A stretch of DNA of 64,000 bases from Microbacter sp. GSS18 (lineage in GTDB: Bacteria; Actinomycetota; Actinomycetes; Actinomycetales; Microbacteriaceae), in contig CP119753.1 of the NCBI GenBank assembly GCA_029319145.1, positions 1,860,001 through 1,924,000 of the forward strand. Direction: 5' to 3'. Below the pieces are notes generated by a model. That model was not told the origin of the DNA. It did not search any database and was given only the letters and a program-made list of their open reading frames with translations. Numbering within the stretch: position 1 is the stretch's first letter; each line of letters starts with the position of its first letter. Below, piece after piece: positions 1 through 64,000 of this stretch. Made by a program: the position numbers and the translations under genes.

Positions 1-2
1 CC

Positions 3-896
3 GCCGTCGGGATCGGCCTCGGAGTGCTGCTGGGCCTCGCCGCGATCCCGCTGACGCTGTGGCTGTCGACGAAGCTGCTCCTCGTCCCCGCCGCGATCAT
101 CCTCGAGCGGGCCACGATCCGCGAGGCCCTCGGACGCTCCTGGACGCTGATCCGGGGCCGCTTCTGGCCGGCACTGGGGATCATCGTCCTCCTGGCGGTG
201 ATCTTCGGCACCATCGGCCAGGTCGTCAACGTCCCCTTCGCCCTGCTGTCCACGGGGCTCACGGCGATCATCGCCCCCACCGGCTCCGCCGATGCGAGCG
301 CGCTGATCGCCACGGTCGTGACACTGCTGCTGTCGCAGGCGGTGACGCTGCTCGTGCAGGCGGTCGCCGTGGTGGTGCAGTCCACCGCGACCGCGATCAT
401 CTACATCGACTGCCGGATGCGGCGCGAGGGCCTGGATCTGGACCTGCTGGCCTACGTGGAGCGGCGGGACGCCGGCGCCGCCGACCTGCCCGATCCGTAC
501 CGGCAGGGGATCGGGCGCGCCTTCGCGCGTCCCATGCCGGGACCGTACGGTGCGGGCGCCTTCGCTCCCGGCCCGTACGCGCCCGCGTCGCCGACCGGGC
601 AGGTCCCGTACCCGGCGCCGCCGGCATACGGCTCGGCGCCGCCGTACCCTGCGGCGCCGCCCTACCCTGCCGCATATCCGCATGCCGCGGCGCACCCGCA
701 CCCTGGGGCGTCGGCCGCCCCCGCCGCGGCGGCACCGCCCGCGCCGGCCGCCCCGCCCCCTGCCTCGGAGGGCGCGCCCGGCGCACACGACGCCACGAGA
801 GGGTCCGCGGACGCCGACGCGCCCGCTGCCGAGAGCGCGCCGGAGTCCACACGGTGGGCGGCGCCGGGCGACGACGAGGGCGGCGCGTGGCGCTGA
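3..896 (+). CDS. Membrane protein of the MoxR operon, N-terminus cut by window edge
   Basis: The frame is open at the left edge and ends at TGA 894-896, so about 297 C-terminal residues are visible and the true start lies outside. The visible part begins inside a hydrophobic segment (residues 1-32), has further hydrophobic segments near residues 55-75 and 98-125, and ends in a long tail from about residue 165 that is almost entirely Pro, Ala, Gly and Tyr. This resembles the glycerophosphodiester-phosphodiesterase membrane-domain proteins (no catalytic domain) that head DUF4129-DUF4350-MoxR-DUF58 operons in Microbacteriaceae. The next gene starts inside this one with a 10-base overlap, so the two are probably translated together. 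Function unknown; the tail may be extracellular or cytosolic and disordered. Confidence 0.72.
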   Translation, partial: AVGIGLGVLLGLAAIPLTLWLSTKLLLVPAAIILERATIREALGRSWTLIRGRFWPALGIIVLLAVIFGTIGQVVNVPFALLSTGLTAIIAPTGSADASALIATVVTLLLSQAVTLLVQAVAVVVQSTATAIIYIDCRMRREGLDLDLLAYVERRDAGAADLPDPYRQGIGRAFARPMPGPYGAGAFAPGPYAPASPTGQVPYPAPPAYGSAPPYPAAPPYPAAYPHAAAHPHPGASAAPAAAAPPAPAAPPPASEGAPGAHDATRGSADADAPAAESAPESTRWAAPGDDEGGAWR

Positions 897-1567
897 CCGG
901 CCTGCGGGCGCTCGCGGCAGCCGCGGCACCCCTCATCCCCGACGGTGACGAGGCCCGCGAGTGGGCGCACCGCGAACTCGCCGACCCGGTGTACGAGCAG
1001 GCGCGCCCGACCGCGTTCGACCGCTTCGCGCAGGCGGTCGGCGAATGGTTCGCGAATCTCTTCTCGGCGGAGGTCCCCGGTCAACTGGGCGCGACACTGG
1101 CGCTGGTCGCCGCCGGCGTCGTGATCGTCGTGATCGTCGCGGCGTTCCTCATCTGGGGGATCCCCCGCGCGACCCCGCGGGCGCATCACGCGGTGATGCC
1201 GCTGTTCGGCGAGGACGAAGCGCGCTCCGCGGCGCGGCTGCGCGCCGACGCAGCCGGCGCGGCGGGGCTCGCGCGATGGGACGAGGCGATCGTGCTGCGC
1301 TTCCGCGCCCTCGCGCGTGGCACCGTGGAGCGCGGCGTCGTGCACACGCCGCCCGGTGCCACGGTGCACGCCTTCGCGCGCGCCGCCGGTCGGGTCTTCC
1401 CGGCGCACGCCGACGCGCTCGAGCAGGCGGCCACGGCGTTCGACGACGTCCGCTATCTGCGCCGACCGGGCACCGAGCAGCTCTACCGGGTCGTGGCAGA
1501 CGCCGACGCCGCGGTCGTGGCGGCCGGGCCCGCCGTGCTCGCCGTGCTCGCCGAGGAGCCGGCATGA
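887..1567 (+). CDS. DUF4129 domain protein
   Basis: A 226-residue protein. I place the start at GTG 887, which overlaps the upstream stop by 10 bases; the frame is open further upstream but only as antisense-like Arg-rich sequence. One clear membrane segment lies at about residues 69-91, followed by a cytosolic domain rich in Arg and Asp that carries the DUF4129 signature (RWDEAIVLRFRALARG, then a terminal YLRRPGTEQLYRVVADAD region). DUF4129 proteins accompany MoxR AAA+ ATPases and DUF58 proteins and are thought to act in envelope assembly or transglutaminase-like systems, but no reaction is established. The stop overlaps the next start in an ATGA arrangement, which argues for one operon. Confidence 0.8.
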   Translation: MALTGLRALAAAAAPLIPDGDEAREWAHRELADPVYEQARPTAFDRFAQAVGEWFANLFSAEVPGQLGATLALVAAGVVIVVIVAAFLIWGIPRATPRAHHAVMPLFGEDEARSAARLRADAAGAAGLARWDEAIVLRFRALARGTVERGVVHTPPGATVHAFARAAGRVFPAHADALEQAATAFDDVRYLRRPGTEQLYRVVADADAAVVAAGPAVLAVLAEEPA

Positions 1568-2769
1568 GCGCGGCCGCGACGCGCGCACCCGCCGCGCGGA
1601 CCGTGCACCGGCCGCCGCGGCGGCGCGCCGTGGCGACCTGGATCGTGATCGGCGCCGTCCTGCTGGTCGTCGGCGGTGTCGGCGCATGGCTGTCGGGCCT
1701 CTACGCGTGGAGCCAGCGCGGCGCGCTGGACCCGGAGTCGGCCGGCCCGGCGGGCACGCGCGCGATCGTCGAGGTGCTGCGCGATCACGGCATCGAGGTG
1801 ACCATCGCCCGCGACCGGCAGGCGGCCGCCGACGCACTGGCCGCAGGCCCCGCGACGCTCGCCCTGCCCGACGCCCCGGCACTGTCGGACCGGGCCCTGG
1901 ACGATCTGGCCGAGCCGGCCGCGGACGTCGTGCTGCTGGACCCGCGCGCCCGCACGCTCGCTCTCCTGGCGACGGGGTCGGCGCTCGCCGGCGAAGGCGA
2001 TGACGCCCTCGCCGAGCCGGGATGCGCGCTGCCCGAGGCCTCCCGCGCCGGCGGCGTCGTCCCCGGCGCCGTCTACGTCGCCCGCGCCGACACGACGGCC
2101 TGCTACCCGTCCGGCCCCGGGTACGGCCTGCTCGTCGCAGAGGAGGACGGACGACGCATCGCCGCGCTCGACGCCCGTGCGATCCTGGCGAACGACGTCC
2201 TGGCCGCGGACGGCAACGCCGCTCTGGCGGTGAACCTGCTCGCCCGCCACGACACCGTCGTGTGGTACGTCCCGAACCCCGCCGACACCGACCTCGTCGA
2301 CACGTCGCCCTCGCTCGGCGACCTGACGCCGCCGTGGGTGAGCCCCGTGATCGTGCTGCTGCTCGCGGCCGGCGCAGCGGCCGCACTGTGGCGCGGCCGC
2401 CGCTTCGGGCCGCTCGTGTCCGAGCGGCTGCCGGTGACCGTGCGCGCGGCGGAGACGACCGAGGGGCGCGCGCGGCTGTACGAGCGCTCCGGCGACGCCG
2501 CCCACGCCGCCGACCAGCTGCGGCGCGGCACCGCCGACCGCCTGGCCGGGATGCTGGGGCTGGGACCCGCGGCATCCGCCGACCAGATCGCCGATGCGGC
2601 GGCCGCCGTGTCCGGATGGGATCCGCGCACGGTGCGCGGCATCCTGATCGAGCAGACCCCCGACGGCGACGCCGAGCTCGTCGCCCTCGACGAGCGGCTG
2701 CGCCATCTCGAGCAGGCCGTGCGCGCCGTCGTGCGCGCCGACGCCCCACGCGAAAGGAACGCCGAATGA
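1564..2769 (+). CDS. DUF4350 domain membrane protein
   Basis: A 401-residue protein starting at ATG 1564, overlapping the DUF4129 stop by four bases (ATGA). An N-terminal membrane segment (about residues 22-48) is followed by a soluble domain with the DUF4350 pattern: a GTRAIVEVLRDHGIEV opening, a DVVLLDP strand and an ILANDVLAADGNAALAVNLL helix. A second membrane segment sits near residues 258-278 and is followed by a cytosolic tail with a KIR-like helical region. DUF4350 domains resemble GATase-like folds but lack a visible catalytic Cys-His pair here, so they are probably binding domains. It belongs to the MoxR operon by overlap on both sides. Confidence 0.8.
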   Translation: MSAAATRAPAARTVHRPPRRRAVATWIVIGAVLLVVGGVGAWLSGLYAWSQRGALDPESAGPAGTRAIVEVLRDHGIEVTIARDRQAAADALAAGPATLALPDAPALSDRALDDLAEPAADVVLLDPRARTLALLATGSALAGEGDDALAEPGCALPEASRAGGVVPGAVYVARADTTACYPSGPGYGLLVAEEDGRRIAALDARAILANDVLAADGNAALAVNLLARHDTVVWYVPNPADTDLVDTSPSLGDLTPPWVSPVIVLLLAAGAAAALWRGRRFGPLVSERLPVTVRAAETTEGRARLYERSGDAAHAADQLRRGTADRLAGMLGLGPAASADQIADAAAAVSGWDPRTVRGILIEQTPDGDAELVALDERLRHLEQAVRAVVRADAPRERNAE

Positions 2770-3749
2770 CCGACACCAGCGCCGGCCCCGCCCTCGACGA
2801 CGCCGCGCTCCGCGAGGCCATGAACCGTGTGCGCACCGAGGTGGGCAAGGCCGTCGTCGGCCAGGACGGGACGGTCACCGGGCTGCTGATCGCGCTGCTC
2901 GCGCGCGGCCACGTGCTGCTGGAGGGCGTGCCCGGCGTCGCGAAGACGCTGCTCGTCCGCGCGCTGTCCAGCGCCCTGGGGCTGGACACGCGACGCATCC
3001 AGTTCACCCCCGACCTCATGCCCGGCGATGTGTCGGGATCGCTCGTGTACGACGCGCGCAGCGGGGAGTTCGAGTTCCGCGAGGGACCCGTCTTCACCCA
3101 CATCGTGCTCGCCGACGAGATCAACCGGACGCCGCCGAAGACCCAGGCCGCGCTCCTGGAGGCGATGGAGGAGCGCCAGGTCTCGACGGACGGCGTGACG
3201 CGCGCGCTCCCCGACCCGTTCCTGGTGGCCGCGACGCAGAACCCCATCGAGCACGAAGGCACCTACACGCTGCCCGAGGCGCAGCTGGACCGCTTCCTGA
3301 TCAAGCTCGTCGTGAATCTGCCGGCGCGGGACGCCGAGCTCACGGTGCTGCGCCGCCACGCGGCCGGGTTCGATCCGCACGACCTGGCCGCAGCCGGCGT
3401 GGGCCGCGTCATCACGGCCGACGAGATCCGGGCCGCCCAGCGGGCGGCGGCATCGGTCTCGGTCTCCGACGCGGTCCTCGGATACGTCGTCGACCTCGCG
3501 CAGGCGACCCGGCGCAGCCCCTCGGTGCAGCTGGGCGTGAGCCCGCGTGCGTCGACCGCCCTGCTGGCCGCGGCCAAAGCCTGGGCGTGGCTCGGCGGCT
3601 ATCCCGCCATCACGCCGGATCACGTCCAGACGATGCTCGTGCCGACATGGCGGCACCGGATCCGGCTGCGGCCCGACGCCGAGCTCGAAGGGGTGTCGGT
3701 GGACGCGGTGCTCGGCTCGGTCGTGCAGCAGACGCGCGTGCCGATCTGA
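2766..3749 (+). CDS. MoxR-family AAA+ ATPase
   Basis: A 327-residue MoxR AAA+ protein. Visible motifs are Walker A GVPGVAKT (residues 54-61), Walker B VLADEINR (about 114-121), a sensor 1 region (FLVAATQNPIE) and an arginine-rich lid domain in the last third. Length is normal for the family. MoxR ATPases act as chaperones that insert cofactors or remodel partner proteins, usually partners carrying VWA or DUF58 domains, and here DUF58 follows directly. Start ATG 2766 overlaps the DUF4350 stop (ATGA) and the gene ends two bases before the DUF58 start. Substrate not deducible. Confidence 0.93.
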   Translation: MTDTSAGPALDDAALREAMNRVRTEVGKAVVGQDGTVTGLLIALLARGHVLLEGVPGVAKTLLVRALSSALGLDTRRIQFTPDLMPGDVSGSLVYDARSGEFEFREGPVFTHIVLADEINRTPPKTQAALLEAMEERQVSTDGVTRALPDPFLVAATQNPIEHEGTYTLPEAQLDRFLIKLVVNLPARDAELTVLRRHAAGFDPHDLAAAGVGRVITADEIRAAQRAAASVSVSDAVLGYVVDLAQATRRSPSVQLGVSPRASTALLAAAKAWAWLGGYPAITPDHVQTMLVPTWRHRIRLRPDAELEGVSVDAVLGSVVQQTRVPI

Positions 3750-3751
3750 CG

Positions 3752-5053
3752 ATGTACGTCACCGCCCGCCTCCCCCTGCTCGTCGCGCTCGGCGCGCTGC
3801 CGGTCGTGCTGCTGTCGGTCGCAGGCGTCGACGCGTGGCTCGCGATGGCGGGGTGGGTCGCCGTCTCAGGCGTCGCCACGCTCGCGGATGCCGCGGCCGC
3901 ACCCGACCCGCGCCTGGTGCGACTCGAGCGCGACATCCCGCACCGGGCCCGTCGCGGGGAGCCCGTGCGCACGACGCTGCGAGTGCGCAACATCGGCGCG
4001 CGCACCGCGCGGCTGCGCGTGCGCGACGCGTGGCAGCCGACGGCGGGCGCCCCCGGCGCGCGGGCCCGCATCGTCGTGCCGCCGGGCGAGTCGCGCGAGG
4101 TCGAGGTGCCGCTGCTCCCCCGTCGCCGGGGCGAATTGGCCAGCGAGTTCGTCACGCTGCGCTCGGCGGGGCCGCTCGGGCTGGCCGGGCGCCAGGCGTC
4201 GCTCGTCTCGCGCGGTGCGATCCGCGTGCTGCCGCCGTTCACCGCACGCCGGCACCTCCCGTCGCGCCTGGCCCGGCTGCGCGAACTCGACGGCAACACC
4301 AGCGTCCAGGTGCGCGGTCGCGGCACGGAGTTCGACAGCCTGCGCGAGTACGTGCGCGGCGACGACGTGCGCTCCATCGACTGGCGGGCCACCGCCCGTG
4401 CGGGCACGACGATGCTGCGCACGTGGCGGCCCGAACGCGATCGGCATGTCGTCATCGTCATCGACACCGGGCGGACGGCGGCCGCCCGCGTGGGCGACGG
4501 CGTGCGGCTGGATGCGGCGATGGAGGCGGCGCTGCTGCTGGCCGCCCTCGCCGCGCGGGCCGGGGATCACGTCCATCTGCTGATGTTCGACCGGGTCGTG
4601 CGGGCGCGCGTGACCCGCGTGGACGGCCCCGGGCTGCTGCCGGCGCTCGTGGAGGCGATGGCGCCCGTCGAGCCGCAGCTGATCGACACCGACTGGGATG
4701 CGGCGTTCGCCGCGACACGGTCGCTGACCTCGAGGCCGTCCCTGGTCGTGATCCTCACCGCGCAGGACGCACCCGACGCCGCGCGGGGGTTCCTCGGCTC
4801 GCTGCCGGCGCTGACCGCGCGCACGCACGTCCTGGTGGGGGCGGTGACCGAGGATGAGCCCGAGGCACCCGAGCGCCCTGACGCGCTGGACGTGTACCGC
4901 GCCGCGGCATCGGCGCGCGCCGGGCACGACGCCGCGCTCGTGGCGGGGGCGATCGCGCGCGCTGGCGGCGAGTCGATCACGGGCGGCCCCGACGCGCTCC
5001 CGCCTCGGATCGCCGACCGCTACCTCGCCCTCAAGGCGGCCGGCCGGCTCTGA
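3752..5053 (+). CDS. DUF58 domain protein
   Basis: A 433-residue protein with two closely spaced N-terminal hydrophobic segments (about residues 5-45) and the DUF58 core, recognisable by GTEFDSLREYVRGDDVR and IDWRATAR in mid-protein followed by a VIVIDTGRTA strand that begins a VWA-like fold. DUF58 proteins are the usual partners of MoxR ATPases. The gene starts two bases after the MoxR stop and closes the operon. It is followed by a 78-base gap containing the aqpZ promoter. A role in envelope maintenance is the usual inference; nothing here identifies a substrate. Confidence 0.88.
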   Translation: MYVTARLPLLVALGALPVVLLSVAGVDAWLAMAGWVAVSGVATLADAAAAPDPRLVRLERDIPHRARRGEPVRTTLRVRNIGARTARLRVRDAWQPTAGAPGARARIVVPPGESREVEVPLLPRRRGELASEFVTLRSAGPLGLAGRQASLVSRGAIRVLPPFTARRHLPSRLARLRELDGNTSVQVRGRGTEFDSLREYVRGDDVRSIDWRATARAGTTMLRTWRPERDRHVVIVIDTGRTAAARVGDGVRLDAAMEAALLLAALAARAGDHVHLLMFDRVVRARVTRVDGPGLLPALVEAMAPVEPQLIDTDWDAAFAATRSLTSRPSLVVILTAQDAPDAARGFLGSLPALTARTHVLVGAVTEDEPEAPERPDALDVYRAAASARAGHDAALVAGAIARAGGESITGGPDALPPRIADRYLALKAAGRL

Positions 5054-5102
5054 CACGCGGGCCGCCGCCGCGCCGCTGCGGCGCCCAGGCGATGCGGGAC
5101 GG

Positions 5103-5108
5103 TACTCT
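5103..5108 (+). promoter_or_regulatory. Probable -10 element of aqpZ
   Basis: TACTCT lies 23 bases before the aqpZ ATG and fits the actinobacterial TANNNT pattern. The short leader between them carries an AGGAAAGGAG ribosome binding site at a good distance. No convincing -35 is visible. Confidence 0.4.
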
Positions 5109-5131
5109 CGCGGCGAGGAAAGGAGTCCGCC

Positions 5132-5914
5132 ATGTCGGATACCCCCGAATTCACCACCGCGAACAAGCTCGTCGCCGAGGCCCTCGGCACCTTCCTGCTC
5201 GTCTTCGGATCGATCGGCACCGCCCTGTTCGCCAGCGACTTCGGAACGGGTGCCAACGGCACGTCGCTCGGCGTCGGATTCATCGGCGTCGCCCTGGCGT
5301 TCGGCCTGACGCTGCTGGCGGGTATCTACACGTGGGGCCCGATCTCGGGCGGCCACTTCAACCCCGCCGTGACGTTCGGGCTCGCCGCGGCGGGCCGGTT
5401 CGCGTGGAAGGACGTCACCGGCTACGTCATCGCGCAGATCGTCGGCGGCCTCGTGGCCACGACCTTCCTCGTCCTCATCGGCGTGTTCGGGCCGGGCGGC
5501 TGGCTCCCGGACGCGCAGAACGCCGGCTTCGCGAGCAACGGTTGGGGCGAGCTGTCTCCGGGCGGATTCGGGTTCGGCGCCGCCGTCACGGCCGAGATCC
5601 TCTTCACCGGGATCTTCGTGATGGTGATCCTGGGCGTCACGCATCCGCAGCGGGGCACGGCGGGCTTCGCAGGGCTCGCCATCGGGCTCACGCTCACCTT
5701 CATCCACCTGGCCTCGATCCCGATCGACAACACCAGCGTGAACCCGGCCCGGTCGATCGCGACGGCCGTCTACGGGGGCGGGCTGGCGCTGGGGCAGCTC
5801 TGGGTCTTCATCGTGTTCCCACTCGTGGGCGGACTCATCGGGGGCCTGCTGCACCGCGGCCTGTTCGAGCGCGAGGGCGTCGCACCCGCTCAGATGGAGG
5901 GCCGCACGCGCTGA
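5132..5914 (+). CDS. aqpZ: Aquaporin Z-type water channel
   Basis: A 260-residue MIP-family channel with six membrane helices and both NPA boxes (GGHFNPAV near residue 77, NTSVNPARS near residue 204). The aromatic/arginine filter residues expected from E. coli AqpZ can be placed as Phe57, His192, Thr201 and Arg207, the water-selective set rather than the glycerol-facilitator set. The start is fixed by an AGGAAAGGAG site 7-8 bases upstream. The protein carries water and, by analogy with some relatives, might pass hydrogen peroxide, which would fit the convergent catalase-peroxidase gene next door; that link is speculation. It separates the MoxR operon from its usual SpoIIM and RDD companions. 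Confidence 0.93.
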   Translation: MSDTPEFTTANKLVAEALGTFLLVFGSIGTALFASDFGTGANGTSLGVGFIGVALAFGLTLLAGIYTWGPISGGHFNPAVTFGLAAAGRFAWKDVTGYVIAQIVGGLVATTFLVLIGVFGPGGWLPDAQNAGFASNGWGELSPGGFGFGAAVTAEILFTGIFVMVILGVTHPQRGTAGFAGLAIGLTLTFIHLASIPIDNTSVNPARSIATAVYGGGLALGQLWVFIVFPLVGGLIGGLLHRGLFEREGVAPAQMEGRTR

Positions 5915-5934
5915 GCGCCCGCGGCGCGAACGAC

Positions 5935-5973
5935 GGACGGCCCGCCCCCGATCGAATCGGGAGCGGGCCGTCC
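5935..5973. terminator. Bidirectional hairpin terminator between aqpZ and katG
   Basis: An 18-base inverted repeat (5935-5952 and 5956-5973) with one mismatch and a 3-base loop lies between the convergent stops of aqpZ and katG. It is GC-rich and has no clear T-run on either side, as is common for actinobacterial terminators. The position makes it likely to serve both genes. Confidence 0.75.
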
Positions 5974-5989
5974 GGCCGTGCGGTGGCGA

Positions 5990-8741
<2,752 letters not shown>

Positions 8742-8747
8742 GACTCC

Positions 8748-8776
8748 AGCCTAGCGTTGTTTTGAGTCATCCAAAA
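8748..8776 (-). promoter_or_regulatory. furA promoter with possible FurA operator
   Basis: On the minus strand TAGGCT (8748-8753) ends six bases before the furA GTG, placing transcription start at the start codon. Upstream, an AT-rich dyad TTTTG-N7-CAAAA (8760-8776) covers the -35 region, stands out from the GC-rich surroundings, and is well placed for autorepression. Sequence match to a defined FurA box is only partial. Confidence 0.5.
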
Positions 8777-8789
8777 GAGCGACATCCGC

Positions 8790-9785
8790 TCAGCCGGCCA
8801 CCACGGTGGGCGTGCCCGCCTCGTACTCCGTCAGGTCGCCGGTCTCGCCGCGGCGGTGGGCGCGACCGCCCACCCACAGCATGTAGAGCAGGAAGGCCGC
8901 GAGCGCAAGGGCGCCGATGCCGATCTTGAGTGGCCACGGCCACGCCTGACGCGTGACGAATCCCTCGATCAGACCCGAGACGGCCAGGGCGAACACGAGT
9001 CCGACGGCCACGGTCGCCAGCGACCGCCCCGCGGCCGCGAGCGACTCGCCCCGTGGGCGCGGCCCCGGGGCGACCCACGCCCAGAAGATGTGGAGCCCCG
9101 CCGCCGCGGCGACGAAGACACTCGTGAGCTCGAGCAGGCCGTGCGGGAGGATGAACAGAACGAACACGTCACCCCGGTCGAACGCGAACATGACGGCGGC
9201 GGCGACGCCCACGCCGACGGCGTTCTGCACCAGGACCATGAGCGGCCAGAATCCGGTGATGCCGAACATGACGCACTGGGCCGCGATCCACGCGTTGTTC
9301 GTCCATACCGTCCCGGCGAACACCGCCGCCGGGTTCTCGCTGTAGTACCCCGTGAAGTCGTTCTCCGCGTACTGCTCCAGCTGCGCGCGCGACCCGAGAC
9401 TCGCCACGAGCGCCGGATCCGAGTTGACCCACAGCGCCACGACGGCCACGACCGCCGTGAACGCCGCGGCGATCACCAGTGTGGTCCAGCGCAGCCGATA
9501 CAGCGCTGCGGGCAGCTGCAGCGCGAAGAACCGCGGGATCTGGCGCAGCGCGTTCTCGGGGGCGCCGGTCAGGCGCAGGCGCGCCCGACCGAGCATCGTC
9601 GAGACGTGGTCGGAGTGGACGCTGCGCCCGGCCGACGTCTTGATGTCGGCGAGGTCCGCCGATGCGGACCGGTACCGCTCGACCAGCTCGTCGACCTCGG
9701 CGCCCGACAGGCGTCGCGACCGGCTGAGCTCGTCGAGCCGTTCCCACTCGGCGCGGCGGGCTGCCGCGAGGGCGTCGAGGTCCAT
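8790..9785 (-). CDS. Stage II sporulation protein M-like membrane protein
   Basis: A 331-residue member of the SpoIIM/DUF95 family. The first 100 residues are soluble and helical (MDLDALAAARRAEWERLDEL onward); the rest holds about six membrane segments with the family features GYYSENPAAVFAGTVW and LPHGLLELTSVFVAAAAG. This organism type does not sporulate and the protein is one of the SpoIIM relatives found with RDD, MoxR and DUF58 genes in actinobacteria, where its role is unknown. It is divergent from the RDD gene with only 16 bases between start codons. I chose ATG 9785 because a -10 box lies just upstream; a longer version would overlap the RDD gene on the other strand. Confidence 0.85.
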   Translation of the reverse strand: MDLDALAAARRAEWERLDELSRSRRLSGAEVDELVERYRSASADLADIKTSAGRSVHSDHVSTMLGRARLRLTGAPENALRQIPRFFALQLPAALYRLRWTTLVIAAAFTAVVAVVALWVNSDPALVASLGSRAQLEQYAENDFTGYYSENPAAVFAGTVWTNNAWIAAQCVMFGITGFWPLMVLVQNAVGVGVAAAVMFAFDRGDVFVLFILPHGLLELTSVFVAAAAGLHIFWAWVAPGPRPRGESLAAAGRSLATVAVGLVFALAVSGLIEGFVTRQAWPWPLKIGIGALALAAFLLYMLWVGGRAHRRGETGDLTEYEAGTPTVVAG

Positions 9786-9801
9786 TTGCTTTACTGTACC
9801 C
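9786..9801. promoter_or_regulatory. 16-base divergent start region with a shared symmetric -10
   Basis: The two start codons of the SpoIIM-like and RDD genes are separated by 16 bases. On the minus strand TACAGT (9793-9798) ends seven bases before the SpoIIM ATG; the overlapping TACTGT (9794-9799 region) reads as a -10 on the plus strand close to the RDD ATG. Both messages would be leaderless or nearly so. Confidence 0.4.
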
Positions 9802-10662
9802 ATGCCTCCTGCCGCGGACCGTGGGGCCGCCTCAGCGCCGGTCGTCGTCGAGATCCACCAGGACGAGGTGCTCACCGGCGAGGCCGTCGCGCTCGACGTG
9901 CAGCCCCTCGGCTACTTCCTGCGCGCGCTGGGGACGGTCATCGACATGCTCGTGGGGGTGGCGGCCCTCGTGCTGTTCGGGTTCGCCGCCGGCTGGCTGG
10001 TGTCGGCGGGCGCCCTCGACGCGAACGTCGTCCCGATCCTGTCGATCGCGGTCGTGGTGATCGTGACGATCGTGGTGCCGACGGTCGTCGAGACGACGAC
10101 GCGGGGACGCAGCCTCGGTCGGCTCGCCGTCGGCGGGCGCATCGTGCGCCTGGACGGCGGCGCCGCGGGATTCCGGCACGCCTTCATCCGCGCCGTGCTC
10201 GGGGTGTTCGAGCTGTGGTTCACCGTCGGCGCCGTGGCCGCGCTCGTGGGCGCCTTCACGCCGCGCGCGCAGCGACTGGGCGACCTCGTCGCCGGCACCT
10301 ACTCCGAGCGGACCCGCACGCCGCGGCTGCCGGACGTCTCGTCGCAGCTCCCGCCGTCGCTGGCGCCGTGGGCGCGCGTGGCCGACGTGGCCCGGCTGCC
10401 CGATCCGCTCGCCCGCCGGCTGGCGCGGTTCACCGCGGGTGCGGACCGCCTGGATCCGCCGGCACGCGCCCGGCTCGCCGCGGCTCTCGCGGACGAGGCG
10501 AAGGCGTTCGTGTCCCCGGTCCCCGCGAGCGATCCCGAGACGTTCGTGCGCGGCGTCGTGGCGATCCGGCGCGATCGCGAGTTCCGGGCCCTCGAACTGG
10601 AGAGCGCGCGCGTGGCCGGGCTCGTCGGCGCGCACGAGCGGCGCGGGCTGCCCAGACGCTGA
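9802..10662 (+). CDS. RDD family membrane protein
   Basis: A 286-residue protein with an RDD domain at about residues 32-170: two to three membrane helices, the TTTRGRSLGRLAVGGRIVR loop and the RAQRLGDLVAGTYS motif with the terminal Arg-Asp pair that names the family. The last 110 residues form a soluble Ala/Arg/Glu-rich helical extension without recognisable domain. Function of RDD proteins is mostly unknown; some are cation antiporters. It pairs with the divergent SpoIIM-like gene, as in many actinobacteria, and is convergent with ahcY, with 43 bases between the stops. Confidence 0.86.
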   Translation: MPPAADRGAASAPVVVEIHQDEVLTGEAVALDVQPLGYFLRALGTVIDMLVGVAALVLFGFAAGWLVSAGALDANVVPILSIAVVVIVTIVVPTVVETTTRGRSLGRLAVGGRIVRLDGGAAGFRHAFIRAVLGVFELWFTVGAVAALVGAFTPRAQRLGDLVAGTYSERTRTPRLPDVSSQLPPSLAPWARVADVARLPDPLARRLARFTAGADRLDPPARARLAAALADEAKAFVSPVPASDPETFVRGVVAIRRDREFRALELESARVAGLVGAHERRGLPRR

Positions 10663-10705
10663 CGCATGCGCGGGGCGTGCACCCTGCGGGCGTGCCCGGC
10701 CGGGA

Positions 10706-12169
<1,464 letters not shown>

Positions 12170-12206
12170 CCCGTCATTGTCCCACGCCGGGTGCCGCGCG
12201 CGTCGG

Positions 12207-12413
12207 TCAGGTGCGCAGGGTCTCGTGCCGCACGACGATCCAGCCACGCGGCACCGAGAGGCGATCGGTGTGGATCGCGCACAGGTCGTGCGCGTGCGGG
12301 TCGCCGGCGGCTCCCAGCGGCCCGAGCGCCGCCATCTGGTCGCCGTAGTCGTAGGTGAGGGTCGACACCGCCTCGCGGGCGCACCCGACCTTGGAGCAGA
12401 GTCTCTCGCGCAT
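12207..12413 (-). CDS. DUF3499 family protein
   Basis: A 68-residue protein matching the short actinobacterial DUF3499 family: [20 protein letters not shown] at the N-terminus, an [20 protein letters not shown] middle and [10 protein letters not shown] at the end. Three Cys and two or three His residues suggest a metal site, but none is proven. In mycobacteria the homologue lies between the whiB2 and ahcY region genes, and the same neighbourhood is kept here, with the zincin-like gene divergent on the other strand. It is probably co-transcribed with ahcY. Confidence 0.85.
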
Positions 12414-12477
12414 CGCGGACCACGCTATCGCCCTCCCGCCCCCCGAGCGGCAGGCCGCGCCGGGGAGGCTCGGCGCC

Positions 12478-12483
12478 TAGGAT
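12478..12483 (+). promoter_or_regulatory. -10 element of a leaderless zincin-like gene
   Basis: TAGGAT ends exactly six bases before ATG 12490, so transcription should begin at the start codon. The upstream 55 bases are GC-rich with no clear -35. Confidence 0.5.
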
Positions 12484-12489
12484 GGGCGC

Positions 12490-12936
12490 ATGGCTTGGCG
12501 ACACACCCGGGACTCCCACCGCGCGGGTTCCGCCGCCCGGCCTCAGCGCCACGGACGACACGGGCGCGAGGGCAGGAGCGCCGTGGTGCGCCCGCCGCTG
12601 CCGCCGCTGGAGACGCGGATCGACCGGTTCGACCTGTCGGTGGGGACGTCGGCGGAGTTCCTGCGCTCCGCATGGCCCGAGCTGCGCGACGTCAGCTTCG
12701 AGATCGCCGACATGCCGCCGGCGACCGACGACACCGGCATCCCTCGATGGACGGTGCTCGCCGATGCGCGCCGCATCATCCTCTACCGCGTGCCGATCGA
12801 GCGGCTGAGCCATCTGCATCGCAACGACGACCTGCACCGCCGGATGATGGTCGAGAGCTGCGTCTTCCGCGCGGCGGCCGAGTACCTCGACCGCGATCCG
12901 TGGGACCTCGGCCCGGATCGCTTCCGGTTCCTGTGA
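12490..12936 (+). CDS. Zincin-like metallopeptidase family protein lacking HEXXH
   Basis: A 148-residue protein. After a basic, probably disordered 35-residue start, residues 38-148 follow the actinobacterial branch of the zincin-1 family (PF06262 type): a PLETRIDRFDLSV opening, an EIADMPPATDD stretch, an IILYRVPIERL strand-helix and a closing EYLDRDPWDLGPDRFRF. The position where active members carry HEXXH reads MMVESCVFRAAAEYL, so the zinc-binding motif is absent. It is therefore unlikely to be a peptidase of the usual type. Neighbours (DUF3499, ahcY, DUF5719, whiB) match the mycobacterial Rv3259 region. Identification rests on memory of the family and on synteny. Confidence 0.7.
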   Translation: MAWRHTRDSHRAGSAARPQRHGRHGREGRSAVVRPPLPPLETRIDRFDLSVGTSAEFLRSAWPELRDVSFEIADMPPATDDTGIPRWTVLADARRIILYRVPIERLSHLHRNDDLHRRMMVESCVFRAAAEYLDRDPWDLGPDRFRFL

Positions 12937-12945
12937 GCGGCCGGC

Positions 12946-14361
12946 TCACGGATACACGATGATGGCGGGTGCCGCGGCGTCCGCCGGCCAGACCGGATAG
13001 CCCGCGAGCGCGCCGTCGCCGGACATCGAGATCCCGGCGCGCACCGCCGCGGACCCCGGGTCCACTTCGTAGACCGTCCGGGACCTCAGCGACATCGACG
13101 CCGTCCCCCCGGCGGGTACCGACAGCGTCGTCTCGCCGGAGCGGGTCACGGCGTTCACGGTCACCTCCACGGCCTCGTCGCCGGGATTGGCCACGACCAG
13201 CGTCGCGGCCGGCCCGACCGGAACGGCGACGAGGCTCGCGGCGTCGACGAGAGGCGACGAGGCGTGCCACGCGAAATCATCGCCGGCGTCGGACCCGGTC
13301 GTCTGCCACAGGCCGGCGACGACGGGCACGTCCGCCTGGACGTCGACCGTGTACAGGCCCGCATCCAGCTCATCGAGCCCCACCTCGGTGGGCACGCCGG
13401 CCACGAGCGGGACGTCGGTGAGGGTCCGGATCGGTGCCCGCACGCCCAGCGCCATGACGGTGATCGTGGCGGTCCCGTCGGCGGAGGGCGACAGCAGGCG
13501 CGCGAGCGTCGGGATGTCCGCACGGGCGTCGACGGCCGACTCGGGCACGCGCACGCCGACGATCGTCTGCTCGGTGGCGGGCTCGGCGATGGGGCCCACC
13601 TGGTCCGCGCCGACGGGATCGAGCACGCGCGTGAGGCTCGACTGCAGGGATGCCTGCACGGGAGCCCCCGACGAGGTCACCCGCACGACCGGGCTCTCCT
13701 CGCCCAGGGCGAGCCCCGCGAGGGGCACGACGCGCTGCGTGCCCGGGGCGACGACGATGCGCTCGCCGCCGGCGGGGATCGTCGCGCCGGCGGCTCCGTA
13801 GACGGTCAGCTGCACGATCGACGGGACGACGCCGGGATTGGCCAGCATGAGCAGGTCCGCCGCTCCGGTCGTCGCGGCGCCGCCGACCAGCCAGGATTCC
13901 AGCAGCGGCGGACGACAGGCCGATGCGGCGAAGCCGGCGATGTCCTCGTCGTCCACCGTCGAGGCCCCCGCCGCTGCGATGTCGGTCCGCTCACGGCCCT
14001 GCGGCGCGGCGAAAAGCGCGATCGGCCCTTCGCCGACGGTCACCGACACCGGCGCGAGGCGCGTCTCCTCGGGCTCCGGCGACCCCTCGGCGACCGCCCA
14101 CGTCACGGCCTGCCGCGTGGCGGCGCCGATCGCGCCGACGTCGGTCACGTCGCGCCCGATCGCCATGAGCCCACCGGTGCACGCGAGCACCGAGGCCTCG
14201 GGCGCGGGCACGGCCGACACGCTGAGCGGCTCGCGATCGTGAGTGGGCCAGGGCAGCGTGACCGCCGTGACCGCCGCCACGACGGCTCCCGCCGACACGA
14301 GCGTTCCGGCCAGCATGCGCGCACTGGTGGCGGCCCAGCGGAATCGTCGCGGTTCGCTCAT
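12946..14361 (-). CDS. DUF5719 family secreted/anchored protein
   Basis: A 471-residue protein. A basic N-terminus and one membrane segment (about residues 13-36) anchor a large extracytoplasmic part made of Ser/Thr/Val-rich beta repeats, for example LMLANPGVVPSIVQLTVYG and TLVVANPGDEAVEVTVNAV, which look like two related beta-sandwich modules. This fits DUF5719, found next to large membrane glycosyltransferases in actinobacteria. The first possible start at 14367 has its GGAGG only two bases away; ATG 14361 has it at eight bases and overlaps the glycosyltransferase stop as ATGA, so I use 14361. Expected to work at the cell surface with the upstream enzyme; function unknown. Confidence 0.8.
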   Translation of the reverse strand: MSEPRRFRWAATSARMLAGTLVSAGAVVAAVTAVTLPWPTHDREPLSVSAVPAPEASVLACTGGLMAIGRDVTDVGAIGAATRQAVTWAVAEGSPEPEETRLAPVSVTVGEGPIALFAAPQGRERTDIAAAGASTVDDEDIAGFAASACRPPLLESWLVGGAATTGAADLLMLANPGVVPSIVQLTVYGAAGATIPAGGERIVVAPGTQRVVPLAGLALGEESPVVRVTSSGAPVQASLQSSLTRVLDPVGADQVGPIAEPATEQTIVGVRVPESAVDARADIPTLARLLSPSADGTATITVMALGVRAPIRTLTDVPLVAGVPTEVGLDELDAGLYTVDVQADVPVVAGLWQTTGSDAGDDFAWHASSPLVDAASLVAVPVGPAATLVVANPGDEAVEVTVNAVTRSGETTLSVPAGGTASMSLRSRTVYEVDPGSAAVRAGISMSGDGALAGYPVWPADAAAPAIIVYP

Positions 14362-17213
14362 CGCCATTCCCTCCAGTGCGGCCCGACGATGCGGGGTGAC
14401 CGCCGTGACGCGCGGCGCGAGGCGGCGGTCGGAATCGCCAGCAGCGCCGCGATCGCCACCGTCGCCAGCTGGACCGCCGCGATGAGCTCGGCCAGCGGTT
14501 CGGTGCCCGGCGGCACGGGCGCGCGCGGCGCGACGTCCTCGGTGACGCGCCACAGCGCTCCCTTGTCGGTGTCGCCGACGGCGTCGAGCCCGTCGCGCTG
14601 ATCGAGGGCGTTGCGCGCGGTCAGCGTCGCGGAGCGCGCGGCGTCGGACTCGTTCGGCGCGGCCGCCGCCAGGAGCACGAACGAGATGCCCCGATCGGCG
14701 ACCTCGGCGACGACGTCCTGAGCTGCGGGCGTCATGAGGTCCGCCGCGAGCGCCGCGACCTGAGCGTCCTCGGGCGTCGGCTCGGTGCGCGCGGACACGA
14801 TGGTCGCCTGCGCGCCGATCGTCTCGCTGCCGCCCCAGATCACGCGCGCCGACACTCCGCCGTCGTTCTGCGGGGTGAGGACGATCGTGCCGAGGTCCGG
14901 ATCGCTGCGCCCCTCGGCCGCGACGTAGGCGGGCAGCGTGCTGACGGGTCCGTCGGTGAGCACCGACGTCCCGCGGCTCATCGCCGACAGCGACGGAGCC
15001 GCGAGCACCGCGACCGCGGCGACCACGACGACGCCGGCGCCGGCGCGCGCGAGCGCCAGACGCGGCGGGAATCCGGCGTCCAGCGAGACCAGCGCGGCCC
15101 CCAGGACCCCGAGCCACGCGAGGCTGAGCCCCGCGCCCGGCCACAGGGCGACGGTCTGCGACTGCGTGTACGAAACGCTGACGCCCACGCCGGCGAACGC
15201 CGTGGCGACGCCGGAGGCGGCGATCACGAGCAGCGTGATGCCCACCGCCCACCGCTGCGTGAGCGGCGCGAGGAGCGCCAGCAGCGCGAGCGGCGCCGAC
15301 AGCAGCGGCACCCACCACGTGGGGCCGTCGGGAAGCAGGGTCTGCCACCCCGCGACGTCGGGCGTGGGGATGCCGGCGACCAGCAGCGACCGGCCGACGG
15401 GGTCGGGGCCGACCTGGGGACCGGCCCACACCATCCCCGGATCGGCGAGCAGTCCCCACCCGTCGCCGGTCGCGACGGCGCGCCAGACCAGGGGGATGGC
15501 CAGCGCGATCGACGGCACCACGGTCCACAGCAGGCGCGTGACGCCGCGCCCCGAACGGAGGGCGACGGCCAGCACCACGGCACCACCCCACACCAGCAGG
15601 AGGGCGGGCGCGAGCGACGGCGAAGCGGCGACCACGGCGGCCAGCAGCAGCGAGGCGGCGCCCGCAGCCGACCATGATCGGTGCGCGACGGAGCCGGCGT
15701 ACAGCAGCCACGGCAGCAGCAGGTGCACGATGACCCCGGTGGGGCGGCCGTCGACCAGGGCCACGAGGAACGCGGGGGCCAGTGCCCACAGCGCACCGCC
15801 GACGATGCGCAGGAACGGGCGGTCGGTGACGCGCGTCGCCGCGACCCATCCGCCCAGCGCCGCCAGCGGCAGGGCGAGCACCCACAGCAGCGACAGCACG
15901 CGGGACGGATCCCACCACGTCAGCGATCCCAGGACGGCGACGACGGCGGCGAAGGGGTCGGCCGGGCCGAGGGTGTCGAGCCCGAGCGCACGGCGCCCCC
16001 ACGCCGCATCGACCCACAGCTGAGCGACCTGCTCGCGCAGCGGCGCCAGCGCGCCGCCGCCGGGGACCGGCCAGGCCAGCAGCGCGGGGAAGGCGATGAC
16101 CGAGACCACGAGCGCGGCGAGCACGAGCCACGCGCCCCCGCCGGCGAAGAACCGCAGATCCGGGCGCCGGTAGCCCCCGGCCGAGTCGTCGTCGTCCTCG
16201 TCCTCGACCCGCTCGCGCTCCTGGACGCGCGTGGCCCGCAGCGCCGCGATCTGGGGCCACGCCGCGCGGCGCGTCGCCGCGATGCGCCGACGCGCACGGA
16301 CAACCGCCGCCACGCGCACCCAGACGACGGCCGTCGCCGCCCACTCGGGGGCGATGAGGCCCGGCTGCTTGCGCACGAGATGCAGCACCGTGCGCAGCGC
16401 GGCCAGCGGCAGGAGCCCGAGCCACAGCAGCACGGCGAGCGCCGCGGGGACGTAGACGAGGTGCCGGTGCAGCCACGCCGCACGGCGCGCGTAGGCCGCA
16501 CGGCGCCGGCGCGCGGGGGTCAGCGGCGACGGCAGGCCCGCGACCCCGTCGTCCGATGTGGCGACCAGCGCCGCGGGGACGAGGACGACGCGCGCGCCGG
16601 CCAGTCGCGCGCGCACGCCCAGGTCGAGCCCTTCGTCGGCGCCGGCGAGCGCGGCGTCCAGTCCGCCCAGTCGCTCCCACGCGTCGGCGCGCACCAGGAG
16701 GCCTCGCACATCGGCGCCGAGGACGTCGTCGCGGCCGTCGTGCTGACCTTGATCGAACTCGCCGTCGGCCAGCCCCACCGTTCGGCCGAAGCGGCTCAAG
16801 GTCACGCCCAGCGACACGATCAGACTGCGGTCGTCCCACCGCACGAGCTTCGGCGCGACGAACGCGACCGATGGCGCGCGCTCCAGGGCAGCGACCAGAT
16901 GAGACAGGGCCTCCGGCTCGGGCGCGGTGTCCTGGGCGAGGAGCCACAGGGCATCCGCACCTTCGGCGCGCGCCGCGGCCTGCGCCGTCGCGGCCGCGAA
17001 GGACGTGGCGGCGGGAGCGGTGATCACGTCGTCCGCGCCGGACCCGGCGACGACCTCGCTCACGCCATCGTGCTCGCCGCACAGCACGATGGTCAGCGCG
17101 TCGGGGGCGCGGGTCTGCGTCCCCAGCGCCGCGAGCGTCCGCCGCAGGTGGAACGCGGCGGGCGTGCGGCCGTCGGGGCGCACGACGACAAGAGCATGGA
17201 CACGGGCGGGCAT
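14358..17213 (-). CDS. Large GT2 glycosyltransferase fused to multi-spanning membrane domain
   Basis: A 951-residue two-part protein. Residues 1-240 are a GT2 domain (RVHALVVVRPDG start, LAQDTAPEP in place of the usual DXD strand, GADEGLDLGVRARLAG as the acceptor-side motif). A hydrophobic part follows with roughly 12-14 membrane segments from about residue 255 onward, broken by a basic/acidic linker with an EDEDDDD run near residue 340 and an extracytoplasmic region near residues 735-890. The layout resembles actinobacterial wall-glycan transferases that glycosylate from lipid-linked donors. It is translationally coupled to DUF5719 by a four-base overlap. The exact sugar and acceptor cannot be told. 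Confidence 0.82.
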   Translation of the reverse strand: MPARVHALVVVRPDGRTPAAFHLRRTLAALGTQTRAPDALTIVLCGEHDGVSEVVAGSGADDVITAPAATSFAAATAQAAARAEGADALWLLAQDTAPEPEALSHLVAALERAPSVAFVAPKLVRWDDRSLIVSLGVTLSRFGRTVGLADGEFDQGQHDGRDDVLGADVRGLLVRADAWERLGGLDAALAGADEGLDLGVRARLAGARVVLVPAALVATSDDGVAGLPSPLTPARRRRAAYARRAAWLHRHLVYVPAALAVLLWLGLLPLAALRTVLHLVRKQPGLIAPEWAATAVVWVRVAAVVRARRRIAATRRAAWPQIAALRATRVQERERVEDEDDDDSAGGYRRPDLRFFAGGGAWLVLAALVVSVIAFPALLAWPVPGGGALAPLREQVAQLWVDAAWGRRALGLDTLGPADPFAAVVAVLGSLTWWDPSRVLSLLWVLALPLAALGGWVAATRVTDRPFLRIVGGALWALAPAFLVALVDGRPTGVIVHLLLPWLLYAGSVAHRSWSAAGAASLLLAAVVAASPSLAPALLLVWGGAVVLAVALRSGRGVTRLLWTVVPSIALAIPLVWRAVATGDGWGLLADPGMVWAGPQVGPDPVGRSLLVAGIPTPDVAGWQTLLPDGPTWWVPLLSAPLALLALLAPLTQRWAVGITLLVIAASGVATAFAGVGVSVSYTQSQTVALWPGAGLSLAWLGVLGAALVSLDAGFPPRLALARAGAGVVVVAAVAVLAAPSLSAMSRGTSVLTDGPVSTLPAYVAAEGRSDPDLGTIVLTPQNDGGVSARVIWGGSETIGAQATIVSARTEPTPEDAQVAALAADLMTPAAQDVVAEVADRGISFVLLAAAAPNESDAARSATLTARNALDQRDGLDAVGDTDKGALWRVTEDVAPRAPVPPGTEPLAELIAAVQLATVAIAALLAIPTAASRRASRRSPRIVGPHWREWR

Positions 17214-17267
17214 GACGAGGTCAGCCTAGGCGCGACACCGGGCAGCGCCGGTCGCACGCGCCGCCCA

Positions 17268-17281
17268 CGGCGGATCCGCCG
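17268..17281 (-). terminator. Possible hairpin downstream of whiB
   Basis: A perfect 14-base palindrome CGGCGGATCCGCCG lies 12 bases past the whiB stop. As RNA it gives a 5-base stem with a GATC loop and no T-run, so it is a weak terminator at best. Confidence 0.3.
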
Positions 17282-17293
17282 GGCACCCTGCGC

Positions 17294-17620
17294 TCAGCTG
17301 GCGTGGCGCTTGAGCTTGCGGCGCTCGCGCTCGCTGAGACCGCCCCAGATGCCGAACCGCTCGTCGTTCTCGAGCGCGTAGTCGAGGCATTCGCCGCGGA
17401 CGTCGCACGAGCCGCAGATGCGCTTGGCATCCCGCGTGGAACCGCCCTTCTCCGGGAAGAACGCCTCGGGGTCGGTCTGGGCGCACAGCGCATCGGTCTG
17501 CCACGCCAGGGCGTTCTCCTCGTCGCCCGGCGGCTGCCGGCGTACCCCCGGCACGCCCAGCTGGACGGGATCGACGAACCAGTTATCGGGAACGCCGGAA
17601 CGGTATTGTGCAGCCGCCAT
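17294..17620 (-). CDS. whiB2: WhiB-family iron-sulfur regulator, WhiB2/WhmD-like
   Basis: A 108-residue WhiB-like protein with the four cluster cysteines (Cys46, Cys69, Cys72, Cys78 in the C-X22-C-X2-C-X5-C order), the GIWGG turn at 90-94 and a basic KLKRH tail for DNA contact. WhiB2-type proteins bind a 4Fe-4S cluster and the primary sigma factor and control cell division or envelope genes. The subtype call rests on synteny with DUF3499 and the zincin-like gene as around mycobacterial whiB2. A GGGGGAGGA ribosome site precedes ATG 17618-17620, and a promoter-like pair lies about 55-80 bases upstream. Confidence 0.88.
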   Translation of the reverse strand: MAAAQYRSGVPDNWFVDPVQLGVPGVRRQPPGDEENALAWQTDALCAQTDPEAFFPEKGGSTRDAKRICGSCDVRGECLDYALENDERFGIWGGLSERERRKLKRHAS

Positions 17621-17671
17621 GTCGTCCTCCCCCTCGGATTTCCCCCCACCACGCCGGTCCGCGTGTACGGA

Positions 17672-17702
17672 TAATTACACCCGTGTCATTCCCATCGGTC
17701 AA
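17672..17702 (-). promoter_or_regulatory. Probable whiB promoter
   Basis: On the minus strand TTGACC (17697-17702) and TAATTA (17672-17677) are separated by 19 bases, in a patch much richer in A and T than its surroundings. The leader to the whiB ATG would be about 45 bases. The remainder of the 206-base gap up to 17826 holds only the -10 of the next plus-strand gene. Confidence 0.45.
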
Positions 17703-17811
17703 GTCGCGGATACTAAAGCCTCAAGGCCCCGTTTAACGTTCGCGACGCGCCGACGGCGTGTCGCAGGCGGATAACGGTCCGCGCAGCCCCGGCCGGGCGG
17801 ACCGCGCGCGG

Positions 17812-17817
17812 TACCCT
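17812..17817 (+). promoter_or_regulatory. -10 element for the first O-antigen-ligase-like gene
   Basis: TACCCT ends nine bases before ATG 17827, giving a leader of only two or three bases. No -35 consensus is visible. Confidence 0.35.
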
Positions 17818-17826
17818 TTCCTCACG

Positions 17827-19227
17827 ATGGCCCAGTACTCGAAGCACCCGGTGTCGCTTCCGCCGACGCCCCCGGCCCGCGAGAAGACGGGCCACCTGAT
17901 GCTGCGGGCCTGGGTCGTGTTCGTGCTGTTCAGCGCGTTCGCGGGCCCCGCGTGGGTGAACGCCTTCGGACCCTACGGCGCGGCGGTCGTCGCCATCGGC
18001 GGCGGCATCGTGTCGGTCGCGGTGTGGCTGCGCCTGCGGCCGCCGCTCGCGTGGCGACGCCTGCCCTGGTACGTCGTCACGTACGTGGCGTGGGCGACGC
18101 TGTCGCTGACGTGGTCGGCGTGGCCGGCGACGACGGCGCTGACCCTGCTCCTGCTGCTCATCACGACGCTCCAGGCGGTCTTCATCGGCAGCGCGCTCAC
18201 GTGGAGCGAAGTGGTGCGATCGATCGCCTCCGCGCTGATGTGGGTCCTGGCGCTGTCGATCCTGTTCGAGCTGTTCGTCTCGCTCGTCATCCACGGCCCC
18301 GTGCTCCCCGGGTTCGCCACCGCGACCGGGCCGGTCGATCCGATCGTGTACTGGTCGCGCGACAACCTCTTCGCCGGCGGCCGCATCCAGGGGATCATGG
18401 GCAACGCGAACCTGCTCGGGCCGGTCGCGCTGCTGGCGATCGTGGTGTTCGGCATCCGCTACGCCGCTGCGCCGCCGCGCCGCACCCTGCTGCTGGTCTG
18501 GATCGCGCTGGCGGGGTACCTCTTCTTCCGTGCGGCCTCGGCGACCGCCTTCGTCGCCGCCGTGGCCGTGGCGATCGTGCTGACCACGGTGCTGCTGATG
18601 CGCACCGTGCGGCGCCCGGGCGGACGCACGCGCTACTACATCGGCTACGCGCTGATCGGGCTCGGCGGCGGGACCGCGCTGTGGATCTGGCGGGACGACC
18701 TGTTCACGACGCTCGGACGCAGCGCCGACCTGACCGGACGCGAGGACATCTGGGCCGCCGTGCTCGAGCGGGCCGGCGAGCGGCCGGTGGCCGGATGGGG
18801 GTTCGCCTCACCCTGGATGCCGTGGGAGGCGTCGTTCGACGGCTGGATCATCGATCACGACCAGACCGTCATGCAGGCCCACAGCGTGTGGGCGGACGTG
18901 TATCTGCAGCTGGGCGTCGTCGGGCTGGTGCTGTTCGGCGCGCTGATGATCGCGTATGTCTGGCGCGCGTGGTTCTTCGCCGTCGACCGACCCCGCTGGG
19001 ATCTGCGGGCCGACCGACCCTACTCGCCACTCACGCTGCTGCCGACCCTGCTGGGAGCCATCCTGCTGGTGCAGGGCGTCGCCGAGTCGTCGCCCCTCAT
19101 CCTGTGGGGCTGGATGCTGCTGGTGCTGCTGGGAGCCAAGATCAAGCAGTCGCCGCTGATCGGGGTGGGCCCCGCCGAGCAGAGCGCGGCGATCGAGCGC
19201 GGCGAGCCGTCGAGATACCGCCCGTGA
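17827..19227 (+). CDS. O-antigen ligase/polymerase-like membrane protein (first of pair)
   Basis: A 466-residue polytopic membrane protein with about 10-12 hydrophobic segments and the Wzy_C/O-antigen ligase signature IQGIMGNANLLGPVALLA near residue 188, followed by the large extracytoplasmic loop (GREDIWAAVLERAGERPVAG to QAHSVWADVYLQLG) that carries the conserved Arg and His of this superfamily. Such proteins polymerise or transfer lipid-linked glycans on the outer face of the membrane. I start at ATG 17827 rather than the GTG at 17758, because a -10 box lies between them and the extra residues are not hydrophobic. It overlaps the next gene by GTGA. Confidence 0.82.
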   Translation: MAQYSKHPVSLPPTPPAREKTGHLMLRAWVVFVLFSAFAGPAWVNAFGPYGAAVVAIGGGIVSVAVWLRLRPPLAWRRLPWYVVTYVAWATLSLTWSAWPATTALTLLLLLITTLQAVFIGSALTWSEVVRSIASALMWVLALSILFELFVSLVIHGPVLPGFATATGPVDPIVYWSRDNLFAGGRIQGIMGNANLLGPVALLAIVVFGIRYAAAPPRRTLLLVWIALAGYLFFRAASATAFVAAVAVAIVLTTVLLMRTVRRPGGRTRYYIGYALIGLGGGTALWIWRDDLFTTLGRSADLTGREDIWAAVLERAGERPVAGWGFASPWMPWEASFDGWIIDHDQTVMQAHSVWADVYLQLGVVGLVLFGALMIAYVWRAWFFAVDRPRWDLRADRPYSPLTLLPTLLGAILLVQGVAESSPLILWGWMLLVLLGAKIKQSPLIGVGPAEQSAAIERGEPSRYRP

Positions 19228-20531
19228 GCGACACCGGTCGCACGCGCCCGTGGGCGGCGCAGGTGCTGGACTCGCCGTCGTTCGCCCGCGCGTACACCTA
19301 CACCGTGCTCGGAGCGGTGTTCGCCTCGTATCTGATCGAACGGCTGACCAGCCGCGTCACGTACGCCACGATCATCGCCGGCCTGTGCCTGCTCGGCATC
19401 GGCGTCCTGATCAGCCGGCGCCGCGAGGTGTCGCTGCTGCGCCTGGTGCCGACGTCGCTGGCGATCTTCATCGCCTGGACGTTCGCGAGCATCTTCTGGA
19501 GCACCGACTCGAGGCTCTCCGCGGCGAGCTGGATCTCGACCGTCGCGATCGCCCTGCTCGCCGTCGTCATCGGGCACGTGCGGGACACGCTGCAGACGGT
19601 GCGCGCGCTCAGCGACGTCCTGCGCGTGATGCTCGGGGTGTCGCTCGGCGTCGAGATCCTCTCGGGGATCCTGCTGGACACGCCGCTGCTGTTCCTCGGC
19701 GTGCGCGGCGACATCGCCGACCTCGGCCCGATCCAGGGCATCTTCGGCACCCGCAACATGCTCGGGTTCGTCGCCGTGCTGGCCATCATCACGTTCCTCA
19801 TCGAGTACCGCATGCAGTCGGTGCGCACCGGCGTCTCGCTGGCGTCGGTCGTGCTCGCCGGCAGCCTCGCCGTGCTCAGCGACTCCCCCACCGTCCTCGT
19901 GGTGGCGGTGGGAGTCGGCACGGCGCTGGGGGCGCTGTGGCTCGTGCGCCACACCCCCGAGCGGCGCCGCTCCGCCGTGCAGACGGCGCTCGGCGGCCTC
20001 GTGGTGATCTCGCTCCTGCTCGGATACCTCACCAGGCACGCCATCATCGCGTTCATCAACGCCGGACGCGACATCTCGATGCGGGTCGACCTGTGGAACG
20101 CCATGGTCGACCTCGTCCGCCTGCGGCCCATCCAGGGCTGGGGCTGGTACGGCCCGTGGGCCCCGCGGGAGCTCCCCTTCAATCTGCTCAACTACCGACT
20201 CGACGCCGACCACGCGACGGGGCTCAACGCGTGGTTCGACGTGCTGCTGCAGACCGGGTGGATCGGCCTGCTCATCTTCATCGCGTTCGCCGTCACCGCA
20301 CTGGTGCGCGCGTGGCTGGACGCCTCGGCCCGCAGGTCGGTGCTGTACGCATGGACGCCCCTCATGATGGTGGCACTCCTCGTCGACTCGGTCTTCGAGT
20401 CGTTCACCCTCGCCGGACTCGGCTGGCTCATGCTGGTGCTCCTGGCCGTGCGGGCGGGGCAGTCGCGCTCGTGGCGTCGGCGGATCGACTCCTCGCCGGT
20501 CGACCCCCCGGGGCTCGAGGCCGAGAACTGA
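19224..20531 (+). CDS. O-antigen ligase/polymerase-like membrane protein (second of pair)
   Basis: A 435-residue relative of the preceding protein, starting at GTG 19224 in a GTGA overlap. It carries about 10-12 membrane segments and the same signature, IQGIFGTRNMLGFVAVLA, then a loop with SMRVDLWNAMVDLVRLRPIQ and ATGLNAWFDVLLQTG, in the same order as in the first copy. The pair looks like an ancient tandem duplication that has since diverged. Likely substrates are lipid-linked wall glycans made by this region, one protein perhaps polymerising and the other ligating; this split is inference. Confidence 0.8.
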   Translation: MSDTGRTRPWAAQVLDSPSFARAYTYTVLGAVFASYLIERLTSRVTYATIIAGLCLLGIGVLISRRREVSLLRLVPTSLAIFIAWTFASIFWSTDSRLSAASWISTVAIALLAVVIGHVRDTLQTVRALSDVLRVMLGVSLGVEILSGILLDTPLLFLGVRGDIADLGPIQGIFGTRNMLGFVAVLAIITFLIEYRMQSVRTGVSLASVVLAGSLAVLSDSPTVLVVAVGVGTALGALWLVRHTPERRRSAVQTALGGLVVISLLLGYLTRHAIIAFINAGRDISMRVDLWNAMVDLVRLRPIQGWGWYGPWAPRELPFNLLNYRLDADHATGLNAWFDVLLQTGWIGLLIFIAFAVTALVRAWLDASARRSVLYAWTPLMMVALLVDSVFESFTLAGLGWLMLVLLAVRAGQSRSWRRRIDSSPVDPPGLEAEN

Positions 20532-20596
20532 CTCGGCGGCGCGACGGATCCGCCCGCTTCCTGTGGACACGTGCGTGAGGCGCTCGCGCGCCTGCC

Positions 20597-20602
20597 TACA
20601 AT
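20597..20602 (+). promoter_or_regulatory. -10 element for tandem polymerase gene
   Basis: TACAAT, close to the -10 consensus, lies 34 bases before ATG 20637, whose AAAGGAA ribosome site is at the correct distance. It indicates a promoter separate from the O-antigen-ligase pair upstream. Confidence 0.5.
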
Positions 20603-20636
20603 GGGGCGTCCCCGCACGTCAACAAAGGAACAGTGA

Positions 20637-22982
20637 ATGTTGCGTGAACGCCTGCGAGCATCGTCGGCTCTGCGCACCCTTCGCTTCCTGCCCTACGCGG
20701 TGCCCTACACGCTGCTGAGGCTCGTCACGCGACCGCGGCGCAGCCGCGTGCTGTTCCTGTCGGACTCGCACGCGGGGTTCACCGGCAACATGGAATGGGT
20801 GCGGCGCGAACTTGCGCGCCAGCGCCCCGGAACGCGCGTCACGGGGGTGTTCAAGCCGAGCCTGCGGGCGCGGCGCCCGCTGCGTGACGTCCTGCGCCTG
20901 CCGTACCTGATGGCCACGAGCGGCGTCATCGTCGTCGACGACTTCTACCCCCTCATCTACGAGCTCCCCCTGCGGCGGGGCACCCGCCTGGTCCAGCTCT
21001 GGCACGCGGCCGGCGCGTTCAAGCGCGTCGGCCACAGCCGCGCGGGCCTGCCGGGCGGGCCGACGCCCGGCAGCCGCATCCACCGCAACTACACCGACGC
21101 GTACGTCAGTTCCGAGGGCATCCGCTCCGACTACGCCGAGGCGTACGGCATCGACCGCGCTCGCGTACGCGCGCTCGGCGTCCCGCGCACCGACTTCTTC
21201 TTCGACGACGACGCGCTCGCCGCCGCCCGGGCACGGGTGCGCGACGCGCTCGGGGTGCGGGACGACGAGCGCCTGGCGGTGTTCGCGCCCACCTTCCGCG
21301 GGAACGGGCAGCTCAGCGCCTACGTCGACGAGAGCGCCGACTGGGCGGGCGTGGCCCGCGACCTGGGGCCCGGCTGGCGGGTCGCCGTCCGACGGCATCC
21401 GTTCACCGAGCGGGCCGCCGGCCCGCTCCCCGAGGGCCTTCTCGATGCCGGGGACGGTCTCGACATGAACGACGTCCTCGCCGCGGCCGACGTGCTGGTG
21501 ACCGACTACTCGTCCGCCGTGTTCGAGTTCGCACTGCTGCGGCGGCCGATCGTGCTGTTCGCGCCCGATCTCGAGGAGTACACGTCCTCCCGCGCCTTCT
21601 ACCGGCCGTTCGAGGCGTATGCGACCGGACCGGTCGTGCGCGACCCCGACCGCCTCGCCGAGGCCATCGGCACGGCCACGGTCGACGACGAGGCCCTGGA
21701 CCGATTCCTGGCCGAGTTCTGCGGCATGCTCGACGGCCACTCGTCCGAACGGATCGCCGCCGACATCGCCGACGGCCGCGCTCCCGAGACGCCGAAGCGC
21801 TCGTGGATCCAGGCACTGCGACTCGATCTCGCGGCCGCCTACGCCGCGAGGTTCGCCCTCGGGACGGCGAGCAGGCTGATGCGGGTGCTGCCCCGCCGGC
21901 GCAAGATCACGATGATCACGCGCGAGCACAAGGAACCGCCGCTGGACTTCGTGCTTCTCGAGCGCGCCATCCGGCACGAGGACGCGGATGTCGAGATCAC
22001 GACGATCGCCCGCATGGTCCCCCCGGGCATCGTGGGCAAGGCCGTCTACGCATTCCATCTGCTGGCCGAGCTCTATCACGTCGCCACCTCGCGCGTGCTG
22101 ATCATCGACGGCTACTCGGTCGTCGCGAGCGCCGCCAGGCACGGCTCGGGCCTGACCGTCGTCCAGCTGTGGCACGCGCTGGGCTCGCTCAAGAAGTTCG
22201 GGCTCAGCATCCTCGGCCGGCCCGAAGGCCGAGACCCGCGGATCGCCCGGGCCATGCGGATGCACCGGAACTACGATGTCGTCGTCGCCAGCGCCGAGAT
22301 CTGTCGAGAGCCCTACGCCGAGGCGTTCGGCGTCGACCCCGAACGCGTCATGATCGCGCCGCTGCCGCGCGTCGACTACCTGCGGGACGACGAGGTCAGA
22401 CGACGGGCTCGCGAGCGCTTCCGCACGCTGTACCCGGATCTGTCCGGCCGGCCCATCGCGCTGTTCGCACCCACCTTCCGCACCGACGGCACGTCGCAGG
22501 GGATCGATCCGCTCGAGCTCACCGCCCGCATGAGGGACATCGGCTACGCGACGATCACCAAGCTGCATCCGATCCTGCGGCCGCTGCGAAGCCCCGATCT
22601 GCGGGTCGCGCCCGGCATGTCCACGCAGGAGCTCCTGCTGGTGGCCGACGTCTTCATCACCGACTACTCGTCGGCCGTCTTCGAAGCGGCGGTGGCGGGA
22701 GTGCCCTCCTACCTGCTCGCCCCCGATCTGGACAGCTACACGAACTCGCGGGACTTCTACGTCGACTACCCGCAGGCGCTGGGCCTGACCGTCGCGGCGA
22801 CGGCGGACGAGCTCGCCTCGCACGTGGCCGCCGGGACGACGACGGCCGAAGCGATGGCCCGCATGCGCGACCGATTCGTCCAGCTTCCGCCGAACGGCTC
22901 AAGGACCTCGATCACGGAGCGCCTCGCCGCCGCCGTCGTCTCGTACGCCGACGTGGCGGACCCCGCCGACCGGGCGGCCTGA
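20637..22982 (+). CDS. Tandem two-domain CDP-glycerol/ribitol glycerophosphotransferase
   Basis: A 781-residue protein made of two complete teichoic-acid polymerase domains (TagB/TagF/TarL family) in one chain. Domain 1 spans about residues 38-380 and domain 2 about 425-770. Each has its own QLWHA box (His123 and His513), a His-Pro substrate motif (His254, His644) and a TDYSSAVFE box (289 and 675). Both catalytic His sets are kept, so both halves may be active, for instance one priming and one polymerising, or two alternating transfers. The start is set by AAAGGAA. The neighbouring CDP-ribitol synthase suggests ribitol phosphate as at least one substrate. Probably peripheral on the inner membrane face. 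Confidence 0.88.
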   Translation: MLRERLRASSALRTLRFLPYAVPYTLLRLVTRPRRSRVLFLSDSHAGFTGNMEWVRRELARQRPGTRVTGVFKPSLRARRPLRDVLRLPYLMATSGVIVVDDFYPLIYELPLRRGTRLVQLWHAAGAFKRVGHSRAGLPGGPTPGSRIHRNYTDAYVSSEGIRSDYAEAYGIDRARVRALGVPRTDFFFDDDALAAARARVRDALGVRDDERLAVFAPTFRGNGQLSAYVDESADWAGVARDLGPGWRVAVRRHPFTERAAGPLPEGLLDAGDGLDMNDVLAAADVLVTDYSSAVFEFALLRRPIVLFAPDLEEYTSSRAFYRPFEAYATGPVVRDPDRLAEAIGTATVDDEALDRFLAEFCGMLDGHSSERIAADIADGRAPETPKRSWIQALRLDLAAAYAARFALGTASRLMRVLPRRRKITMITREHKEPPLDFVLLERAIRHEDADVEITTIARMVPPGIVGKAVYAFHLLAELYHVATSRVLIIDGYSVVASAARHGSGLTVVQLWHALGSLKKFGLSILGRPEGRDPRIARAMRMHRNYDVVVASAEICREPYAEAFGVDPERVMIAPLPRVDYLRDDEVRRRARERFRTLYPDLSGRPIALFAPTFRTDGTSQGIDPLELTARMRDIGYATITKLHPILRPLRSPDLRVAPGMSTQELLLVADVFITDYSSAVFEAAVAGVPSYLLAPDLDSYTNSRDFYVDYPQALGLTVAATADELASHVAAGTTTAEAMARMRDRFVQLPPNGSRTSITERLAAAVVSYADVADPADRAA

Positions 22983-23003
22983 CACCGGCTCGCGGACGAC
23001 CGC

Positions 23004-23049
23004 GCGCGCCGACCGCCTCCGCCGGGGCGCGCCGGCGGTCGCGGCGCGC
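23004..23049. terminator. Hairpin between convergent polymerase genes
   Basis: Inverted repeat with arms at 23004-23017 and 23034-23049 and a 16-base GC-rich loop; the right arm has a two-base bulge. It sits exactly between the stop at 22982 and the minus-strand stop at 23050, so it may end both transcripts. No T-run. Confidence 0.5.
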
Positions 23050-24729
23050 TCAGCGCGCAGCCGGCTCCGCAGCGCGGCGCAGCCAGTCGCGGGCCGCCTC
23101 GACGAAGGCGTCGGCGTACGCCGCGGCGGAGAAGTCGCCGAGATAGTAGTCCCGGCCGGCACGTCGCCGCCCGCGCATCGAGTCGTCGCCGAACATGTCG
23201 TCCAGCACCGCGGTCCACGACGCCGGCTCCCCCTCGAGCACGTAGGTGTATCCGGCGACGGCGTAGCTCTCGACGAACGCGTCCGCGCTCGTCGACGGCG
23301 ACATCATCGCCAGCGGCTTCTCGGAGAAGAGATAGTCCGTGACGGTGCTCGACACGTCCGCGATCATGGCGTCGGACGCGTTCATGCAGTCCACGATCGA
23401 CCACTCCTGCGTCGCCCGGACGCCCCACGCGTGGTCGACGTCGTGCGCGGACGCGTGCGCGGCCAGCATCGCGTCGATGCGGTCGACGATCGCGCCGTGC
23501 TCGGGGTTGCGCGCGGTGAGGGGGTGCGGCCGGAACACGACCCGGCATCCGCGGTCGAGCAGATCCTGCACCAGCGCGGCACCCACCGGCAGCGAGCAGA
23601 AGTCCGAGTCGCTGAAGTAGCCGCCCCACGTCGGCGCGTACAGCACGGTCGGAGCGCCCTCGGCCCGCGCATCCGCCCTCTCGATGGCCTCCACCTGCGG
23701 CCGCCCGACGATCTGCGCCTGCCCAGGCTCGACGTGCACCCCGTAGTGGGCGAAACGGTCGATCGCCGCCCGTCCCGCGACGAAGTTGACGTCGAACATC
23801 CGGAAGGCCTTGCTCGCCGACGCGGGCTTGTCGCTGTCGCCGTGGTTGAGCTGGATGTGGGTGAGGTGGTTGTACCGGATCAGGTGCGCGTTCTTCAGCG
23901 CGGTGTTGACGTAGAAGACCGTCGTGACGGAGTCGACCACGACGCGCTCGACGTCCGCCTCCGCCACGCAGTGCACGACCGGGGCGTCCGTGACGCCCGC
24001 CAGGTCGTCCACGACGGCACGGTTCCGCACGACGATCGCGTAGGGCAGGCCGAGCCGGTCGAGGTACGGCAGCCACATCGTCAGCTGGTACGCCGCCGAG
24101 GCCGGACCGTCCCAGTGCAGCAGGAAGACCGGCCTCGCCTCGGCCAGTCCGGCGAATCCGCGCTCGAGCGATGCGGCCCGCCGGGGCCGGGCCCGCGCGA
24201 TCGCGATGCCGAGAGCGAGCGTGGCGAGCACCGAGACGACCGCCGCCGCGAAGGCGAGCACCGGCAGCGCCCACGCCGCCGCCGCGAGGCCCAGCAGCAG
24301 CGCGATCGAGTTCACCGAGAACGCCGTGCGCGAGGCCACCTCGCCGTCCGCCGACGGGTCGGCGCCCGGGATGTTCAGGAACCGCCGCGCGCCGAGGCGC
24401 AGGAGCGGATCGCGAAGCAGGCGCTCGGCGACGACGGCGCATCCGACGATCGTGATCGCAGCGCCCGCCTCGGGCGACACTCCCTGCGCCAGCACCGGGA
24501 TGAGCGCGGCGACGAGGATGAGCCGCGGCGCGACGAACCGCCCCGCCCACCGCCGCACCCGTGCCTGCGAGCGGAACATCACCGCGGCGACGACGGCGAT
24601 CAGGACGAGCCCGAGCTGCCACCACCCGACGGCGAAGGCCAGAACCGTCAGGAGGGCCCCGATCGAGCTGCCGTGGTCGTCCCACGCCCAGCGCCGCGAG
24701 TACTCGCCGAGCCGCTCCACGCGCTTCAC
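23050..24729 (-). CDS. CDP-glycerol glycerophosphotransferase family protein with membrane N-terminus
   Basis: A 559-residue protein. About five hydrophobic segments occupy residues 20-190; the remaining part is a TagF-like domain with QLNHGDSDKPAS, VFRPHPLTARNP and DAMIADVSSTVTDYLFSEKP. It is only distantly related to the two domains encoded on the opposite strand and belongs to a different branch of the family common in actinobacteria. The start is GTG 24729, with AAGGGAG six bases upstream; the frame extends far upstream but through non-coding sequence. A transfer of glycerol- or ribitol-phosphate to a wall polymer is the likely role. It is divergent from the CDP-ribitol synthase gene. Confidence 0.83.
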   Translation of the reverse strand: MKRVERLGEYSRRWAWDDHGSSIGALLTVLAFAVGWWQLGLVLIAVVAAVMFRSQARVRRWAGRFVAPRLILVAALIPVLAQGVSPEAGAAITIVGCAVVAERLLRDPLLRLGARRFLNIPGADPSADGEVASRTAFSVNSIALLLGLAAAAWALPVLAFAAAVVSVLATLALGIAIARARPRRAASLERGFAGLAEARPVFLLHWDGPASAAYQLTMWLPYLDRLGLPYAIVVRNRAVVDDLAGVTDAPVVHCVAEADVERVVVDSVTTVFYVNTALKNAHLIRYNHLTHIQLNHGDSDKPASASKAFRMFDVNFVAGRAAIDRFAHYGVHVEPGQAQIVGRPQVEAIERADARAEGAPTVLYAPTWGGYFSDSDFCSLPVGAALVQDLLDRGCRVVFRPHPLTARNPEHGAIVDRIDAMLAAHASAHDVDHAWGVRATQEWSIVDCMNASDAMIADVSSTVTDYLFSEKPLAMMSPSTSADAFVESYAVAGYTYVLEGEPASWTAVLDDMFGDDSMRGRRRAGRDYYLGDFSAAAYADAFVEAARDWLRRAAEPAAR

Positions 24730-24767
24730 CCGGTGCTCCCTTCCGTAGGCCGCCGATGCCGCTGGCC

Positions 24768-24808
24768 ATCTTAACCCGCCGTTCACCCGGAATTCAGCGT
24801 CGTAGGAT
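24768..24808. promoter_or_regulatory. Overlapping divergent promoters
   Basis: On the minus strand TAAGAT (24768-24773) with TGAATT 17 bases upstream (24791-24796) serves the 559-residue gene. On the plus strand TAGGAT (24803-24808) serves the CDP-ribitol synthase gene, with a leader of about 30 bases. The -35 regions overlap, so firing of one would hinder the other. Confidence 0.5.
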
Positions 24809-24843
24809 AAGGCGTCCCCTCCCCCACCGAAAGCACCGCAGCC

Positions 24844-26238
24844 ATGTCTCAGCCCCGAACCGTCGTCGTCCTTCTGGCCGGAGGGGTGGGCGTTCGCGTC
24901 GGGCTCGGCATCCCGAAGCAGCTCATCAAGATCGCGGGCAAGGCGATCGTCGAGCACACGCTCGAGACCGTCAACGCCAGCCCCCTCGTCGACGAGATCA
25001 TGATCGTCATGAACGCCGGCGCGATCCGCGAGCTGGACGGACTGCGCGACCCCGAGCGCTTCCCCAAGCTCTCGCGCATCATCCCCGGCGGGGCGACGAG
25101 GAACGACTCCACCCAGGCGGCGCTGGCAGCCCTCGGCGACGACCCCGATGTCAAGGTGCTCTTCCACGACGCCGTCCGCCCGTTCGTCGACGACCGCATC
25201 ATCGGCGACTGCGTCGACGCGCTCGACGACTACGACGCCGTCGACACCGCGATCCCCTCCGCCGACACGATCATCCAGGTCGACGCCGCCTCGCACATCA
25301 CCGACATCCCGGATCGCTCGCGCCTCCGCCGCGGCCAGACCCCGCAGGCCTTCCGGCTCGGAACGCTCCGCCGCGCGTACGAGCTGGCGAACCAGGACAA
25401 GTCCTTCCAGGCCACCGACGACTGCGGCGTGGTCTTCCAGTACCTCCCCGAGACCCCGATCTACGTCGTCGACGGCACGGCGCAGAACATGAAGGTCACC
25501 GAGCCGATCGACGTGCACATCGCCGACAAGCTCTTCCAGCTGCAGTCCGAGAGCCTGTCCGCAGACGCCGACGAGCTGCCCGACATGACCGGCAAGGTCG
25601 TCGTCGTCTTCGGCGGCAGCTACGGCATCGGGGCGAGCACGGTCGAGCTCGCGCGCCGCGCCGGGGCGGACGTGCACGAGTTCAGCCGCACCACCACGGG
25701 CACCGACGTACGCTCGCGCGTGCTGGTCAAGCGGGCGCTGAAGTCGGTCTTCGAGGCGACGGGCCGCATCGACGTCGTGGTGCTCACCGCCGGGATCCTC
25801 CAGATCGGGCCCCTGGCCAAGACGAAGGTCCGGCAGATCGAGACGACGATCGAGACGAACTTCCTCGCTCCCGTCATCGTCTCGCGCGCCGCGCACAAGT
25901 ACCTGAAGAAGACCGGCGGCCAGATGATCCTGTTCACGTCGAGCTCGTACACGCGCGGACGTGCGAACTACGGCGTGTACTCGGCGAGCAAGGCCGCCGT
26001 GGTGAACCTGACCCAGGCGCTCTCCGAGGAGTGGGGCGCGACCGGCGTGAAGATCAACTGCATCAACCCGCAGCGGACGCACACGCCCATGCGCACCGCC
26101 GCATTCGGCGACGAGCCCGAGTCCTCCCTGCTGGATCCCGACCACGTCGCCCGGGTCACTCTGCGCGTCGCCGGCGGCGATCTGACCGGTCAGGTCGTGA
26201 CCGTGCGCGTCGAGCAGGCGGCGTCGTCCGCTTCCTGA
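24844..26238 (+). CDS. Bifunctional CDP-ribitol synthase: cytidylyltransferase fused to ribulose-5-phosphate reductase
   Basis: A 464-residue fusion. Residues 1-235 are an IspD/TarI-type cytidylyltransferase (LAGGVGVRVG, then IPKQL, HDAVRPFV, TPQAFR, and MKVTEPIDV). Residues 250-464 form a short-chain dehydrogenase with the NADPH loop GGSYGIGAS and the catalytic Ser366-Tyr379-Lys383 set. This matches the Bcs1/Acs1 enzymes of Haemophilus capsule synthesis, which reduce ribulose 5-phosphate and join the ribitol 5-phosphate to CTP. The product, CDP-ribitol, would feed the teichoic-acid polymerases on both sides. I reject a MEP-pathway IspD role because of the fused reductase and context. It has its own TAGGAT promoter. 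Confidence 0.87.
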   Translation: MSQPRTVVVLLAGGVGVRVGLGIPKQLIKIAGKAIVEHTLETVNASPLVDEIMIVMNAGAIRELDGLRDPERFPKLSRIIPGGATRNDSTQAALAALGDDPDVKVLFHDAVRPFVDDRIIGDCVDALDDYDAVDTAIPSADTIIQVDAASHITDIPDRSRLRRGQTPQAFRLGTLRRAYELANQDKSFQATDDCGVVFQYLPETPIYVVDGTAQNMKVTEPIDVHIADKLFQLQSESLSADADELPDMTGKVVVVFGGSYGIGASTVELARRAGADVHEFSRTTTGTDVRSRVLVKRALKSVFEATGRIDVVVLTAGILQIGPLAKTKVRQIETTIETNFLAPVIVSRAAHKYLKKTGGQMILFTSSSYTRGRANYGVYSASKAAVVNLTQALSEEWGATGVKINCINPQRTHTPMRTAAFGDEPESSLLDPDHVARVTLRVAGGDLTGQVVTVRVEQAASSAS

Positions 26239-26271
26239 ATGCCGCGCACCGGAGCGTTCTTCCAACCAGGG

Positions 26272-26277
26272 TAGGAT
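26272..26277 (+). promoter_or_regulatory. -10 element for the GlfT1-like gene
   Basis: TAGGAT ends nine bases before ATG 26287, leaving a leader of two to three bases and no ribosome binding site. Confidence 0.4.
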
Positions 26278-26286
26278 TCTCGCGTC

Positions 26287-27282
26287 ATGCCAGTCGCATC
26301 CGATCCTCCATCGCTGCCCGCGGACCCCGTGTTCGCCCCCTCTTCGGCGACGATCGCCATCGTGACCTACAACAGGTCGGGGCTGCTCGCCCGGCTCCTC
26401 GAGAGCATCGTGACGATGGACCCCAAGCCGGGTCACGTCGTGATCGTCGACAACGCCTCCCAGGACGACACCACCGATGTCGTGGAGTCCTTCCGCGAGC
26501 GCATCGGCACCGAGCTGGTGTACCGCCGCATGGAGACGAACACCGGCGGCTCGGGCGGCTTCAGCGAGGGCGTGCGCGTGGCGTACGAGCTCGGCTCGGA
26601 GTGGATCTGGCTCATGGACGACGACGTCGAGGTGCTCCCCGACGGTCTGGCGAAGATGGGCAGGTGGGCGCCGCGCTTCCGGTCCATCCAGGGGCGCCGG
26701 TACGACTTCGACGGCAGCGAGTTCTACTGGCAGTACCGGGTCGCCGAGCGCATGGGGATCCCGATCCCCTTCGCCCCCGCGGACTTCGACGATTCGGGGT
26801 ACCGCCCGATGAACTCCGGATGCTTCGAGGGCATGTTCATCCACCGCGACATCGTGGCCCAGATCGGCCTTCCCGACCCCCGGTTCTTCATCTACTGGGA
26901 CGACCAGCTGTACGGGTGGCTCGCCTCGCGCAAGACGCAGTCGGTGATCGTCGACGAGTTCGTGCTGCGGCGCACCCGCGAGATCAAGCAGTGGGACATG
27001 GGCACGCGGCACATGAACGCGTCCAGCAACACCTACCGCTTCTACATCATGCGCAATCGCGCGATCATCAAGCGCTACTACCGTGAGCTGGGCGTGTACA
27101 ACCCGGTGCTGTTCGGCCTCGGCACGACGCTGACGTTCGGCAAGGAGCTCATCCGCCTGCTGTTCGTCGAGCGCACCGTGCGCGGCACGAGCAACCTGTG
27201 GCGCGGGCTGCGTGCCGGGCACACGATCGCGCGCGACAAGACATGGGCGCCGATGGCGCCGCTCGCCGAGACCGTCGGCTAA
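26287..27282 (+). CDS. GT2 galactofuranosyltransferase, GlfT1-like
   Basis: A 331-residue GT2 enzyme. The opening TIAIVTYNRSG strand, the NTGGSGGFSEG loop (residues 85-95), the metal-binding DDD at 111-113 in WLMDDDVEV and a later IYWDDQLYGWL motif are the pattern of galactofuranosyl- and related rhamnosyltransferases using UDP-Galf or dTDP-Rha. Size is close to mycobacterial GlfT1, which adds the first Galf residues of the galactan to a lipid-linked primer. With glf and a GlfT2-like gene at 42.9-46.2 kb the same function is likely here, but a rhamnosyltransferase cannot be excluded. Ends in a basic C-terminal helix that may bind membrane. Confidence 0.8.
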   Translation: MPVASDPPSLPADPVFAPSSATIAIVTYNRSGLLARLLESIVTMDPKPGHVVIVDNASQDDTTDVVESFRERIGTELVYRRMETNTGGSGGFSEGVRVAYELGSEWIWLMDDDVEVLPDGLAKMGRWAPRFRSIQGRRYDFDGSEFYWQYRVAERMGIPIPFAPADFDDSGYRPMNSGCFEGMFIHRDIVAQIGLPDPRFFIYWDDQLYGWLASRKTQSVIVDEFVLRRTREIKQWDMGTRHMNASSNTYRFYIMRNRAIIKRYYRELGVYNPVLFGLGTTLTFGKELIRLLFVERTVRGTSNLWRGLRAGHTIARDKTWAPMAPLAETVG

Positions 27283-27312
27283 CACCTCTCACCGAGCATC
27301 CTGGAGTTCCCT

Positions 27313-28623
27313 GTGCGTCTTTCTGTCATCGGCTGTGGATACCTCGGCGCCGTGCACGCGGCGGCGATGGCCTCGATCGGCCACGAGGTCGTCGGCATCG
27401 ACGTCGACGCGGCCAAGATCGCCTCCCTGCAGGCCGGGCGCGCACCGTTCTTCGAGCCGGGACTGCAGGAGATCCTGAGCGAGGGGATCGCGTCCGGGCG
27501 GCTGCGGTTCTCGACGGACTTCGCCGATGCCGCGGGCTCCGCGGTGCATTTCGTCGGAGTGGGGACGCCGCAGCAGAAGGACGGATACGCCGCCGACCTG
27601 ACGTACGTGAACGCTGCCGTGGACGCCCTGGTCCCGCACCTGGGAGCGGGCGAGATCGTCGCGGGCAAGTCCACCGTGCCGGTGGGCACCGCGGCGATGC
27701 TTGCCGAGAAGGTGTCCCCGACCGGGGCGGTCCTGGTGTGGAACCCGGAGTTCCTGCGCGAGGGCTTCGCGGTGCAGGACACCGTCGACCCCGACCGTCT
27801 GGTCGCCGGCGTCCCCGCAGGCGAAGCGGGCGACCGCGCGACCGAGATCCTGCGCGAGGTCTACCACCCGTCGGTTGCGAAGGGCACCCCGTTCATCGTC
27901 ACCGACTACGCCACCGCCGAGCTGGTGAAGGTCGCCGCGAACGCGTTCCTGGCCACGAAGATCAGCTTCATCAACGCGATGGCCGAGATCGCCGAGTCCA
28001 CCGGCGCCGACGTCACGCAGCTCGCCGACGCCATCGGCCACGACGCCCGCATCGGCCGCCGCTTCCTCGGCGCGGGGATCGGGTTCGGCGGCGGATGCCT
28101 GCCCAAGGACATCCGCGCGTTCTCGGCCCGCGCCGAAGAGCTCGGCCGCGGCGAGTCCGTCGCGTTCCTGCGCCAGGTCGACGAGATCAACCTACGCCGC
28201 CGCGAGCGCGCTGCGCAGCTGGTCGTCGACGCCCTCGACGGGTCGGTGTACGACAGGAACGTCACCGTCCTGGGAGCGGCGTTCAAGCCCCACTCGGACG
28301 ACATCCGCGACTCCCCCGCCCTCGATGTCGCCGTGCGGCTGCACGGCCTGGGCGCGAAGGTCACCGTCACCGACCCCGAGGCGATCCACAACGCCCGCCG
28401 CGTGCACCCGCAGCTGACCTACGTCGAGGACCGCGACGAAGCCCTCACGGGAGCCGACGCCGTCATCGTCGTCACCGAATGGGACCAGTACCGCCGCGAG
28501 CTCGACCCCGCCCACGCCGCGACCCTCGTCAGCGGGACCATCGTCGTCGACGGCCGCAACTGCCTCGACCCCGCCGCGTGGCGCGCCGCCGGCTGGACCT
28601 ACCACGGCATGGGACGCCCGTAG
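27313..28623 (+). CDS. ugd: UDP-glucose 6-dehydrogenase
   Basis: A 436-residue enzyme of the UDP-glucose/GDP-mannose dehydrogenase family, oxidising UDP-glucose to UDP-glucuronate with two NAD. Visible are the NAD site GCGYLG (residues 8-12), GVGTPQQKDG, STVPVGT, the NPEFLREG strand, the catalytic Cys262 in GFGGGCLPKD, and the C-terminal GAAFKPHSDDIRDSP and VVTEWDQYR nucleotide-sugar site. Length is standard. The start is GTG 27313 with GGAG nine bases upstream. UDP-glucuronate would supply a uronic acid for one of the surface polymers. It follows the GlfT1-like gene after 30 bases and is convergent with the next gene. Confidence 0.92.
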   Translation: MRLSVIGCGYLGAVHAAAMASIGHEVVGIDVDAAKIASLQAGRAPFFEPGLQEILSEGIASGRLRFSTDFADAAGSAVHFVGVGTPQQKDGYAADLTYVNAAVDALVPHLGAGEIVAGKSTVPVGTAAMLAEKVSPTGAVLVWNPEFLREGFAVQDTVDPDRLVAGVPAGEAGDRATEILREVYHPSVAKGTPFIVTDYATAELVKVAANAFLATKISFINAMAEIAESTGADVTQLADAIGHDARIGRRFLGAGIGFGGGCLPKDIRAFSARAEELGRGESVAFLRQVDEINLRRRERAAQLVVDALDGSVYDRNVTVLGAAFKPHSDDIRDSPALDVAVRLHGLGAKVTVTDPEAIHNARRVHPQLTYVEDRDEALTGADAVIVVTEWDQYRRELDPAHAATLVSGTIVVDGRNCLDPAAWRAAGWTYHGMGRP

Positions 28624-28659
28624 GGCGATGGTGTCCCGGGCGCAGATCGCCCGGCGCGA

Positions 28660-29817
28660 TCAGGCCACGCGGTCTCCGCGTGGTCGGCGGTCCGCGAACT
28701 CCGAGACGACGGCTCCGGCGAACGCGCCCCAGGTGTTCCGCCCGGCGAACGCGCGGACGCCCCGGCCCAGTTCCGCACACGACTCGCGTGTGGCGGTCCG
28801 CAGCGCGTCCGCGAGCGCGCGGGCGTCTCCCGGAGGAACGAGAATCCCCGTCGACTCGTCGATCACGTCGACCAGGCCGCCGACCCGAGTCGCCAGCACG
28901 GGTGTTCCGTAGTGGAACGCGGCCGACACGACTCCGCTCCCCGTGGCCGAGCGGTACGGCAGGACGACGAGGTCGGCACGAGCGAAGTACTCCGCAGCCT
29001 CGGCGTCGGAGACATACCGGAGCACCGTCTCTGCCCGGAGCGCCGCCGCCCCCTCGCGCCAACGATCCGGTTGGTCCCAGCACTCGCCGACGATGGTGAG
29101 GTGGACCTCGTCGTCGTCCAGGAGTGCCATCGCCTCGAGCAGGACCTCGAGCCCCTTGTACGGCCGGATGAAGCCGAAGAACAGGATCTCCAGCCGTCCG
29201 CGCGGCTCCCGCATCCGCGCCGGCGCCGGAAACCGGTCGTACACCGGATGCGCTCGCGCCATCACCGGGCGGTCGGGCACGATCCGTGTCAATTCGCTCC
29301 GGAGCGCCTCCGCATGGACGATGTAGCCGTCCGCGGAGGACAGCATGAGGCGACTCAAACGGCGTCGGACGCGACCGGCGCCATGATCGCCGAGGTTGTG
29401 GCAGAGGAAGACCGTGCGCACTCCTGCGCGGCGCAGCCGGCGCGCCATGTACGCCGTCCACGGCTGCCAGAACAGAGTCCACCACGCGAACACGACGACA
29501 TCCGGTGCAAGCGCGATCATGCGGTCGACGGTCTTCCGCCACGAGAGCGGGCGGGTGGCGCTCAGGCTGTAGTCGACATCGGGCAGTGGATCGAGGTCGG
29601 GATCGATGTCCGTCTCACCGGGATAGAGGCTCTGCGGATACTGCTTGGCGAACGAGAACACTCTGACCGAGGCGAAGTCGCGCATGGCTGTCGCCAACGA
29701 CTCGGTGTGCTGCGCGATCCCGCCGCGGTACGGTCGCACCGGTCCCACGATGCACACCCGGGGACCGGCGGGATCGGCGGGCATCTCGCCTGCGGCCGGC
29801 ACGATCTCAGAGGCCAT
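28660..29817 (-). CDS. GT4 glycosyltransferase
   Basis: A 385-residue GT-B enzyme. The N-terminal domain opens with RVCIVGPVRPYRGGIAQHTE (the glycine loop), and the C-terminal donor domain has FGFIRPYKGLEVLLEA and a PYRSATGSGVVSAAFHYGTP region in place of the usual E-X7-E motif. A nucleotide-sugar donor and a retaining mechanism are expected. The start ATG 29817 lacks a ribosome site but overlaps the end of a possible 49-codon upstream frame by 11 bases, which could drive its translation. Convergent with ugd, 36 bases apart. Donor and acceptor unknown. Confidence 0.83.
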   Translation of the reverse strand: MASEIVPAAGEMPADPAGPRVCIVGPVRPYRGGIAQHTESLATAMRDFASVRVFSFAKQYPQSLYPGETDIDPDLDPLPDVDYSLSATRPLSWRKTVDRMIALAPDVVVFAWWTLFWQPWTAYMARRLRRAGVRTVFLCHNLGDHGAGRVRRRLSRLMLSSADGYIVHAEALRSELTRIVPDRPVMARAHPVYDRFPAPARMREPRGRLEILFFGFIRPYKGLEVLLEAMALLDDDEVHLTIVGECWDQPDRWREGAAALRAETVLRYVSDAEAAEYFARADLVVLPYRSATGSGVVSAAFHYGTPVLATRVGGLVDVIDESTGILVPPGDARALADALRTATRESCAELGRGVRAFAGRNTWGAFAGAVVSEFADRRPRGDRVA

Positions 29818-29956
29818 GGCGCGCCGGACCCGAACCTCGCGACGTGAGGGCGATCACGCCCAGGGGGATGTCGTGGCCGTGAGATGGCGAGGGGGTCGTG
29901 GGGATGCGCGTGTCGGAGACGGTGCGGTCGCTCGGGGCGACCCGGAACTGCTTCAC
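29807..29956 (-). CDS. Possible leaderless 49-residue upstream ORF
   Basis: A GTG at 29954-29956 opens a 49-codon frame that ends in a TGA overlapping the GT4 start by 11 bases. A TACGCT -10 box (29963-29968) ends exactly six bases before the GTG, the spacing seen at other probably leaderless genes of this window. About 43 of 49 third positions are G or C, as in real genes here, although high GC makes this weak evidence. The peptide has no recognisable domain, no signal and no membrane segment. It may be a leader peptide that couples translation to the glycosyltransferase. The rest of the gap to 30056 shows nothing else. Confidence 0.33.
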   Translation of the reverse strand: MKQFRVAPSDRTVSDTRIPTTPSPSHGHDIPLGVIALTSRGSGPARHGL

Positions 29957-29962
29957 CTTTCG

Positions 29963-29968
29963 AGCGTA
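29963..29968 (-). promoter_or_regulatory. -10 element upstream of the GT4 gene
   Basis: TACGCT on the minus strand, six bases before a GTG and about 150 bases before the GT4 ATG. It would start either a leaderless short ORF or a 140-base GT4 leader. Confidence 0.35.
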
Positions 29969-30056
29969 GCCTCCGCGGTGACGGAGCCGACCACGCGACA
30001 GGGCATCGCCGCACCGCTCATGGCCTGCCGTGCGTGACGAGCGGATCCCGGGTCGG

Positions 30057-31181
30057 TCAGGACGGCGCGCGGGCGCCGCCCGGCACGGACACGGCCTCGG
30101 ACCTCGAACGCGGATGCACGTGCGGCGGCTCGTCGGTCGCGGGGTCCAGCTCCGCGGCCGGGGTCGCGTCACGTGAGATCGACAGCGACGGATGCCGCGC
30201 GACGTCCGCTTCCGATACCTCTTTCGGATCGCGGACGCGTTCCGGCGCGTACTGCAGCAGCTTGAGGCGCTCGAGCGCGTCCTCGGTCAGCGTCCGGTTC
30301 GTGTGCAGCATGTCCGACAGGACCAGGAGCGCGACGCTGAGGAGGGACCCGACGAGCAGTGCGCTGCCGAGGATCAGGGACTGGATGTGGTCCCCCGCCG
30401 CACCCACCCACGTGAGCACGAGGAAGCGGCCGAACGGGATCATGGCGCCGATGAAGAACAGCGCGGCCAGCGTCAGGAACACCACGTGCGGCTTGAACAT
30501 GATGTAGCTGCGCATGATGGCCTGGCTCGAGCGGCCCATGTGCTCGAAGATGTTGCGGAACAGCCGCGACTCGCGCGTCTTGGGGTTCGTCTTGATCGGG
30601 ATGCTCGCGATGCGCAGACGCTTGTTGCCCGCCTGGATGATCGTCTCCATGCAGTAGCTGAACTGCGTGACGATGTTGAGGCGGATGAGCGATTCCCGCG
30701 AGTAGGCGCGGAATCCGCTGGCGGCGTCGGGGAGCCTGGTCTCGGCGGCGAAGTTGACCACCGCGCTCCCCACGCGCTGCATCAGACGCTTGAACGGGGA
30801 GAAGTGCTCGACGCTGCGCGTCTGCCGATCGCCGATGACGATGTCCGCATCGCCGCGCAGGATCGGGCTCACGAGATCGCCGATGCGCTCCTGCGGGTAC
30901 TGGTTGTCGCCGTCGGTGTTGACGACGATGTCGGCGCCGTGGGCCATCGCATAGTCGACGCCGTCACGGAAAGACCTGGCCAGACCCATGTTCCGATTGT
31001 GGAAGACGAAGTGGCGCACACCGAGCGCCCGCGCGACCTCGACCGTCCGGTCGGATGAGCCGTCGTCGACGACCAGGATGTGGATCTCGTCGACGCCGGG
31101 GATCTCGGTCGGGATCGTGGCCAGCACCGAGGGCAGGGTCAGCTCTTCGTTCAGGCAGGGGATCTGGATGAACAGGCGCAT
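30057..31181 (-). CDS. GT2 polyprenyl-phosphate glycosyltransferase, DPM1/GtrB-like
   Basis: A 374-residue membrane glycosyltransferase. Residues 1-230 form a GT2 domain with LFIQIPCLNEE, the VVDDGSSDRT strand, VNTDGDNQYP as the metal site and a DAASGFRAYSRE stretch typical of enzymes that load a sugar onto polyprenyl phosphate. Two membrane segments follow at about residues 243-270 and 280-302, then a soluble, poorly conserved tail. Such proteins make lipid-linked monosaccharides used by outside-facing transferases such as the 951-residue protein or the DUF6541-like protein. I take ATG 31181 (GAGAGAG site upstream) over the in-frame start at 31211, which adds only basic residues. Confidence 0.87.
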   Translation of the reverse strand: MRLFIQIPCLNEELTLPSVLATIPTEIPGVDEIHILVVDDGSSDRTVEVARALGVRHFVFHNRNMGLARSFRDGVDYAMAHGADIVVNTDGDNQYPQERIGDLVSPILRGDADIVIGDRQTRSVEHFSPFKRLMQRVGSAVVNFAAETRLPDAASGFRAYSRESLIRLNIVTQFSYCMETIIQAGNKRLRIASIPIKTNPKTRESRLFRNIFEHMGRSSQAIMRSYIMFKPHVVFLTLAALFFIGAMIPFGRFLVLTWVGAAGDHIQSLILGSALLVGSLLSVALLVLSDMLHTNRTLTEDALERLKLLQYAPERVRDPKEVSEADVARHPSLSISRDATPAAELDPATDEPPHVHPRSRSEAVSVPGGARAPS

Positions 31182-31325
31182 GGGCTCTCTCGCTCGGGAC
31201 CGCGGACGCACAACCTTCCTCGGGCACCGAGCGCCAGGTTCACGTGCCCGGGTGCCGTTGAGGGCATGCTACGCAGTCCTCCGGGACCTCGGCAACGACG
31301 GGGACGCGGACCATGTTCACTCCGG

Positions 31326-31331
31326 TAGCCT
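31326..31331 (+). promoter_or_regulatory. Possible -10 element for the GT4 gene at 31.4 kb
   Basis: TAGCCT lies 45 bases before ATG 31377. The 195-base divergent gap 31182-31376 shows no other clear element. Confidence 0.3.
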
Positions 31332-31376
31332 GACCGTGATGGCGAGACGGGCGCCGACCGGCAGATCGGATGACAG

Positions 31377-32579
31377 ATGAGCAGGCGCGACTCCGTTCTC
31401 GTGCTCACGTCGACGTACCCGCGTTGGCGCGGCGACTCCACCAGCCCGTTCGTCAAGGAGCTCACCGAGCAGGTGCAGCGGCGAGGCTACCCCGGGCATC
31501 AGTACGTCCTGGCCCCGCACAGCGCCGGCGCCCCGCGGACCGAGCAGGACGGGGACATCTCGATCACCCGCGTGCAGTACATGGTGCCCGCCTCGGCTCA
31601 GAACGTCTTCTACGACGGAGGCGCGGCCAACAAGTCCCGAGGCGGACTCTTCCTGATCGGCGCGGCGTCGTACATCGTCGCCCTGTTCGCGTGCGCGGTG
31701 TGGAAGATCCTCCGGTATCGCGACATCGGGATCATCCATGCCCACTGGATCGTGCCTCAGGGCCTGGTCGCCGTGGTCGCCGGGTGGCTCCTGCGCCGCA
31801 AGGTTCTCGTGACGGTCCACGGGGGCGACATCTTCACCGCCCGCGGGAAGTGGAGCGCGCGCCTCGCGCGCTTCGTGCTGGCGAAGGCCGACATCGTCGC
31901 CGTGAACAGCACGGTCACCGAGGCGGCCTGCCGCGCTCTGTGCGACCGGGAGTATCTGTTCGCGCCGATGGGCGTCGACATGGACGACTTCGCCTCGGCG
32001 CCCGCCCAAACCGGCGACCGATCGCGGAACATCGTCTTCGCGGGTCGGCTCAGCCCGGAGAAGGGCGTGGAGTTCCTCATCGAGGCGCTGAGGGCGCTCG
32101 ACGCGGAGACCTCGCTCACCATCCTCGGGGACGGTCCGCGCCGGGCGGCGCTGGTCCGGCTTGCGGCGGAGGCCGGAGTCGCGGACCGCGTGAGCTTCGA
32201 GGGCTGGGTGCCGCACGATGCGATGGCGCGGCACCTGCACTCGGCAACGGTCTTCGTGGCGCCGTCCATCACGTTGGCCAACGGCTGGCGAGAAGGCATG
32301 GGCGTGGTCTACCTCGAGGCGATCTTCTGCGGAGTCCCGGTCGTCACGACGCGCAGCACCGGGGCTCGGGACTTCATCGAGGAGGGCGTGACCGGCTACG
32401 TCGTCGAGGAACGCTCGGCGTCGGCGCTGGCGGACGCCGTGTCGAAGGTCTTCCGCGGCGGCACCGATGACGCCCGCATCGCCGCGCACGCCGCGCACCT
32501 TCGCCGCATCTACGGCTGGCCGGCATGCGCCGAGCGCTACGCGTCGGCGTACCGAGATCTGGCGCCCCATCGATCCTGA
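31377..32579 (+). CDS. GT4 glycosyltransferase
   Basis: A 400-residue GT-B retaining transferase. The N-terminal half has VLTSTYPRWRGDSTSPFVKE, and HAHWIVPQGL with TVHGGDIF, a pattern common in exopolysaccharide GT4 enzymes. The C-terminal donor site has FAGRLSPEKGVEFLIEA and the E-X7-E region GMGVVYLEAIFCGVPVV with the usual Glu residues. One amphipathic stretch near residue 95-112 may touch the membrane. Divergent from the DPM1-like gene, and 33 bases before the convergent sulfotransferase. Donor sugar unknown. Confidence 0.86.
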   Translation: MSRRDSVLVLTSTYPRWRGDSTSPFVKELTEQVQRRGYPGHQYVLAPHSAGAPRTEQDGDISITRVQYMVPASAQNVFYDGGAANKSRGGLFLIGAASYIVALFACAVWKILRYRDIGIIHAHWIVPQGLVAVVAGWLLRRKVLVTVHGGDIFTARGKWSARLARFVLAKADIVAVNSTVTEAACRALCDREYLFAPMGVDMDDFASAPAQTGDRSRNIVFAGRLSPEKGVEFLIEALRALDAETSLTILGDGPRRAALVRLAAEAGVADRVSFEGWVPHDAMARHLHSATVFVAPSITLANGWREGMGVVYLEAIFCGVPVVTTRSTGARDFIEEGVTGYVVEERSASALADAVSKVFRGGTDDARIAAHAAHLRRIYGWPACAERYASAYRDLAPHRS

Positions 32580-32612
32580 CGGCGCGACGCACGCACGCGC
32601 CGCGCCGACGGG

Positions 32613-33512
32613 TCAGCGAAGGCGGGAGACGTCCTCGCCGAGAAGCTCCTCGAGGGCTGCCAGACCCGGCGAGAACACGGCTTCGAGCTCGGCGCGGGTC
32701 TGCAGGTCGATCCGCGGCTTGTCGCCCTCGCTCAAGAGCCCGCCGCGAATGCGCCGCACGAGCGGGCGCGGCACGAACCGCAGCCCGGCGCGCGCCAGCG
32801 CATCGTTCGACAGGACCGCGGCGGCCAGGCGATTGCGTGGCTTGGAGTAGGCGTTCTGCGCGGTCGCGGGCTCGTAACCTTCGAGGGGCGCTCGATCGGC
32901 GCCGAGGAAGTCGAGCACCTTCCGCAGCACCGCCGTCGGCTCACGCAGCTCATCGAAGTACAGAACGAGGATCTGGTCCCGCCGGAAGTGGCGGAGGTAC
33001 GCGGACAGCTGCTCCGCGTACATCCCGTGCTCGATGAAGTCGTACGCGGGGTTGGTCGGAACGTCGTCGGAGCGGATGTCGTCGATCGTCGCCGCGAAGC
33101 TCTTCTGCGCCCCCCTTCTGCCGTACAGCAGATAGTGGGAGAACGCCCGGTCGACCGGGTCGCGCAGAATGGCGATCAGCTTCGCCTCCGGAGCCCGCGC
33201 GGCGATCCGCGGGGCGACATCGGGGTCGGCGAGATAGTACGAGCTGGCCTCCCCGCGCCAGCGCGCGCGTGCACCGTCGGTGAACAGGGCGAGGTAGTCG
33301 TCGGGCTCGGTCGTGGTCTGCAGGATCGCGCGCTCGAGGTCGGGCAGATCGAACCCCGAGAAGAAGTGCGGCTCCTTGACGGCGGACATGAACACATCCG
33401 GGTGGCGCATGTCCTGGAGCCACGTGTGCAGCGAGGTCGTGCCGGATCGTGGAGCTCCGAGGATGAACAGGTTCGGCCAGCGCGGATCTCCCTCGTGCTG
33501 TGGCGGCTGCAT
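32613..33512 (-). CDS. Sulfotransferase (carbohydrate type)
   Basis: A 299-residue PAPS-dependent sulfotransferase. The 5'-phosphosulfate loop is LGAPRSGTTSLHTWL (residues 19-32) and the 3'-phosphate site is AILRDPVDRAFSHYLL (114-129), with Arg117 and Ser125 in the expected places; KEPHFF follows the first motif as in heparan/NodH-type carbohydrate sulfotransferases. ATG 33512 has GGAGG nine bases upstream, whereas ATG 33521 has none in reach. With APS kinase, CysDN and CysQ 3-8 kb away it has a local PAPS supply. The likely acceptor is a glycan of this locus; it has no signal peptide or membrane segment, so it acts in the cytosol. Confidence 0.87.
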   Translation of the reverse strand: MQPPQHEGDPRWPNLFILGAPRSGTTSLHTWLQDMRHPDVFMSAVKEPHFFSGFDLPDLERAILQTTTEPDDYLALFTDGARARWRGEASSYYLADPDVAPRIAARAPEAKLIAILRDPVDRAFSHYLLYGRRGAQKSFAATIDDIRSDDVPTNPAYDFIEHGMYAEQLSAYLRHFRRDQILVLYFDELREPTAVLRKVLDFLGADRAPLEGYEPATAQNAYSKPRNRLAAAVLSNDALARAGLRFVPRPLVRRIRGGLLSEGDKPRIDLQTRAELEAVFSPGLAALEELLGEDVSRLR

Positions 33513-33580
33513 CGCGATCATCCTCCGTCTGGCGCTTCCCACCGCCCAGTCTGCCGCACCGGCCGAGGCGGACGCGTCGG

Positions 33581-33586
33581 TACACT
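33581..33586 (+). promoter_or_regulatory. Possible -10 element for the flippase-like gene
   Basis: TACACT lies 72 bases before ATG 33659 in the 146-base divergent gap. No -35 consensus and no strong ribosome site. Confidence 0.27.
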
Positions 33587-33658
33587 GTGACCACCCGCCG
33601 CGTTATCCGCTGCGCCCCGTCCCGCTCCCTCCGCACCGTGAGGACCTGCTGAAGCCAC

Positions 33659-34615
33659 ATGCGCAGTCGACGTCTCCGGACCGCCGTCAGCGCCGTCGTG
33701 GCCGCCGTGCTTCTGGGCGCCATCGCGTGGTACGTGTGGCAGAACTGGAGCCAGTTCAGTGAGATCCGCCTGACGCAGCCGTGGGCGCTGGGCGTTGCGG
33801 GAGTGTTCGTGCTCGCAAACGCCTACGCGATCGGATCCGTCACCCAGGCGGCCATCGCGCCGCACGGCGTGGATCTCGCCCGCAGCGAGCTGTTCGGCCT
33901 GGCGATCCTGACGCGGTTCACGAATCAGTTCCTGCCCAGCTACGTGGGGGCGACCATCCGGGCCACCTACCTCAAGCGGGCCCATGACGTCACCTACGCC
34001 AAGTTCTCCTCCAGCTTCCTGGTGAGCAACATCCTGCAGCTGGTGGTCACCGGCGTCCTGGCGGTGCTCGTCCTGCTGCTCATGGGCAGCGACATCAGCC
34101 TGCTGGGGAGCTTCGTCGTCGCCGGAGTCGCGGTCGCCGTCGTCACCGTCGTCATGGCGTTCTTCCCGGCGAAGCGGCTCGGCGAGCGGCTGGCAGCGAG
34201 CCGTCCGCGCGGCCGCCTGCGACGGCGGGTGGCGGACCGGCTGGCCGACGCGCTGACCGGCTATGCCGTCGTACGCGCAGAGCCGCGGACCTTCACCTCG
34301 TCCCTGCTGTGGATTCTCGTCGCGGTGACGACCAGCAGCGTCGTCTACATCTGCCTCTACGCCTCGCTCGGGCAGGCTCAGGACATCGCCGGCATCGTGT
34401 TCGTCGCGATCGTCGCCGGCTGGGGTGTCGTGCTGTCGCTGACACCGGCGGGCATCGGCGTGCGGGAGGGCATCATGATGATCTCGGCCGGCATCGTGGG
34501 CCTGCCGATCGCACCGACCGTGGTGGTCGCCCTCCTCATGCGCATCGTGACGATCGTCGCGACGGGCCTGCCGAGCCTATACTTCGGGCCCAGGATGATC
34601 CATCGGAAGGACTAG
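33659..34615 (+). CDS. Lysylphosphatidylglycerol synthase TM-domain / AglD-like flippase protein
   Basis: A 318-residue membrane protein with about eight hydrophobic segments and the conserved LTRFTNQFLPSYVGATIRA, then LVSNILQLVVTG and LTPAGIGVREG motifs of the UPF0104/LPG_synthase_TM family. It has only the membrane domain and no C-terminal aminoacyl-transferase, so it is not a lysyl-lipid synthase. Related stand-alone proteins are linked to lipid-sugar translocation. Its place between two sulfotransferase genes suggests a role in moving or handling a lipid-linked, perhaps sulfated, glycan. The start lacks a good ribosome site. Confidence 0.8.
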   Translation: MRSRRLRTAVSAVVAAVLLGAIAWYVWQNWSQFSEIRLTQPWALGVAGVFVLANAYAIGSVTQAAIAPHGVDLARSELFGLAILTRFTNQFLPSYVGATIRATYLKRAHDVTYAKFSSSFLVSNILQLVVTGVLAVLVLLLMGSDISLLGSFVVAGVAVAVVTVVMAFFPAKRLGERLAASRPRGRLRRRVADRLADALTGYAVVRAEPRTFTSSLLWILVAVTTSSVVYICLYASLGQAQDIAGIVFVAIVAGWGVVLSLTPAGIGVREGIMMISAGIVGLPIAPTVVVALLMRIVTIVATGLPSLYFGPRMIHRKD

Positions 34616-34643
34616 ACAGGGATGATCGCGAGGAGGGCACCGG

Positions 34644-35543
34644 ATGCCGAGAGATGAACTCGACTTCGTCGTGATCGGGGCGGCGAAATCCGGGACGACG
34701 AGCCTGTACGCCGCGATCTCGCAGCATCCGGGACTGTTCATCCCGAGCGAGAAGGAGGTGCCGTTCTTCAACGACCCCCGCTGGTACCGGCGAGGGTTCG
34801 ACGCCTACATGCGCACGTACTTCTCGGACGTACCCGACGGTCAGGCGATCGGAACGGTCACGCCGCAGTACATGCTCGACACCTCGGACGGCGCGGTCCG
34901 TCAGACGGCGCTGCGCATGAGCCGGCAGCTTCCGGGGGCACGGCTGGTCGTCATCCTCCGCAACCCCGTCGACCGCGCGTACTCGCACTACAAGATGCGG
35001 GTGCAGCGAGGGTACGAGCAGCGCTCCTTCGACGACGTCGTGGACCAGGCGATCGCGGCGGGCGATGGGCCGCGCGAGGGCGCCGCAGCCGATGAGCACC
35101 GCTACGTGTTCGGCAGCGAGTACGGCAGGATCATCGGCGAGTTCCTGAGGCACTATCCGCGCGAAGCGCTTCTGATCCTCACGACGAAGCAGCTGCGCGA
35201 TGACCCCGTCGCCGTCTCCCAGTCCGTCTTCGCCCACATCGGAGTCGACGACGACTTCGTGCCGGCGGACGCGGACAAGACCCATCGCGAAGGAGGCAGC
35301 GCCCCGAAGGTCCGCGTTCTCACGCCGGGATTCCTCTTCGGGATCCCCGGGGTGCAGTGGGTGTGGCGCAATGCCGTTCCCGCACGGTTCCGCAAGCGCG
35401 TCGAGTACCGTCTCAACCTCTGGAACATCAAGGCCGACGACCTGAGGCTCTCACCCGACGACCAGGCGTACCGTCGGCTCATGGACTACCTCGCCGACGA
35501 TCTCGCCGCACTCGATCGCATCGAGCCGGGCCTGGTGTTCTGA
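34644..35543 (+). CDS. Sulfotransferase (carbohydrate type)
   Basis: A second 299-residue PAPS-dependent sulfotransferase, 28 bases after the flippase-like gene and probably in one operon with it. The 5'-phosphosulfate loop is IGAAKSGTTSLYAAI (about residues 11-25) with KEVPFF after it, and the 3'-phosphate site is VILRNPVDRAYSHYKM (about 109-124). It differs enough from the first sulfotransferase that the two should have different acceptors or positions. No signal peptide. It ends three bases before the convergent APS kinase stop. Confidence 0.88.
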   Translation: MPRDELDFVVIGAAKSGTTSLYAAISQHPGLFIPSEKEVPFFNDPRWYRRGFDAYMRTYFSDVPDGQAIGTVTPQYMLDTSDGAVRQTALRMSRQLPGARLVVILRNPVDRAYSHYKMRVQRGYEQRSFDDVVDQAIAAGDGPREGAAADEHRYVFGSEYGRIIGEFLRHYPREALLILTTKQLRDDPVAVSQSVFAHIGVDDDFVPADADKTHREGGSAPKVRVLTPGFLFGIPGVQWVWRNAVPARFRKRVEYRLNLWNIKADDLRLSPDDQAYRRLMDYLADDLAALDRIEPGLVF

Positions 35544-35546
35544 TCC

Positions 35547-36665
35547 CTACGGCGTCGAGGCGATGACCTCGAGGATGCGGTTCACCGCCTCATCGGGCGG
35601 CACCACGCTCGCATCGATCGTGAGGTCCGCGTCCTCGGGCTCCTCGTAGGGGTCGCTGATGCCGGTGAACTGCGGGATCTCGCCGCGGCGCGCCTTGGCA
35701 TACAGGCCCTTGCGGTCCCGCTGCTCGCACACCTCGAGCGGCGTGGAGATGTGGACGAGGACGAACCGGCCGACGGCTTCGATGCGCTCCCTCATCTCGG
35801 CCCTCATGCCGACGTACGGCGCGATCGGAGCGCACACCGCGATGCCCCCGTGCCGGGCGACGAGGGCCGCCACCCAGCCGATGCGTCGGACGTTCATCTC
35901 GCGGTCCTCACGCGAGAACCCGAGACCCGACGAGAGGATCTGCCGCACCTCGTCGCCGTCCAGCAGGGTGGCCGTGCGGGCGTCGGCGCCCGGCAGCCGC
36001 TCGAACAGGCGCTTCGCGATCGTCGACTTGCCCGAGCCGGACAGTCCCGTCAGCAGCAGGACCAGGCCGTCGCCCTGCGCGCGCGGCGTGGTCCAGATCG
36101 TCACGTCGTCCGCGACGAGCGTTCGCGCCACGTGCCGCAGCGCATCGACCCATTCGTGCGCCGTCCGCGCGGTCTCGTCGGGCGCGGGCAGCACGACGAC
36201 ATCCCGCCCGGTCTGACGGGCCGACGAGACCGCGCGCGCGAGCGCCGCGGTGTCCCCCCGGTCGACCACGACCACGGCGGCGTCGGCGACCGCGTCATGC
36301 CAGCGCTCGTCGTCCACGGGCGGGACCTCGCCGGTCACGACGACCGCGCGGGCGCGCCGCGCGGTCGCGACCGTGGCGCGAAGCTCACGCTGATCACGGT
36401 GACCGAACGGCCGACCCGGCCGCACCGCTCCGATGGCGTGACCGACGGCATCCGTCCCCTCGACCTCGAGACTCGCGACGGCGGTCCCTTCCTCGTCCAC
36501 GAGATCGATCGTGGACCCCGGTTCCGCGGATTCTCCGTCCGGGAGGACCAGACGGGCGGCCGGCCGGTCCGGCCCCTCGTACCGGGGACCCGCGCCCCAG
36601 GCGCCGGCGAGCACGAGCTCCAACTCGTTGCGCTGGGACGTCGACAGCACGACGCTCCTCGACAT
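35547..36665 (-). CDS. cysC: Adenylylsulfate (APS) kinase with N-terminal extension
   Basis: A 372-residue protein that phosphorylates APS to PAPS with ATP. The kinase domain fills residues 200-372: Walker A GLSGSGKST (207-215), LLDGDEVRQ, the LGFSREDREMNVRRIGWVA helix and IPQFTGISDPYEEP before the end. The 200 residues before it resemble a worn ATP-sulfurylase N-terminal (PUA-like) region without the HXXH nucleotide motif, so the sulfurylase step must come from CysDN. Stand-alone APS kinases are about half this length. An AGGA site precedes ATG 36665. It supplies the sulfate donor for the two adjacent sulfotransferases. Confidence 0.92.
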   Translation of the reverse strand: MSRSVVLSTSQRNELELVLAGAWGAGPRYEGPDRPAARLVLPDGESAEPGSTIDLVDEEGTAVASLEVEGTDAVGHAIGAVRPGRPFGHRDQRELRATVATARRARAVVVTGEVPPVDDERWHDAVADAAVVVVDRGDTAALARAVSSARQTGRDVVVLPAPDETARTAHEWVDALRHVARTLVADDVTIWTTPRAQGDGLVLLLTGLSGSGKSTIAKRLFERLPGADARTATLLDGDEVRQILSSGLGFSREDREMNVRRIGWVAALVARHGGIAVCAPIAPYVGMRAEMRERIEAVGRFVLVHISTPLEVCEQRDRKGLYAKARRGEIPQFTGISDPYEEPEDADLTIDASVVPPDEAVNRILEVIASTP

Positions 36666-36773
36666 GCATCCTCCACTCGTGGGTGCGGGCCTCGGTCTCC
36701 CGCCGGTCCTGCGTGGCGCGCTGCCAGCGCGGACACGTCAACCCACGGTACCGGCGCGCGGGACCGCAGGCTG

Positions 36774-37715
36774 TCAGTCCCCCGCGGACTGCGACGCGCG
36801 CATGCGCAGCTCGGCGCGGTGCGTCGCGCGGAGCCCGTGACGCCTGCGTGCGAACGCCCACGCCACCGTGCCGAGGACGAGCGTGGCGACCGCCGCGACG
36901 AGAGTCCACGTGTTGCTCACGCCGAGGAGCTTCAGCCCCGCGACCACCAGCACGATCGCCAGGGCGCGGCGGACGATCCCCCCGGAGATGCGCGACGACA
37001 GCTGCGCGCCGAGGAAGGCGCCGGGGACGCTGCCGATGATGAGAGGCCACACGACCGCCCAGTCGACGTCGCCGTAGAGGAGATGGCCCGCGGCGGCGGC
37101 GATCACCAGCGGAACCGCCTGGACCAGATCCGTGCCCACGAGGCGGTTCGCCGAGAGCACCGGATACAGCGCCATGAGCGCGACGATGATGAGAGACCCC
37201 GAGCCGACCGACGTGAGCCCGACCATGAGTCCCCCGACGACTCCCACGATCACCGTCGGCACGACCCGCACGCGCACGTCGGACTCCGCCTCGCCGCGCG
37301 GCGCGATCTCGCCGCGCGCGATGCGCTGCCGCTCGACGAGCTGCAGATACGCGCGCGCGACCAGGCCGACGGCGGCGACGATCAGCACGACGCCGAGCGC
37401 GGTCTTCACGAACGCGTTCACGCCGGCGATCGGTCCGATCGCGCTGATGATGAGGGCCCCCGAGAACGCCGCCGGCACGGAGCCCACGACGAGCCACAGC
37501 ACGATCCGCCAGTGCACCGTGCCCCGTCGCATGTGGACGATCGAGCCGACCGGCTTCATCGCCGCGCTCGTGATGAGGTCGCTGGAGACCGCGGTCAGCG
37601 GCGGGATGCCGAAGAAGAGCACCAGGACGGGTGTCATCAGCGCACCGCCGCCCATGCCCGTGAGCCCCACCACGACGCCGATGCCCAGTGCGGCGATCGT
37701 CAGTCCCCAGTCCAC
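36774..37715 (-). CDS. TauE/SafE family sulfite or sulfur-compound permease
   Basis: A 313-residue membrane protein with eight hydrophobic segments and the two family repeats, GVVVGLTGMGGGALMTPVL near the N-terminus and GGLMVGLTSVGSGSLIIVAL in the second half. Members export or import sulfite, sulfonates and similar anions. Setting among PAPS and sulfotransferase genes suggests sulfate/sulfite handling. I use GTG 37715, which has GGGAAGG six bases upstream; an in-frame TTG at 37754 would overlap the putative control region. Separated from cysC by 108 bases without a recognisable gene. Confidence 0.88.
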   Translation of the reverse strand: MDWGLTIAALGIGVVVGLTGMGGGALMTPVLVLFFGIPPLTAVSSDLITSAAMKPVGSIVHMRRGTVHWRIVLWLVVGSVPAAFSGALIISAIGPIAGVNAFVKTALGVVLIVAAVGLVARAYLQLVERQRIARGEIAPRGEAESDVRVRVVPTVIVGVVGGLMVGLTSVGSGSLIIVALMALYPVLSANRLVGTDLVQAVPLVIAAAAGHLLYGDVDWAVVWPLIIGSVPGAFLGAQLSSRISGGIVRRALAIVLVVAGLKLLGVSNTWTLVAAVATLVLGTVAWAFARRRHGLRATHRAELRMRASQSAGD

Positions 37716-37736
37716 GCGAGCCTTCCCGATAATCCC

Positions 37737-37757
37737 GACCGATTTAGTCAGCAATTA
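37737..37757 (-). promoter_or_regulatory. Possible Rrf2-type operator and promoter of the permease gene
   Basis: A dyad GAC-N7-GTC (37737-37749) lies just downstream of a TAATTG -10-like box (minus strand, 37752-37757), in an AT-rich patch 22 bases before the permease start and next to an Rrf2 regulator gene. This is where a repressor site would be expected. Confidence 0.35.
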
Positions 37758-37799
37758 TGCACGGCGCGGTCCGGCGAGGCCAGAGGCCGTCACCTTTCG

Positions 37800-38261
37800 T
37801 TACGTCGGGTTCGCCCAGGCGCTGTCGTCGGCGGCGAGTTCGGCCACGTGGGGCGGCAGCTTCCCGGTGGCGACATCGGCGATGGAGGTCTCGTCCAGGA
37901 CCTTGCGGACGTTCGCGCGCAGCGCGACCCAGAGCCGGACGAGGGACGGCGCCTGCTCGCGATCATCGAGCTCCGAGGGTCGCGCGTCACGGACGTACAC
38001 GAGAGGTCCGTCGACGGCGCGGATGACGTCGGCGACGCTGACGAGATCCGGGTGGCGCGCCAGGCGATAGCCGCCGCCCGCTCCGCGCCGGCTCTCGACG
38101 ATCCCCCCGCGGCGGAGATCGACCAGAATCCCCTCCAGGAACGTCGCCGGGATGCCTTCCGCAGCGGCGACCGCCTCGGACGGCAGGAACCCCGCCTCGA
38201 ATCGGTCGGCGAGCACCACGGCCGCCCGCACCGCATAGTCGGCACGGGCGGAGATTCGCAT
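37800..38261 (-). CDS. Rrf2-family transcriptional regulator without cysteines
   Basis: A 153-residue Rrf2 protein. The winged-helix part reads MRISARADYAVRAAVVLA, then IPATFLEGILVDLRRGGIVESRRGAGGGYRLAR, the family's recognition helix and Gly-rich wing. The whole protein contains no Cys, so it cannot bind an iron-sulfur cluster as IscR and NsrR do; it is more like the CymR branch that controls sulfur assimilation by protein contact. The position between the TauE/SafE gene and divergent cysQDN supports control of sulfur genes. I start at ATG 38261 because GATAAT ends seven bases before it, which points to a leaderless message. Confidence 0.9.
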   Translation of the reverse strand: MRISARADYAVRAAVVLADRFEAGFLPSEAVAAAEGIPATFLEGILVDLRRGGIVESRRGAGGGYRLARHPDLVSVADVIRAVDGPLVYVRDARPSELDDREQAPSLVRLWVALRANVRKVLDETSIADVATGKLPPHVAELAADDSAWANPT

Positions 38262-38422
38262 GCCAGCGATTATCCCGCACGTGCGCGGCGGCCTCCGGAG
38301 CCACACGTGTCGTTTTCGCTGTGTGACGCACGCGCGCGGCGCGGCGCAGGCCCACCGCTATCATGGGTGCTCGTCGGCCCGGACACCCGCGGCCGACCCA
38401 CCCGAACAACAGCGGAGGACGC
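38262..38422. promoter_or_regulatory. Divergent control region between rrf2 and cysQDN
   Basis: Minus strand: GATAAT (38269-38274) seven bases before the rrf2 ATG. Plus strand: TATCAT (38359-38364), 58 bases before cysQ, whose GGAGG site is well placed. An 8-base palindrome ACACGTGT (38303-38310) lies between the two. The region is suited to joint control by the Rrf2 protein. Confidence 0.42.
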
Positions 38423-39211
38423 ATGCCCGGGAGTGTCGCAGGTCCGGATGACGCCGGCGTGGCGGTTTCCGTGGCGGGCTCCGCGGCGGCGGTGCTGCTC
38501 GGCATCCGCGCCGAGCACGGGCTCGAAGACGCGCGAGGCCTGAAGTCCGCCGGCGACGCGGGGGCGCAGGCCCATATCGCGTCCCGGCTGGCGGCGGAGC
38601 GCCCCGACGATGCCGTTCTGAGCGAAGAGGCGAAGGACTCCCCCGCCCGGCTCTCGGCCTCGCGGGTGTGGATCGTGGATCCTCTGGACGGCACACGGGA
38701 GTTCTCCGAGGGCCGCGATGACTGGGCGGTGCACGTCGCGCTGTGGGAGTCGGGCGACCTGACCGTCGGCGCGGTGGCGCTCGGCGGTCCGGACGTCGTG
38801 CTGGACAGTGCGAGCGTCTCCCCTCCCCCGGCACGCGGCGACGGACCGCTGCGGATCGCCGTGTCGCGGTCGCGGCCGCCCGCGATCGTCGCCCACGTGG
38901 CGGAGCAGCTGGGCGCGGAGCTCGTGCCGATGGGATCCGCCGGAGTCAAGATCTGCGCGGTGGTCACCGGCGAGGTGGACGCGTACGTCCACGGCGGCGG
39001 ACAGTTCGAGTGGGATTCGGCCGCGCCGGTCGCGGTCGCCCGCGCCGCGGGTCTTCACACGTCGCGGCTGGACGGATCGGACCTCGTGTACAACCGGGCG
39101 GATCCGTACCTGCCGGACCTGGTGGTGTGCCGGCCCGAGCTGGCCGGAGATGTGATGGGTGCGATCGACCGGGCGCGGGTTGCCGTGCCCGACGGAGAGG
39201 GAGTGTTGTGA
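38423..39211 (+). CDS. cysQ: 3'(2'),5'-bisphosphate nucleotidase
   Basis: A 262-residue member of the inositol monophosphatase superfamily. The metal sites are SEEAKDS, WIVDPLDGTREFSEG (about residue 93-107) and the C-terminal WDSAAPVAVARAAG, with GGGQFEWDS before it. CysQ removes PAP, the by-product of sulfotransferases and PAPS reductase, which otherwise inhibits them. I chose ATG 38423 for its GGAGG site five bases away. The stop overlaps the cysD GTG (GTGA), so the three genes cysQ, cysD and cysN form one operon. That operon makes PAPS precursor and clears PAP in one unit. Confidence 0.92.
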   Translation: MPGSVAGPDDAGVAVSVAGSAAAVLLGIRAEHGLEDARGLKSAGDAGAQAHIASRLAAERPDDAVLSEEAKDSPARLSASRVWIVDPLDGTREFSEGRDDWAVHVALWESGDLTVGAVALGGPDVVLDSASVSPPPARGDGPLRIAVSRSRPPAIVAHVAEQLGAELVPMGSAGVKICAVVTGEVDAYVHGGGQFEWDSAAPVAVARAAGLHTSRLDGSDLVYNRADPYLPDLVVCRPELAGDVMGAIDRARVAVPDGEGVL

Positions 39212-40119
39212 CGTCACCGAACAGGTACGCCTTGTCGCAGTTGGAGTTGTTGGAGGCGGAGTCGATCCACATCATCCGTGAGGTGGTGGCGCAGATGGAG
39301 AAGCCGGGGCTGTTGTTCTCGGGTGGGAAGGACTCGATCGTTCTGCTTCATCTGGCGATGAAGGCGTTCTACCCGGCGCCTCTGCCGTTCCCGATCGTGC
39401 ACATCGACACCGGCCACAACTTCCCCGAGGTGATCGAGTTCCGGGACGCGCACGTCGACAAGCATGGGCTGCGGCTGGTGGTCGGGTCGGTGCAGGAGGC
39501 GATCGATGCCGGGCTGGTGCGGGAGGAGCCCAACGGGTCCCGGAACCGGATCCAGACGCCGGTGCTTTTGGACACGGTCGAGCGGCATGGGTTCGACGCG
39601 ATGATGGGCGGCGCCCGCCGTGACGAGGAGAAGGCCCGCGCGAAGGAGCGTGTGTTTTCGTTCCGGGACGAGTTCGGGCAGTGGGATCCGAAGAACCAGC
39701 GTCCCGAGCTGTGGTCCCTCTACAACGGCCGCGTCCACCCGGGTGAGTCGATCCGGGTGTTCCCGTTGTCGAACTGGACCGAGCTGGACATCTGGCAGTA
39801 CATCCACAACTACGACGTCGAAGTCCCCTCGATCTATATCGCGCATGAGCGGGATGTGTTCGAGCGGGCCGGGATGCTGTTCGCCGCGAACGAGTTCTGC
39901 ACCCCGAAGGAGGGTGAGGTCGTGACCACCCGGATGGTCCGGTACCGGACCGTGGGGGATGCGACCCTCACCGCGGCGGTCGCGTCGGAGGCGACGACGA
40001 TCGAGCTGGTGATCGAGGAGATCGCGGCGACCAGGATCACCGAGCGCGGCGCGACCCGCGGGGACGACCGTGTCAGCGAAGCGGCGATGGAAGACCGCAA
40101 GAAGCAGGGATACTTCTAA
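39208..40119 (+). CDS. cysD: Sulfate adenylyltransferase subunit 2
   Basis: A 303-residue CysD, the catalytic PP-loop subunit of ATP sulfurylase, converting sulfate and ATP to APS. The PP-loop LLFSGGKDSIVLLHLA is at residues 35-50; HIDTGHNFPEVIEFRD, GARRDEEKARAKER and LSNWTELDIWQYI follow in the normal order. Length is standard. The start is GTG 39208 with GAGAGGGAG upstream, overlapping cysQ. The first codons are unusually rich in TTG for this genome. It works with CysN, which begins six bases after its stop. Confidence 0.95.
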   Translation: MTSPNRYALSQLELLEAESIHIIREVVAQMEKPGLLFSGGKDSIVLLHLAMKAFYPAPLPFPIVHIDTGHNFPEVIEFRDAHVDKHGLRLVVGSVQEAIDAGLVREEPNGSRNRIQTPVLLDTVERHGFDAMMGGARRDEEKARAKERVFSFRDEFGQWDPKNQRPELWSLYNGRVHPGESIRVFPLSNWTELDIWQYIHNYDVEVPSIYIAHERDVFERAGMLFAANEFCTPKEGEVVTTRMVRYRTVGDATLTAAVASEATTIELVIEEIAATRITERGATRGDDRVSEAAMEDRKKQGYF

Positions 40120-40125
40120 ACACTC

Positions 40126-41373
40126 ATGGATATGTTGCGTTTCGCGACCGCGGGATCGGTCGACGACGGCAAGAGCACCCTCATCGGCCGTCTGCTGTAT
40201 GACTCGAAGTCGATCTTCGAAGACCAGCTCGAATCGGTGGAGGCCACCAGCCGGGACCGGGGAGACGAGTACGTCGACCTGGCCCTGCTCACCGACGGGC
40301 TGCGGGCGGAGCGGGAGCAGGGCATCACGATCGATGTCGCCTACCGGTACTTCGCGACCCCGCGCCGCAAGTTCATCATCGCGGACACCCCCGGCCACGC
40401 CCAGTACACCCGCAACATGGTCACCGGCGCGTCCACCGCCGACCTCGCCATCGTCCTCGTCGACGCCCGCAAAGGCATCCTGGAGCAGTCCCGCCGGCAC
40501 GCGACCATCGCCAGCCTCCTCCGCGTGCCGCATATCGTGCTCGCGGTCAACAAGATGGACCTCGTCGACTGGTCCCAGGACGTGTTCGAGAACATCCGGG
40601 ACGAGTTCTTCGCGTTCGCGTCGAAACTCAACATCACCGACATGACCGCGATCCCCCTCAGCGCGCTGAAGGGCGACAACGTGGTGACCCGGTCCGAGAA
40701 CATGCCCTGGTACGACGGCGGGAACCTGCTGCACCACCTCGAGAACGTCTACATCGCCAGCGACCGGAACCTGCAGGACGTCCGCTTCCCCGTGCAGTAC
40801 GTCATCCGCCCCCAGCAATCCAAGCATCGCGACTACCGCGGCTACGCCGGACAAGTCGCCTCCGGGGTCCTCAAGCCCGGCGACGACGTCCTCGTCCTCC
40901 CCAGCGGCCTCACCTCCACGATCGCGTCGATCGACACCGCCGACGGACCCGTCGACGAAGCGTTCCCACCCATGTCGGTGACCATCCGCCTCACCGACGA
41001 GATCGACATCTCCCGCGGAGACGTGATCTGCCGGCCCCAGAACAAACCCGAGATCACCCAGGACATCGACGCGATGATCTGCTGGATGGACGAACACCCC
41101 CTCCGGGTCGGACAGAAACTCTCCATCCTCCACACCACCCGCGCAGCCCGCACCATCGTCAAGAACATCCACTACCAGCTCGACGTCAACACCCTCCACC
41201 GCGCAGAAGGCGAACACACCCTGGGCCTGAACGAGATCGGCCGCGTCACCCTCCGCACCACCACACCCCTCGTCGCAGACCCCTACTCACGCAACCGCAC
41301 CACCGGCAGCTTCGTCCTCATCGACGAAGCCACCAACCACACCGTCGCCGCCGGCACCATCACCGACAACTGA
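40126..41373 (+). CDS. cysN: Sulfate adenylyltransferase subunit 1 (GTPase)
   Basis: A 415-residue EF-Tu-like GTPase that drives the CysD reaction by GTP hydrolysis. GTPase motifs are GSVDDGKST (10-18), IADTPGHAQYTRNM and VNKMDLVDW; two beta-barrel domains follow. It ends after the barrels, so there is no fused CysC kinase domain as found in NodQ or mycobacterial CysNC; the kinase is encoded separately on the other strand at 35.5 kb. No CysH, CysI or other reduction gene lies in the window, which favours sulfation, not only cysteine synthesis, as a use of this APS. It ends four bases before the convergent Wzt stop. Confidence 0.95.
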   Translation: MDMLRFATAGSVDDGKSTLIGRLLYDSKSIFEDQLESVEATSRDRGDEYVDLALLTDGLRAEREQGITIDVAYRYFATPRRKFIIADTPGHAQYTRNMVTGASTADLAIVLVDARKGILEQSRRHATIASLLRVPHIVLAVNKMDLVDWSQDVFENIRDEFFAFASKLNITDMTAIPLSALKGDNVVTRSENMPWYDGGNLLHHLENVYIASDRNLQDVRFPVQYVIRPQQSKHRDYRGYAGQVASGVLKPGDDVLVLPSGLTSTIASIDTADGPVDEAFPPMSVTIRLTDEIDISRGDVICRPQNKPEITQDIDAMICWMDEHPLRVGQKLSILHTTRAARTIVKNIHYQLDVNTLHRAEGEHTLGLNEIGRVTLRTTTPLVADPYSRNRTTGSFVLIDEATNHTVAAGTITDN

Positions 41374-41377
41374 CGGG

Positions 41378-42126
41378 TCACTTCGCCGGGGCCGCCCCGG
41401 TGTCGGCGTTGTAGCGCTCGAGCACGTCGCCCAGCGGCGCGTCCATGACGAGACGATGCTCGCGGAGGTAGAGCCCGCGCTTGCAGAAGCGACGCAGGTC
41501 GCGCTCGTTGTGGCTGACGAAGAACAGCGTGCGCCCCTCGGTCAGCAGTTCATCGATGCGCGAGTAGCACTTCTCGCGGAAGGCCTTGTCTCCGACGGCG
41601 AGCACCTCGTCGACGAGCAGGATCGGCTCGTCGAGTTGGGACACGACCGCGAACGCGAGGCGCACCTTCATTCCGCTGGAGAGGTGCTTGTACGGAGTGT
41701 CGACGAAGTCGGCGAGTTCGGCGAAGTCGATGATCCCGTCGAATCGACGGGCGATCTCGGCCTTGGGCATCCCGCGCAGACCGGCCGCGAGCCGCACGTT
41801 CTCTCGCACCGTCAGATCGCCGACGAACCCGCCCGTGATCTCGATGAGGGGTGCGACGCCGCCGTCGATCGTAACCGACCCCTCATCCGGGATCAGCACA
41901 CCGGCGACGAGCTTCAGCAGCGTGGACTTGCCCTGACCGTTGCGCCCGACGACCCCGATCGACTCCCCCGGCTGCACCGAGAAGGACACATCCCGGAGCG
42001 CCCAGAACTCGCCCGGCGGCGTACGCCGCGAGGTCCCGCCGAACAGGTCCTTCACGCTCCGTCGACCCCTCCGGTTGCGCCGGAAGAGGATTCCGAGGTC
42101 GCGCACGTCGATCGCGGCGCTTGTCA

Positions 42127-42127
<1 letters not shown>
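41378..42127 (-). CDS. ABC transporter ATPase for polysaccharide export (Wzt/RfbE-like)
   Basis: A 249-residue ABC ATPase: Walker A GRNGQGKST, the signature HLSSGMKVRLAFAV, Walker B ILLVDEVLAVGD and switch His in VSHN. The polysaccharide subfamily is shown by the APLIEITGGFVGDLTVREN stretch. It stops right after the nucleotide-binding domain, without the C-terminal carbohydrate-binding domain that some Wzt proteins use to recognise a capped glycan. The start ATG 42127 shares its base with the permease stop (ATGA). Beside glf and GlfT2 it matches the mycobacterial Rv3781/Rv3783 galactan exporter. Confidence 0.9.
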
Positions 42128-44276
<2,149 letters not shown>

Positions 44277-44280
44277 TCAC

Positions 44281-46188
44281 GTGCCCTTCCTGCTGCAGAG
44301 CGTCGTCTTCCCCCAGGAGCGGGACCCCGACCTGCTTCCGCTCTACGTGGATCCCGACGCGTGGTCGAAGATCGGCGACGAACAGGTCCGTGTCGCCGAC
44401 CGTGCGGGCCGGGCCGTCGTGCTCGACCGTCGGCGGGTCCGGGTCTCCGCGGGCACGCGCGCGTCCTTCGGCACCTACTTCAACGCCTTCCCCGCGTCGT
44501 ACTGGCAGCACTGGACGGGTGTGCGCCAGGTCACGCTGACCGTCTCGCTCTCCGGCCCCGCCGCGGTGCTGGTCTACCGCTCCAACGGCGACGGGACGAC
44601 GCAGCGCATCGCAGCGCGCGATGTCGGCGGCGAGTCGCATTCGACGTTCCGCCTCGAGCTGGACGGCTACAGCGACGGCGGCTGGATCTGGTTCGACGTC
44701 GTCGCGGGCGAGGAGCCGGCCACCCTCGAGGGCGCCCGCTGGGAGACCGATCAGGCCCCCGAGCGCGACGGCAAGGCGTCGATCGGCATCACGACGTTCA
44801 ACAAGCCGGACTACTGCGTCGAGACGCTGCGGGCACTGGCGCGGTCCGAGGACGTGCGGGACGTGATCGACCGCATCTTCCTCATCGATCAGGGTGACCG
44901 GCCGGTCTCCTCGCAGCCGGGCTTCGACGCCGTCGCCGCGGATCTGGGCGACACGCTGCAGGTGGTCGTGCAGGCGAACCTCGGGGGCTCCGGCGGCTTC
45001 TCCCGGGCCATGGCCGAGTCCCTCGAGCGAGAGGAGACCGCGTTCGTCCAGCTGCTGGACGACGACGTCGAGATCGAGCCCGAGTCGGTGCGCCGGGGAA
45101 TCGTCTTCGCCCGCTACACGACCAAGCCCGCGATCGTCGGCGGCCACATGTTCGACCTGCTCGACCGGCCGCGTCTGCACGCGTTCGCCGAGGTCGTGGA
45201 CGAACTGCCGTTCGCGTGGCGACCGGTGCACGAGGACCGCATGCCCCATGACTTCAGCGTGTCGAACCTCCGCCAGTCCCCCCTGCTGCACCAGCGAATG
45301 GACGCCGACTACAACGGCTGGTGGATGTGCCTCATCCCCACCGAGACGATCCGTGCGGTGGGGCTCGCGATGCCCGCCTTCATCAAGTGGGACGATGCGG
45401 AGTACTGTCTGCGGGCGCGCGAGGCGGGCTTTGCGACGGTGACCCTGCCCGGCGTCGCGCTGTGGCACATCTCGTGGCTCGGCAAGGACGACTTCGTCGA
45501 CTGGCAGGCGTACTTCCACGCACGCAACCGGATCGTCGCCGCCCTCCTGCACTCGTCGGCGCCGCGCGGCGGATCCCTGCTGCGCCACAGCCGCCGCATG
45601 GATCTCAAGCACCTGCTGTCGATGCAGTACTACCCGGTCGCGCTGCGTCATCGCGCGATCCGCGACATCCTCACCGGGCCCGCCCACATGCACCGCACGC
45701 TGCGCACCGTCCTTCCCGACGCGCGCTCTCTCGCCGCCGAGTTCCCCGAGACCGTCCTGCACCGCGAGGCGGGGACCCCCCTGCGTGCCCGCCTGGGCCG
45801 TCAGGTCTCCGAGGGGCGCCGCGGCCGGTCCTCGCTTCCGGGCGGATGGCGGCTGCGCTGGTTCACGCTCAGCTCGCTCGTGCGGCACTGGGTCCGCAAT
45901 CCCGCCCACGCGGACGGGAGCCTGCCCGAGGTCGAGGTGTCCAAGACCGACGCGCAGTGGTGGCGTCTCCCCCGCTATGACAGCGCGATCGTGAGTGCGG
46001 CGAACGGCTCCGGCAAGAACGTGTACGTCCGTGATCGCGCGCGCTACCGCAGCATGCTCGTGGAGAGCGTCCGGCTGCACCGGGCGCTCAGCCGGCGCTG
46101 GCCCGCACTCGCGCGGGAGTACCGCCGGTCCCTCGCGGCGATGACCTCGCCCGGCGCGTGGCAGCGGGAGTTCGACGCCGCGGACTGA
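44281..46188 (+). CDS. glfT2: Galactofuranosyltransferase GlfT2-like polymerase
   Basis: A 635-residue GT2 enzyme, almost the length of mycobacterial GlfT2. The N-terminal 160 residues form the beta-sandwich; the GT-A domain begins at IGITTFNKPD. Active-site residues visible are the DDD at 260-262, the NLGGSGGFSRA loop, Trp347-Trp348, Asp371-Asp372 and His396 (in LWHISWL), in the order and nearly the numbering I recall for the M. tuberculosis enzyme. The C-terminal third is the helical membrane-associated domain. It should build a galactan by adding Galf from UDP-Galf. The start is GTG 44281 with GGAG upstream. Convergent with the DUF6541-like gene. Confidence 0.87.
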   Translation: MPFLLQSVVFPQERDPDLLPLYVDPDAWSKIGDEQVRVADRAGRAVVLDRRRVRVSAGTRASFGTYFNAFPASYWQHWTGVRQVTLTVSLSGPAAVLVYRSNGDGTTQRIAARDVGGESHSTFRLELDGYSDGGWIWFDVVAGEEPATLEGARWETDQAPERDGKASIGITTFNKPDYCVETLRALARSEDVRDVIDRIFLIDQGDRPVSSQPGFDAVAADLGDTLQVVVQANLGGSGGFSRAMAESLEREETAFVQLLDDDVEIEPESVRRGIVFARYTTKPAIVGGHMFDLLDRPRLHAFAEVVDELPFAWRPVHEDRMPHDFSVSNLRQSPLLHQRMDADYNGWWMCLIPTETIRAVGLAMPAFIKWDDAEYCLRAREAGFATVTLPGVALWHISWLGKDDFVDWQAYFHARNRIVAALLHSSAPRGGSLLRHSRRMDLKHLLSMQYYPVALRHRAIRDILTGPAHMHRTLRTVLPDARSLAAEFPETVLHREAGTPLRARLGRQVSEGRRGRSSLPGGWRLRWFTLSSLVRHWVRNPAHADGSLPEVEVSKTDAQWWRLPRYDSAIVSAANGSGKNVYVRDRARYRSMLVESVRLHRALSRRWPALAREYRRSLAAMTSPGAWQREFDAAD

Positions 46189-46227
46189 GCGGGACGCGGT
46201 GCATCACGCACGCGGGCCGGTGGGACG

Positions 46228-48252
46228 TCAGTCCAGCGGACCGCACTGGTCGATGCGGTACAGCTGCGTGTCGCCGGCTTCGGCCACCAGCTCGAACAGC
46301 CCCGCCTCGACCGCGGCATGGGGACCGGGGAAGAAGTCGCCGGCGGGATCGCCCTGATCGAGGTCGTGCGGCGAGTAGAGCACGTACCGGACCTGCAGGG
46401 CGTCCAGAGCGCCGCAGATCTCCGGGTTCTCCTCGATCTGATCCAGGCGGAACGCCAGCGCCCGGCGGTTCGCATCCCACTGGCCGTTGAGGTGTGGGAA
46501 CACGGGCTCGTGCTCGCCGAAGACCCACGTCCAGGCGGAGCCGTCCCAGGGGTCGCCGAGAATGAGCTGGCCGGCGGGGACCAGTTCGTCCAATGACGCG
46601 AGGAACCGCACCTGCTCGGCCGAGACGAGGTCGTCCTGCGCGGCGGTCTCGGGCATGCGGAACACCGCGGCGATGGACGACGAGACGCCGCCCAGCGTCA
46701 GTGTGGCGGCCGTGACCGCGGCCACGACCCATGCGCTCACGATCGGAGCCAGTCTGCTCGGCGGCAGGCTGCGGCGCGCGCGGATCCGGGCGGCGACGGC
46801 CAGGATCCCGAGCGTGGCCAGGACCACCCCGAGGATCGGGAGCGCGGACAGCAGCCGATATCGGTCCTTGTACCACAGCGCCGTGGCGAGCTTGGTGAGC
46901 ACGTCGTCGGATCCCGCGGCGAGCGCGAACAGCACCGCGAGGATGCCGTACGCCACGACGACCCATCGCAGCCCGCGCGTCCGCACGGCGACCACGGCGC
47001 CGATCGCCACGCACGCCGCCAGCACGAGGGAGGGGAACACCACCACGTCCCCGACGCCCGTGGGCCACGCCAGCGTCAGCACCTGCCCGATGCCGGCCGC
47101 GACGGACTGGGTCGCCGCCGCCTGCGGTCCGCCGAGCCGCTCGTCGAGCGGACGCTCGAACAGCCCGAGGGCGAGCACGACGTAGGCGAAGCCGACGGCG
47201 GCGACGACCACGACCGCGCCGACGACGGTCCACAGGGCGGTCCACGCACGCCGGCGACTTCGTCCGCCCCGGTCCAGCGCCCGCCGGAACAGCGTGACGG
47301 CCGTGGCGACCACGACGGGCGCCAGGATCACCGCCCAAGTCACGAGCGCGCGCGGCTGAGCGAAGCCGACGGCGGCGAGCACCGCCACGACCCCCGCGGC
47401 GCCCCAGGCGTCGGCGGCACGCCGTGCGCGTCCCCGTCGAGCCGAGCGAGCGCGCCACCATGCCAACGGAACGGCGACCGCCACGGGGATCAGCGCGTTG
47501 GCGAGGAAGTTGGGATAGAGGGTCCCCCACGACAGCAGAACGTAGGGCATCCCGCCGAAGACCGCCGCGAGCGGCGCCGCGACCATCCCGACGACGCCGG
47601 GCCGGTAGCGCGTCAGCGCCGTCTGCGCCAGCCACATGGCACCGGGGACCCAGATGCCGCCGGCTGCCGCGATCCACGACGCGTTCACCGCGGCGGGCAG
47701 GCTCGCCCCGGTGACCTGGACAACCGTGGCCGCCAGCGCGTGCCATGCCGCGGGGTAGAAGCTGAACGTCCGGTCGGTCTCGATGATGGTGCGCAGCGTG
47801 AGGCTGGAGGCGTCGCCGCTGCCGAGGATCGACGCGATGGCCGACATGTGGAACACGTTGTCGTACGTCTGGCTGACCTTCTCGGGGTCGGGCACGCCCG
47901 CGAAGGCCACGAACGAGATCACCGCCGTCGACACCGCCATCGCCAGCACGGGCGCCCACGCGCGCAAGCGCTCGCGCGGGAGCGCGACCGGCCGCCGCCG
48001 GTCCGCCGCCCACACGGCGATGCCGATGACGACGCCGAGCACAGCGGGCTGCCACCATGAGAACGCGATGCCGACCAGGGAGGCGAGAACGCCCGCGGCA
48101 CCGATGAGCGCGATCCCGAGCGCTCCCGAGAGGGCGGTCCGGGCGACCACCGGGATGCGCAGAGCGGACGTCGCGATCAGTCCCGGAGCGAGTACCGCCG
48201 CCACGGCGACGAGCGTCGCCGGGATGAGCGAGAGCCACTGTGCGCCGTTCAT
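46228..48252 (-). CDS. DUF6541-like multi-spanning membrane protein
   Basis: A 674-residue protein with about 12-14 membrane segments and a C-terminal extracytoplasmic domain (from about residue 560) with LILGDPWDGSAWTWVFGE and a final YRIDQCGPLD. It fits the actinobacterial DUF6541 family of large membrane proteins, which share the GT-C-like layout of many helices plus an outer soluble domain and lie in wall-glycan loci. An Asp in the first outer loop (VPDPEKVSQTYDNVFHM) is where GT-C enzymes have their catalytic Asp. It may transfer a sugar from a polyprenyl donor on the outer face; this is inference. Start ATG 48252. Confidence 0.72.
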   Translation of the reverse strand: MNGAQWLSLIPATLVAVAAVLAPGLIATSALRIPVVARTALSGALGIALIGAAGVLASLVGIAFSWWQPAVLGVVIGIAVWAADRRRPVALPRERLRAWAPVLAMAVSTAVISFVAFAGVPDPEKVSQTYDNVFHMSAIASILGSGDASSLTLRTIIETDRTFSFYPAAWHALAATVVQVTGASLPAAVNASWIAAAGGIWVPGAMWLAQTALTRYRPGVVGMVAAPLAAVFGGMPYVLLSWGTLYPNFLANALIPVAVAVPLAWWRARSARRGRARRAADAWGAAGVVAVLAAVGFAQPRALVTWAVILAPVVVATAVTLFRRALDRGGRSRRRAWTALWTVVGAVVVVAAVGFAYVVLALGLFERPLDERLGGPQAAATQSVAAGIGQVLTLAWPTGVGDVVVFPSLVLAACVAIGAVVAVRTRGLRWVVVAYGILAVLFALAAGSDDVLTKLATALWYKDRYRLLSALPILGVVLATLGILAVAARIRARRSLPPSRLAPIVSAWVVAAVTAATLTLGGVSSSIAAVFRMPETAAQDDLVSAEQVRFLASLDELVPAGQLILGDPWDGSAWTWVFGEHEPVFPHLNGQWDANRRALAFRLDQIEENPEICGALDALQVRYVLYSPHDLDQGDPAGDFFPGPHAAVEAGLFELVAEAGDTQLYRIDQCGPLD

Positions 48253-48350
48253 CGGCGCCCGAGCAGGCCCGCCGCGGCCCGTGCACGGCCTGTGGCTCGA
48301 GGGTGCATGCGCTCTCCGTCCGCGGGCACCGACTGCCTGCCCGACACAGC

Positions 48351-48418
48351 AGTCTAGGCGACCGGCACGAGGCGCCTGGACGGCACGATGCGGACTCTCC
48401 GCACGGGGGTCGTAACAT
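48351..48418. promoter_or_regulatory. Divergent -10 boxes for DUF6541-like and acyltransferase genes
   Basis: TAGACT on the minus strand (48351-48356), about 100 bases before the DUF6541-like ATG, and TAACAT on the plus strand (48413-48418), 65 bases before the acyltransferase ATG. The rest of the 231-base gap shows no gene. Confidence 0.35.
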
Positions 48419-48483
48419 TGATTGGTCGCCCCGCCTGCCGTGGTCGGCGCGACCACCACCGACCGACGAGGGCAGACAACCGT

Positions 48484-50589
48484 ATGACAGGCTCAGCGAC
48501 CAGCCGGTCGCCGCACCCGAGCCCCGCGCCGGTCGCCCCCGGCGACGCGCGTGCCGGCGAGTCCGGGCGCCCGGGCGGCATGCGCGCCGACATCCAGGCG
48601 CTGCGCGCGGTGGCGGTCATGGCTGTCGTCCTCTACCACCTGTGGCCGGGCGCGCTCCCGGGCGGGTACGTCGGCGTCGACGTCTTCTTCGTCATCAGCG
48701 GGTTCCTCATCACCGACCACCTGATGCGACGTCAGGAGCGCACGGGTCGCATCTCGCTGGCGGGCTTCTGGTCGGCGCGGGCGCGCCGGCTGCTCCCTGC
48801 GGCGCTGACCGTGCTCCTCGCCTCCGTCGTGATGACCGTCACGCTCGCGCCGGCGACGCTGCAGGGCCAGTACCTGCGGTCCGTCATCGGCAGCGCGCTC
48901 TACATCGAGAACTGGCAGCTCGCGTTCGATGCGGTCGACTACCTCGGTCAGGAGAACGAGCCGCCGATCGCCCAGCACTACTGGTCGCTGTCGGTCGAGG
49001 AGCAGTTCTACCTCCTCTGGCCCCTCCTGATCATCGCGGCGGTGCTGCTGGCCGCCCGCCTCGGACTCCGCCCGCGGCGCGTGCTCGTCGCCGTGCTGTT
49101 CGCGGTGGCGGGCGTCTCGTTCGCGCTCAGCACGTGGACCAGCATCACGACACCGGGCATCGGCTACTTCGCGACCTACAGCCGCATGTGGGAGTTCGCC
49201 CTCGGGGCGTTCGTCTCGCTGGCGCCGGCATGGCGCGCGGGCGCTCCGGCGCGGGCGATCGTGTGGTTCGGCGGCTGGGTTGCGCTGGCCGTGTCACTGT
49301 TCGCGTTCGGGCCCGACACCGTGTTCCCCGGTCCGTCCGCCCTGCTCCCGACCGCTGCGACCGCGGCGCTCATCGCACTGGGCCCGCGCGGCCCGGTGCC
49401 CGCCCTGGACCGGGTCGTCGCGCTGCCGCCCGTCCAGTGGCTGGGCGATCACTCGTACGGCATCTATCTGTGGCACTGGCCCTTCGTGATCATGGCGCCC
49501 TGGGTGCTCGGGCATCCCACGGACCTGCTCTCGAACGTCGCCATCCTCGCGCTGTCCCTCGTCGCGGCCGCCGCCACCAAGAAGTGGATCGAGGATCCCG
49601 TGCGGTTCGGTGCAGCGGCGCGTCGATGGCGCCCGCGCCACGTCGGCGCGATGGTCGCCGCCGCGATGGCGTTCGTGGTCGTCGCCGCATCCATGCCCCT
49701 GGCCGCAGCATGGGCGACGGGGTCGCAGCAGAGCGAGCAGACCGTTGCCGCGCTGCCGGACCCGGCGAACTGCCTCGGCGCGAACGCGATGGCCGCGGCC
49801 GGCTGCGACGACGCACAGAGCGAGGTCACGTCGGCCGCCGATCTCGTGCCCGCCCTCGCGACGCTGTACGAGGACACCGGGGGCGCATACCGCTGCTACG
49901 ACCAGAAGCCCTCGCCGGATCCGACGACCTGCACGATCGGCTCGACCGGCCCCGACGCCGTGCGCGTGGCGCTCGTGGGCGATTCCCACGCCGCCATGCT
50001 GATTCCGGCTCTCGAGGTGATCGGAGAGCGCGACGACTGGAGCGTGGACGTGTACGTCGGACGCGGCTGCCGGTGGTACGCGGACGAGCCGGATGCCGAC
50101 TGCGCGGCGCGCCAGCAGGCGATCGACGCGCGCGTGCTCAGCGGCGACTACGACCTGCTCATCGAGACCGGCCGCAACTCCGCGGAGTACAGCCGCCAGG
50201 ACCAGGACGCCAAGGCCGCCGCCCTCGCCCAGCGGTGGGCGCAGGCGCAGCGCAACGGGACGGTGGTCGCCGCCGTCGCGGACAACCCCGAGGTCCCGCC
50301 GACGTCCTCCGAATGCCTCGCCACCACCGACGAGTTCGCGTTCGACACGTGCGCCTTCGTCCGGTCCGGCCGGACCATGGACGCCGACCCGCTCCGCGCG
50401 GCCGCGGCCGCGAGCGGCGCCGCGCTGGTGGACCTCACTGCCGAGTACTGTCGCGATCAGACGTGTCCGATGGTCGTCGGCGGTGTCGTGGTCTATCGCG
50501 ACGCCCACCACATCACCGCATCCTTCAGCCGCACGCTCGTGCCGGCGCTGTCCGGCGGGCTCACCGCCGCGCTGGGCACGGGCGACTGA
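48484..50589 (+). CDS. OafA/YrhL-type acyltransferase with SGNH domain
   Basis: A 701-residue fusion. Residues 35-390 are an acyltransferase-3 membrane domain with about ten helices (IQALRAVAVMAVVLYHLWPG with the catalytic His, GVDVFFVISGFLIT, RRLLPA, HYWSLSVEEQFYLLWP). Residues 480-701 form an SGNH hydrolase-like domain with VGDSHAAM as block I and DAHHIT carrying the Asp-His pair. Such proteins O-acetylate surface glycans: the membrane part brings acyl groups across and the SGNH part transfers them outside. I use ATG 48484 since 96 bases of extra frame upstream contain the promoter. It probably decorates the glycopolymer made here. Confidence 0.9.
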   Translation: MTGSATSRSPHPSPAPVAPGDARAGESGRPGGMRADIQALRAVAVMAVVLYHLWPGALPGGYVGVDVFFVISGFLITDHLMRRQERTGRISLAGFWSARARRLLPAALTVLLASVVMTVTLAPATLQGQYLRSVIGSALYIENWQLAFDAVDYLGQENEPPIAQHYWSLSVEEQFYLLWPLLIIAAVLLAARLGLRPRRVLVAVLFAVAGVSFALSTWTSITTPGIGYFATYSRMWEFALGAFVSLAPAWRAGAPARAIVWFGGWVALAVSLFAFGPDTVFPGPSALLPTAATAALIALGPRGPVPALDRVVALPPVQWLGDHSYGIYLWHWPFVIMAPWVLGHPTDLLSNVAILALSLVAAAATKKWIEDPVRFGAAARRWRPRHVGAMVAAAMAFVVVAASMPLAAAWATGSQQSEQTVAALPDPANCLGANAMAAAGCDDAQSEVTSAADLVPALATLYEDTGGAYRCYDQKPSPDPTTCTIGSTGPDAVRVALVGDSHAAMLIPALEVIGERDDWSVDVYVGRGCRWYADEPDADCAARQQAIDARVLSGDYDLLIETGRNSAEYSRQDQDAKAAALAQRWAQAQRNGTVVAAVADNPEVPPTSSECLATTDEFAFDTCAFVRSGRTMDADPLRAAAAASGAALVDLTAEYCRDQTCPMVVGGVVVYRDAHHITASFSRTLVPALSGGLTAALGTGD

Positions 50590-50616
50590 CGGCGCGAACG
50601 AGAACGGAGTACCACC

Positions 50617-51522
50617 ATGCCGCCCCGTGTGAGCATCATCACCCGAACCAAGGACCGTCCCGTGCTGCTCTCGAGAGCGCTCGAGAGCATCGCCGCGCAG
50701 GACTTCGACGACTGGGAGGTGCTGATCGTCAACGACGGAGGCGACCCGGCGGCCGTCGCCCGCTGCGTCGCCGCGCTCACCGACGAGCAGCGCGCCCGCG
50801 TGCGGCAGTTCGACAACCCGGCGCCGACCGGCCGCTGGCCCGCCGCGAACCAGGGCGTGCGGGAGGCGACCGGCGAGTACCTCATCCTCCACGACGACGA
50901 CGACCGGTGGAGCCCGGCGTTCCTCTCCCGCGCGGTCGCCTACCTCGACGCCGATCCGGAGCGCGACGGCGTCGTCGCCCGCACCACGATCATCTGGGAG
51001 CGTCCGGCCGGCGAGGGATACGAGACGTTCGCGACCGAGCAGTTCGTCCCGGAGTCGGTCGCGCCGCTGCTGATGGACCAGATGCGGTTCAACCACTTCG
51101 TCCCCATCGCCTTCCTGTACCGCCGACGCCTCCATGACGAGATCGGCCTGTACGACGACCGCCACCCGGTGGTGGCGGACTGGCAGTTCAACACGAAGGT
51201 GCTCCTGCGCGGGCCCCTCGAGTATCTGGACGACGAGCCGCTCGTCTTCTGGCATCAGCGCCCGTCCGCCCAGGGCACCGCGGGCAACAGCGTCATCGCC
51301 GAGAGCGACGCCCACGCCCGGTTCGACGCGCTGCTGCGCGACGAGGCGTTCCGGCGCCTGGTCGACGCCGACGGCTCCGGCATGGCCCTGTACTTCGAGC
51401 GGCGCCTCGCCGAGCTCGAGCGCTCGATCGTGTCGCGCCTCGAATCCCGCCATCTGCTGTACCGGGCCGCACGGGCCGTGGTGCTGAGATTCCGTGCCCT
51501 CCGCGGCACGGCCCGACGTTAG
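50617..51522 (+). CDS. GT2 glycosyltransferase
   Basis: A 301-residue GT2 enzyme: VSIITRTKDRPVLLSRALES opening, a VLIVNDGGD nucleotide strand, the metal site LILHDDDDRWSP and an acceptor region with HPVVADWQFNTKVLL. An inverting transfer from a nucleotide sugar in the cytosol is expected. A GGAG site lies ten bases before ATG 50617. It follows the acyltransferase after 27 bases and is nine bases before the next transferase, so the three are probably one operon. Sugar unknown. Confidence 0.85.
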   Translation: MPPRVSIITRTKDRPVLLSRALESIAAQDFDDWEVLIVNDGGDPAAVARCVAALTDEQRARVRQFDNPAPTGRWPAANQGVREATGEYLILHDDDDRWSPAFLSRAVAYLDADPERDGVVARTTIIWERPAGEGYETFATEQFVPESVAPLLMDQMRFNHFVPIAFLYRRRLHDEIGLYDDRHPVVADWQFNTKVLLRGPLEYLDDEPLVFWHQRPSAQGTAGNSVIAESDAHARFDALLRDEAFRRLVDADGSGMALYFERRLAELERSIVSRLESRHLLYRAARAVVLRFRALRGTARR

Positions 51523-51531
51523 GAGACGGCC

Positions 51532-52611
51532 GTGCGACATGGCCCCCGGCTGCAGATCTTCCCCTCGTGGCGCGACAACCCGTACCTGGTGATGCTGGGC
51601 CTCGCGCCGCGCGCCGCCGGCTACGAGGTGCTCCCGTCCGTGTCGTACAACGACCTCACGGGCACCATGCGGCGGCTGGGCGCCGGGGACATCCTGCACA
51701 TCCACTGGACGTCCCCGATCCTCCAGAACGCCCCGACGCGCAACCGGGCCAAGCGCCGGCTGTCGCGCCTCGCCCCGCAGCTCCGTCGCCTCCGCTCGCG
51801 CGGCGTGAGCCTGATCTGGACCATCCACAACCGGCTCCCCCACGAGCTGCGGTACCGCGACGAGGAGATCGCGCTCTATCGGCTGCTCGCCGAGTGCGCC
51901 GACCGCGTGCACATCATGGCCCCGAGCACTCCCGAGCTGCTGGCCGACACGTGCGTGCTGCCCCCCGAGCGGACCGTGATCATCCCCCACCCCAGCTATT
52001 CGGGCATCTACGACACCGGGATCACGCGCGCGGAGGCCCGCGAGAGCTTCGATCTGAACGACGGTGATCGCGCCGTGCTGTTCCTCGGCCAGATCCGCCC
52101 CTACAAGGGCGTGGGGAGCCTCGTCGAGGCCGTGGATCGTGCCGGACGCGACCGCGACGACCTCGTGCTCATGCTCGGCGGCGTCGCCAAGGAGGGGAGC
52201 GAGAAGGGCATCGGCGAGCTGGTCCCGGCGTCGGTGCGTGCACGCACGCTGTTCGACTTCATCCCGGATGCCGACATCGCGCGCTGGTACACCGCGGCCG
52301 ACCTCACGGTGCTGCCCTACCGGGCCGTGCTCAACTCCGGCAGCGTCCACCTCGCCGCCACGTTCCGGCTCCCGGTCGTGGTCCCCGACGAGCCGCACCT
52401 GCGGGCCCAGTTCGGCGGCGAGCCGTGGGTGGCGTTCTTCGATCCCGAGCGCCCGGCCGAATCGATCGCCGAGCTGCTGTCGGACGACGACCTGTTCGCG
52501 GATGTCGGCCCCGAGAGCTTCGAGCCGTTCCTGGGCGACATCTCGCCGTGGCGGGTCTCGCTGGCGTATTCAGCGCTTCTTGCGGAACTGAGCGCGCAGG
52601 CGACCCAGTAG
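51532..52611 (+). CDS. GT-B glycosyltransferase
   Basis: A 359-residue GT-B protein. N-terminal strands LQIFPSWRDNPYLVMLGLA and ILHIHWTSPILQNAP, then TIHNRLPHE, and a C-terminal donor domain with VLFLGQIRPYKGVGSLVEA and VLPYRAVLNSGSVHLAATF in place of the E-X7-E motif. This pattern resembles beta-1,4-mannosyl- or glucuronosyl-type GT4 relatives, but the donor cannot be told. The start GTG 51532 has an AGGAGA site. Its last 42 bases overlap the end of the convergent gene on the other strand. Confidence 0.8.
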   Translation: MRHGPRLQIFPSWRDNPYLVMLGLAPRAAGYEVLPSVSYNDLTGTMRRLGAGDILHIHWTSPILQNAPTRNRAKRRLSRLAPQLRRLRSRGVSLIWTIHNRLPHELRYRDEEIALYRLLAECADRVHIMAPSTPELLADTCVLPPERTVIIPHPSYSGIYDTGITRAEARESFDLNDGDRAVLFLGQIRPYKGVGSLVEAVDRAGRDRDDLVLMLGGVAKEGSEKGIGELVPASVRARTLFDFIPDADIARWYTAADLTVLPYRAVLNSGSVHLAATFRLPVVVPDEPHLRAQFGGEPWVAFFDPERPAESIAELLSDDDLFADVGPESFEPFLGDISPWRVSLAYSALLAELSAQATQ

Positions 52612-54345
52612 GCGGCGGGCGCGGGGCTCGATCACGATGCGGGCGCCGCGCAGCAGCCAGTGCCGGCGACGCGTCGCCCAGCTCGTCGCCCCCCAGCGAT
52701 CCACCAGGACCGAGTCGTATCCCTCTTGATCGGCGACGGGCGCATCGGAGTCGAGCGCGATCGTCGACCCGTCGGTATGGCGCATGGCGACATGGGCGTG
52801 GCCGTACAGCGGCACCGACCGGGCGGCGAACGTCGCCTCCCATCGCCACGCCGCGCCGTCGGCGTTCCACCGCAGCCGTCGGGGCCGCACGAGGCGCGGA
52901 CGACCGTGACGATCGGCGACGAGCAGAACGGGCGCCGTCTCCGGGGACGGCTCGGCCGAAGATCCCCGCACGTGCAGCACGCGGCCGCCGCGCATCTGCG
53001 TGATGCGGGCCGCGTCGTCGTCGCGACCGGACTCGACGGCGTCCGGCGTCGCGAGCGGGTGCCTCATCAGCTCCGGCACGCTCGCGGCGACGAGCTGGGG
53101 ATCCAGGCGCAGCGCCGATTCGCGCAGCGCGTCCCACGCGTCGAACCACTCGGGGTCTCCGGGATCCCGGCTCGCGAGCACGTGGCGGATGCCGTCGCGA
53201 AGCGTCCGGTCGTCCAGCTCATGCGCCGCCGAGGCGTCGAGGACCCCGTCGATCACGTCGGTCCACAGCACCGCCGCCTCACGAGCGGAGCCGGCGGCCT
53301 CGATCGCGAGCAGTGCCGCCCCGCGGGCACCACGGACATCGCCGCGGGCGATCAGCAGGAAGGTGATGCGCTTGAGGGACTCGATCGGGGGCATCGCGCC
53401 GGTCAGGCCGGTGAGCTCGCCCAGCACGCCGAGCACCTCGGAGTCCGCCGGCTCGCTGCGGTCTCGGGCGGCGAGGTACTTCGACAGCGCGGCGAATCCG
53501 TCACGGTCGTAGATGAGTGCGGCGTACACGCGACGCAGGGCGTGATCGTCCGCTTCGTCGACCATGCGCGCGCACTCGAGCTCCTGCGTCAGGTAGCTCA
53601 GGATCGACGTGCTCGATCCTGCGCGCGACGTCATCGACGATCCGCCCGGACGCTCGCGGTAGAGGTAGACCACATCCGGGATGACGTCGACGGCCGGAGC
53701 GCGAAGGTAGGAGCGCACCATCGGCACGATGTCGTTGGAGCGGGGCGCATCGGGGAACGTGATCCCCTCGCGGTCCCAGAACTCGCGCCGGAAGGTCTTG
53801 TTCCAGCACGGCCGGCTCATCAGGAGCGTGGGCTCGTCGAGGACGCGCAGGCGGCTGCCGTGCCGCGAGAACCCGGCCATGCTCGCCGTCGGATGCCATG
53901 CCCGCGCGGACGAGAACTTCCAGTAGTCCCCGATCGCGATGTCCGATCCGCTGGCCTCGAGGCTGTCGACCATCGCCCGGTACGCGCCGTCGGGCACCAG
54001 GTCGTCGCCGTCGCTGAAGACCAGATAGCGTCCGCGCGCGTGCTCGATTCCGAGGTTGCGCGCGCTGCCTCCCCCGCGCGCAGTCGCGCGGATGAGCCGG
54101 ATGCGATCGTCGGCCGCGGCCGCCGCCGCGACGATGTCGACCGTGCCGTCGTCGGAGTGGTCGTCGACGACGATGATCTCCATCCGCTCGACATCCTGCC
54201 GCAGGATCGAGAAGAGCGTCTCATCGAGCCATGGCGCGACGTTGTGCGTCGGAACGACGACGGAGAGCAGCGGGCGATCGCCGCCGTCGGGCCCGTCCGG
54301 CGACAGGTCCGCGGCGACGACGGCGGCGCGCTCAGCGCTTGTCAA
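52570..54345 (-). CDS. GT2 glycosyltransferase with long C-terminal domain
   Basis: A 591-residue protein of the CDP-glycerol/teichoic-acid-associated GT2 type. Residues 25-260 are the catalytic domain (LSVVVPTHNVAPWLDE, VVDDHSDDGT, VFSDGDDLVPDG metal site, and SRPCWNKTFRREF typical of TagE/TarS-like wall glycosylation enzymes). The remaining 330 residues are a helical stretch, then a beta-rich terminal module similar to those found on teichoic-acid glycosyltransferases. The start is a TTG at 54345, overlapping the TagH-like stop by 14 bases; no ATG or GTG lies nearby. It is probably co-translated with the exporter genes and may glycosylate the exported polymer. Confidence 0.78.
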   Translation of the reverse strand: MTSAERAAVVAADLSPDGPDGGDRPLLSVVVPTHNVAPWLDETLFSILRQDVERMEIIVVDDHSDDGTVDIVAAAAAADDRIRLIRATARGGGSARNLGIEHARGRYLVFSDGDDLVPDGAYRAMVDSLEASGSDIAIGDYWKFSSARAWHPTASMAGFSRHGSRLRVLDEPTLLMSRPCWNKTFRREFWDREGITFPDAPRSNDIVPMVRSYLRAPAVDVIPDVVYLYRERPGGSSMTSRAGSSTSILSYLTQELECARMVDEADDHALRRVYAALIYDRDGFAALSKYLAARDRSEPADSEVLGVLGELTGLTGAMPPIESLKRITFLLIARGDVRGARGAALLAIEAAGSAREAAVLWTDVIDGVLDASAAHELDDRTLRDGIRHVLASRDPGDPEWFDAWDALRESALRLDPQLVAASVPELMRHPLATPDAVESGRDDDAARITQMRGGRVLHVRGSSAEPSPETAPVLLVADRHGRPRLVRPRRLRWNADGAAWRWEATFAARSVPLYGHAHVAMRHTDGSTIALDSDAPVADQEGYDSVLVDRWGATSWATRRRHWLLRGARIVIEPRARRLLGRLRAQFRKKR

Positions 54346-55084
54346 GGTATCCGACCGCCGTCTCGATGTCGCCGTCGAAGACCTTCTTGCCCTTGCTGAT
54401 CACGATCCCCCGGGAGCACAGCTCACGCACAGTGCCCGCGTTGTGGCTGACGACGAGCATGGTCTTGCCCTGCGCGGTGAGCTCCTTGATCTTCGCGTTG
54501 CACTTCGCACGGAAGGGCGCGTCACCGACCGACAGCACCTCGTCCACCAGCAGGATGTCCAGGTCGACGTGGATCGCCACGGCGAAGGCGAGCCGCATGA
54601 ACATGCCCGAGGAGTAGTGCTTGACCTCCTGGTCGATGAAGTCGCCGATCTCGGAGAAGGCGACGATGTCGTCGAAGCGCTCGTCGATCTGCTTCTTGCC
54701 CATCCCCAGGATCGCGGCGTTGAGGTAGACGTTCTCGCGCCCCGACAGATCGGGGTGGAATCCGGCCCCGACCTCGATGAGACCGGCGACGCGTCCACGC
54801 GTGAGGACCTGCCCGCTGTCGGGCCGCATCACACCGGCGATGAGCTTGAGCGTGGTCGACTTGCCCGAGCCGTTGAGGCCGAGGACGGCGACGGACTCGC
54901 CCTCACCGACCTGGAACGACACGTCGTCGAGGGCGTTGAAGACGTCGGCGCGGACCTTCTTGCCCTTGATCCAGCCGACGAAGGCCTCTTTGAACGAATG
55001 CGTGTTCCGGCGCAGGAAGCGCTTGGACACGTGGTCGATGACGATGCACGGCTTGGCGGCCGTTTCGGTGAGTGCCTGGGACAT
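54332..55084 (-). CDS. ABC transporter ATPase for teichoic-acid-type export (TagH-like)
   Basis: A 250-residue ABC ATPase. It begins with IVIDHVSKRFLRRNTHSFKE, then Walker A GLNGSGKST, EVGAGFHPDLSGRENVYLN (the Q-loop region of TagH/Wzt proteins), signature HYSSGMFMRLAFAVA and Walker B ILLVDEVLSVGD. As with the first exporter, no carbohydrate-binding domain follows. The ATG overlaps the permease stop (ATGA). It is clearly diverged from the ATPase at 41.4 kb, so the locus has two separate export systems. Confidence 0.9.
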   Translation of the reverse strand: MSQALTETAAKPCIVIDHVSKRFLRRNTHSFKEAFVGWIKGKKVRADVFNALDDVSFQVGEGESVAVLGLNGSGKSTTLKLIAGVMRPDSGQVLTRGRVAGLIEVGAGFHPDLSGRENVYLNAAILGMGKKQIDERFDDIVAFSEIGDFIDQEVKHYSSGMFMRLAFAVAIHVDLDILLVDEVLSVGDAPFRAKCNAKIKELTAQGKTMLVVSHNAGTVRELCSRGIVISKGKKVFDGDIETAVGYLDKR

Positions 55085-55944
55085 CAGAGATCCTGCGCAA
55101 ACGTTCGTTCGAATCGGCTGAAGGTGATCTGGCCGATGACCAGCATCACCAGGGCGACGGCCACCGCGACCGCGGCCGCCATCGGGAAGATGTCGGCGAA
55201 GACGTAGGGCTCGCCGGTTGTGCCCGCCCAGAATCCGGCGTGCGCCAGCTCGACGGCGACCGTGATCGGGTTGCTCATGTAGAGGAAGAACAGCCACTGG
55301 TGGTTCTGCAGGGCGGCGTCGATCAGCGCCCACGTGTACAGGACGGGCGAGGTCCAGGTGGAGAACATCTTGATGAGGTCGACGAAGTTCTGCGCGTCGC
55401 GGAACCGCACGTTGAGACCGGCGAAGAACAGCCCGAGCCCGAGCGCGAACGTGACGACGAGGAGGATCCCCGCCAGAGCGCCCAGCAGCGCCAGCAGCGA
55501 TGGCGTCCACCCCACGAGGAGGCACACGACGAGGAGGATCGCGAGCTGCGGCAGGAAGTGGATCATCGCCACGATGATCGCGGCGATCGGGAAGAGCTCC
55601 CGCGGGAGGTAGATCTTCTTCACGAGCGCCTTGTTGCCGACGATCGAGCTGGTCGCGTTCCCGAACGCCTCGTTGAAGAGATTCACCATGACGATGCCCG
55701 AGAACAGGTAGATCGCGAAGTTCGGCACGTCCCGGTGGAACTGCAGGACGATGCCCATCACGAAGTAGTAGATGAGGAACTGGGCGCCGGGCTTGACGTA
55801 GGACCACACCCACCCGAGGACGGAGTTGCGGTAGCGCGTGGCCGTTCCCTTGCGCACCAGCAGGCGCAGGAGATACGTCCACCGCGCGACGTCGAGGATG
55901 CCGCGCCCGCGGCCGGGGACGTCGAATGCAGACGTGTCGATCAT
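55084..55944 (-). CDS. ABC transporter permease for teichoic-acid-type export (TagG-like)
   Basis: A 286-residue ABC-2 permease with six membrane segments, the cytosolic RRYRNSVLGWVW-like start (VRKGTATRYRNSVLGWVWSY) and the late FSTWTSPVLYTWALID and NPITVAVELAH motifs of TagG/Wzm proteins. It pairs with the downstream ATPase to move a lipid-linked glycopolymer outward. I use ATG 55944; a TTG at 55959 would add five residues and has no better ribosome site. An 82-base gap with no obvious promoter separates it from the glycosyltransferase upstream, so the operon may begin at 59.5 kb. Confidence 0.88.
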   Translation of the reverse strand: MIDTSAFDVPGRGRGILDVARWTYLLRLLVRKGTATRYRNSVLGWVWSYVKPGAQFLIYYFVMGIVLQFHRDVPNFAIYLFSGIVMVNLFNEAFGNATSSIVGNKALVKKIYLPRELFPIAAIIVAMIHFLPQLAILLVVCLLVGWTPSLLALLGALAGILLVVTFALGLGLFFAGLNVRFRDAQNFVDLIKMFSTWTSPVLYTWALIDAALQNHQWLFFLYMSNPITVAVELAHAGFWAGTTGEPYVFADIFPMAAAVAVAVALVMLVIGQITFSRFERTFAQDL

Positions 55945-56026
55945 GGATCCAACGGACAAGGGGACTGCTTTCTCGGGAGGGTGGTGAACCGGACCATTCT
56001 ATTCAGGCGAACTCGATGACTCCTGA

Positions 56027-57844
56027 TCAAGGCCGGTGGCCGGTCTCGGCGCCGAGCACCTCCGGCCGGACGAGGCCGCGCCACTGCTCGAACGAGTTCT
56101 CGAGCAGCAGCGATTCCGAGCGCACCCACGTGTGCCCGTCGTCGTGACGGATGTACAGGTAGCCGAGCCCGTGCGTGCGGTATCCGATTCCGCCGGAGCG
56201 GAACGCGTCCAGGAGCACCGAACGGTCTGTGGAGTGCCGGGTCGGCCGCCAGCCGCCCATCGAGTCCAGCACGGCGCGGGGCAGCATCATGGCCCCGCCC
56301 GCGAGCTGTCGGTGATAGCGCTCCGTGGCGAACGTGCGGTGCACGGTCTGGTGGATCCGCTCGAAGTAGAGGTACTCCGTCGTCTTGCCGACCAGATCGG
56401 CGCCGGAGTAGAGGTAGGCAAGCACGAGATCCCACAGGACGTTCGGCGAGTACCAGTCGTCGTCGTCGACCTTCATGACGAGATCGCCGGACGAGGCGCG
56501 CACGGCGTCCGCGAGCACGCTGCCGAAGGGCTGGGAGGCGGGCCGCTCGAGCACGCGCACGAGTCCGGTGTCGACGAACCGGTCGAAGTCGCGCGCCACC
56601 TCCGGGTCGCAGCCGTGCAGCGCGAGCACGATCTCGAAGTCGGGGTACGTCTGCGCGAGCAGCAGCGCGAGGACGTCGCTCACGCGATGCGGTCGCACGG
56701 TCGACAGCACGACGCTCACGCGGGGAAGCGATCGGCCGGCCGTCCCGGCGGCCACCTGTTCGGCGAGGTGCAGGTATCCGGCGTGGGAGCGCATGGCGAC
56801 GCGCCGCTGCGCGACCGAGCGCTGTTCGCGCGCGAGTCCGACGGCGCGGGCGTACGGAAGACGCATCAGCTCCACCAGCCGCGGGTGCAGCTGCGTGAGC
56901 TCGGCGGCGGCGACCTCGGGCAGGTCGTGCAGGATCGTCCCCGTGGCGGCGACCTCGGCGAGGCGGGCGTCGATGTGGGCGGCGACGGCCTGATCGATCA
57001 CCAGGTCCTCGAGCGAGATCGCCTCGACGTCCGTCAGCTCGCGGACCACCGCGCGCGGCACGGGTGCGCCGACAGCCATGCGGACCTCGCGCTCGGCGGG
57101 CTCGTCGGTGACCCGCAGGACCAGCTCACCGCCGTCGGATTGGAGGGACGCGGACTTCGTCTCGGGTTCGTACTGCTGGATGCGGCCGATCGGGTTGTGG
57201 ACAGACAGATCCACAAGAGGAATCTCGTCTCGCGCGACCGAGCGGGCGCGCTCGTGGCTGGGCGTGAGCGCGCGTGCGACACCGATCACGGACAGCATCT
57301 CGTCGGGATCCGTCTCCCGGTGACCGTCGGCCACGACGACGTCTGCCGAGGCCAACCCCACACCGGCCAGCACTCTGGGGGGAGCTGCGCTGTGTTCAGC
57401 CGCATGCCGACCGAGCAGGCGCACCGCGTCGTCGCCGATCTCCTCGTCGAAGGCGATGCGGGGGAAGCCCGCCCCCATCAGGCGGGTCGTCGGCGTGAAC
57501 GCGCCGATGAGGCGGCGGACGATGTCGGCCACCTCGAACTCCTTGTCGAAGCGGATCCGCGCGGTCGCCGTGCGGCCGGGACGGTCATAGCGTATCTCGA
57601 AGGAATCCGCGTCGGCGAGCCGGGCCTGGCCGCGCCATCCGGTCACTGGCGGCAGCCACTCGTGCACCACCAGCGTCAGGTCCCTGGTGCGCCGCGGCGG
57701 GCGCCGGTTGATCGTCAGGGCGCGCAACAGCGAAGGATCCGCGACCGTGATCTCGAGCGGGCGTCCGCGGACGCCTCGCGCGGTGAGCGCGCTCCGCGCG
57801 TCGGCGACATCGTCGACGGTGAGTCGAATGCTGAAAAGACCCAA
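56027..57844 (-). CDS. GT2 glycosyltransferase with large N-terminal domain
   Basis: A 605-residue protein. The GT2 domain is C-terminal (about residues 375-600): VSVVLSTVRPHRVSDVLALL, an AQTYPDFEIVLALHG strand, the metal site VMKVDDDDWYSPN and an acceptor loop with GGAMMLPRAVLDSMGGWRP. The first 370 residues are soluble, mixed alpha/beta and unassigned; only scattered relatives in Microbacteriaceae come to mind. GTG 57850 sits directly against GAGGA, while TTG 57844 has it six bases upstream, so I use the TTG. It lies nine bases after the next glycosyltransferase gene and probably shares its transcript. Confidence 0.78.
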   Translation of the reverse strand: MGLFSIRLTVDDVADARSALTARGVRGRPLEITVADPSLLRALTINRRPPRRTRDLTLVVHEWLPPVTGWRGQARLADADSFEIRYDRPGRTATARIRFDKEFEVADIVRRLIGAFTPTTRLMGAGFPRIAFDEEIGDDAVRLLGRHAAEHSAAPPRVLAGVGLASADVVVADGHRETDPDEMLSVIGVARALTPSHERARSVARDEIPLVDLSVHNPIGRIQQYEPETKSASLQSDGGELVLRVTDEPAEREVRMAVGAPVPRAVVRELTDVEAISLEDLVIDQAVAAHIDARLAEVAATGTILHDLPEVAAAELTQLHPRLVELMRLPYARAVGLAREQRSVAQRRVAMRSHAGYLHLAEQVAAGTAGRSLPRVSVVLSTVRPHRVSDVLALLLAQTYPDFEIVLALHGCDPEVARDFDRFVDTGLVRVLERPASQPFGSVLADAVRASSGDLVMKVDDDDWYSPNVLWDLVLAYLYSGADLVGKTTEYLYFERIHQTVHRTFATERYHRQLAGGAMMLPRAVLDSMGGWRPTRHSTDRSVLLDAFRSGGIGYRTHGLGYLYIRHDDGHTWVRSESLLLENSFEQWRGLVRPEVLGAETGHRP

Positions 57845-57853
57845 TAGCACTCC

Positions 57854-59542
57854 TCAACCGTTCTGCTGGTCGGTGGGACGCGCAGCGCTCGTCGACGGAC
57901 TCACTCGGTGCTTGACCGCGCGCAGCGTCGGCACCGTCCGACGAGCCACGCCATAGAAGACGCGTCGCATCCCGCGCCGGATCGTCGGGTTCTCACGCCG
58001 CTCCTTCTCCAGCATCCATTCCGCCCGGTCGAGCTTGCCGGTCAGCTCAGCGATGCGAGCATCCATCCGCCTGACCGGTGCGTTCAGGTCGGCGGTGCGC
58101 AGGTCCTCGATGCGCGACACCGACTCGGGCGCCCATTCCAGCCCCCACACGCGGTCGATGACGTCCTCGATGCTGTCGCCCTCGCCGACGTACGGGCGTG
58201 CGCGGTGCACAGCCGCGTTGTCCCAGATCGTGACGGCCTCCTCGGGCGCGTGGCCCGGGGCCATGAACCGCACCATGCCCAGCCGCCGCTGGTCCGCGTA
58301 GCGGTACATCTCGCGCACGCTGTCGGAGGTCATGCCGACCGTCACCGGCACATCCAGCCGGTACGGGCTCGGGAAGACGGTCTCGGGGACGGCGTCGCAG
58401 AATCGCACGCGGGCCTCGGTGCGGAACCACTCGCGCACGAGGTAGAGCTCACTGGCAGGGTCCGCCAGGACCCTGCGACGGTCCGCGGTCAGCAGGTGCC
58501 ACGGGCCCACCAGATCCACCTGGACGTCGGTCTCGGTCGAATTGAGGATGCGGTCGACGCACGGGCGCACGTAGTCGACCGTGTCCATGTCGAACTCGAC
58601 GACGGCGCGCACGAGGGGAACCTCCCACGTGCGGTTCTGACTCGTGCGCCGGTACCGCGGGATCGGCATCCGCTGCGCGAAGTGGACGTTGTTGACGCGG
58701 GCGACCTTCTCGGCGTGGTCCTGGACCGTGCCCCGGCCGAGGTGCCACGAGCGCGCGGACCGCGCCGGGATGAACACGGCGCCCGCCTGCCAGAGCTGAT
58801 AGGCGATCTCGGTGTCCTCGCCGAGGCGCAGACGCCGGTCCTGCCCGTTCGTCTGCTCGTACACCGAGCGCGTCACCGACGCGCAGGCACCCATGTGGGT
58901 CGAGTAGTTGCGGCCGGCCGAGGTGTTGAGGTCATCGGTGTCGCGGAAGATCGCCTCGGACCAATGCTCGTGCAGCGCCGCCGGGTCCCACAGATCTGCG
59001 ACGGATCCGTCCCGGACCTGCTCGACCACCGATTCCGGGGTGAAGTCCCACGACTCGACGAAGCCCTTCTGCCCGATCGTCGCGGCCTCGGGGATGAAGT
59101 GCGCCCACTTCGCGTGCTCGCGGACGTTGTCGCGGAAGAGCACCATGTCGGAGTCGACCCAGTAGATGATGTCGCCCGTGGACGCCTCGATGCCGATCGC
59201 CGTCGCGTTCGAGCGCCCCCACCCGGTCTCGGGGTCGACGCGGATGAGCGTGGTGTTGGGGTGGCAGTGCTCCCCCAGCTCGACGGGAGGCTCGGTGCCG
59301 TCGTCGACGACGATGACTTCGAGCAGGTCTTCGGGATAGTCCTGAGCGGCGAGCGACGCCAGCGTGAGCGGGAGCGTCTTGCTGTTGTAGGCGGCGATGA
59401 TGACCGACACCGACATCGTCGGCTCCCAGCCCTCGGGAACGGTGCCGTCGAAGACGTCCCTCCATTCGTTCTTGCGGACGACCGAAGAGGATCCGGCTTC
59501 GGACAGGACGGTGGACCGGGGAGTGTCAACAGCGTTCGGCAC
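57854..59542 (-). CDS. GT2 glycosyltransferase with C-terminal coiled region
   Basis: A 562-residue protein. The GT2 domain spans about residues 40-290: [31 protein letters not shown], a metal site [13 protein letters not shown] and the acceptor motif [18 protein letters not shown]. The C-terminal half is unassigned and ends in a helical segment ([20 protein letters not shown]) likely to form a coiled coil. The start is GTG 59542: TATCAT ends six bases before it, so the transcript is probably leaderless and no ribosome site is needed. It heads the minus-strand operon that runs through the TagGH-like exporter to 52.6 kb. Confidence 0.8.
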
Positions 59543-59548
59543 ACGACG

Positions 59549-59554
59549 ATGATA
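59549..59554 (-). promoter_or_regulatory. -10 element for the leaderless glycosyltransferase gene
   Basis: TATCAT on the minus strand, ending six bases before GTG 59542; it is the closest match to consensus among the -10 boxes in this window. Confidence 0.55.
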
Positions 59555-59638
59555 GCGGCGCGGCCCTGAGCGTCCCCCGCGAAGCCGTTGCCGCCGAGAG
59601 CGCGCCCGCGGGGCCGGACGCATACCGCCTCCGCGTGC

Positions 59639-59661
59639 GAGATGCCACGCGTGAGATGCCA
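59639..59661 (+). repeat. Direct repeat upstream of rmlA
   Basis: GAGATGCCA occurs twice (59639-59647 and 59653-59661) with a 14-base period, 43 bases before the rmlA start. It may be a regulator site or chance. The rest of the 161-base divergent gap shows no gene. Confidence 0.35.
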
Positions 59662-59703
59662 GTATGGGGAGGTGCTCGGCGCGGACACCGGAGGGAGGAG
59701 CCG

Positions 59704-61568
<1,865 letters not shown>

Positions 61569-61570
61569 CC

Positions 61571-63001
61571 GTGTCCGACGCCGACGCGATGTTCCGCAGA
61601 TCCCTCGCGCCCCGCACGACGCCCATCCCGGGCCTCGTCCTGTGGGACCTGCCCGTGCACGGCGATTCCCGCGGCTGGTTCAAGGAGAACTGGCAGCGCG
61701 AGAAGATGACGGCGGCGGGCCTGCCCGACTTCGGGCCGGTGCAGAACAACATCTCGTTCAACGACGCCTTGGGGACCACGCGCGGCATCCACGCGGAGCC
61801 CTGGGACAAGTGGGTGTCCGTGGCCACAGGACGCATCTTCGGCGCGTGGGTCGATCTGCGGGAGGGCCCCACCTTCGGCGCGGTCTTCACGGCGGAACTC
61901 GACCCGTCGCGCGCGATCTTCGTGCCGCGCGGCGTCGGGAACGCGTACCAGACGCTCGAGCCCGACACGGCCTACACCTATCTCGTCAACGACCACTGGT
62001 CGGCGGATGCCGAGTACACATTCCTGAACCTGGCCGACGAGACGGCCGCGATCCCGTGGCCGATCCCGCTCGAACAGGTCCAGATCTCGGCGAAGGACCT
62101 CGCCCATCCGCGGCTCGCCGACGTCGTCCCAATGCGCCCCCGCAAGCTCCTGGTGCTGGGAGCGGGCGGCCAACTGGGTCGGGCCCTGCGGGCGGAGTAC
62201 GGCGACCGTCCGGGGATCGAGTACGCGTCGCGAGAGAGCATCGATCTCGCCGCGGGCGACCTCGCCGGCGCCCGGCGGTGGCGCGACTACGGCACCATCA
62301 TCAACGCCGCCGCTCACACGGCCGTCGACGACGCCGAGACCCCCGAGGGCCGCGCGGCCGCATGGGCCGTCAATGTCACCGCAGTGACCGCACTCGCGCG
62401 CATCGCCGCCGAGCACGGCATCACCCTCGTGCACGTCTCCAGCGACTACGTCTTCGACGGGACGAAGTCGACCGCGTATCTCGAAGGCGACCCCGTGTGC
62501 CCGCTCGGGGCCTACGGCCAGACCAAGGCCGCCGGGGACGCCGTGGTCGCGACGGTCCCGCGGCACTACATCGTGCGCACCTCGTGGGTGATCGGCGACG
62601 GCCGGAACTTCGTGCGCACGATGGCGGCGCTCGCGGATCGCGGTGCGAGTCCGCGGGTCGTCGACGACCAGACCGGGCGCCTGTCGTTCACGGATGACCT
62701 CGCCCGCGGCGTGCGCCACCTCCTCGAGACCGGCGCCCCGTACGGCACCTACAACCTCACGAGCACGGGAGATCCGCTCACGTGGGCACAGGTCGCCCGT
62801 GAGGTCTTCCGCCTCAGCGGGCACGACCCCGCGCGCGTGGTCGGGATCAGCACCGCGGAGTACGCCTCAGGGGCGATCGGGCCGGTCGCCCCGCGGCCCG
62901 CGCGGAGCACGCTCGACCTGACGAAGATCATCGCCGCCGGATTCACGCCCACGCCGATGACCGAGCGCCTCGGTCGGCATCTGAAGGAGACGGACTCATG
63001 A
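61571..63001 (+). CDS. rmlCD: Fused RmlC-RmlD: dTDP-rhamnose epimerase and reductase
   Basis: A 476-residue fusion that should carry out the last two steps to dTDP-L-rhamnose. Residues 1-180 are an RmlC-like cupin (LPVHGDSRGWFKENWQ, TRGIHAEPWDKW with the active-site His, FVPRGVGNAYQTLEPDTAYTY). Residues 190-476 are an RmlD reductase (LLVLGAGGQLGRAL, NAAAHTAVDDAE, VSSDYVFDG, YGQTKAAGD with the Tyr-X3-Lys pair, and RTSWV). Such fusions are common in Microbacteriaceae. GTG 61571 has AAGGGA eight bases upstream; GTG 61565, which overlaps the rmlB stop as GTGA, is the alternative and adds two residues. The next gene overlaps by ATGA. Confidence 0.92.
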   Translation: MSDADAMFRRSLAPRTTPIPGLVLWDLPVHGDSRGWFKENWQREKMTAAGLPDFGPVQNNISFNDALGTTRGIHAEPWDKWVSVATGRIFGAWVDLREGPTFGAVFTAELDPSRAIFVPRGVGNAYQTLEPDTAYTYLVNDHWSADAEYTFLNLADETAAIPWPIPLEQVQISAKDLAHPRLADVVPMRPRKLLVLGAGGQLGRALRAEYGDRPGIEYASRESIDLAAGDLAGARRWRDYGTIINAAAHTAVDDAETPEGRAAAWAVNVTAVTALARIAAEHGITLVHVSSDYVFDGTKSTAYLEGDPVCPLGAYGQTKAAGDAVVATVPRHYIVRTSWVIGDGRNFVRTMAALADRGASPRVVDDQTGRLSFTDDLARGVRHLLETGAPYGTYNLTSTGDPLTWAQVAREVFRLSGHDPARVVGISTAEYASGAIGPVAPRPARSTLDLTKIIAAGFTPTPMTERLGRHLKETDS

Positions 63002-64000
63002 CGCGAGGAACGGTGATCCTCCCCTTCGGAAGACAGTTCGCGGGCAAGACGGACTTCCTCACACGCGAGGGCTACAAGGGGCTGCGGCCCATCGACGGCA
63101 TCTCGCCGTTCACCGCGCTCGGTGCGGCCGATCCCACGCTCGCGCCGCTTGCGACTTCGGCTCGCACGAGCCCCCGGGCGGCTCTCGACGTGCGCAAGTC
63201 GCTGTCGCAGACCCTGGCCGACAGCGGAGCGGACGTCATGGTCGTCGACAACACCCCGGCGCTCCTGCGGTTGCGCCGCCACGGCGACCAGCTGTACACG
63301 CTGATCCCGGGCGAGAAGACCGACCTGATGGACATGCTGTGGAACGACGATGAGGCCGAAGCCAGGACTCGCTCGGTGAGCGTGACCGAGACGGGACTCG
63401 ATCCCGAGCTGCGGGCGGCATACCTCGCATTTGCGGACGCGTGCGTGGAGCAGTTCGGCCAGGACCGGATCGTTCTGGTGCGCTCCCATGTGCCGCGGTT
63501 CTCCGTCGCGGACGACGGGACGATCGGTCTCGCGACAGGCCGGTGGAGAGAGGCGCGCCTGCTCGACGAGTTGGACCATCTGTTCGCCTCGCACGTCGGC
63601 TGCCGCGTGTCCGACGCGGCCACGACCGTCTTCCCGACCGGGCCGGCCTGGCAGTCCTTCGGCGTGGCGGCGCGACGTCCGATCGAAGACGACCTCATCC
63701 GCATCATCGAGGATCCAGCCGGTCAGGCGCCCGCCCGGGATCTCCCGCCACCGCGAACGGAACCCTCCGCCGCCGATCTCATCGCCGACGCCGTACGCGA
63801 CGGTGTTCCGATGCCGGTCCGCCGCATCGGAACACGGCTGCGCACGAACCCTGCGACGCCGCACGATGCCGTGGCCCTCGCCTACCTCGCGCAAGCCGGT
63901 GAAATCTCCCCCCGGACGCTCGCGCGGCTCGTCAGGCGTGCTGTCCGAGACCCGAGGTCTCCGGCTGTGCAGCGCACTCGCGCGCAGTGGAGCGAATCCG
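62998..64000 (+). CDS. Unidentified protein in the rml operon, cut by window end
   Basis: ATG 62998 overlaps the rmlCD stop (ATGA) and the frame stays open to the window end, giving 334 visible residues. The protein is soluble, with no signal or membrane segment. A strand-helix run reads SGADVMVVDNTPALLRLRRH with a long helix after it, then RIVLVRSHVPRFSV, and FPTGPAWQSFGVAARRP near residue 220; this weakly resembles DUF6270-type SGNH-like proteins found in glycan clusters, but I cannot place it firmly. Residues 240-334 look like a helical linker. Translational coupling says it is co-expressed with rhamnose synthesis. Function unknown. Confidence 0.7.
   Translation, partial: MTRGTVILPFGRQFAGKTDFLTREGYKGLRPIDGISPFTALGAADPTLAPLATSARTSPRAALDVRKSLSQTLADSGADVMVVDNTPALLRLRRHGDQLYTLIPGEKTDLMDMLWNDDEAEARTRSVSVTETGLDPELRAAYLAFADACVEQFGQDRIVLVRSHVPRFSVADDGTIGLATGRWREARLLDELDHLFASHVGCRVSDAATTVFPTGPAWQSFGVAARRPIEDDLIRIIEDPAGQAPARDLPPPRTEPSAADLIADAVRDGVPMPVRRIGTRLRTNPATPHDAVALAYLAQAGEISPRTLARLVRRAVRDPRSPAVQRTRAQWSES

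Follow-up and report, generated by a model that had tools for sequence, protein, structure and literature searches.

A likely sulfation module within a surface-polysaccharide locus of a member of the Microbacteriaceae

Sulfation of the wall is not a new idea for the Microbacteriaceae, as sulfated cell-wall components were earlier proposed for Pontimonas salivibrio, a member of the same family (PMC6106888). The locus described here resembles that system, as it is described, in its combination of sulfate activation with PAPS-dependent sulfotransferases. According to the available text of that report, genes for PAPS reductase and sulfite reductase were not detected there and the wall is thought to be polyrhamnose-based, whereas the present genome holds cysIH elsewhere and the present locus carries galactofuran and teichoic-type genes (PMC6106888). 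In the Cobetia marina paper, which reports the structure of a sulfated capsule, the cluster as there described also comprises cysN/C, cysD, cysQ, a sulfate permease, sulfotransferases and an ABC exporter, but its cysN and cysC are fused and its capsule system is of the kps/wcb kind (PMC11766843). The wps-1 cluster of Actinoplanes missouriensis, likewise a glycan cluster of an actinomycete, encodes two sulfotransferases that belong to different families, and normal sporangia require both; it differs in being of the Wzx/Wzy type and in that cysN, APS kinase and PAPS go unmentioned in its main text, and the available text demonstrates no sulfate (PMC13390465). In Mycobacterium tuberculosis, APS is similarly the branch point, and APS kinase and CysQ serve sulfotransferases, but CysN and CysC are fused, the sulfotransferases are of the Stf kind, and the available text does not mention a wall-polymer locus (PMC3141025). 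For the exopolysaccharide of Microbacterium aurantiacum FSW-25, a sulphate content is stated in one review, and the available text of another calls it "acidic" with sulphate unnamed.

The nine-gene block considered here (32613..41373) lies in a 64-kb window, by which we mean the whole stretch of DNA analysed. Every gene of the block is an open frame at its position, and all nine labels are borne out by Pfam and NCBIfam profile scores. The block runs from a first sulfotransferase gene, ST1 (32613..33542, minus strand; PF13469, 58.9 bits), through a gene for a flippase-like membrane protein (LPG_synthase_TM / TIGR00374; 33659..34615, plus; PF03706, 91.5 bits) and a second sulfotransferase gene, ST2 (34644..35543, plus; PF13469, 39.9 bits; PF00685, 39 bits), to genes for APS kinase (35547..36665, minus; 188 bits), a TauE/SafE-family permease (36774..37754, minus; PF01925, 157 bits) and an Rrf2-family regulator (37800..38306, minus; PF02082, 107.5 bits). 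Divergent from the regulator gene are cysQ, for a probable PAP phosphatase (38363..39211, plus; PF00459, Inositol_P, 109.8 bits), cysD, for the ATP sulfurylase small subunit (39208..40119, plus; TIGR02039, 438.5 bits, cut-off 396.6), and cysN, for the ATP sulfurylase GTPase subunit (40126..41373, plus; TIGR02034, 585 bits, cut-off 336). These last three had been predicted to overlap; cysQ and cysD do so by 4 bp, but cysD and cysN are separated by a 6-bp gap.

On one side of the block, at 20.6-26.2 kb, are teichoic-acid-type genes (20637..26238), namely two Glyphos_transf genes of the CDP-glycerol glycerophosphotransferase type (PF04464, 353.5 and 38 bits) and an IspD-SDR fusion that is TarIJ-like in domain make-up (PF01128, PF00106). 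A UDP-glucose/GDP-mannose dehydrogenase gene and three glycosyltransferase genes (27313..32579) lie between these and ST1. The other flank, at 41.4-46.2 kb, holds genes for a wzt-like ABC exporter ATPase (41378..42130, minus; PF00005), a wzm-like ABC exporter permease (42127..42966, minus; PF01061), the UDP-galactopyranose mutase Glf (42945..44081, minus; PF03275, 273 bits) and a GlfT2-like galactofuranosyltransferase (43978..46188 in the frame as scanned, plus; PF19320, 133 bits; PF17994, 115 bits), the true start of which is probably past position 44081, where glf ends. Frames, profile scores and flank scans thus agree with the original prediction as to the block, its labels and its place between teichoic-type and galactan genes. 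The locus unites PAPS-supply genes, sulfotransferase and ABC exporter, the gene combination of a sulfated-polysaccharide cluster of the kind found in C. marina, a bacterium of another phylum. GC content is 0.666-0.688 from ST1 to ST2 as against 0.649-0.737 for the other genes listed, and base composition gives no clear sign of a foreign origin for the ST1-ST2 cassette.

Judging by sequence, ST1 is probably a soluble, PAPS-dependent enzyme resembling the heparan sulfate sulfotransferases, and ST2 is probably a second soluble sulfotransferase. Both pass the Pfam cut-offs of 27 and 22 bits for PF13469 (Sulfotransfer_3) and PF00685 (Sulfotransfer_1) (58.9 and 48.3 bits for ST1, 39.9 and 39 bits for ST2), and ST1 has no TM-like segment. 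The nearest solved structures to ST1 by sequence are 3rnl, a bacterial sulfotransferase with no stated substrate, and then heparan sulfate 3-OST-3 and NDST1; those nearest to ST2, by sequence and by model fold, are 3rnl and NDST1/3-OST. Present in both proteins are GA[P/A][R/K]SGTTSL and LR[D/N]PVDRA[F/Y]SHY, which we take to be the PAPS-binding loop and the 3'-phosphate motif. It is kinship to the heparan sulfate enzymes that would point to a sugar acceptor. In a class-wide search with ST2, 138 of 394 genomes had a match, and since the top-scoring match outside its own genome is just 38% identical, no clear orthologue was seen. Family-wide, 5 of 199 genomes matched, its own included; the neighbourhoods of the other four contain the PAPS-supply core in three cases, and it is absent from the remaining one, a 26-kb contig (G112). 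No related locus was retrieved when ST2 was the sole query. The sulfotransferases are diverse, and a tree of 26 of them is mostly unresolved (13 of 23 inner branches open), with a supported clade that joins G785, G091, G076 and G028 with G625, outside which ST1 and ST2 of the window fall.

The core, consisting of APS kinase, the TauE permease, Rrf2 and cysQ-cysD-cysN, recurs in other actinobacteria. Because its genes stay together in relatives, the TauE gene also adjoining it there, the block is not a product of chance. The permease is a probable sulfate importer, and the N-terminal region of the APS kinase (~195 residues) may be a shortened ATP-sulfurylase-like part. CysQ has the weakest specific label (TIGR01331, 104.5 bits, under the cut-off of 228.8), and the Rrf2 protein scores 83.6 bits against the CymR model, under its cut-off of 195. 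In the relative G874 the core occupies the corresponding position, flanked by wzt-wzm-glf and a UDP-sugar dehydrogenase gene, with wzt and wzm also beside cysN and with Rrf2 present by tblastn. G874 has no ST1, flippase gene or ST2 at the locus, and an IS481-type transposase gene is found there instead; its sole Sulfotransfer_3 gene is 300 kb away, and the teichoic-acid-type genes had no match in the stretch of G874 searched.

Within the genus, probably Microbacterium, the pattern is rare and is strongly tied to sulfotransferases. APS kinase matches were obtained in 59 genus genomes, and dropping 44 weak ones (E above 1e-5) left 15 of 295 (E<1e-50). Sulfotransfer_3 occurs in 10 of 295, and nine genomes have both (Fisher p 1.2e-12, relatedness ignored). 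In seven of these nine (the present genome, G741, G785, G625, G631, G738 and G818) a sulfotransferase gene lies no more than ~15 kb from the APS kinase gene. In G816 two sulfotransferase genes share a contig with cysND and lie a few kb away from it, and a sulfotransferase gene is directly 3' of cysN in five genomes of four genera (G785, G741, G091, G076, G028), gene starts in relatives being rough. As the pairing of core and sulfotransferase recurs in some relatives, we regard it as real. Among the matches listed, the full core was seen in 27 loci of the TauE scan, 21 of them without a sulfotransferase of the ST1/ST2 type in the locus. This distribution directs wall-sulfation chemistry to named strains, and no cysH or cysI was seen in M. 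schleiferi FXH-192, Microbacterium sp. GCS4 or RU33B.

We propose, as the best explanation of these genes, a sulfation module embedded in a locus for a surface polysaccharide, and we hold this reading with reasonable though incomplete confidence; the sulfated product is likely a surface glycan. From gene content, conservation, co-occurrence and fold family we infer the activities, substrate, step order and regulation. The TauE protein would import sulfate, which CysDN would convert to APS and APS kinase would convert further to PAPS. Soluble ST1 and ST2 would sulfate the sugar units of a glycan before it leaves the cytosol, CysQ would clear PAP, and the Wzm-Wzt exporter would transport the polymer to the outside. 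Adjustment of the set to sulfur status probably falls to the Rrf2 protein. A second outlet for APS would be provided by an APS-type reductase, CysH, and the sulfite reductase CysI.

That second outlet bears on whether the cys genes are mainly a set for assimilatory sulfate activation that ended up at this locus, with CysDN feeding CysH/CysI, APS kinase and CysQ keeping PAPS in balance, and sulfation secondary or absent. Genome searches for PAPS_reduct and CysI found no CysH or CysI inside the window, as had been predicted; yet cysI-cysH is present at C1:2946495-2948968, ~1 Mb from the block, with no cysDN alongside. Two family searches found no other ATP sulfurylase in the genome, and no Sat (PF01747). 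Because the distant cysI-cysH has no cysDN of its own and no other sulfurylase was found, the window's cysDN must also feed cysteine synthesis, which counts for the assimilatory account, speaks against the earlier view of a pure sulfation set and suggests one sulfurylase for both surface polymer and cysteine. In the same direction, six of the 15 APS-kinase genomes (G224, G732, G164, G790, G768, G685) have both CysH and CysI and no Sulfotransfer_3 or Sulfotransfer_1 match, so the module by itself is no proof of sulfation. Conversely, three draft assemblies rated 100% complete (G818, G785, G625) have core and sulfotransferases with no CysH/CysI match. The block also differs from an assimilatory cysIHDN operon in that cysI-cysH is not adjacent to its cysDN, and no CysH or CysI was seen in relatives in any of the 80 TauE-scan loci among the matches listed, some of them short. 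All ten fetched loci with CysD of the 60-64% class are cysI-cysH-cysD-cysN runs with no APS kinase match, whereas loci of the window's class have cysQ in 4/4 fetched and APS kinase in 3/4, the fourth being a 4-kb contig. Finally, CysH of this genome carries CC-x81-CxxC, presumably the mark of an APS reductase; if CysH is of the type that this motif indicates, reduction would not depend on APS kinase. We therefore consider a mainly assimilatory role unlikely.

Another account, which we find still harder to credit, is that the substrate of ST1 and ST2 is not a Wzm-Wzt polymer but a glycolipid or lipid-linked precursor, which the flippase-like protein encoded between them would move. The gene for that protein (~9 TM-like segments; TIGR00374, 47.5 bits, cut-off 43.2) lies 28 bp 5' of ST2 and is divergent from ST1, and sulfated glycolipids are known in mycobacteria. 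The mycobacterial sulfotransferases, as far as the available text describes them, also favour it (PMC3141025), but neither ST1 nor ST2 matches the Stf0 family (PF09037) at E 0.001, and the neighbouring genes are polymer genes. Returning to sulfation of an exported polymer, a narrower version is offered as a tentative suggestion: the PAPS-supply core stays constant while the sulfotransferase cassettes can be exchanged, so that Microbacterium strains make their own specific sulfated wall polymers, here one that contains galactofuran or ribitol phosphate and has Wzm-Wzt as its exporter. A literature search gave no report of such a sulfated polymer among the matches listed; the original prediction that the modification may be undescribed in this family is nonetheless weakened by the P. 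salivibrio proposal in the available text of that paper (PMC6106888). If sulfation of the polymer is true, sulfate would be a fixed negative charge on it, independent of phosphate. By family, PAPS would be made and used and PAP destroyed, as foreseen, but the expectation that PAPS is used twice may be too low, as the genome has another two genes of the sulfotransferase family elsewhere, one being a weak match.

The block of nine genes at 32613..41373 is real: the original prediction had described a sulfation module inside a wall glycopolymer locus, and all nine genes are present as open frames of the families claimed, in a genome (4.03 Mb, single contig) whose positions C1:1860001-1924000 form the window. 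ST1, a probable sulfotransferase gene (32613..33542), runs leftward; a flippase-like gene (33659..34615) and a second probable sulfotransferase gene, ST2 (34644..35543), run rightward, the APS kinase, TauE permease and Rrf2 genes leftward, and cysQ-cysD-cysN rightward, with a 4-bp overlap of cysQ and cysD. The block is flanked by teichoic-acid-type genes, a UDP-sugar dehydrogenase gene and glycosyltransferase genes on one side, and by wzt-wzm, glf and a GlfT2-like galactofuranosyltransferase gene on the other. Its most likely role is that of a module sulfating a surface glycan, with cysteine synthesis as a probable second duty in this genome. As modelled, the N-terminal ~195 residues of the APS kinase (35547-36665) resemble the N-terminal region of ATP sulfurylase-APS kinase-like chains.

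Among 295 genomes of the genus, 15 have an APS kinase at E < 1e-50 (a count that leaves out 44 more genomes with weak matches) and 10 have Sulfotransfer_3 matches; nine have both (Fisher p 1.2e-12, relatedness ignored), and G700, which alone has Sulfotransfer_3 but no APS kinase, has a completeness rating of 83%. In seven of the nine (the window's genome, G741, G785, G625, G631, G738 and G818), a sulfotransferase lies within ~15 kb of the APS kinase; G816 has two a few kb from cysND, and the only one in G874 is 300 kb distant. A sulfotransferase gene directly follows cysN in G785, G741 and three other genera (G091, G076, G028). Near the cores of some relatives, 30 hand-picked proteins included polysaccharide-flippase-type transporters, pyruvyl transferases, rhamnose gene products and glycosyltransferases. 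APH-family (phosphotransferase) proteins adjoin sulfotransferases in G785 (L124 4393-5313) and G631 (L126 3172-4101), and in G738 a Stf0-type sulfotransferase (L146 11533-12426) adjoins two ST1-type genes.

CysD was found in 25 of 58 relatives, the window's genome included, and 14 of these loci were fetched for gene context. In ten, CysD is 60-64% identical to that of the window and always lies in a cysI-cysH-cysD-cysN run, with no APS kinase match; in the other four (G224, G239, G235, G246) it is 70-79% identical, with cysQ alongside in all four, APS kinase in three (the fourth is a 4-kb contig) and cysIH in none. CysH and CysI are present in 12 of the 15 APS-kinase genomes. G818, G785 and G625, each of which has sulfotransferases and a completeness rating of 100%, gave no CysH or CysI match, and CysI has no match in G076 and none above 28 bits in G091. 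The gene content of these genomes indicates a role for the module there other than sulfate reduction. Counting against a non-reductive role are six genomes (G224, G732, G164, G790, G768, G685) that have the module, CysH and CysI, yet no match to Sulfotransfer_3 or Sulfotransfer_1, the two families searched. A wider scan with the TauE protein confirmed 555 loci, of which the best 80, mainly from actinobacteria but in a few cases from records labelled Gemmatimonadales, include 27 with the full core (APS kinase, CysQ, CysD, CysN), 16 with a Sulfotransfer_3/1-type sulfotransferase and six with both; none of the 80, some of them short, holds CysH or CysI. Seven Demequina records (L209, L215, L221, L222, L227, L231, L244) keep the whole core, and at five of these loci no sulfotransferase of this type is seen.

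Comparable gene sets appear in published work: Cobetia marina, whose capsule is sulfated, has cysN/C, cysD, cysQ, a permease, sulfotransferases and an ABC exporter (PMC11766843), and an Actinoplanes glycan cluster holds two sulfotransferases, with putative sulfation of its product (PMC13390465). A review states that a Microbacterium aurantiacum exopolysaccharide contains sulphate. Among the papers listed, from a mostly open-access collection, none directly reports a sulfated wall polymer in Microbacteriaceae or one with galactofuran or teichoic acid.

Elsewhere in the window's genome, a second PAPS_reduct match (C1:2948402-2948893) is CysH, in a run of cysI, cysH, a tetrapyrrole methylase and a pyridine nucleotide oxidoreductase (L003 6496-12118, within C1:2940000-2958000). 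This run lacks cysDN, whereas cysDN lies between cysH and the methylase in all ten fetched assimilatory loci. The CysH carries CC-x81-CxxC, which we take to be a mark of APS-type reductases. PF01747 ATP sulfurylase had no match in the 58 genomes searched, this one included, and the window cysDN is the sole ATP sulfurylase found in this genome; since the distant cysIH lacks cysDN, the window pair must also feed cysteine synthesis. APS kinase was found only in the window, apart from one marginal match.

G874 is syntenic with the locus: gene order from glf to a MIP-family gene is conserved there over ~30 kb (C1:1773343-1802612) and the core, with Rrf2, sits between wzt-wzm-glf and the UDP-sugar dehydrogenase. 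G874 has no match at this locus to the stretch that spans ST1, the flippase gene, ST2 and two glycosyltransferase genes, and an IS481-type transposase gene (L115 10662-11633) occupies the position of ST1, the flippase gene and ST2, a difference that reflects either loss in G874 or gain in the window's genome. The G874 locus does contain, at another position, an 82% match to a third glycosyltransferase (GT2, 30057-31211); a GlfT2-type gene lies at a different place, and the teichoic-type genes are unmatched within the G874 stretch searched. In the tree, ST1 and ST2 fall outside the supported clade of operon sulfotransferases; together with the G874 synteny, this placement fits a supply core that stays constant while the sulfotransferases change. 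Outside the window, the same genome has two more sulfotransferase-family genes (L155 9085-10365; L156 9196-10050), one near a signal-peptidase-like gene and one weak; G874 carries a counterpart of the larger gene with 53% identity.
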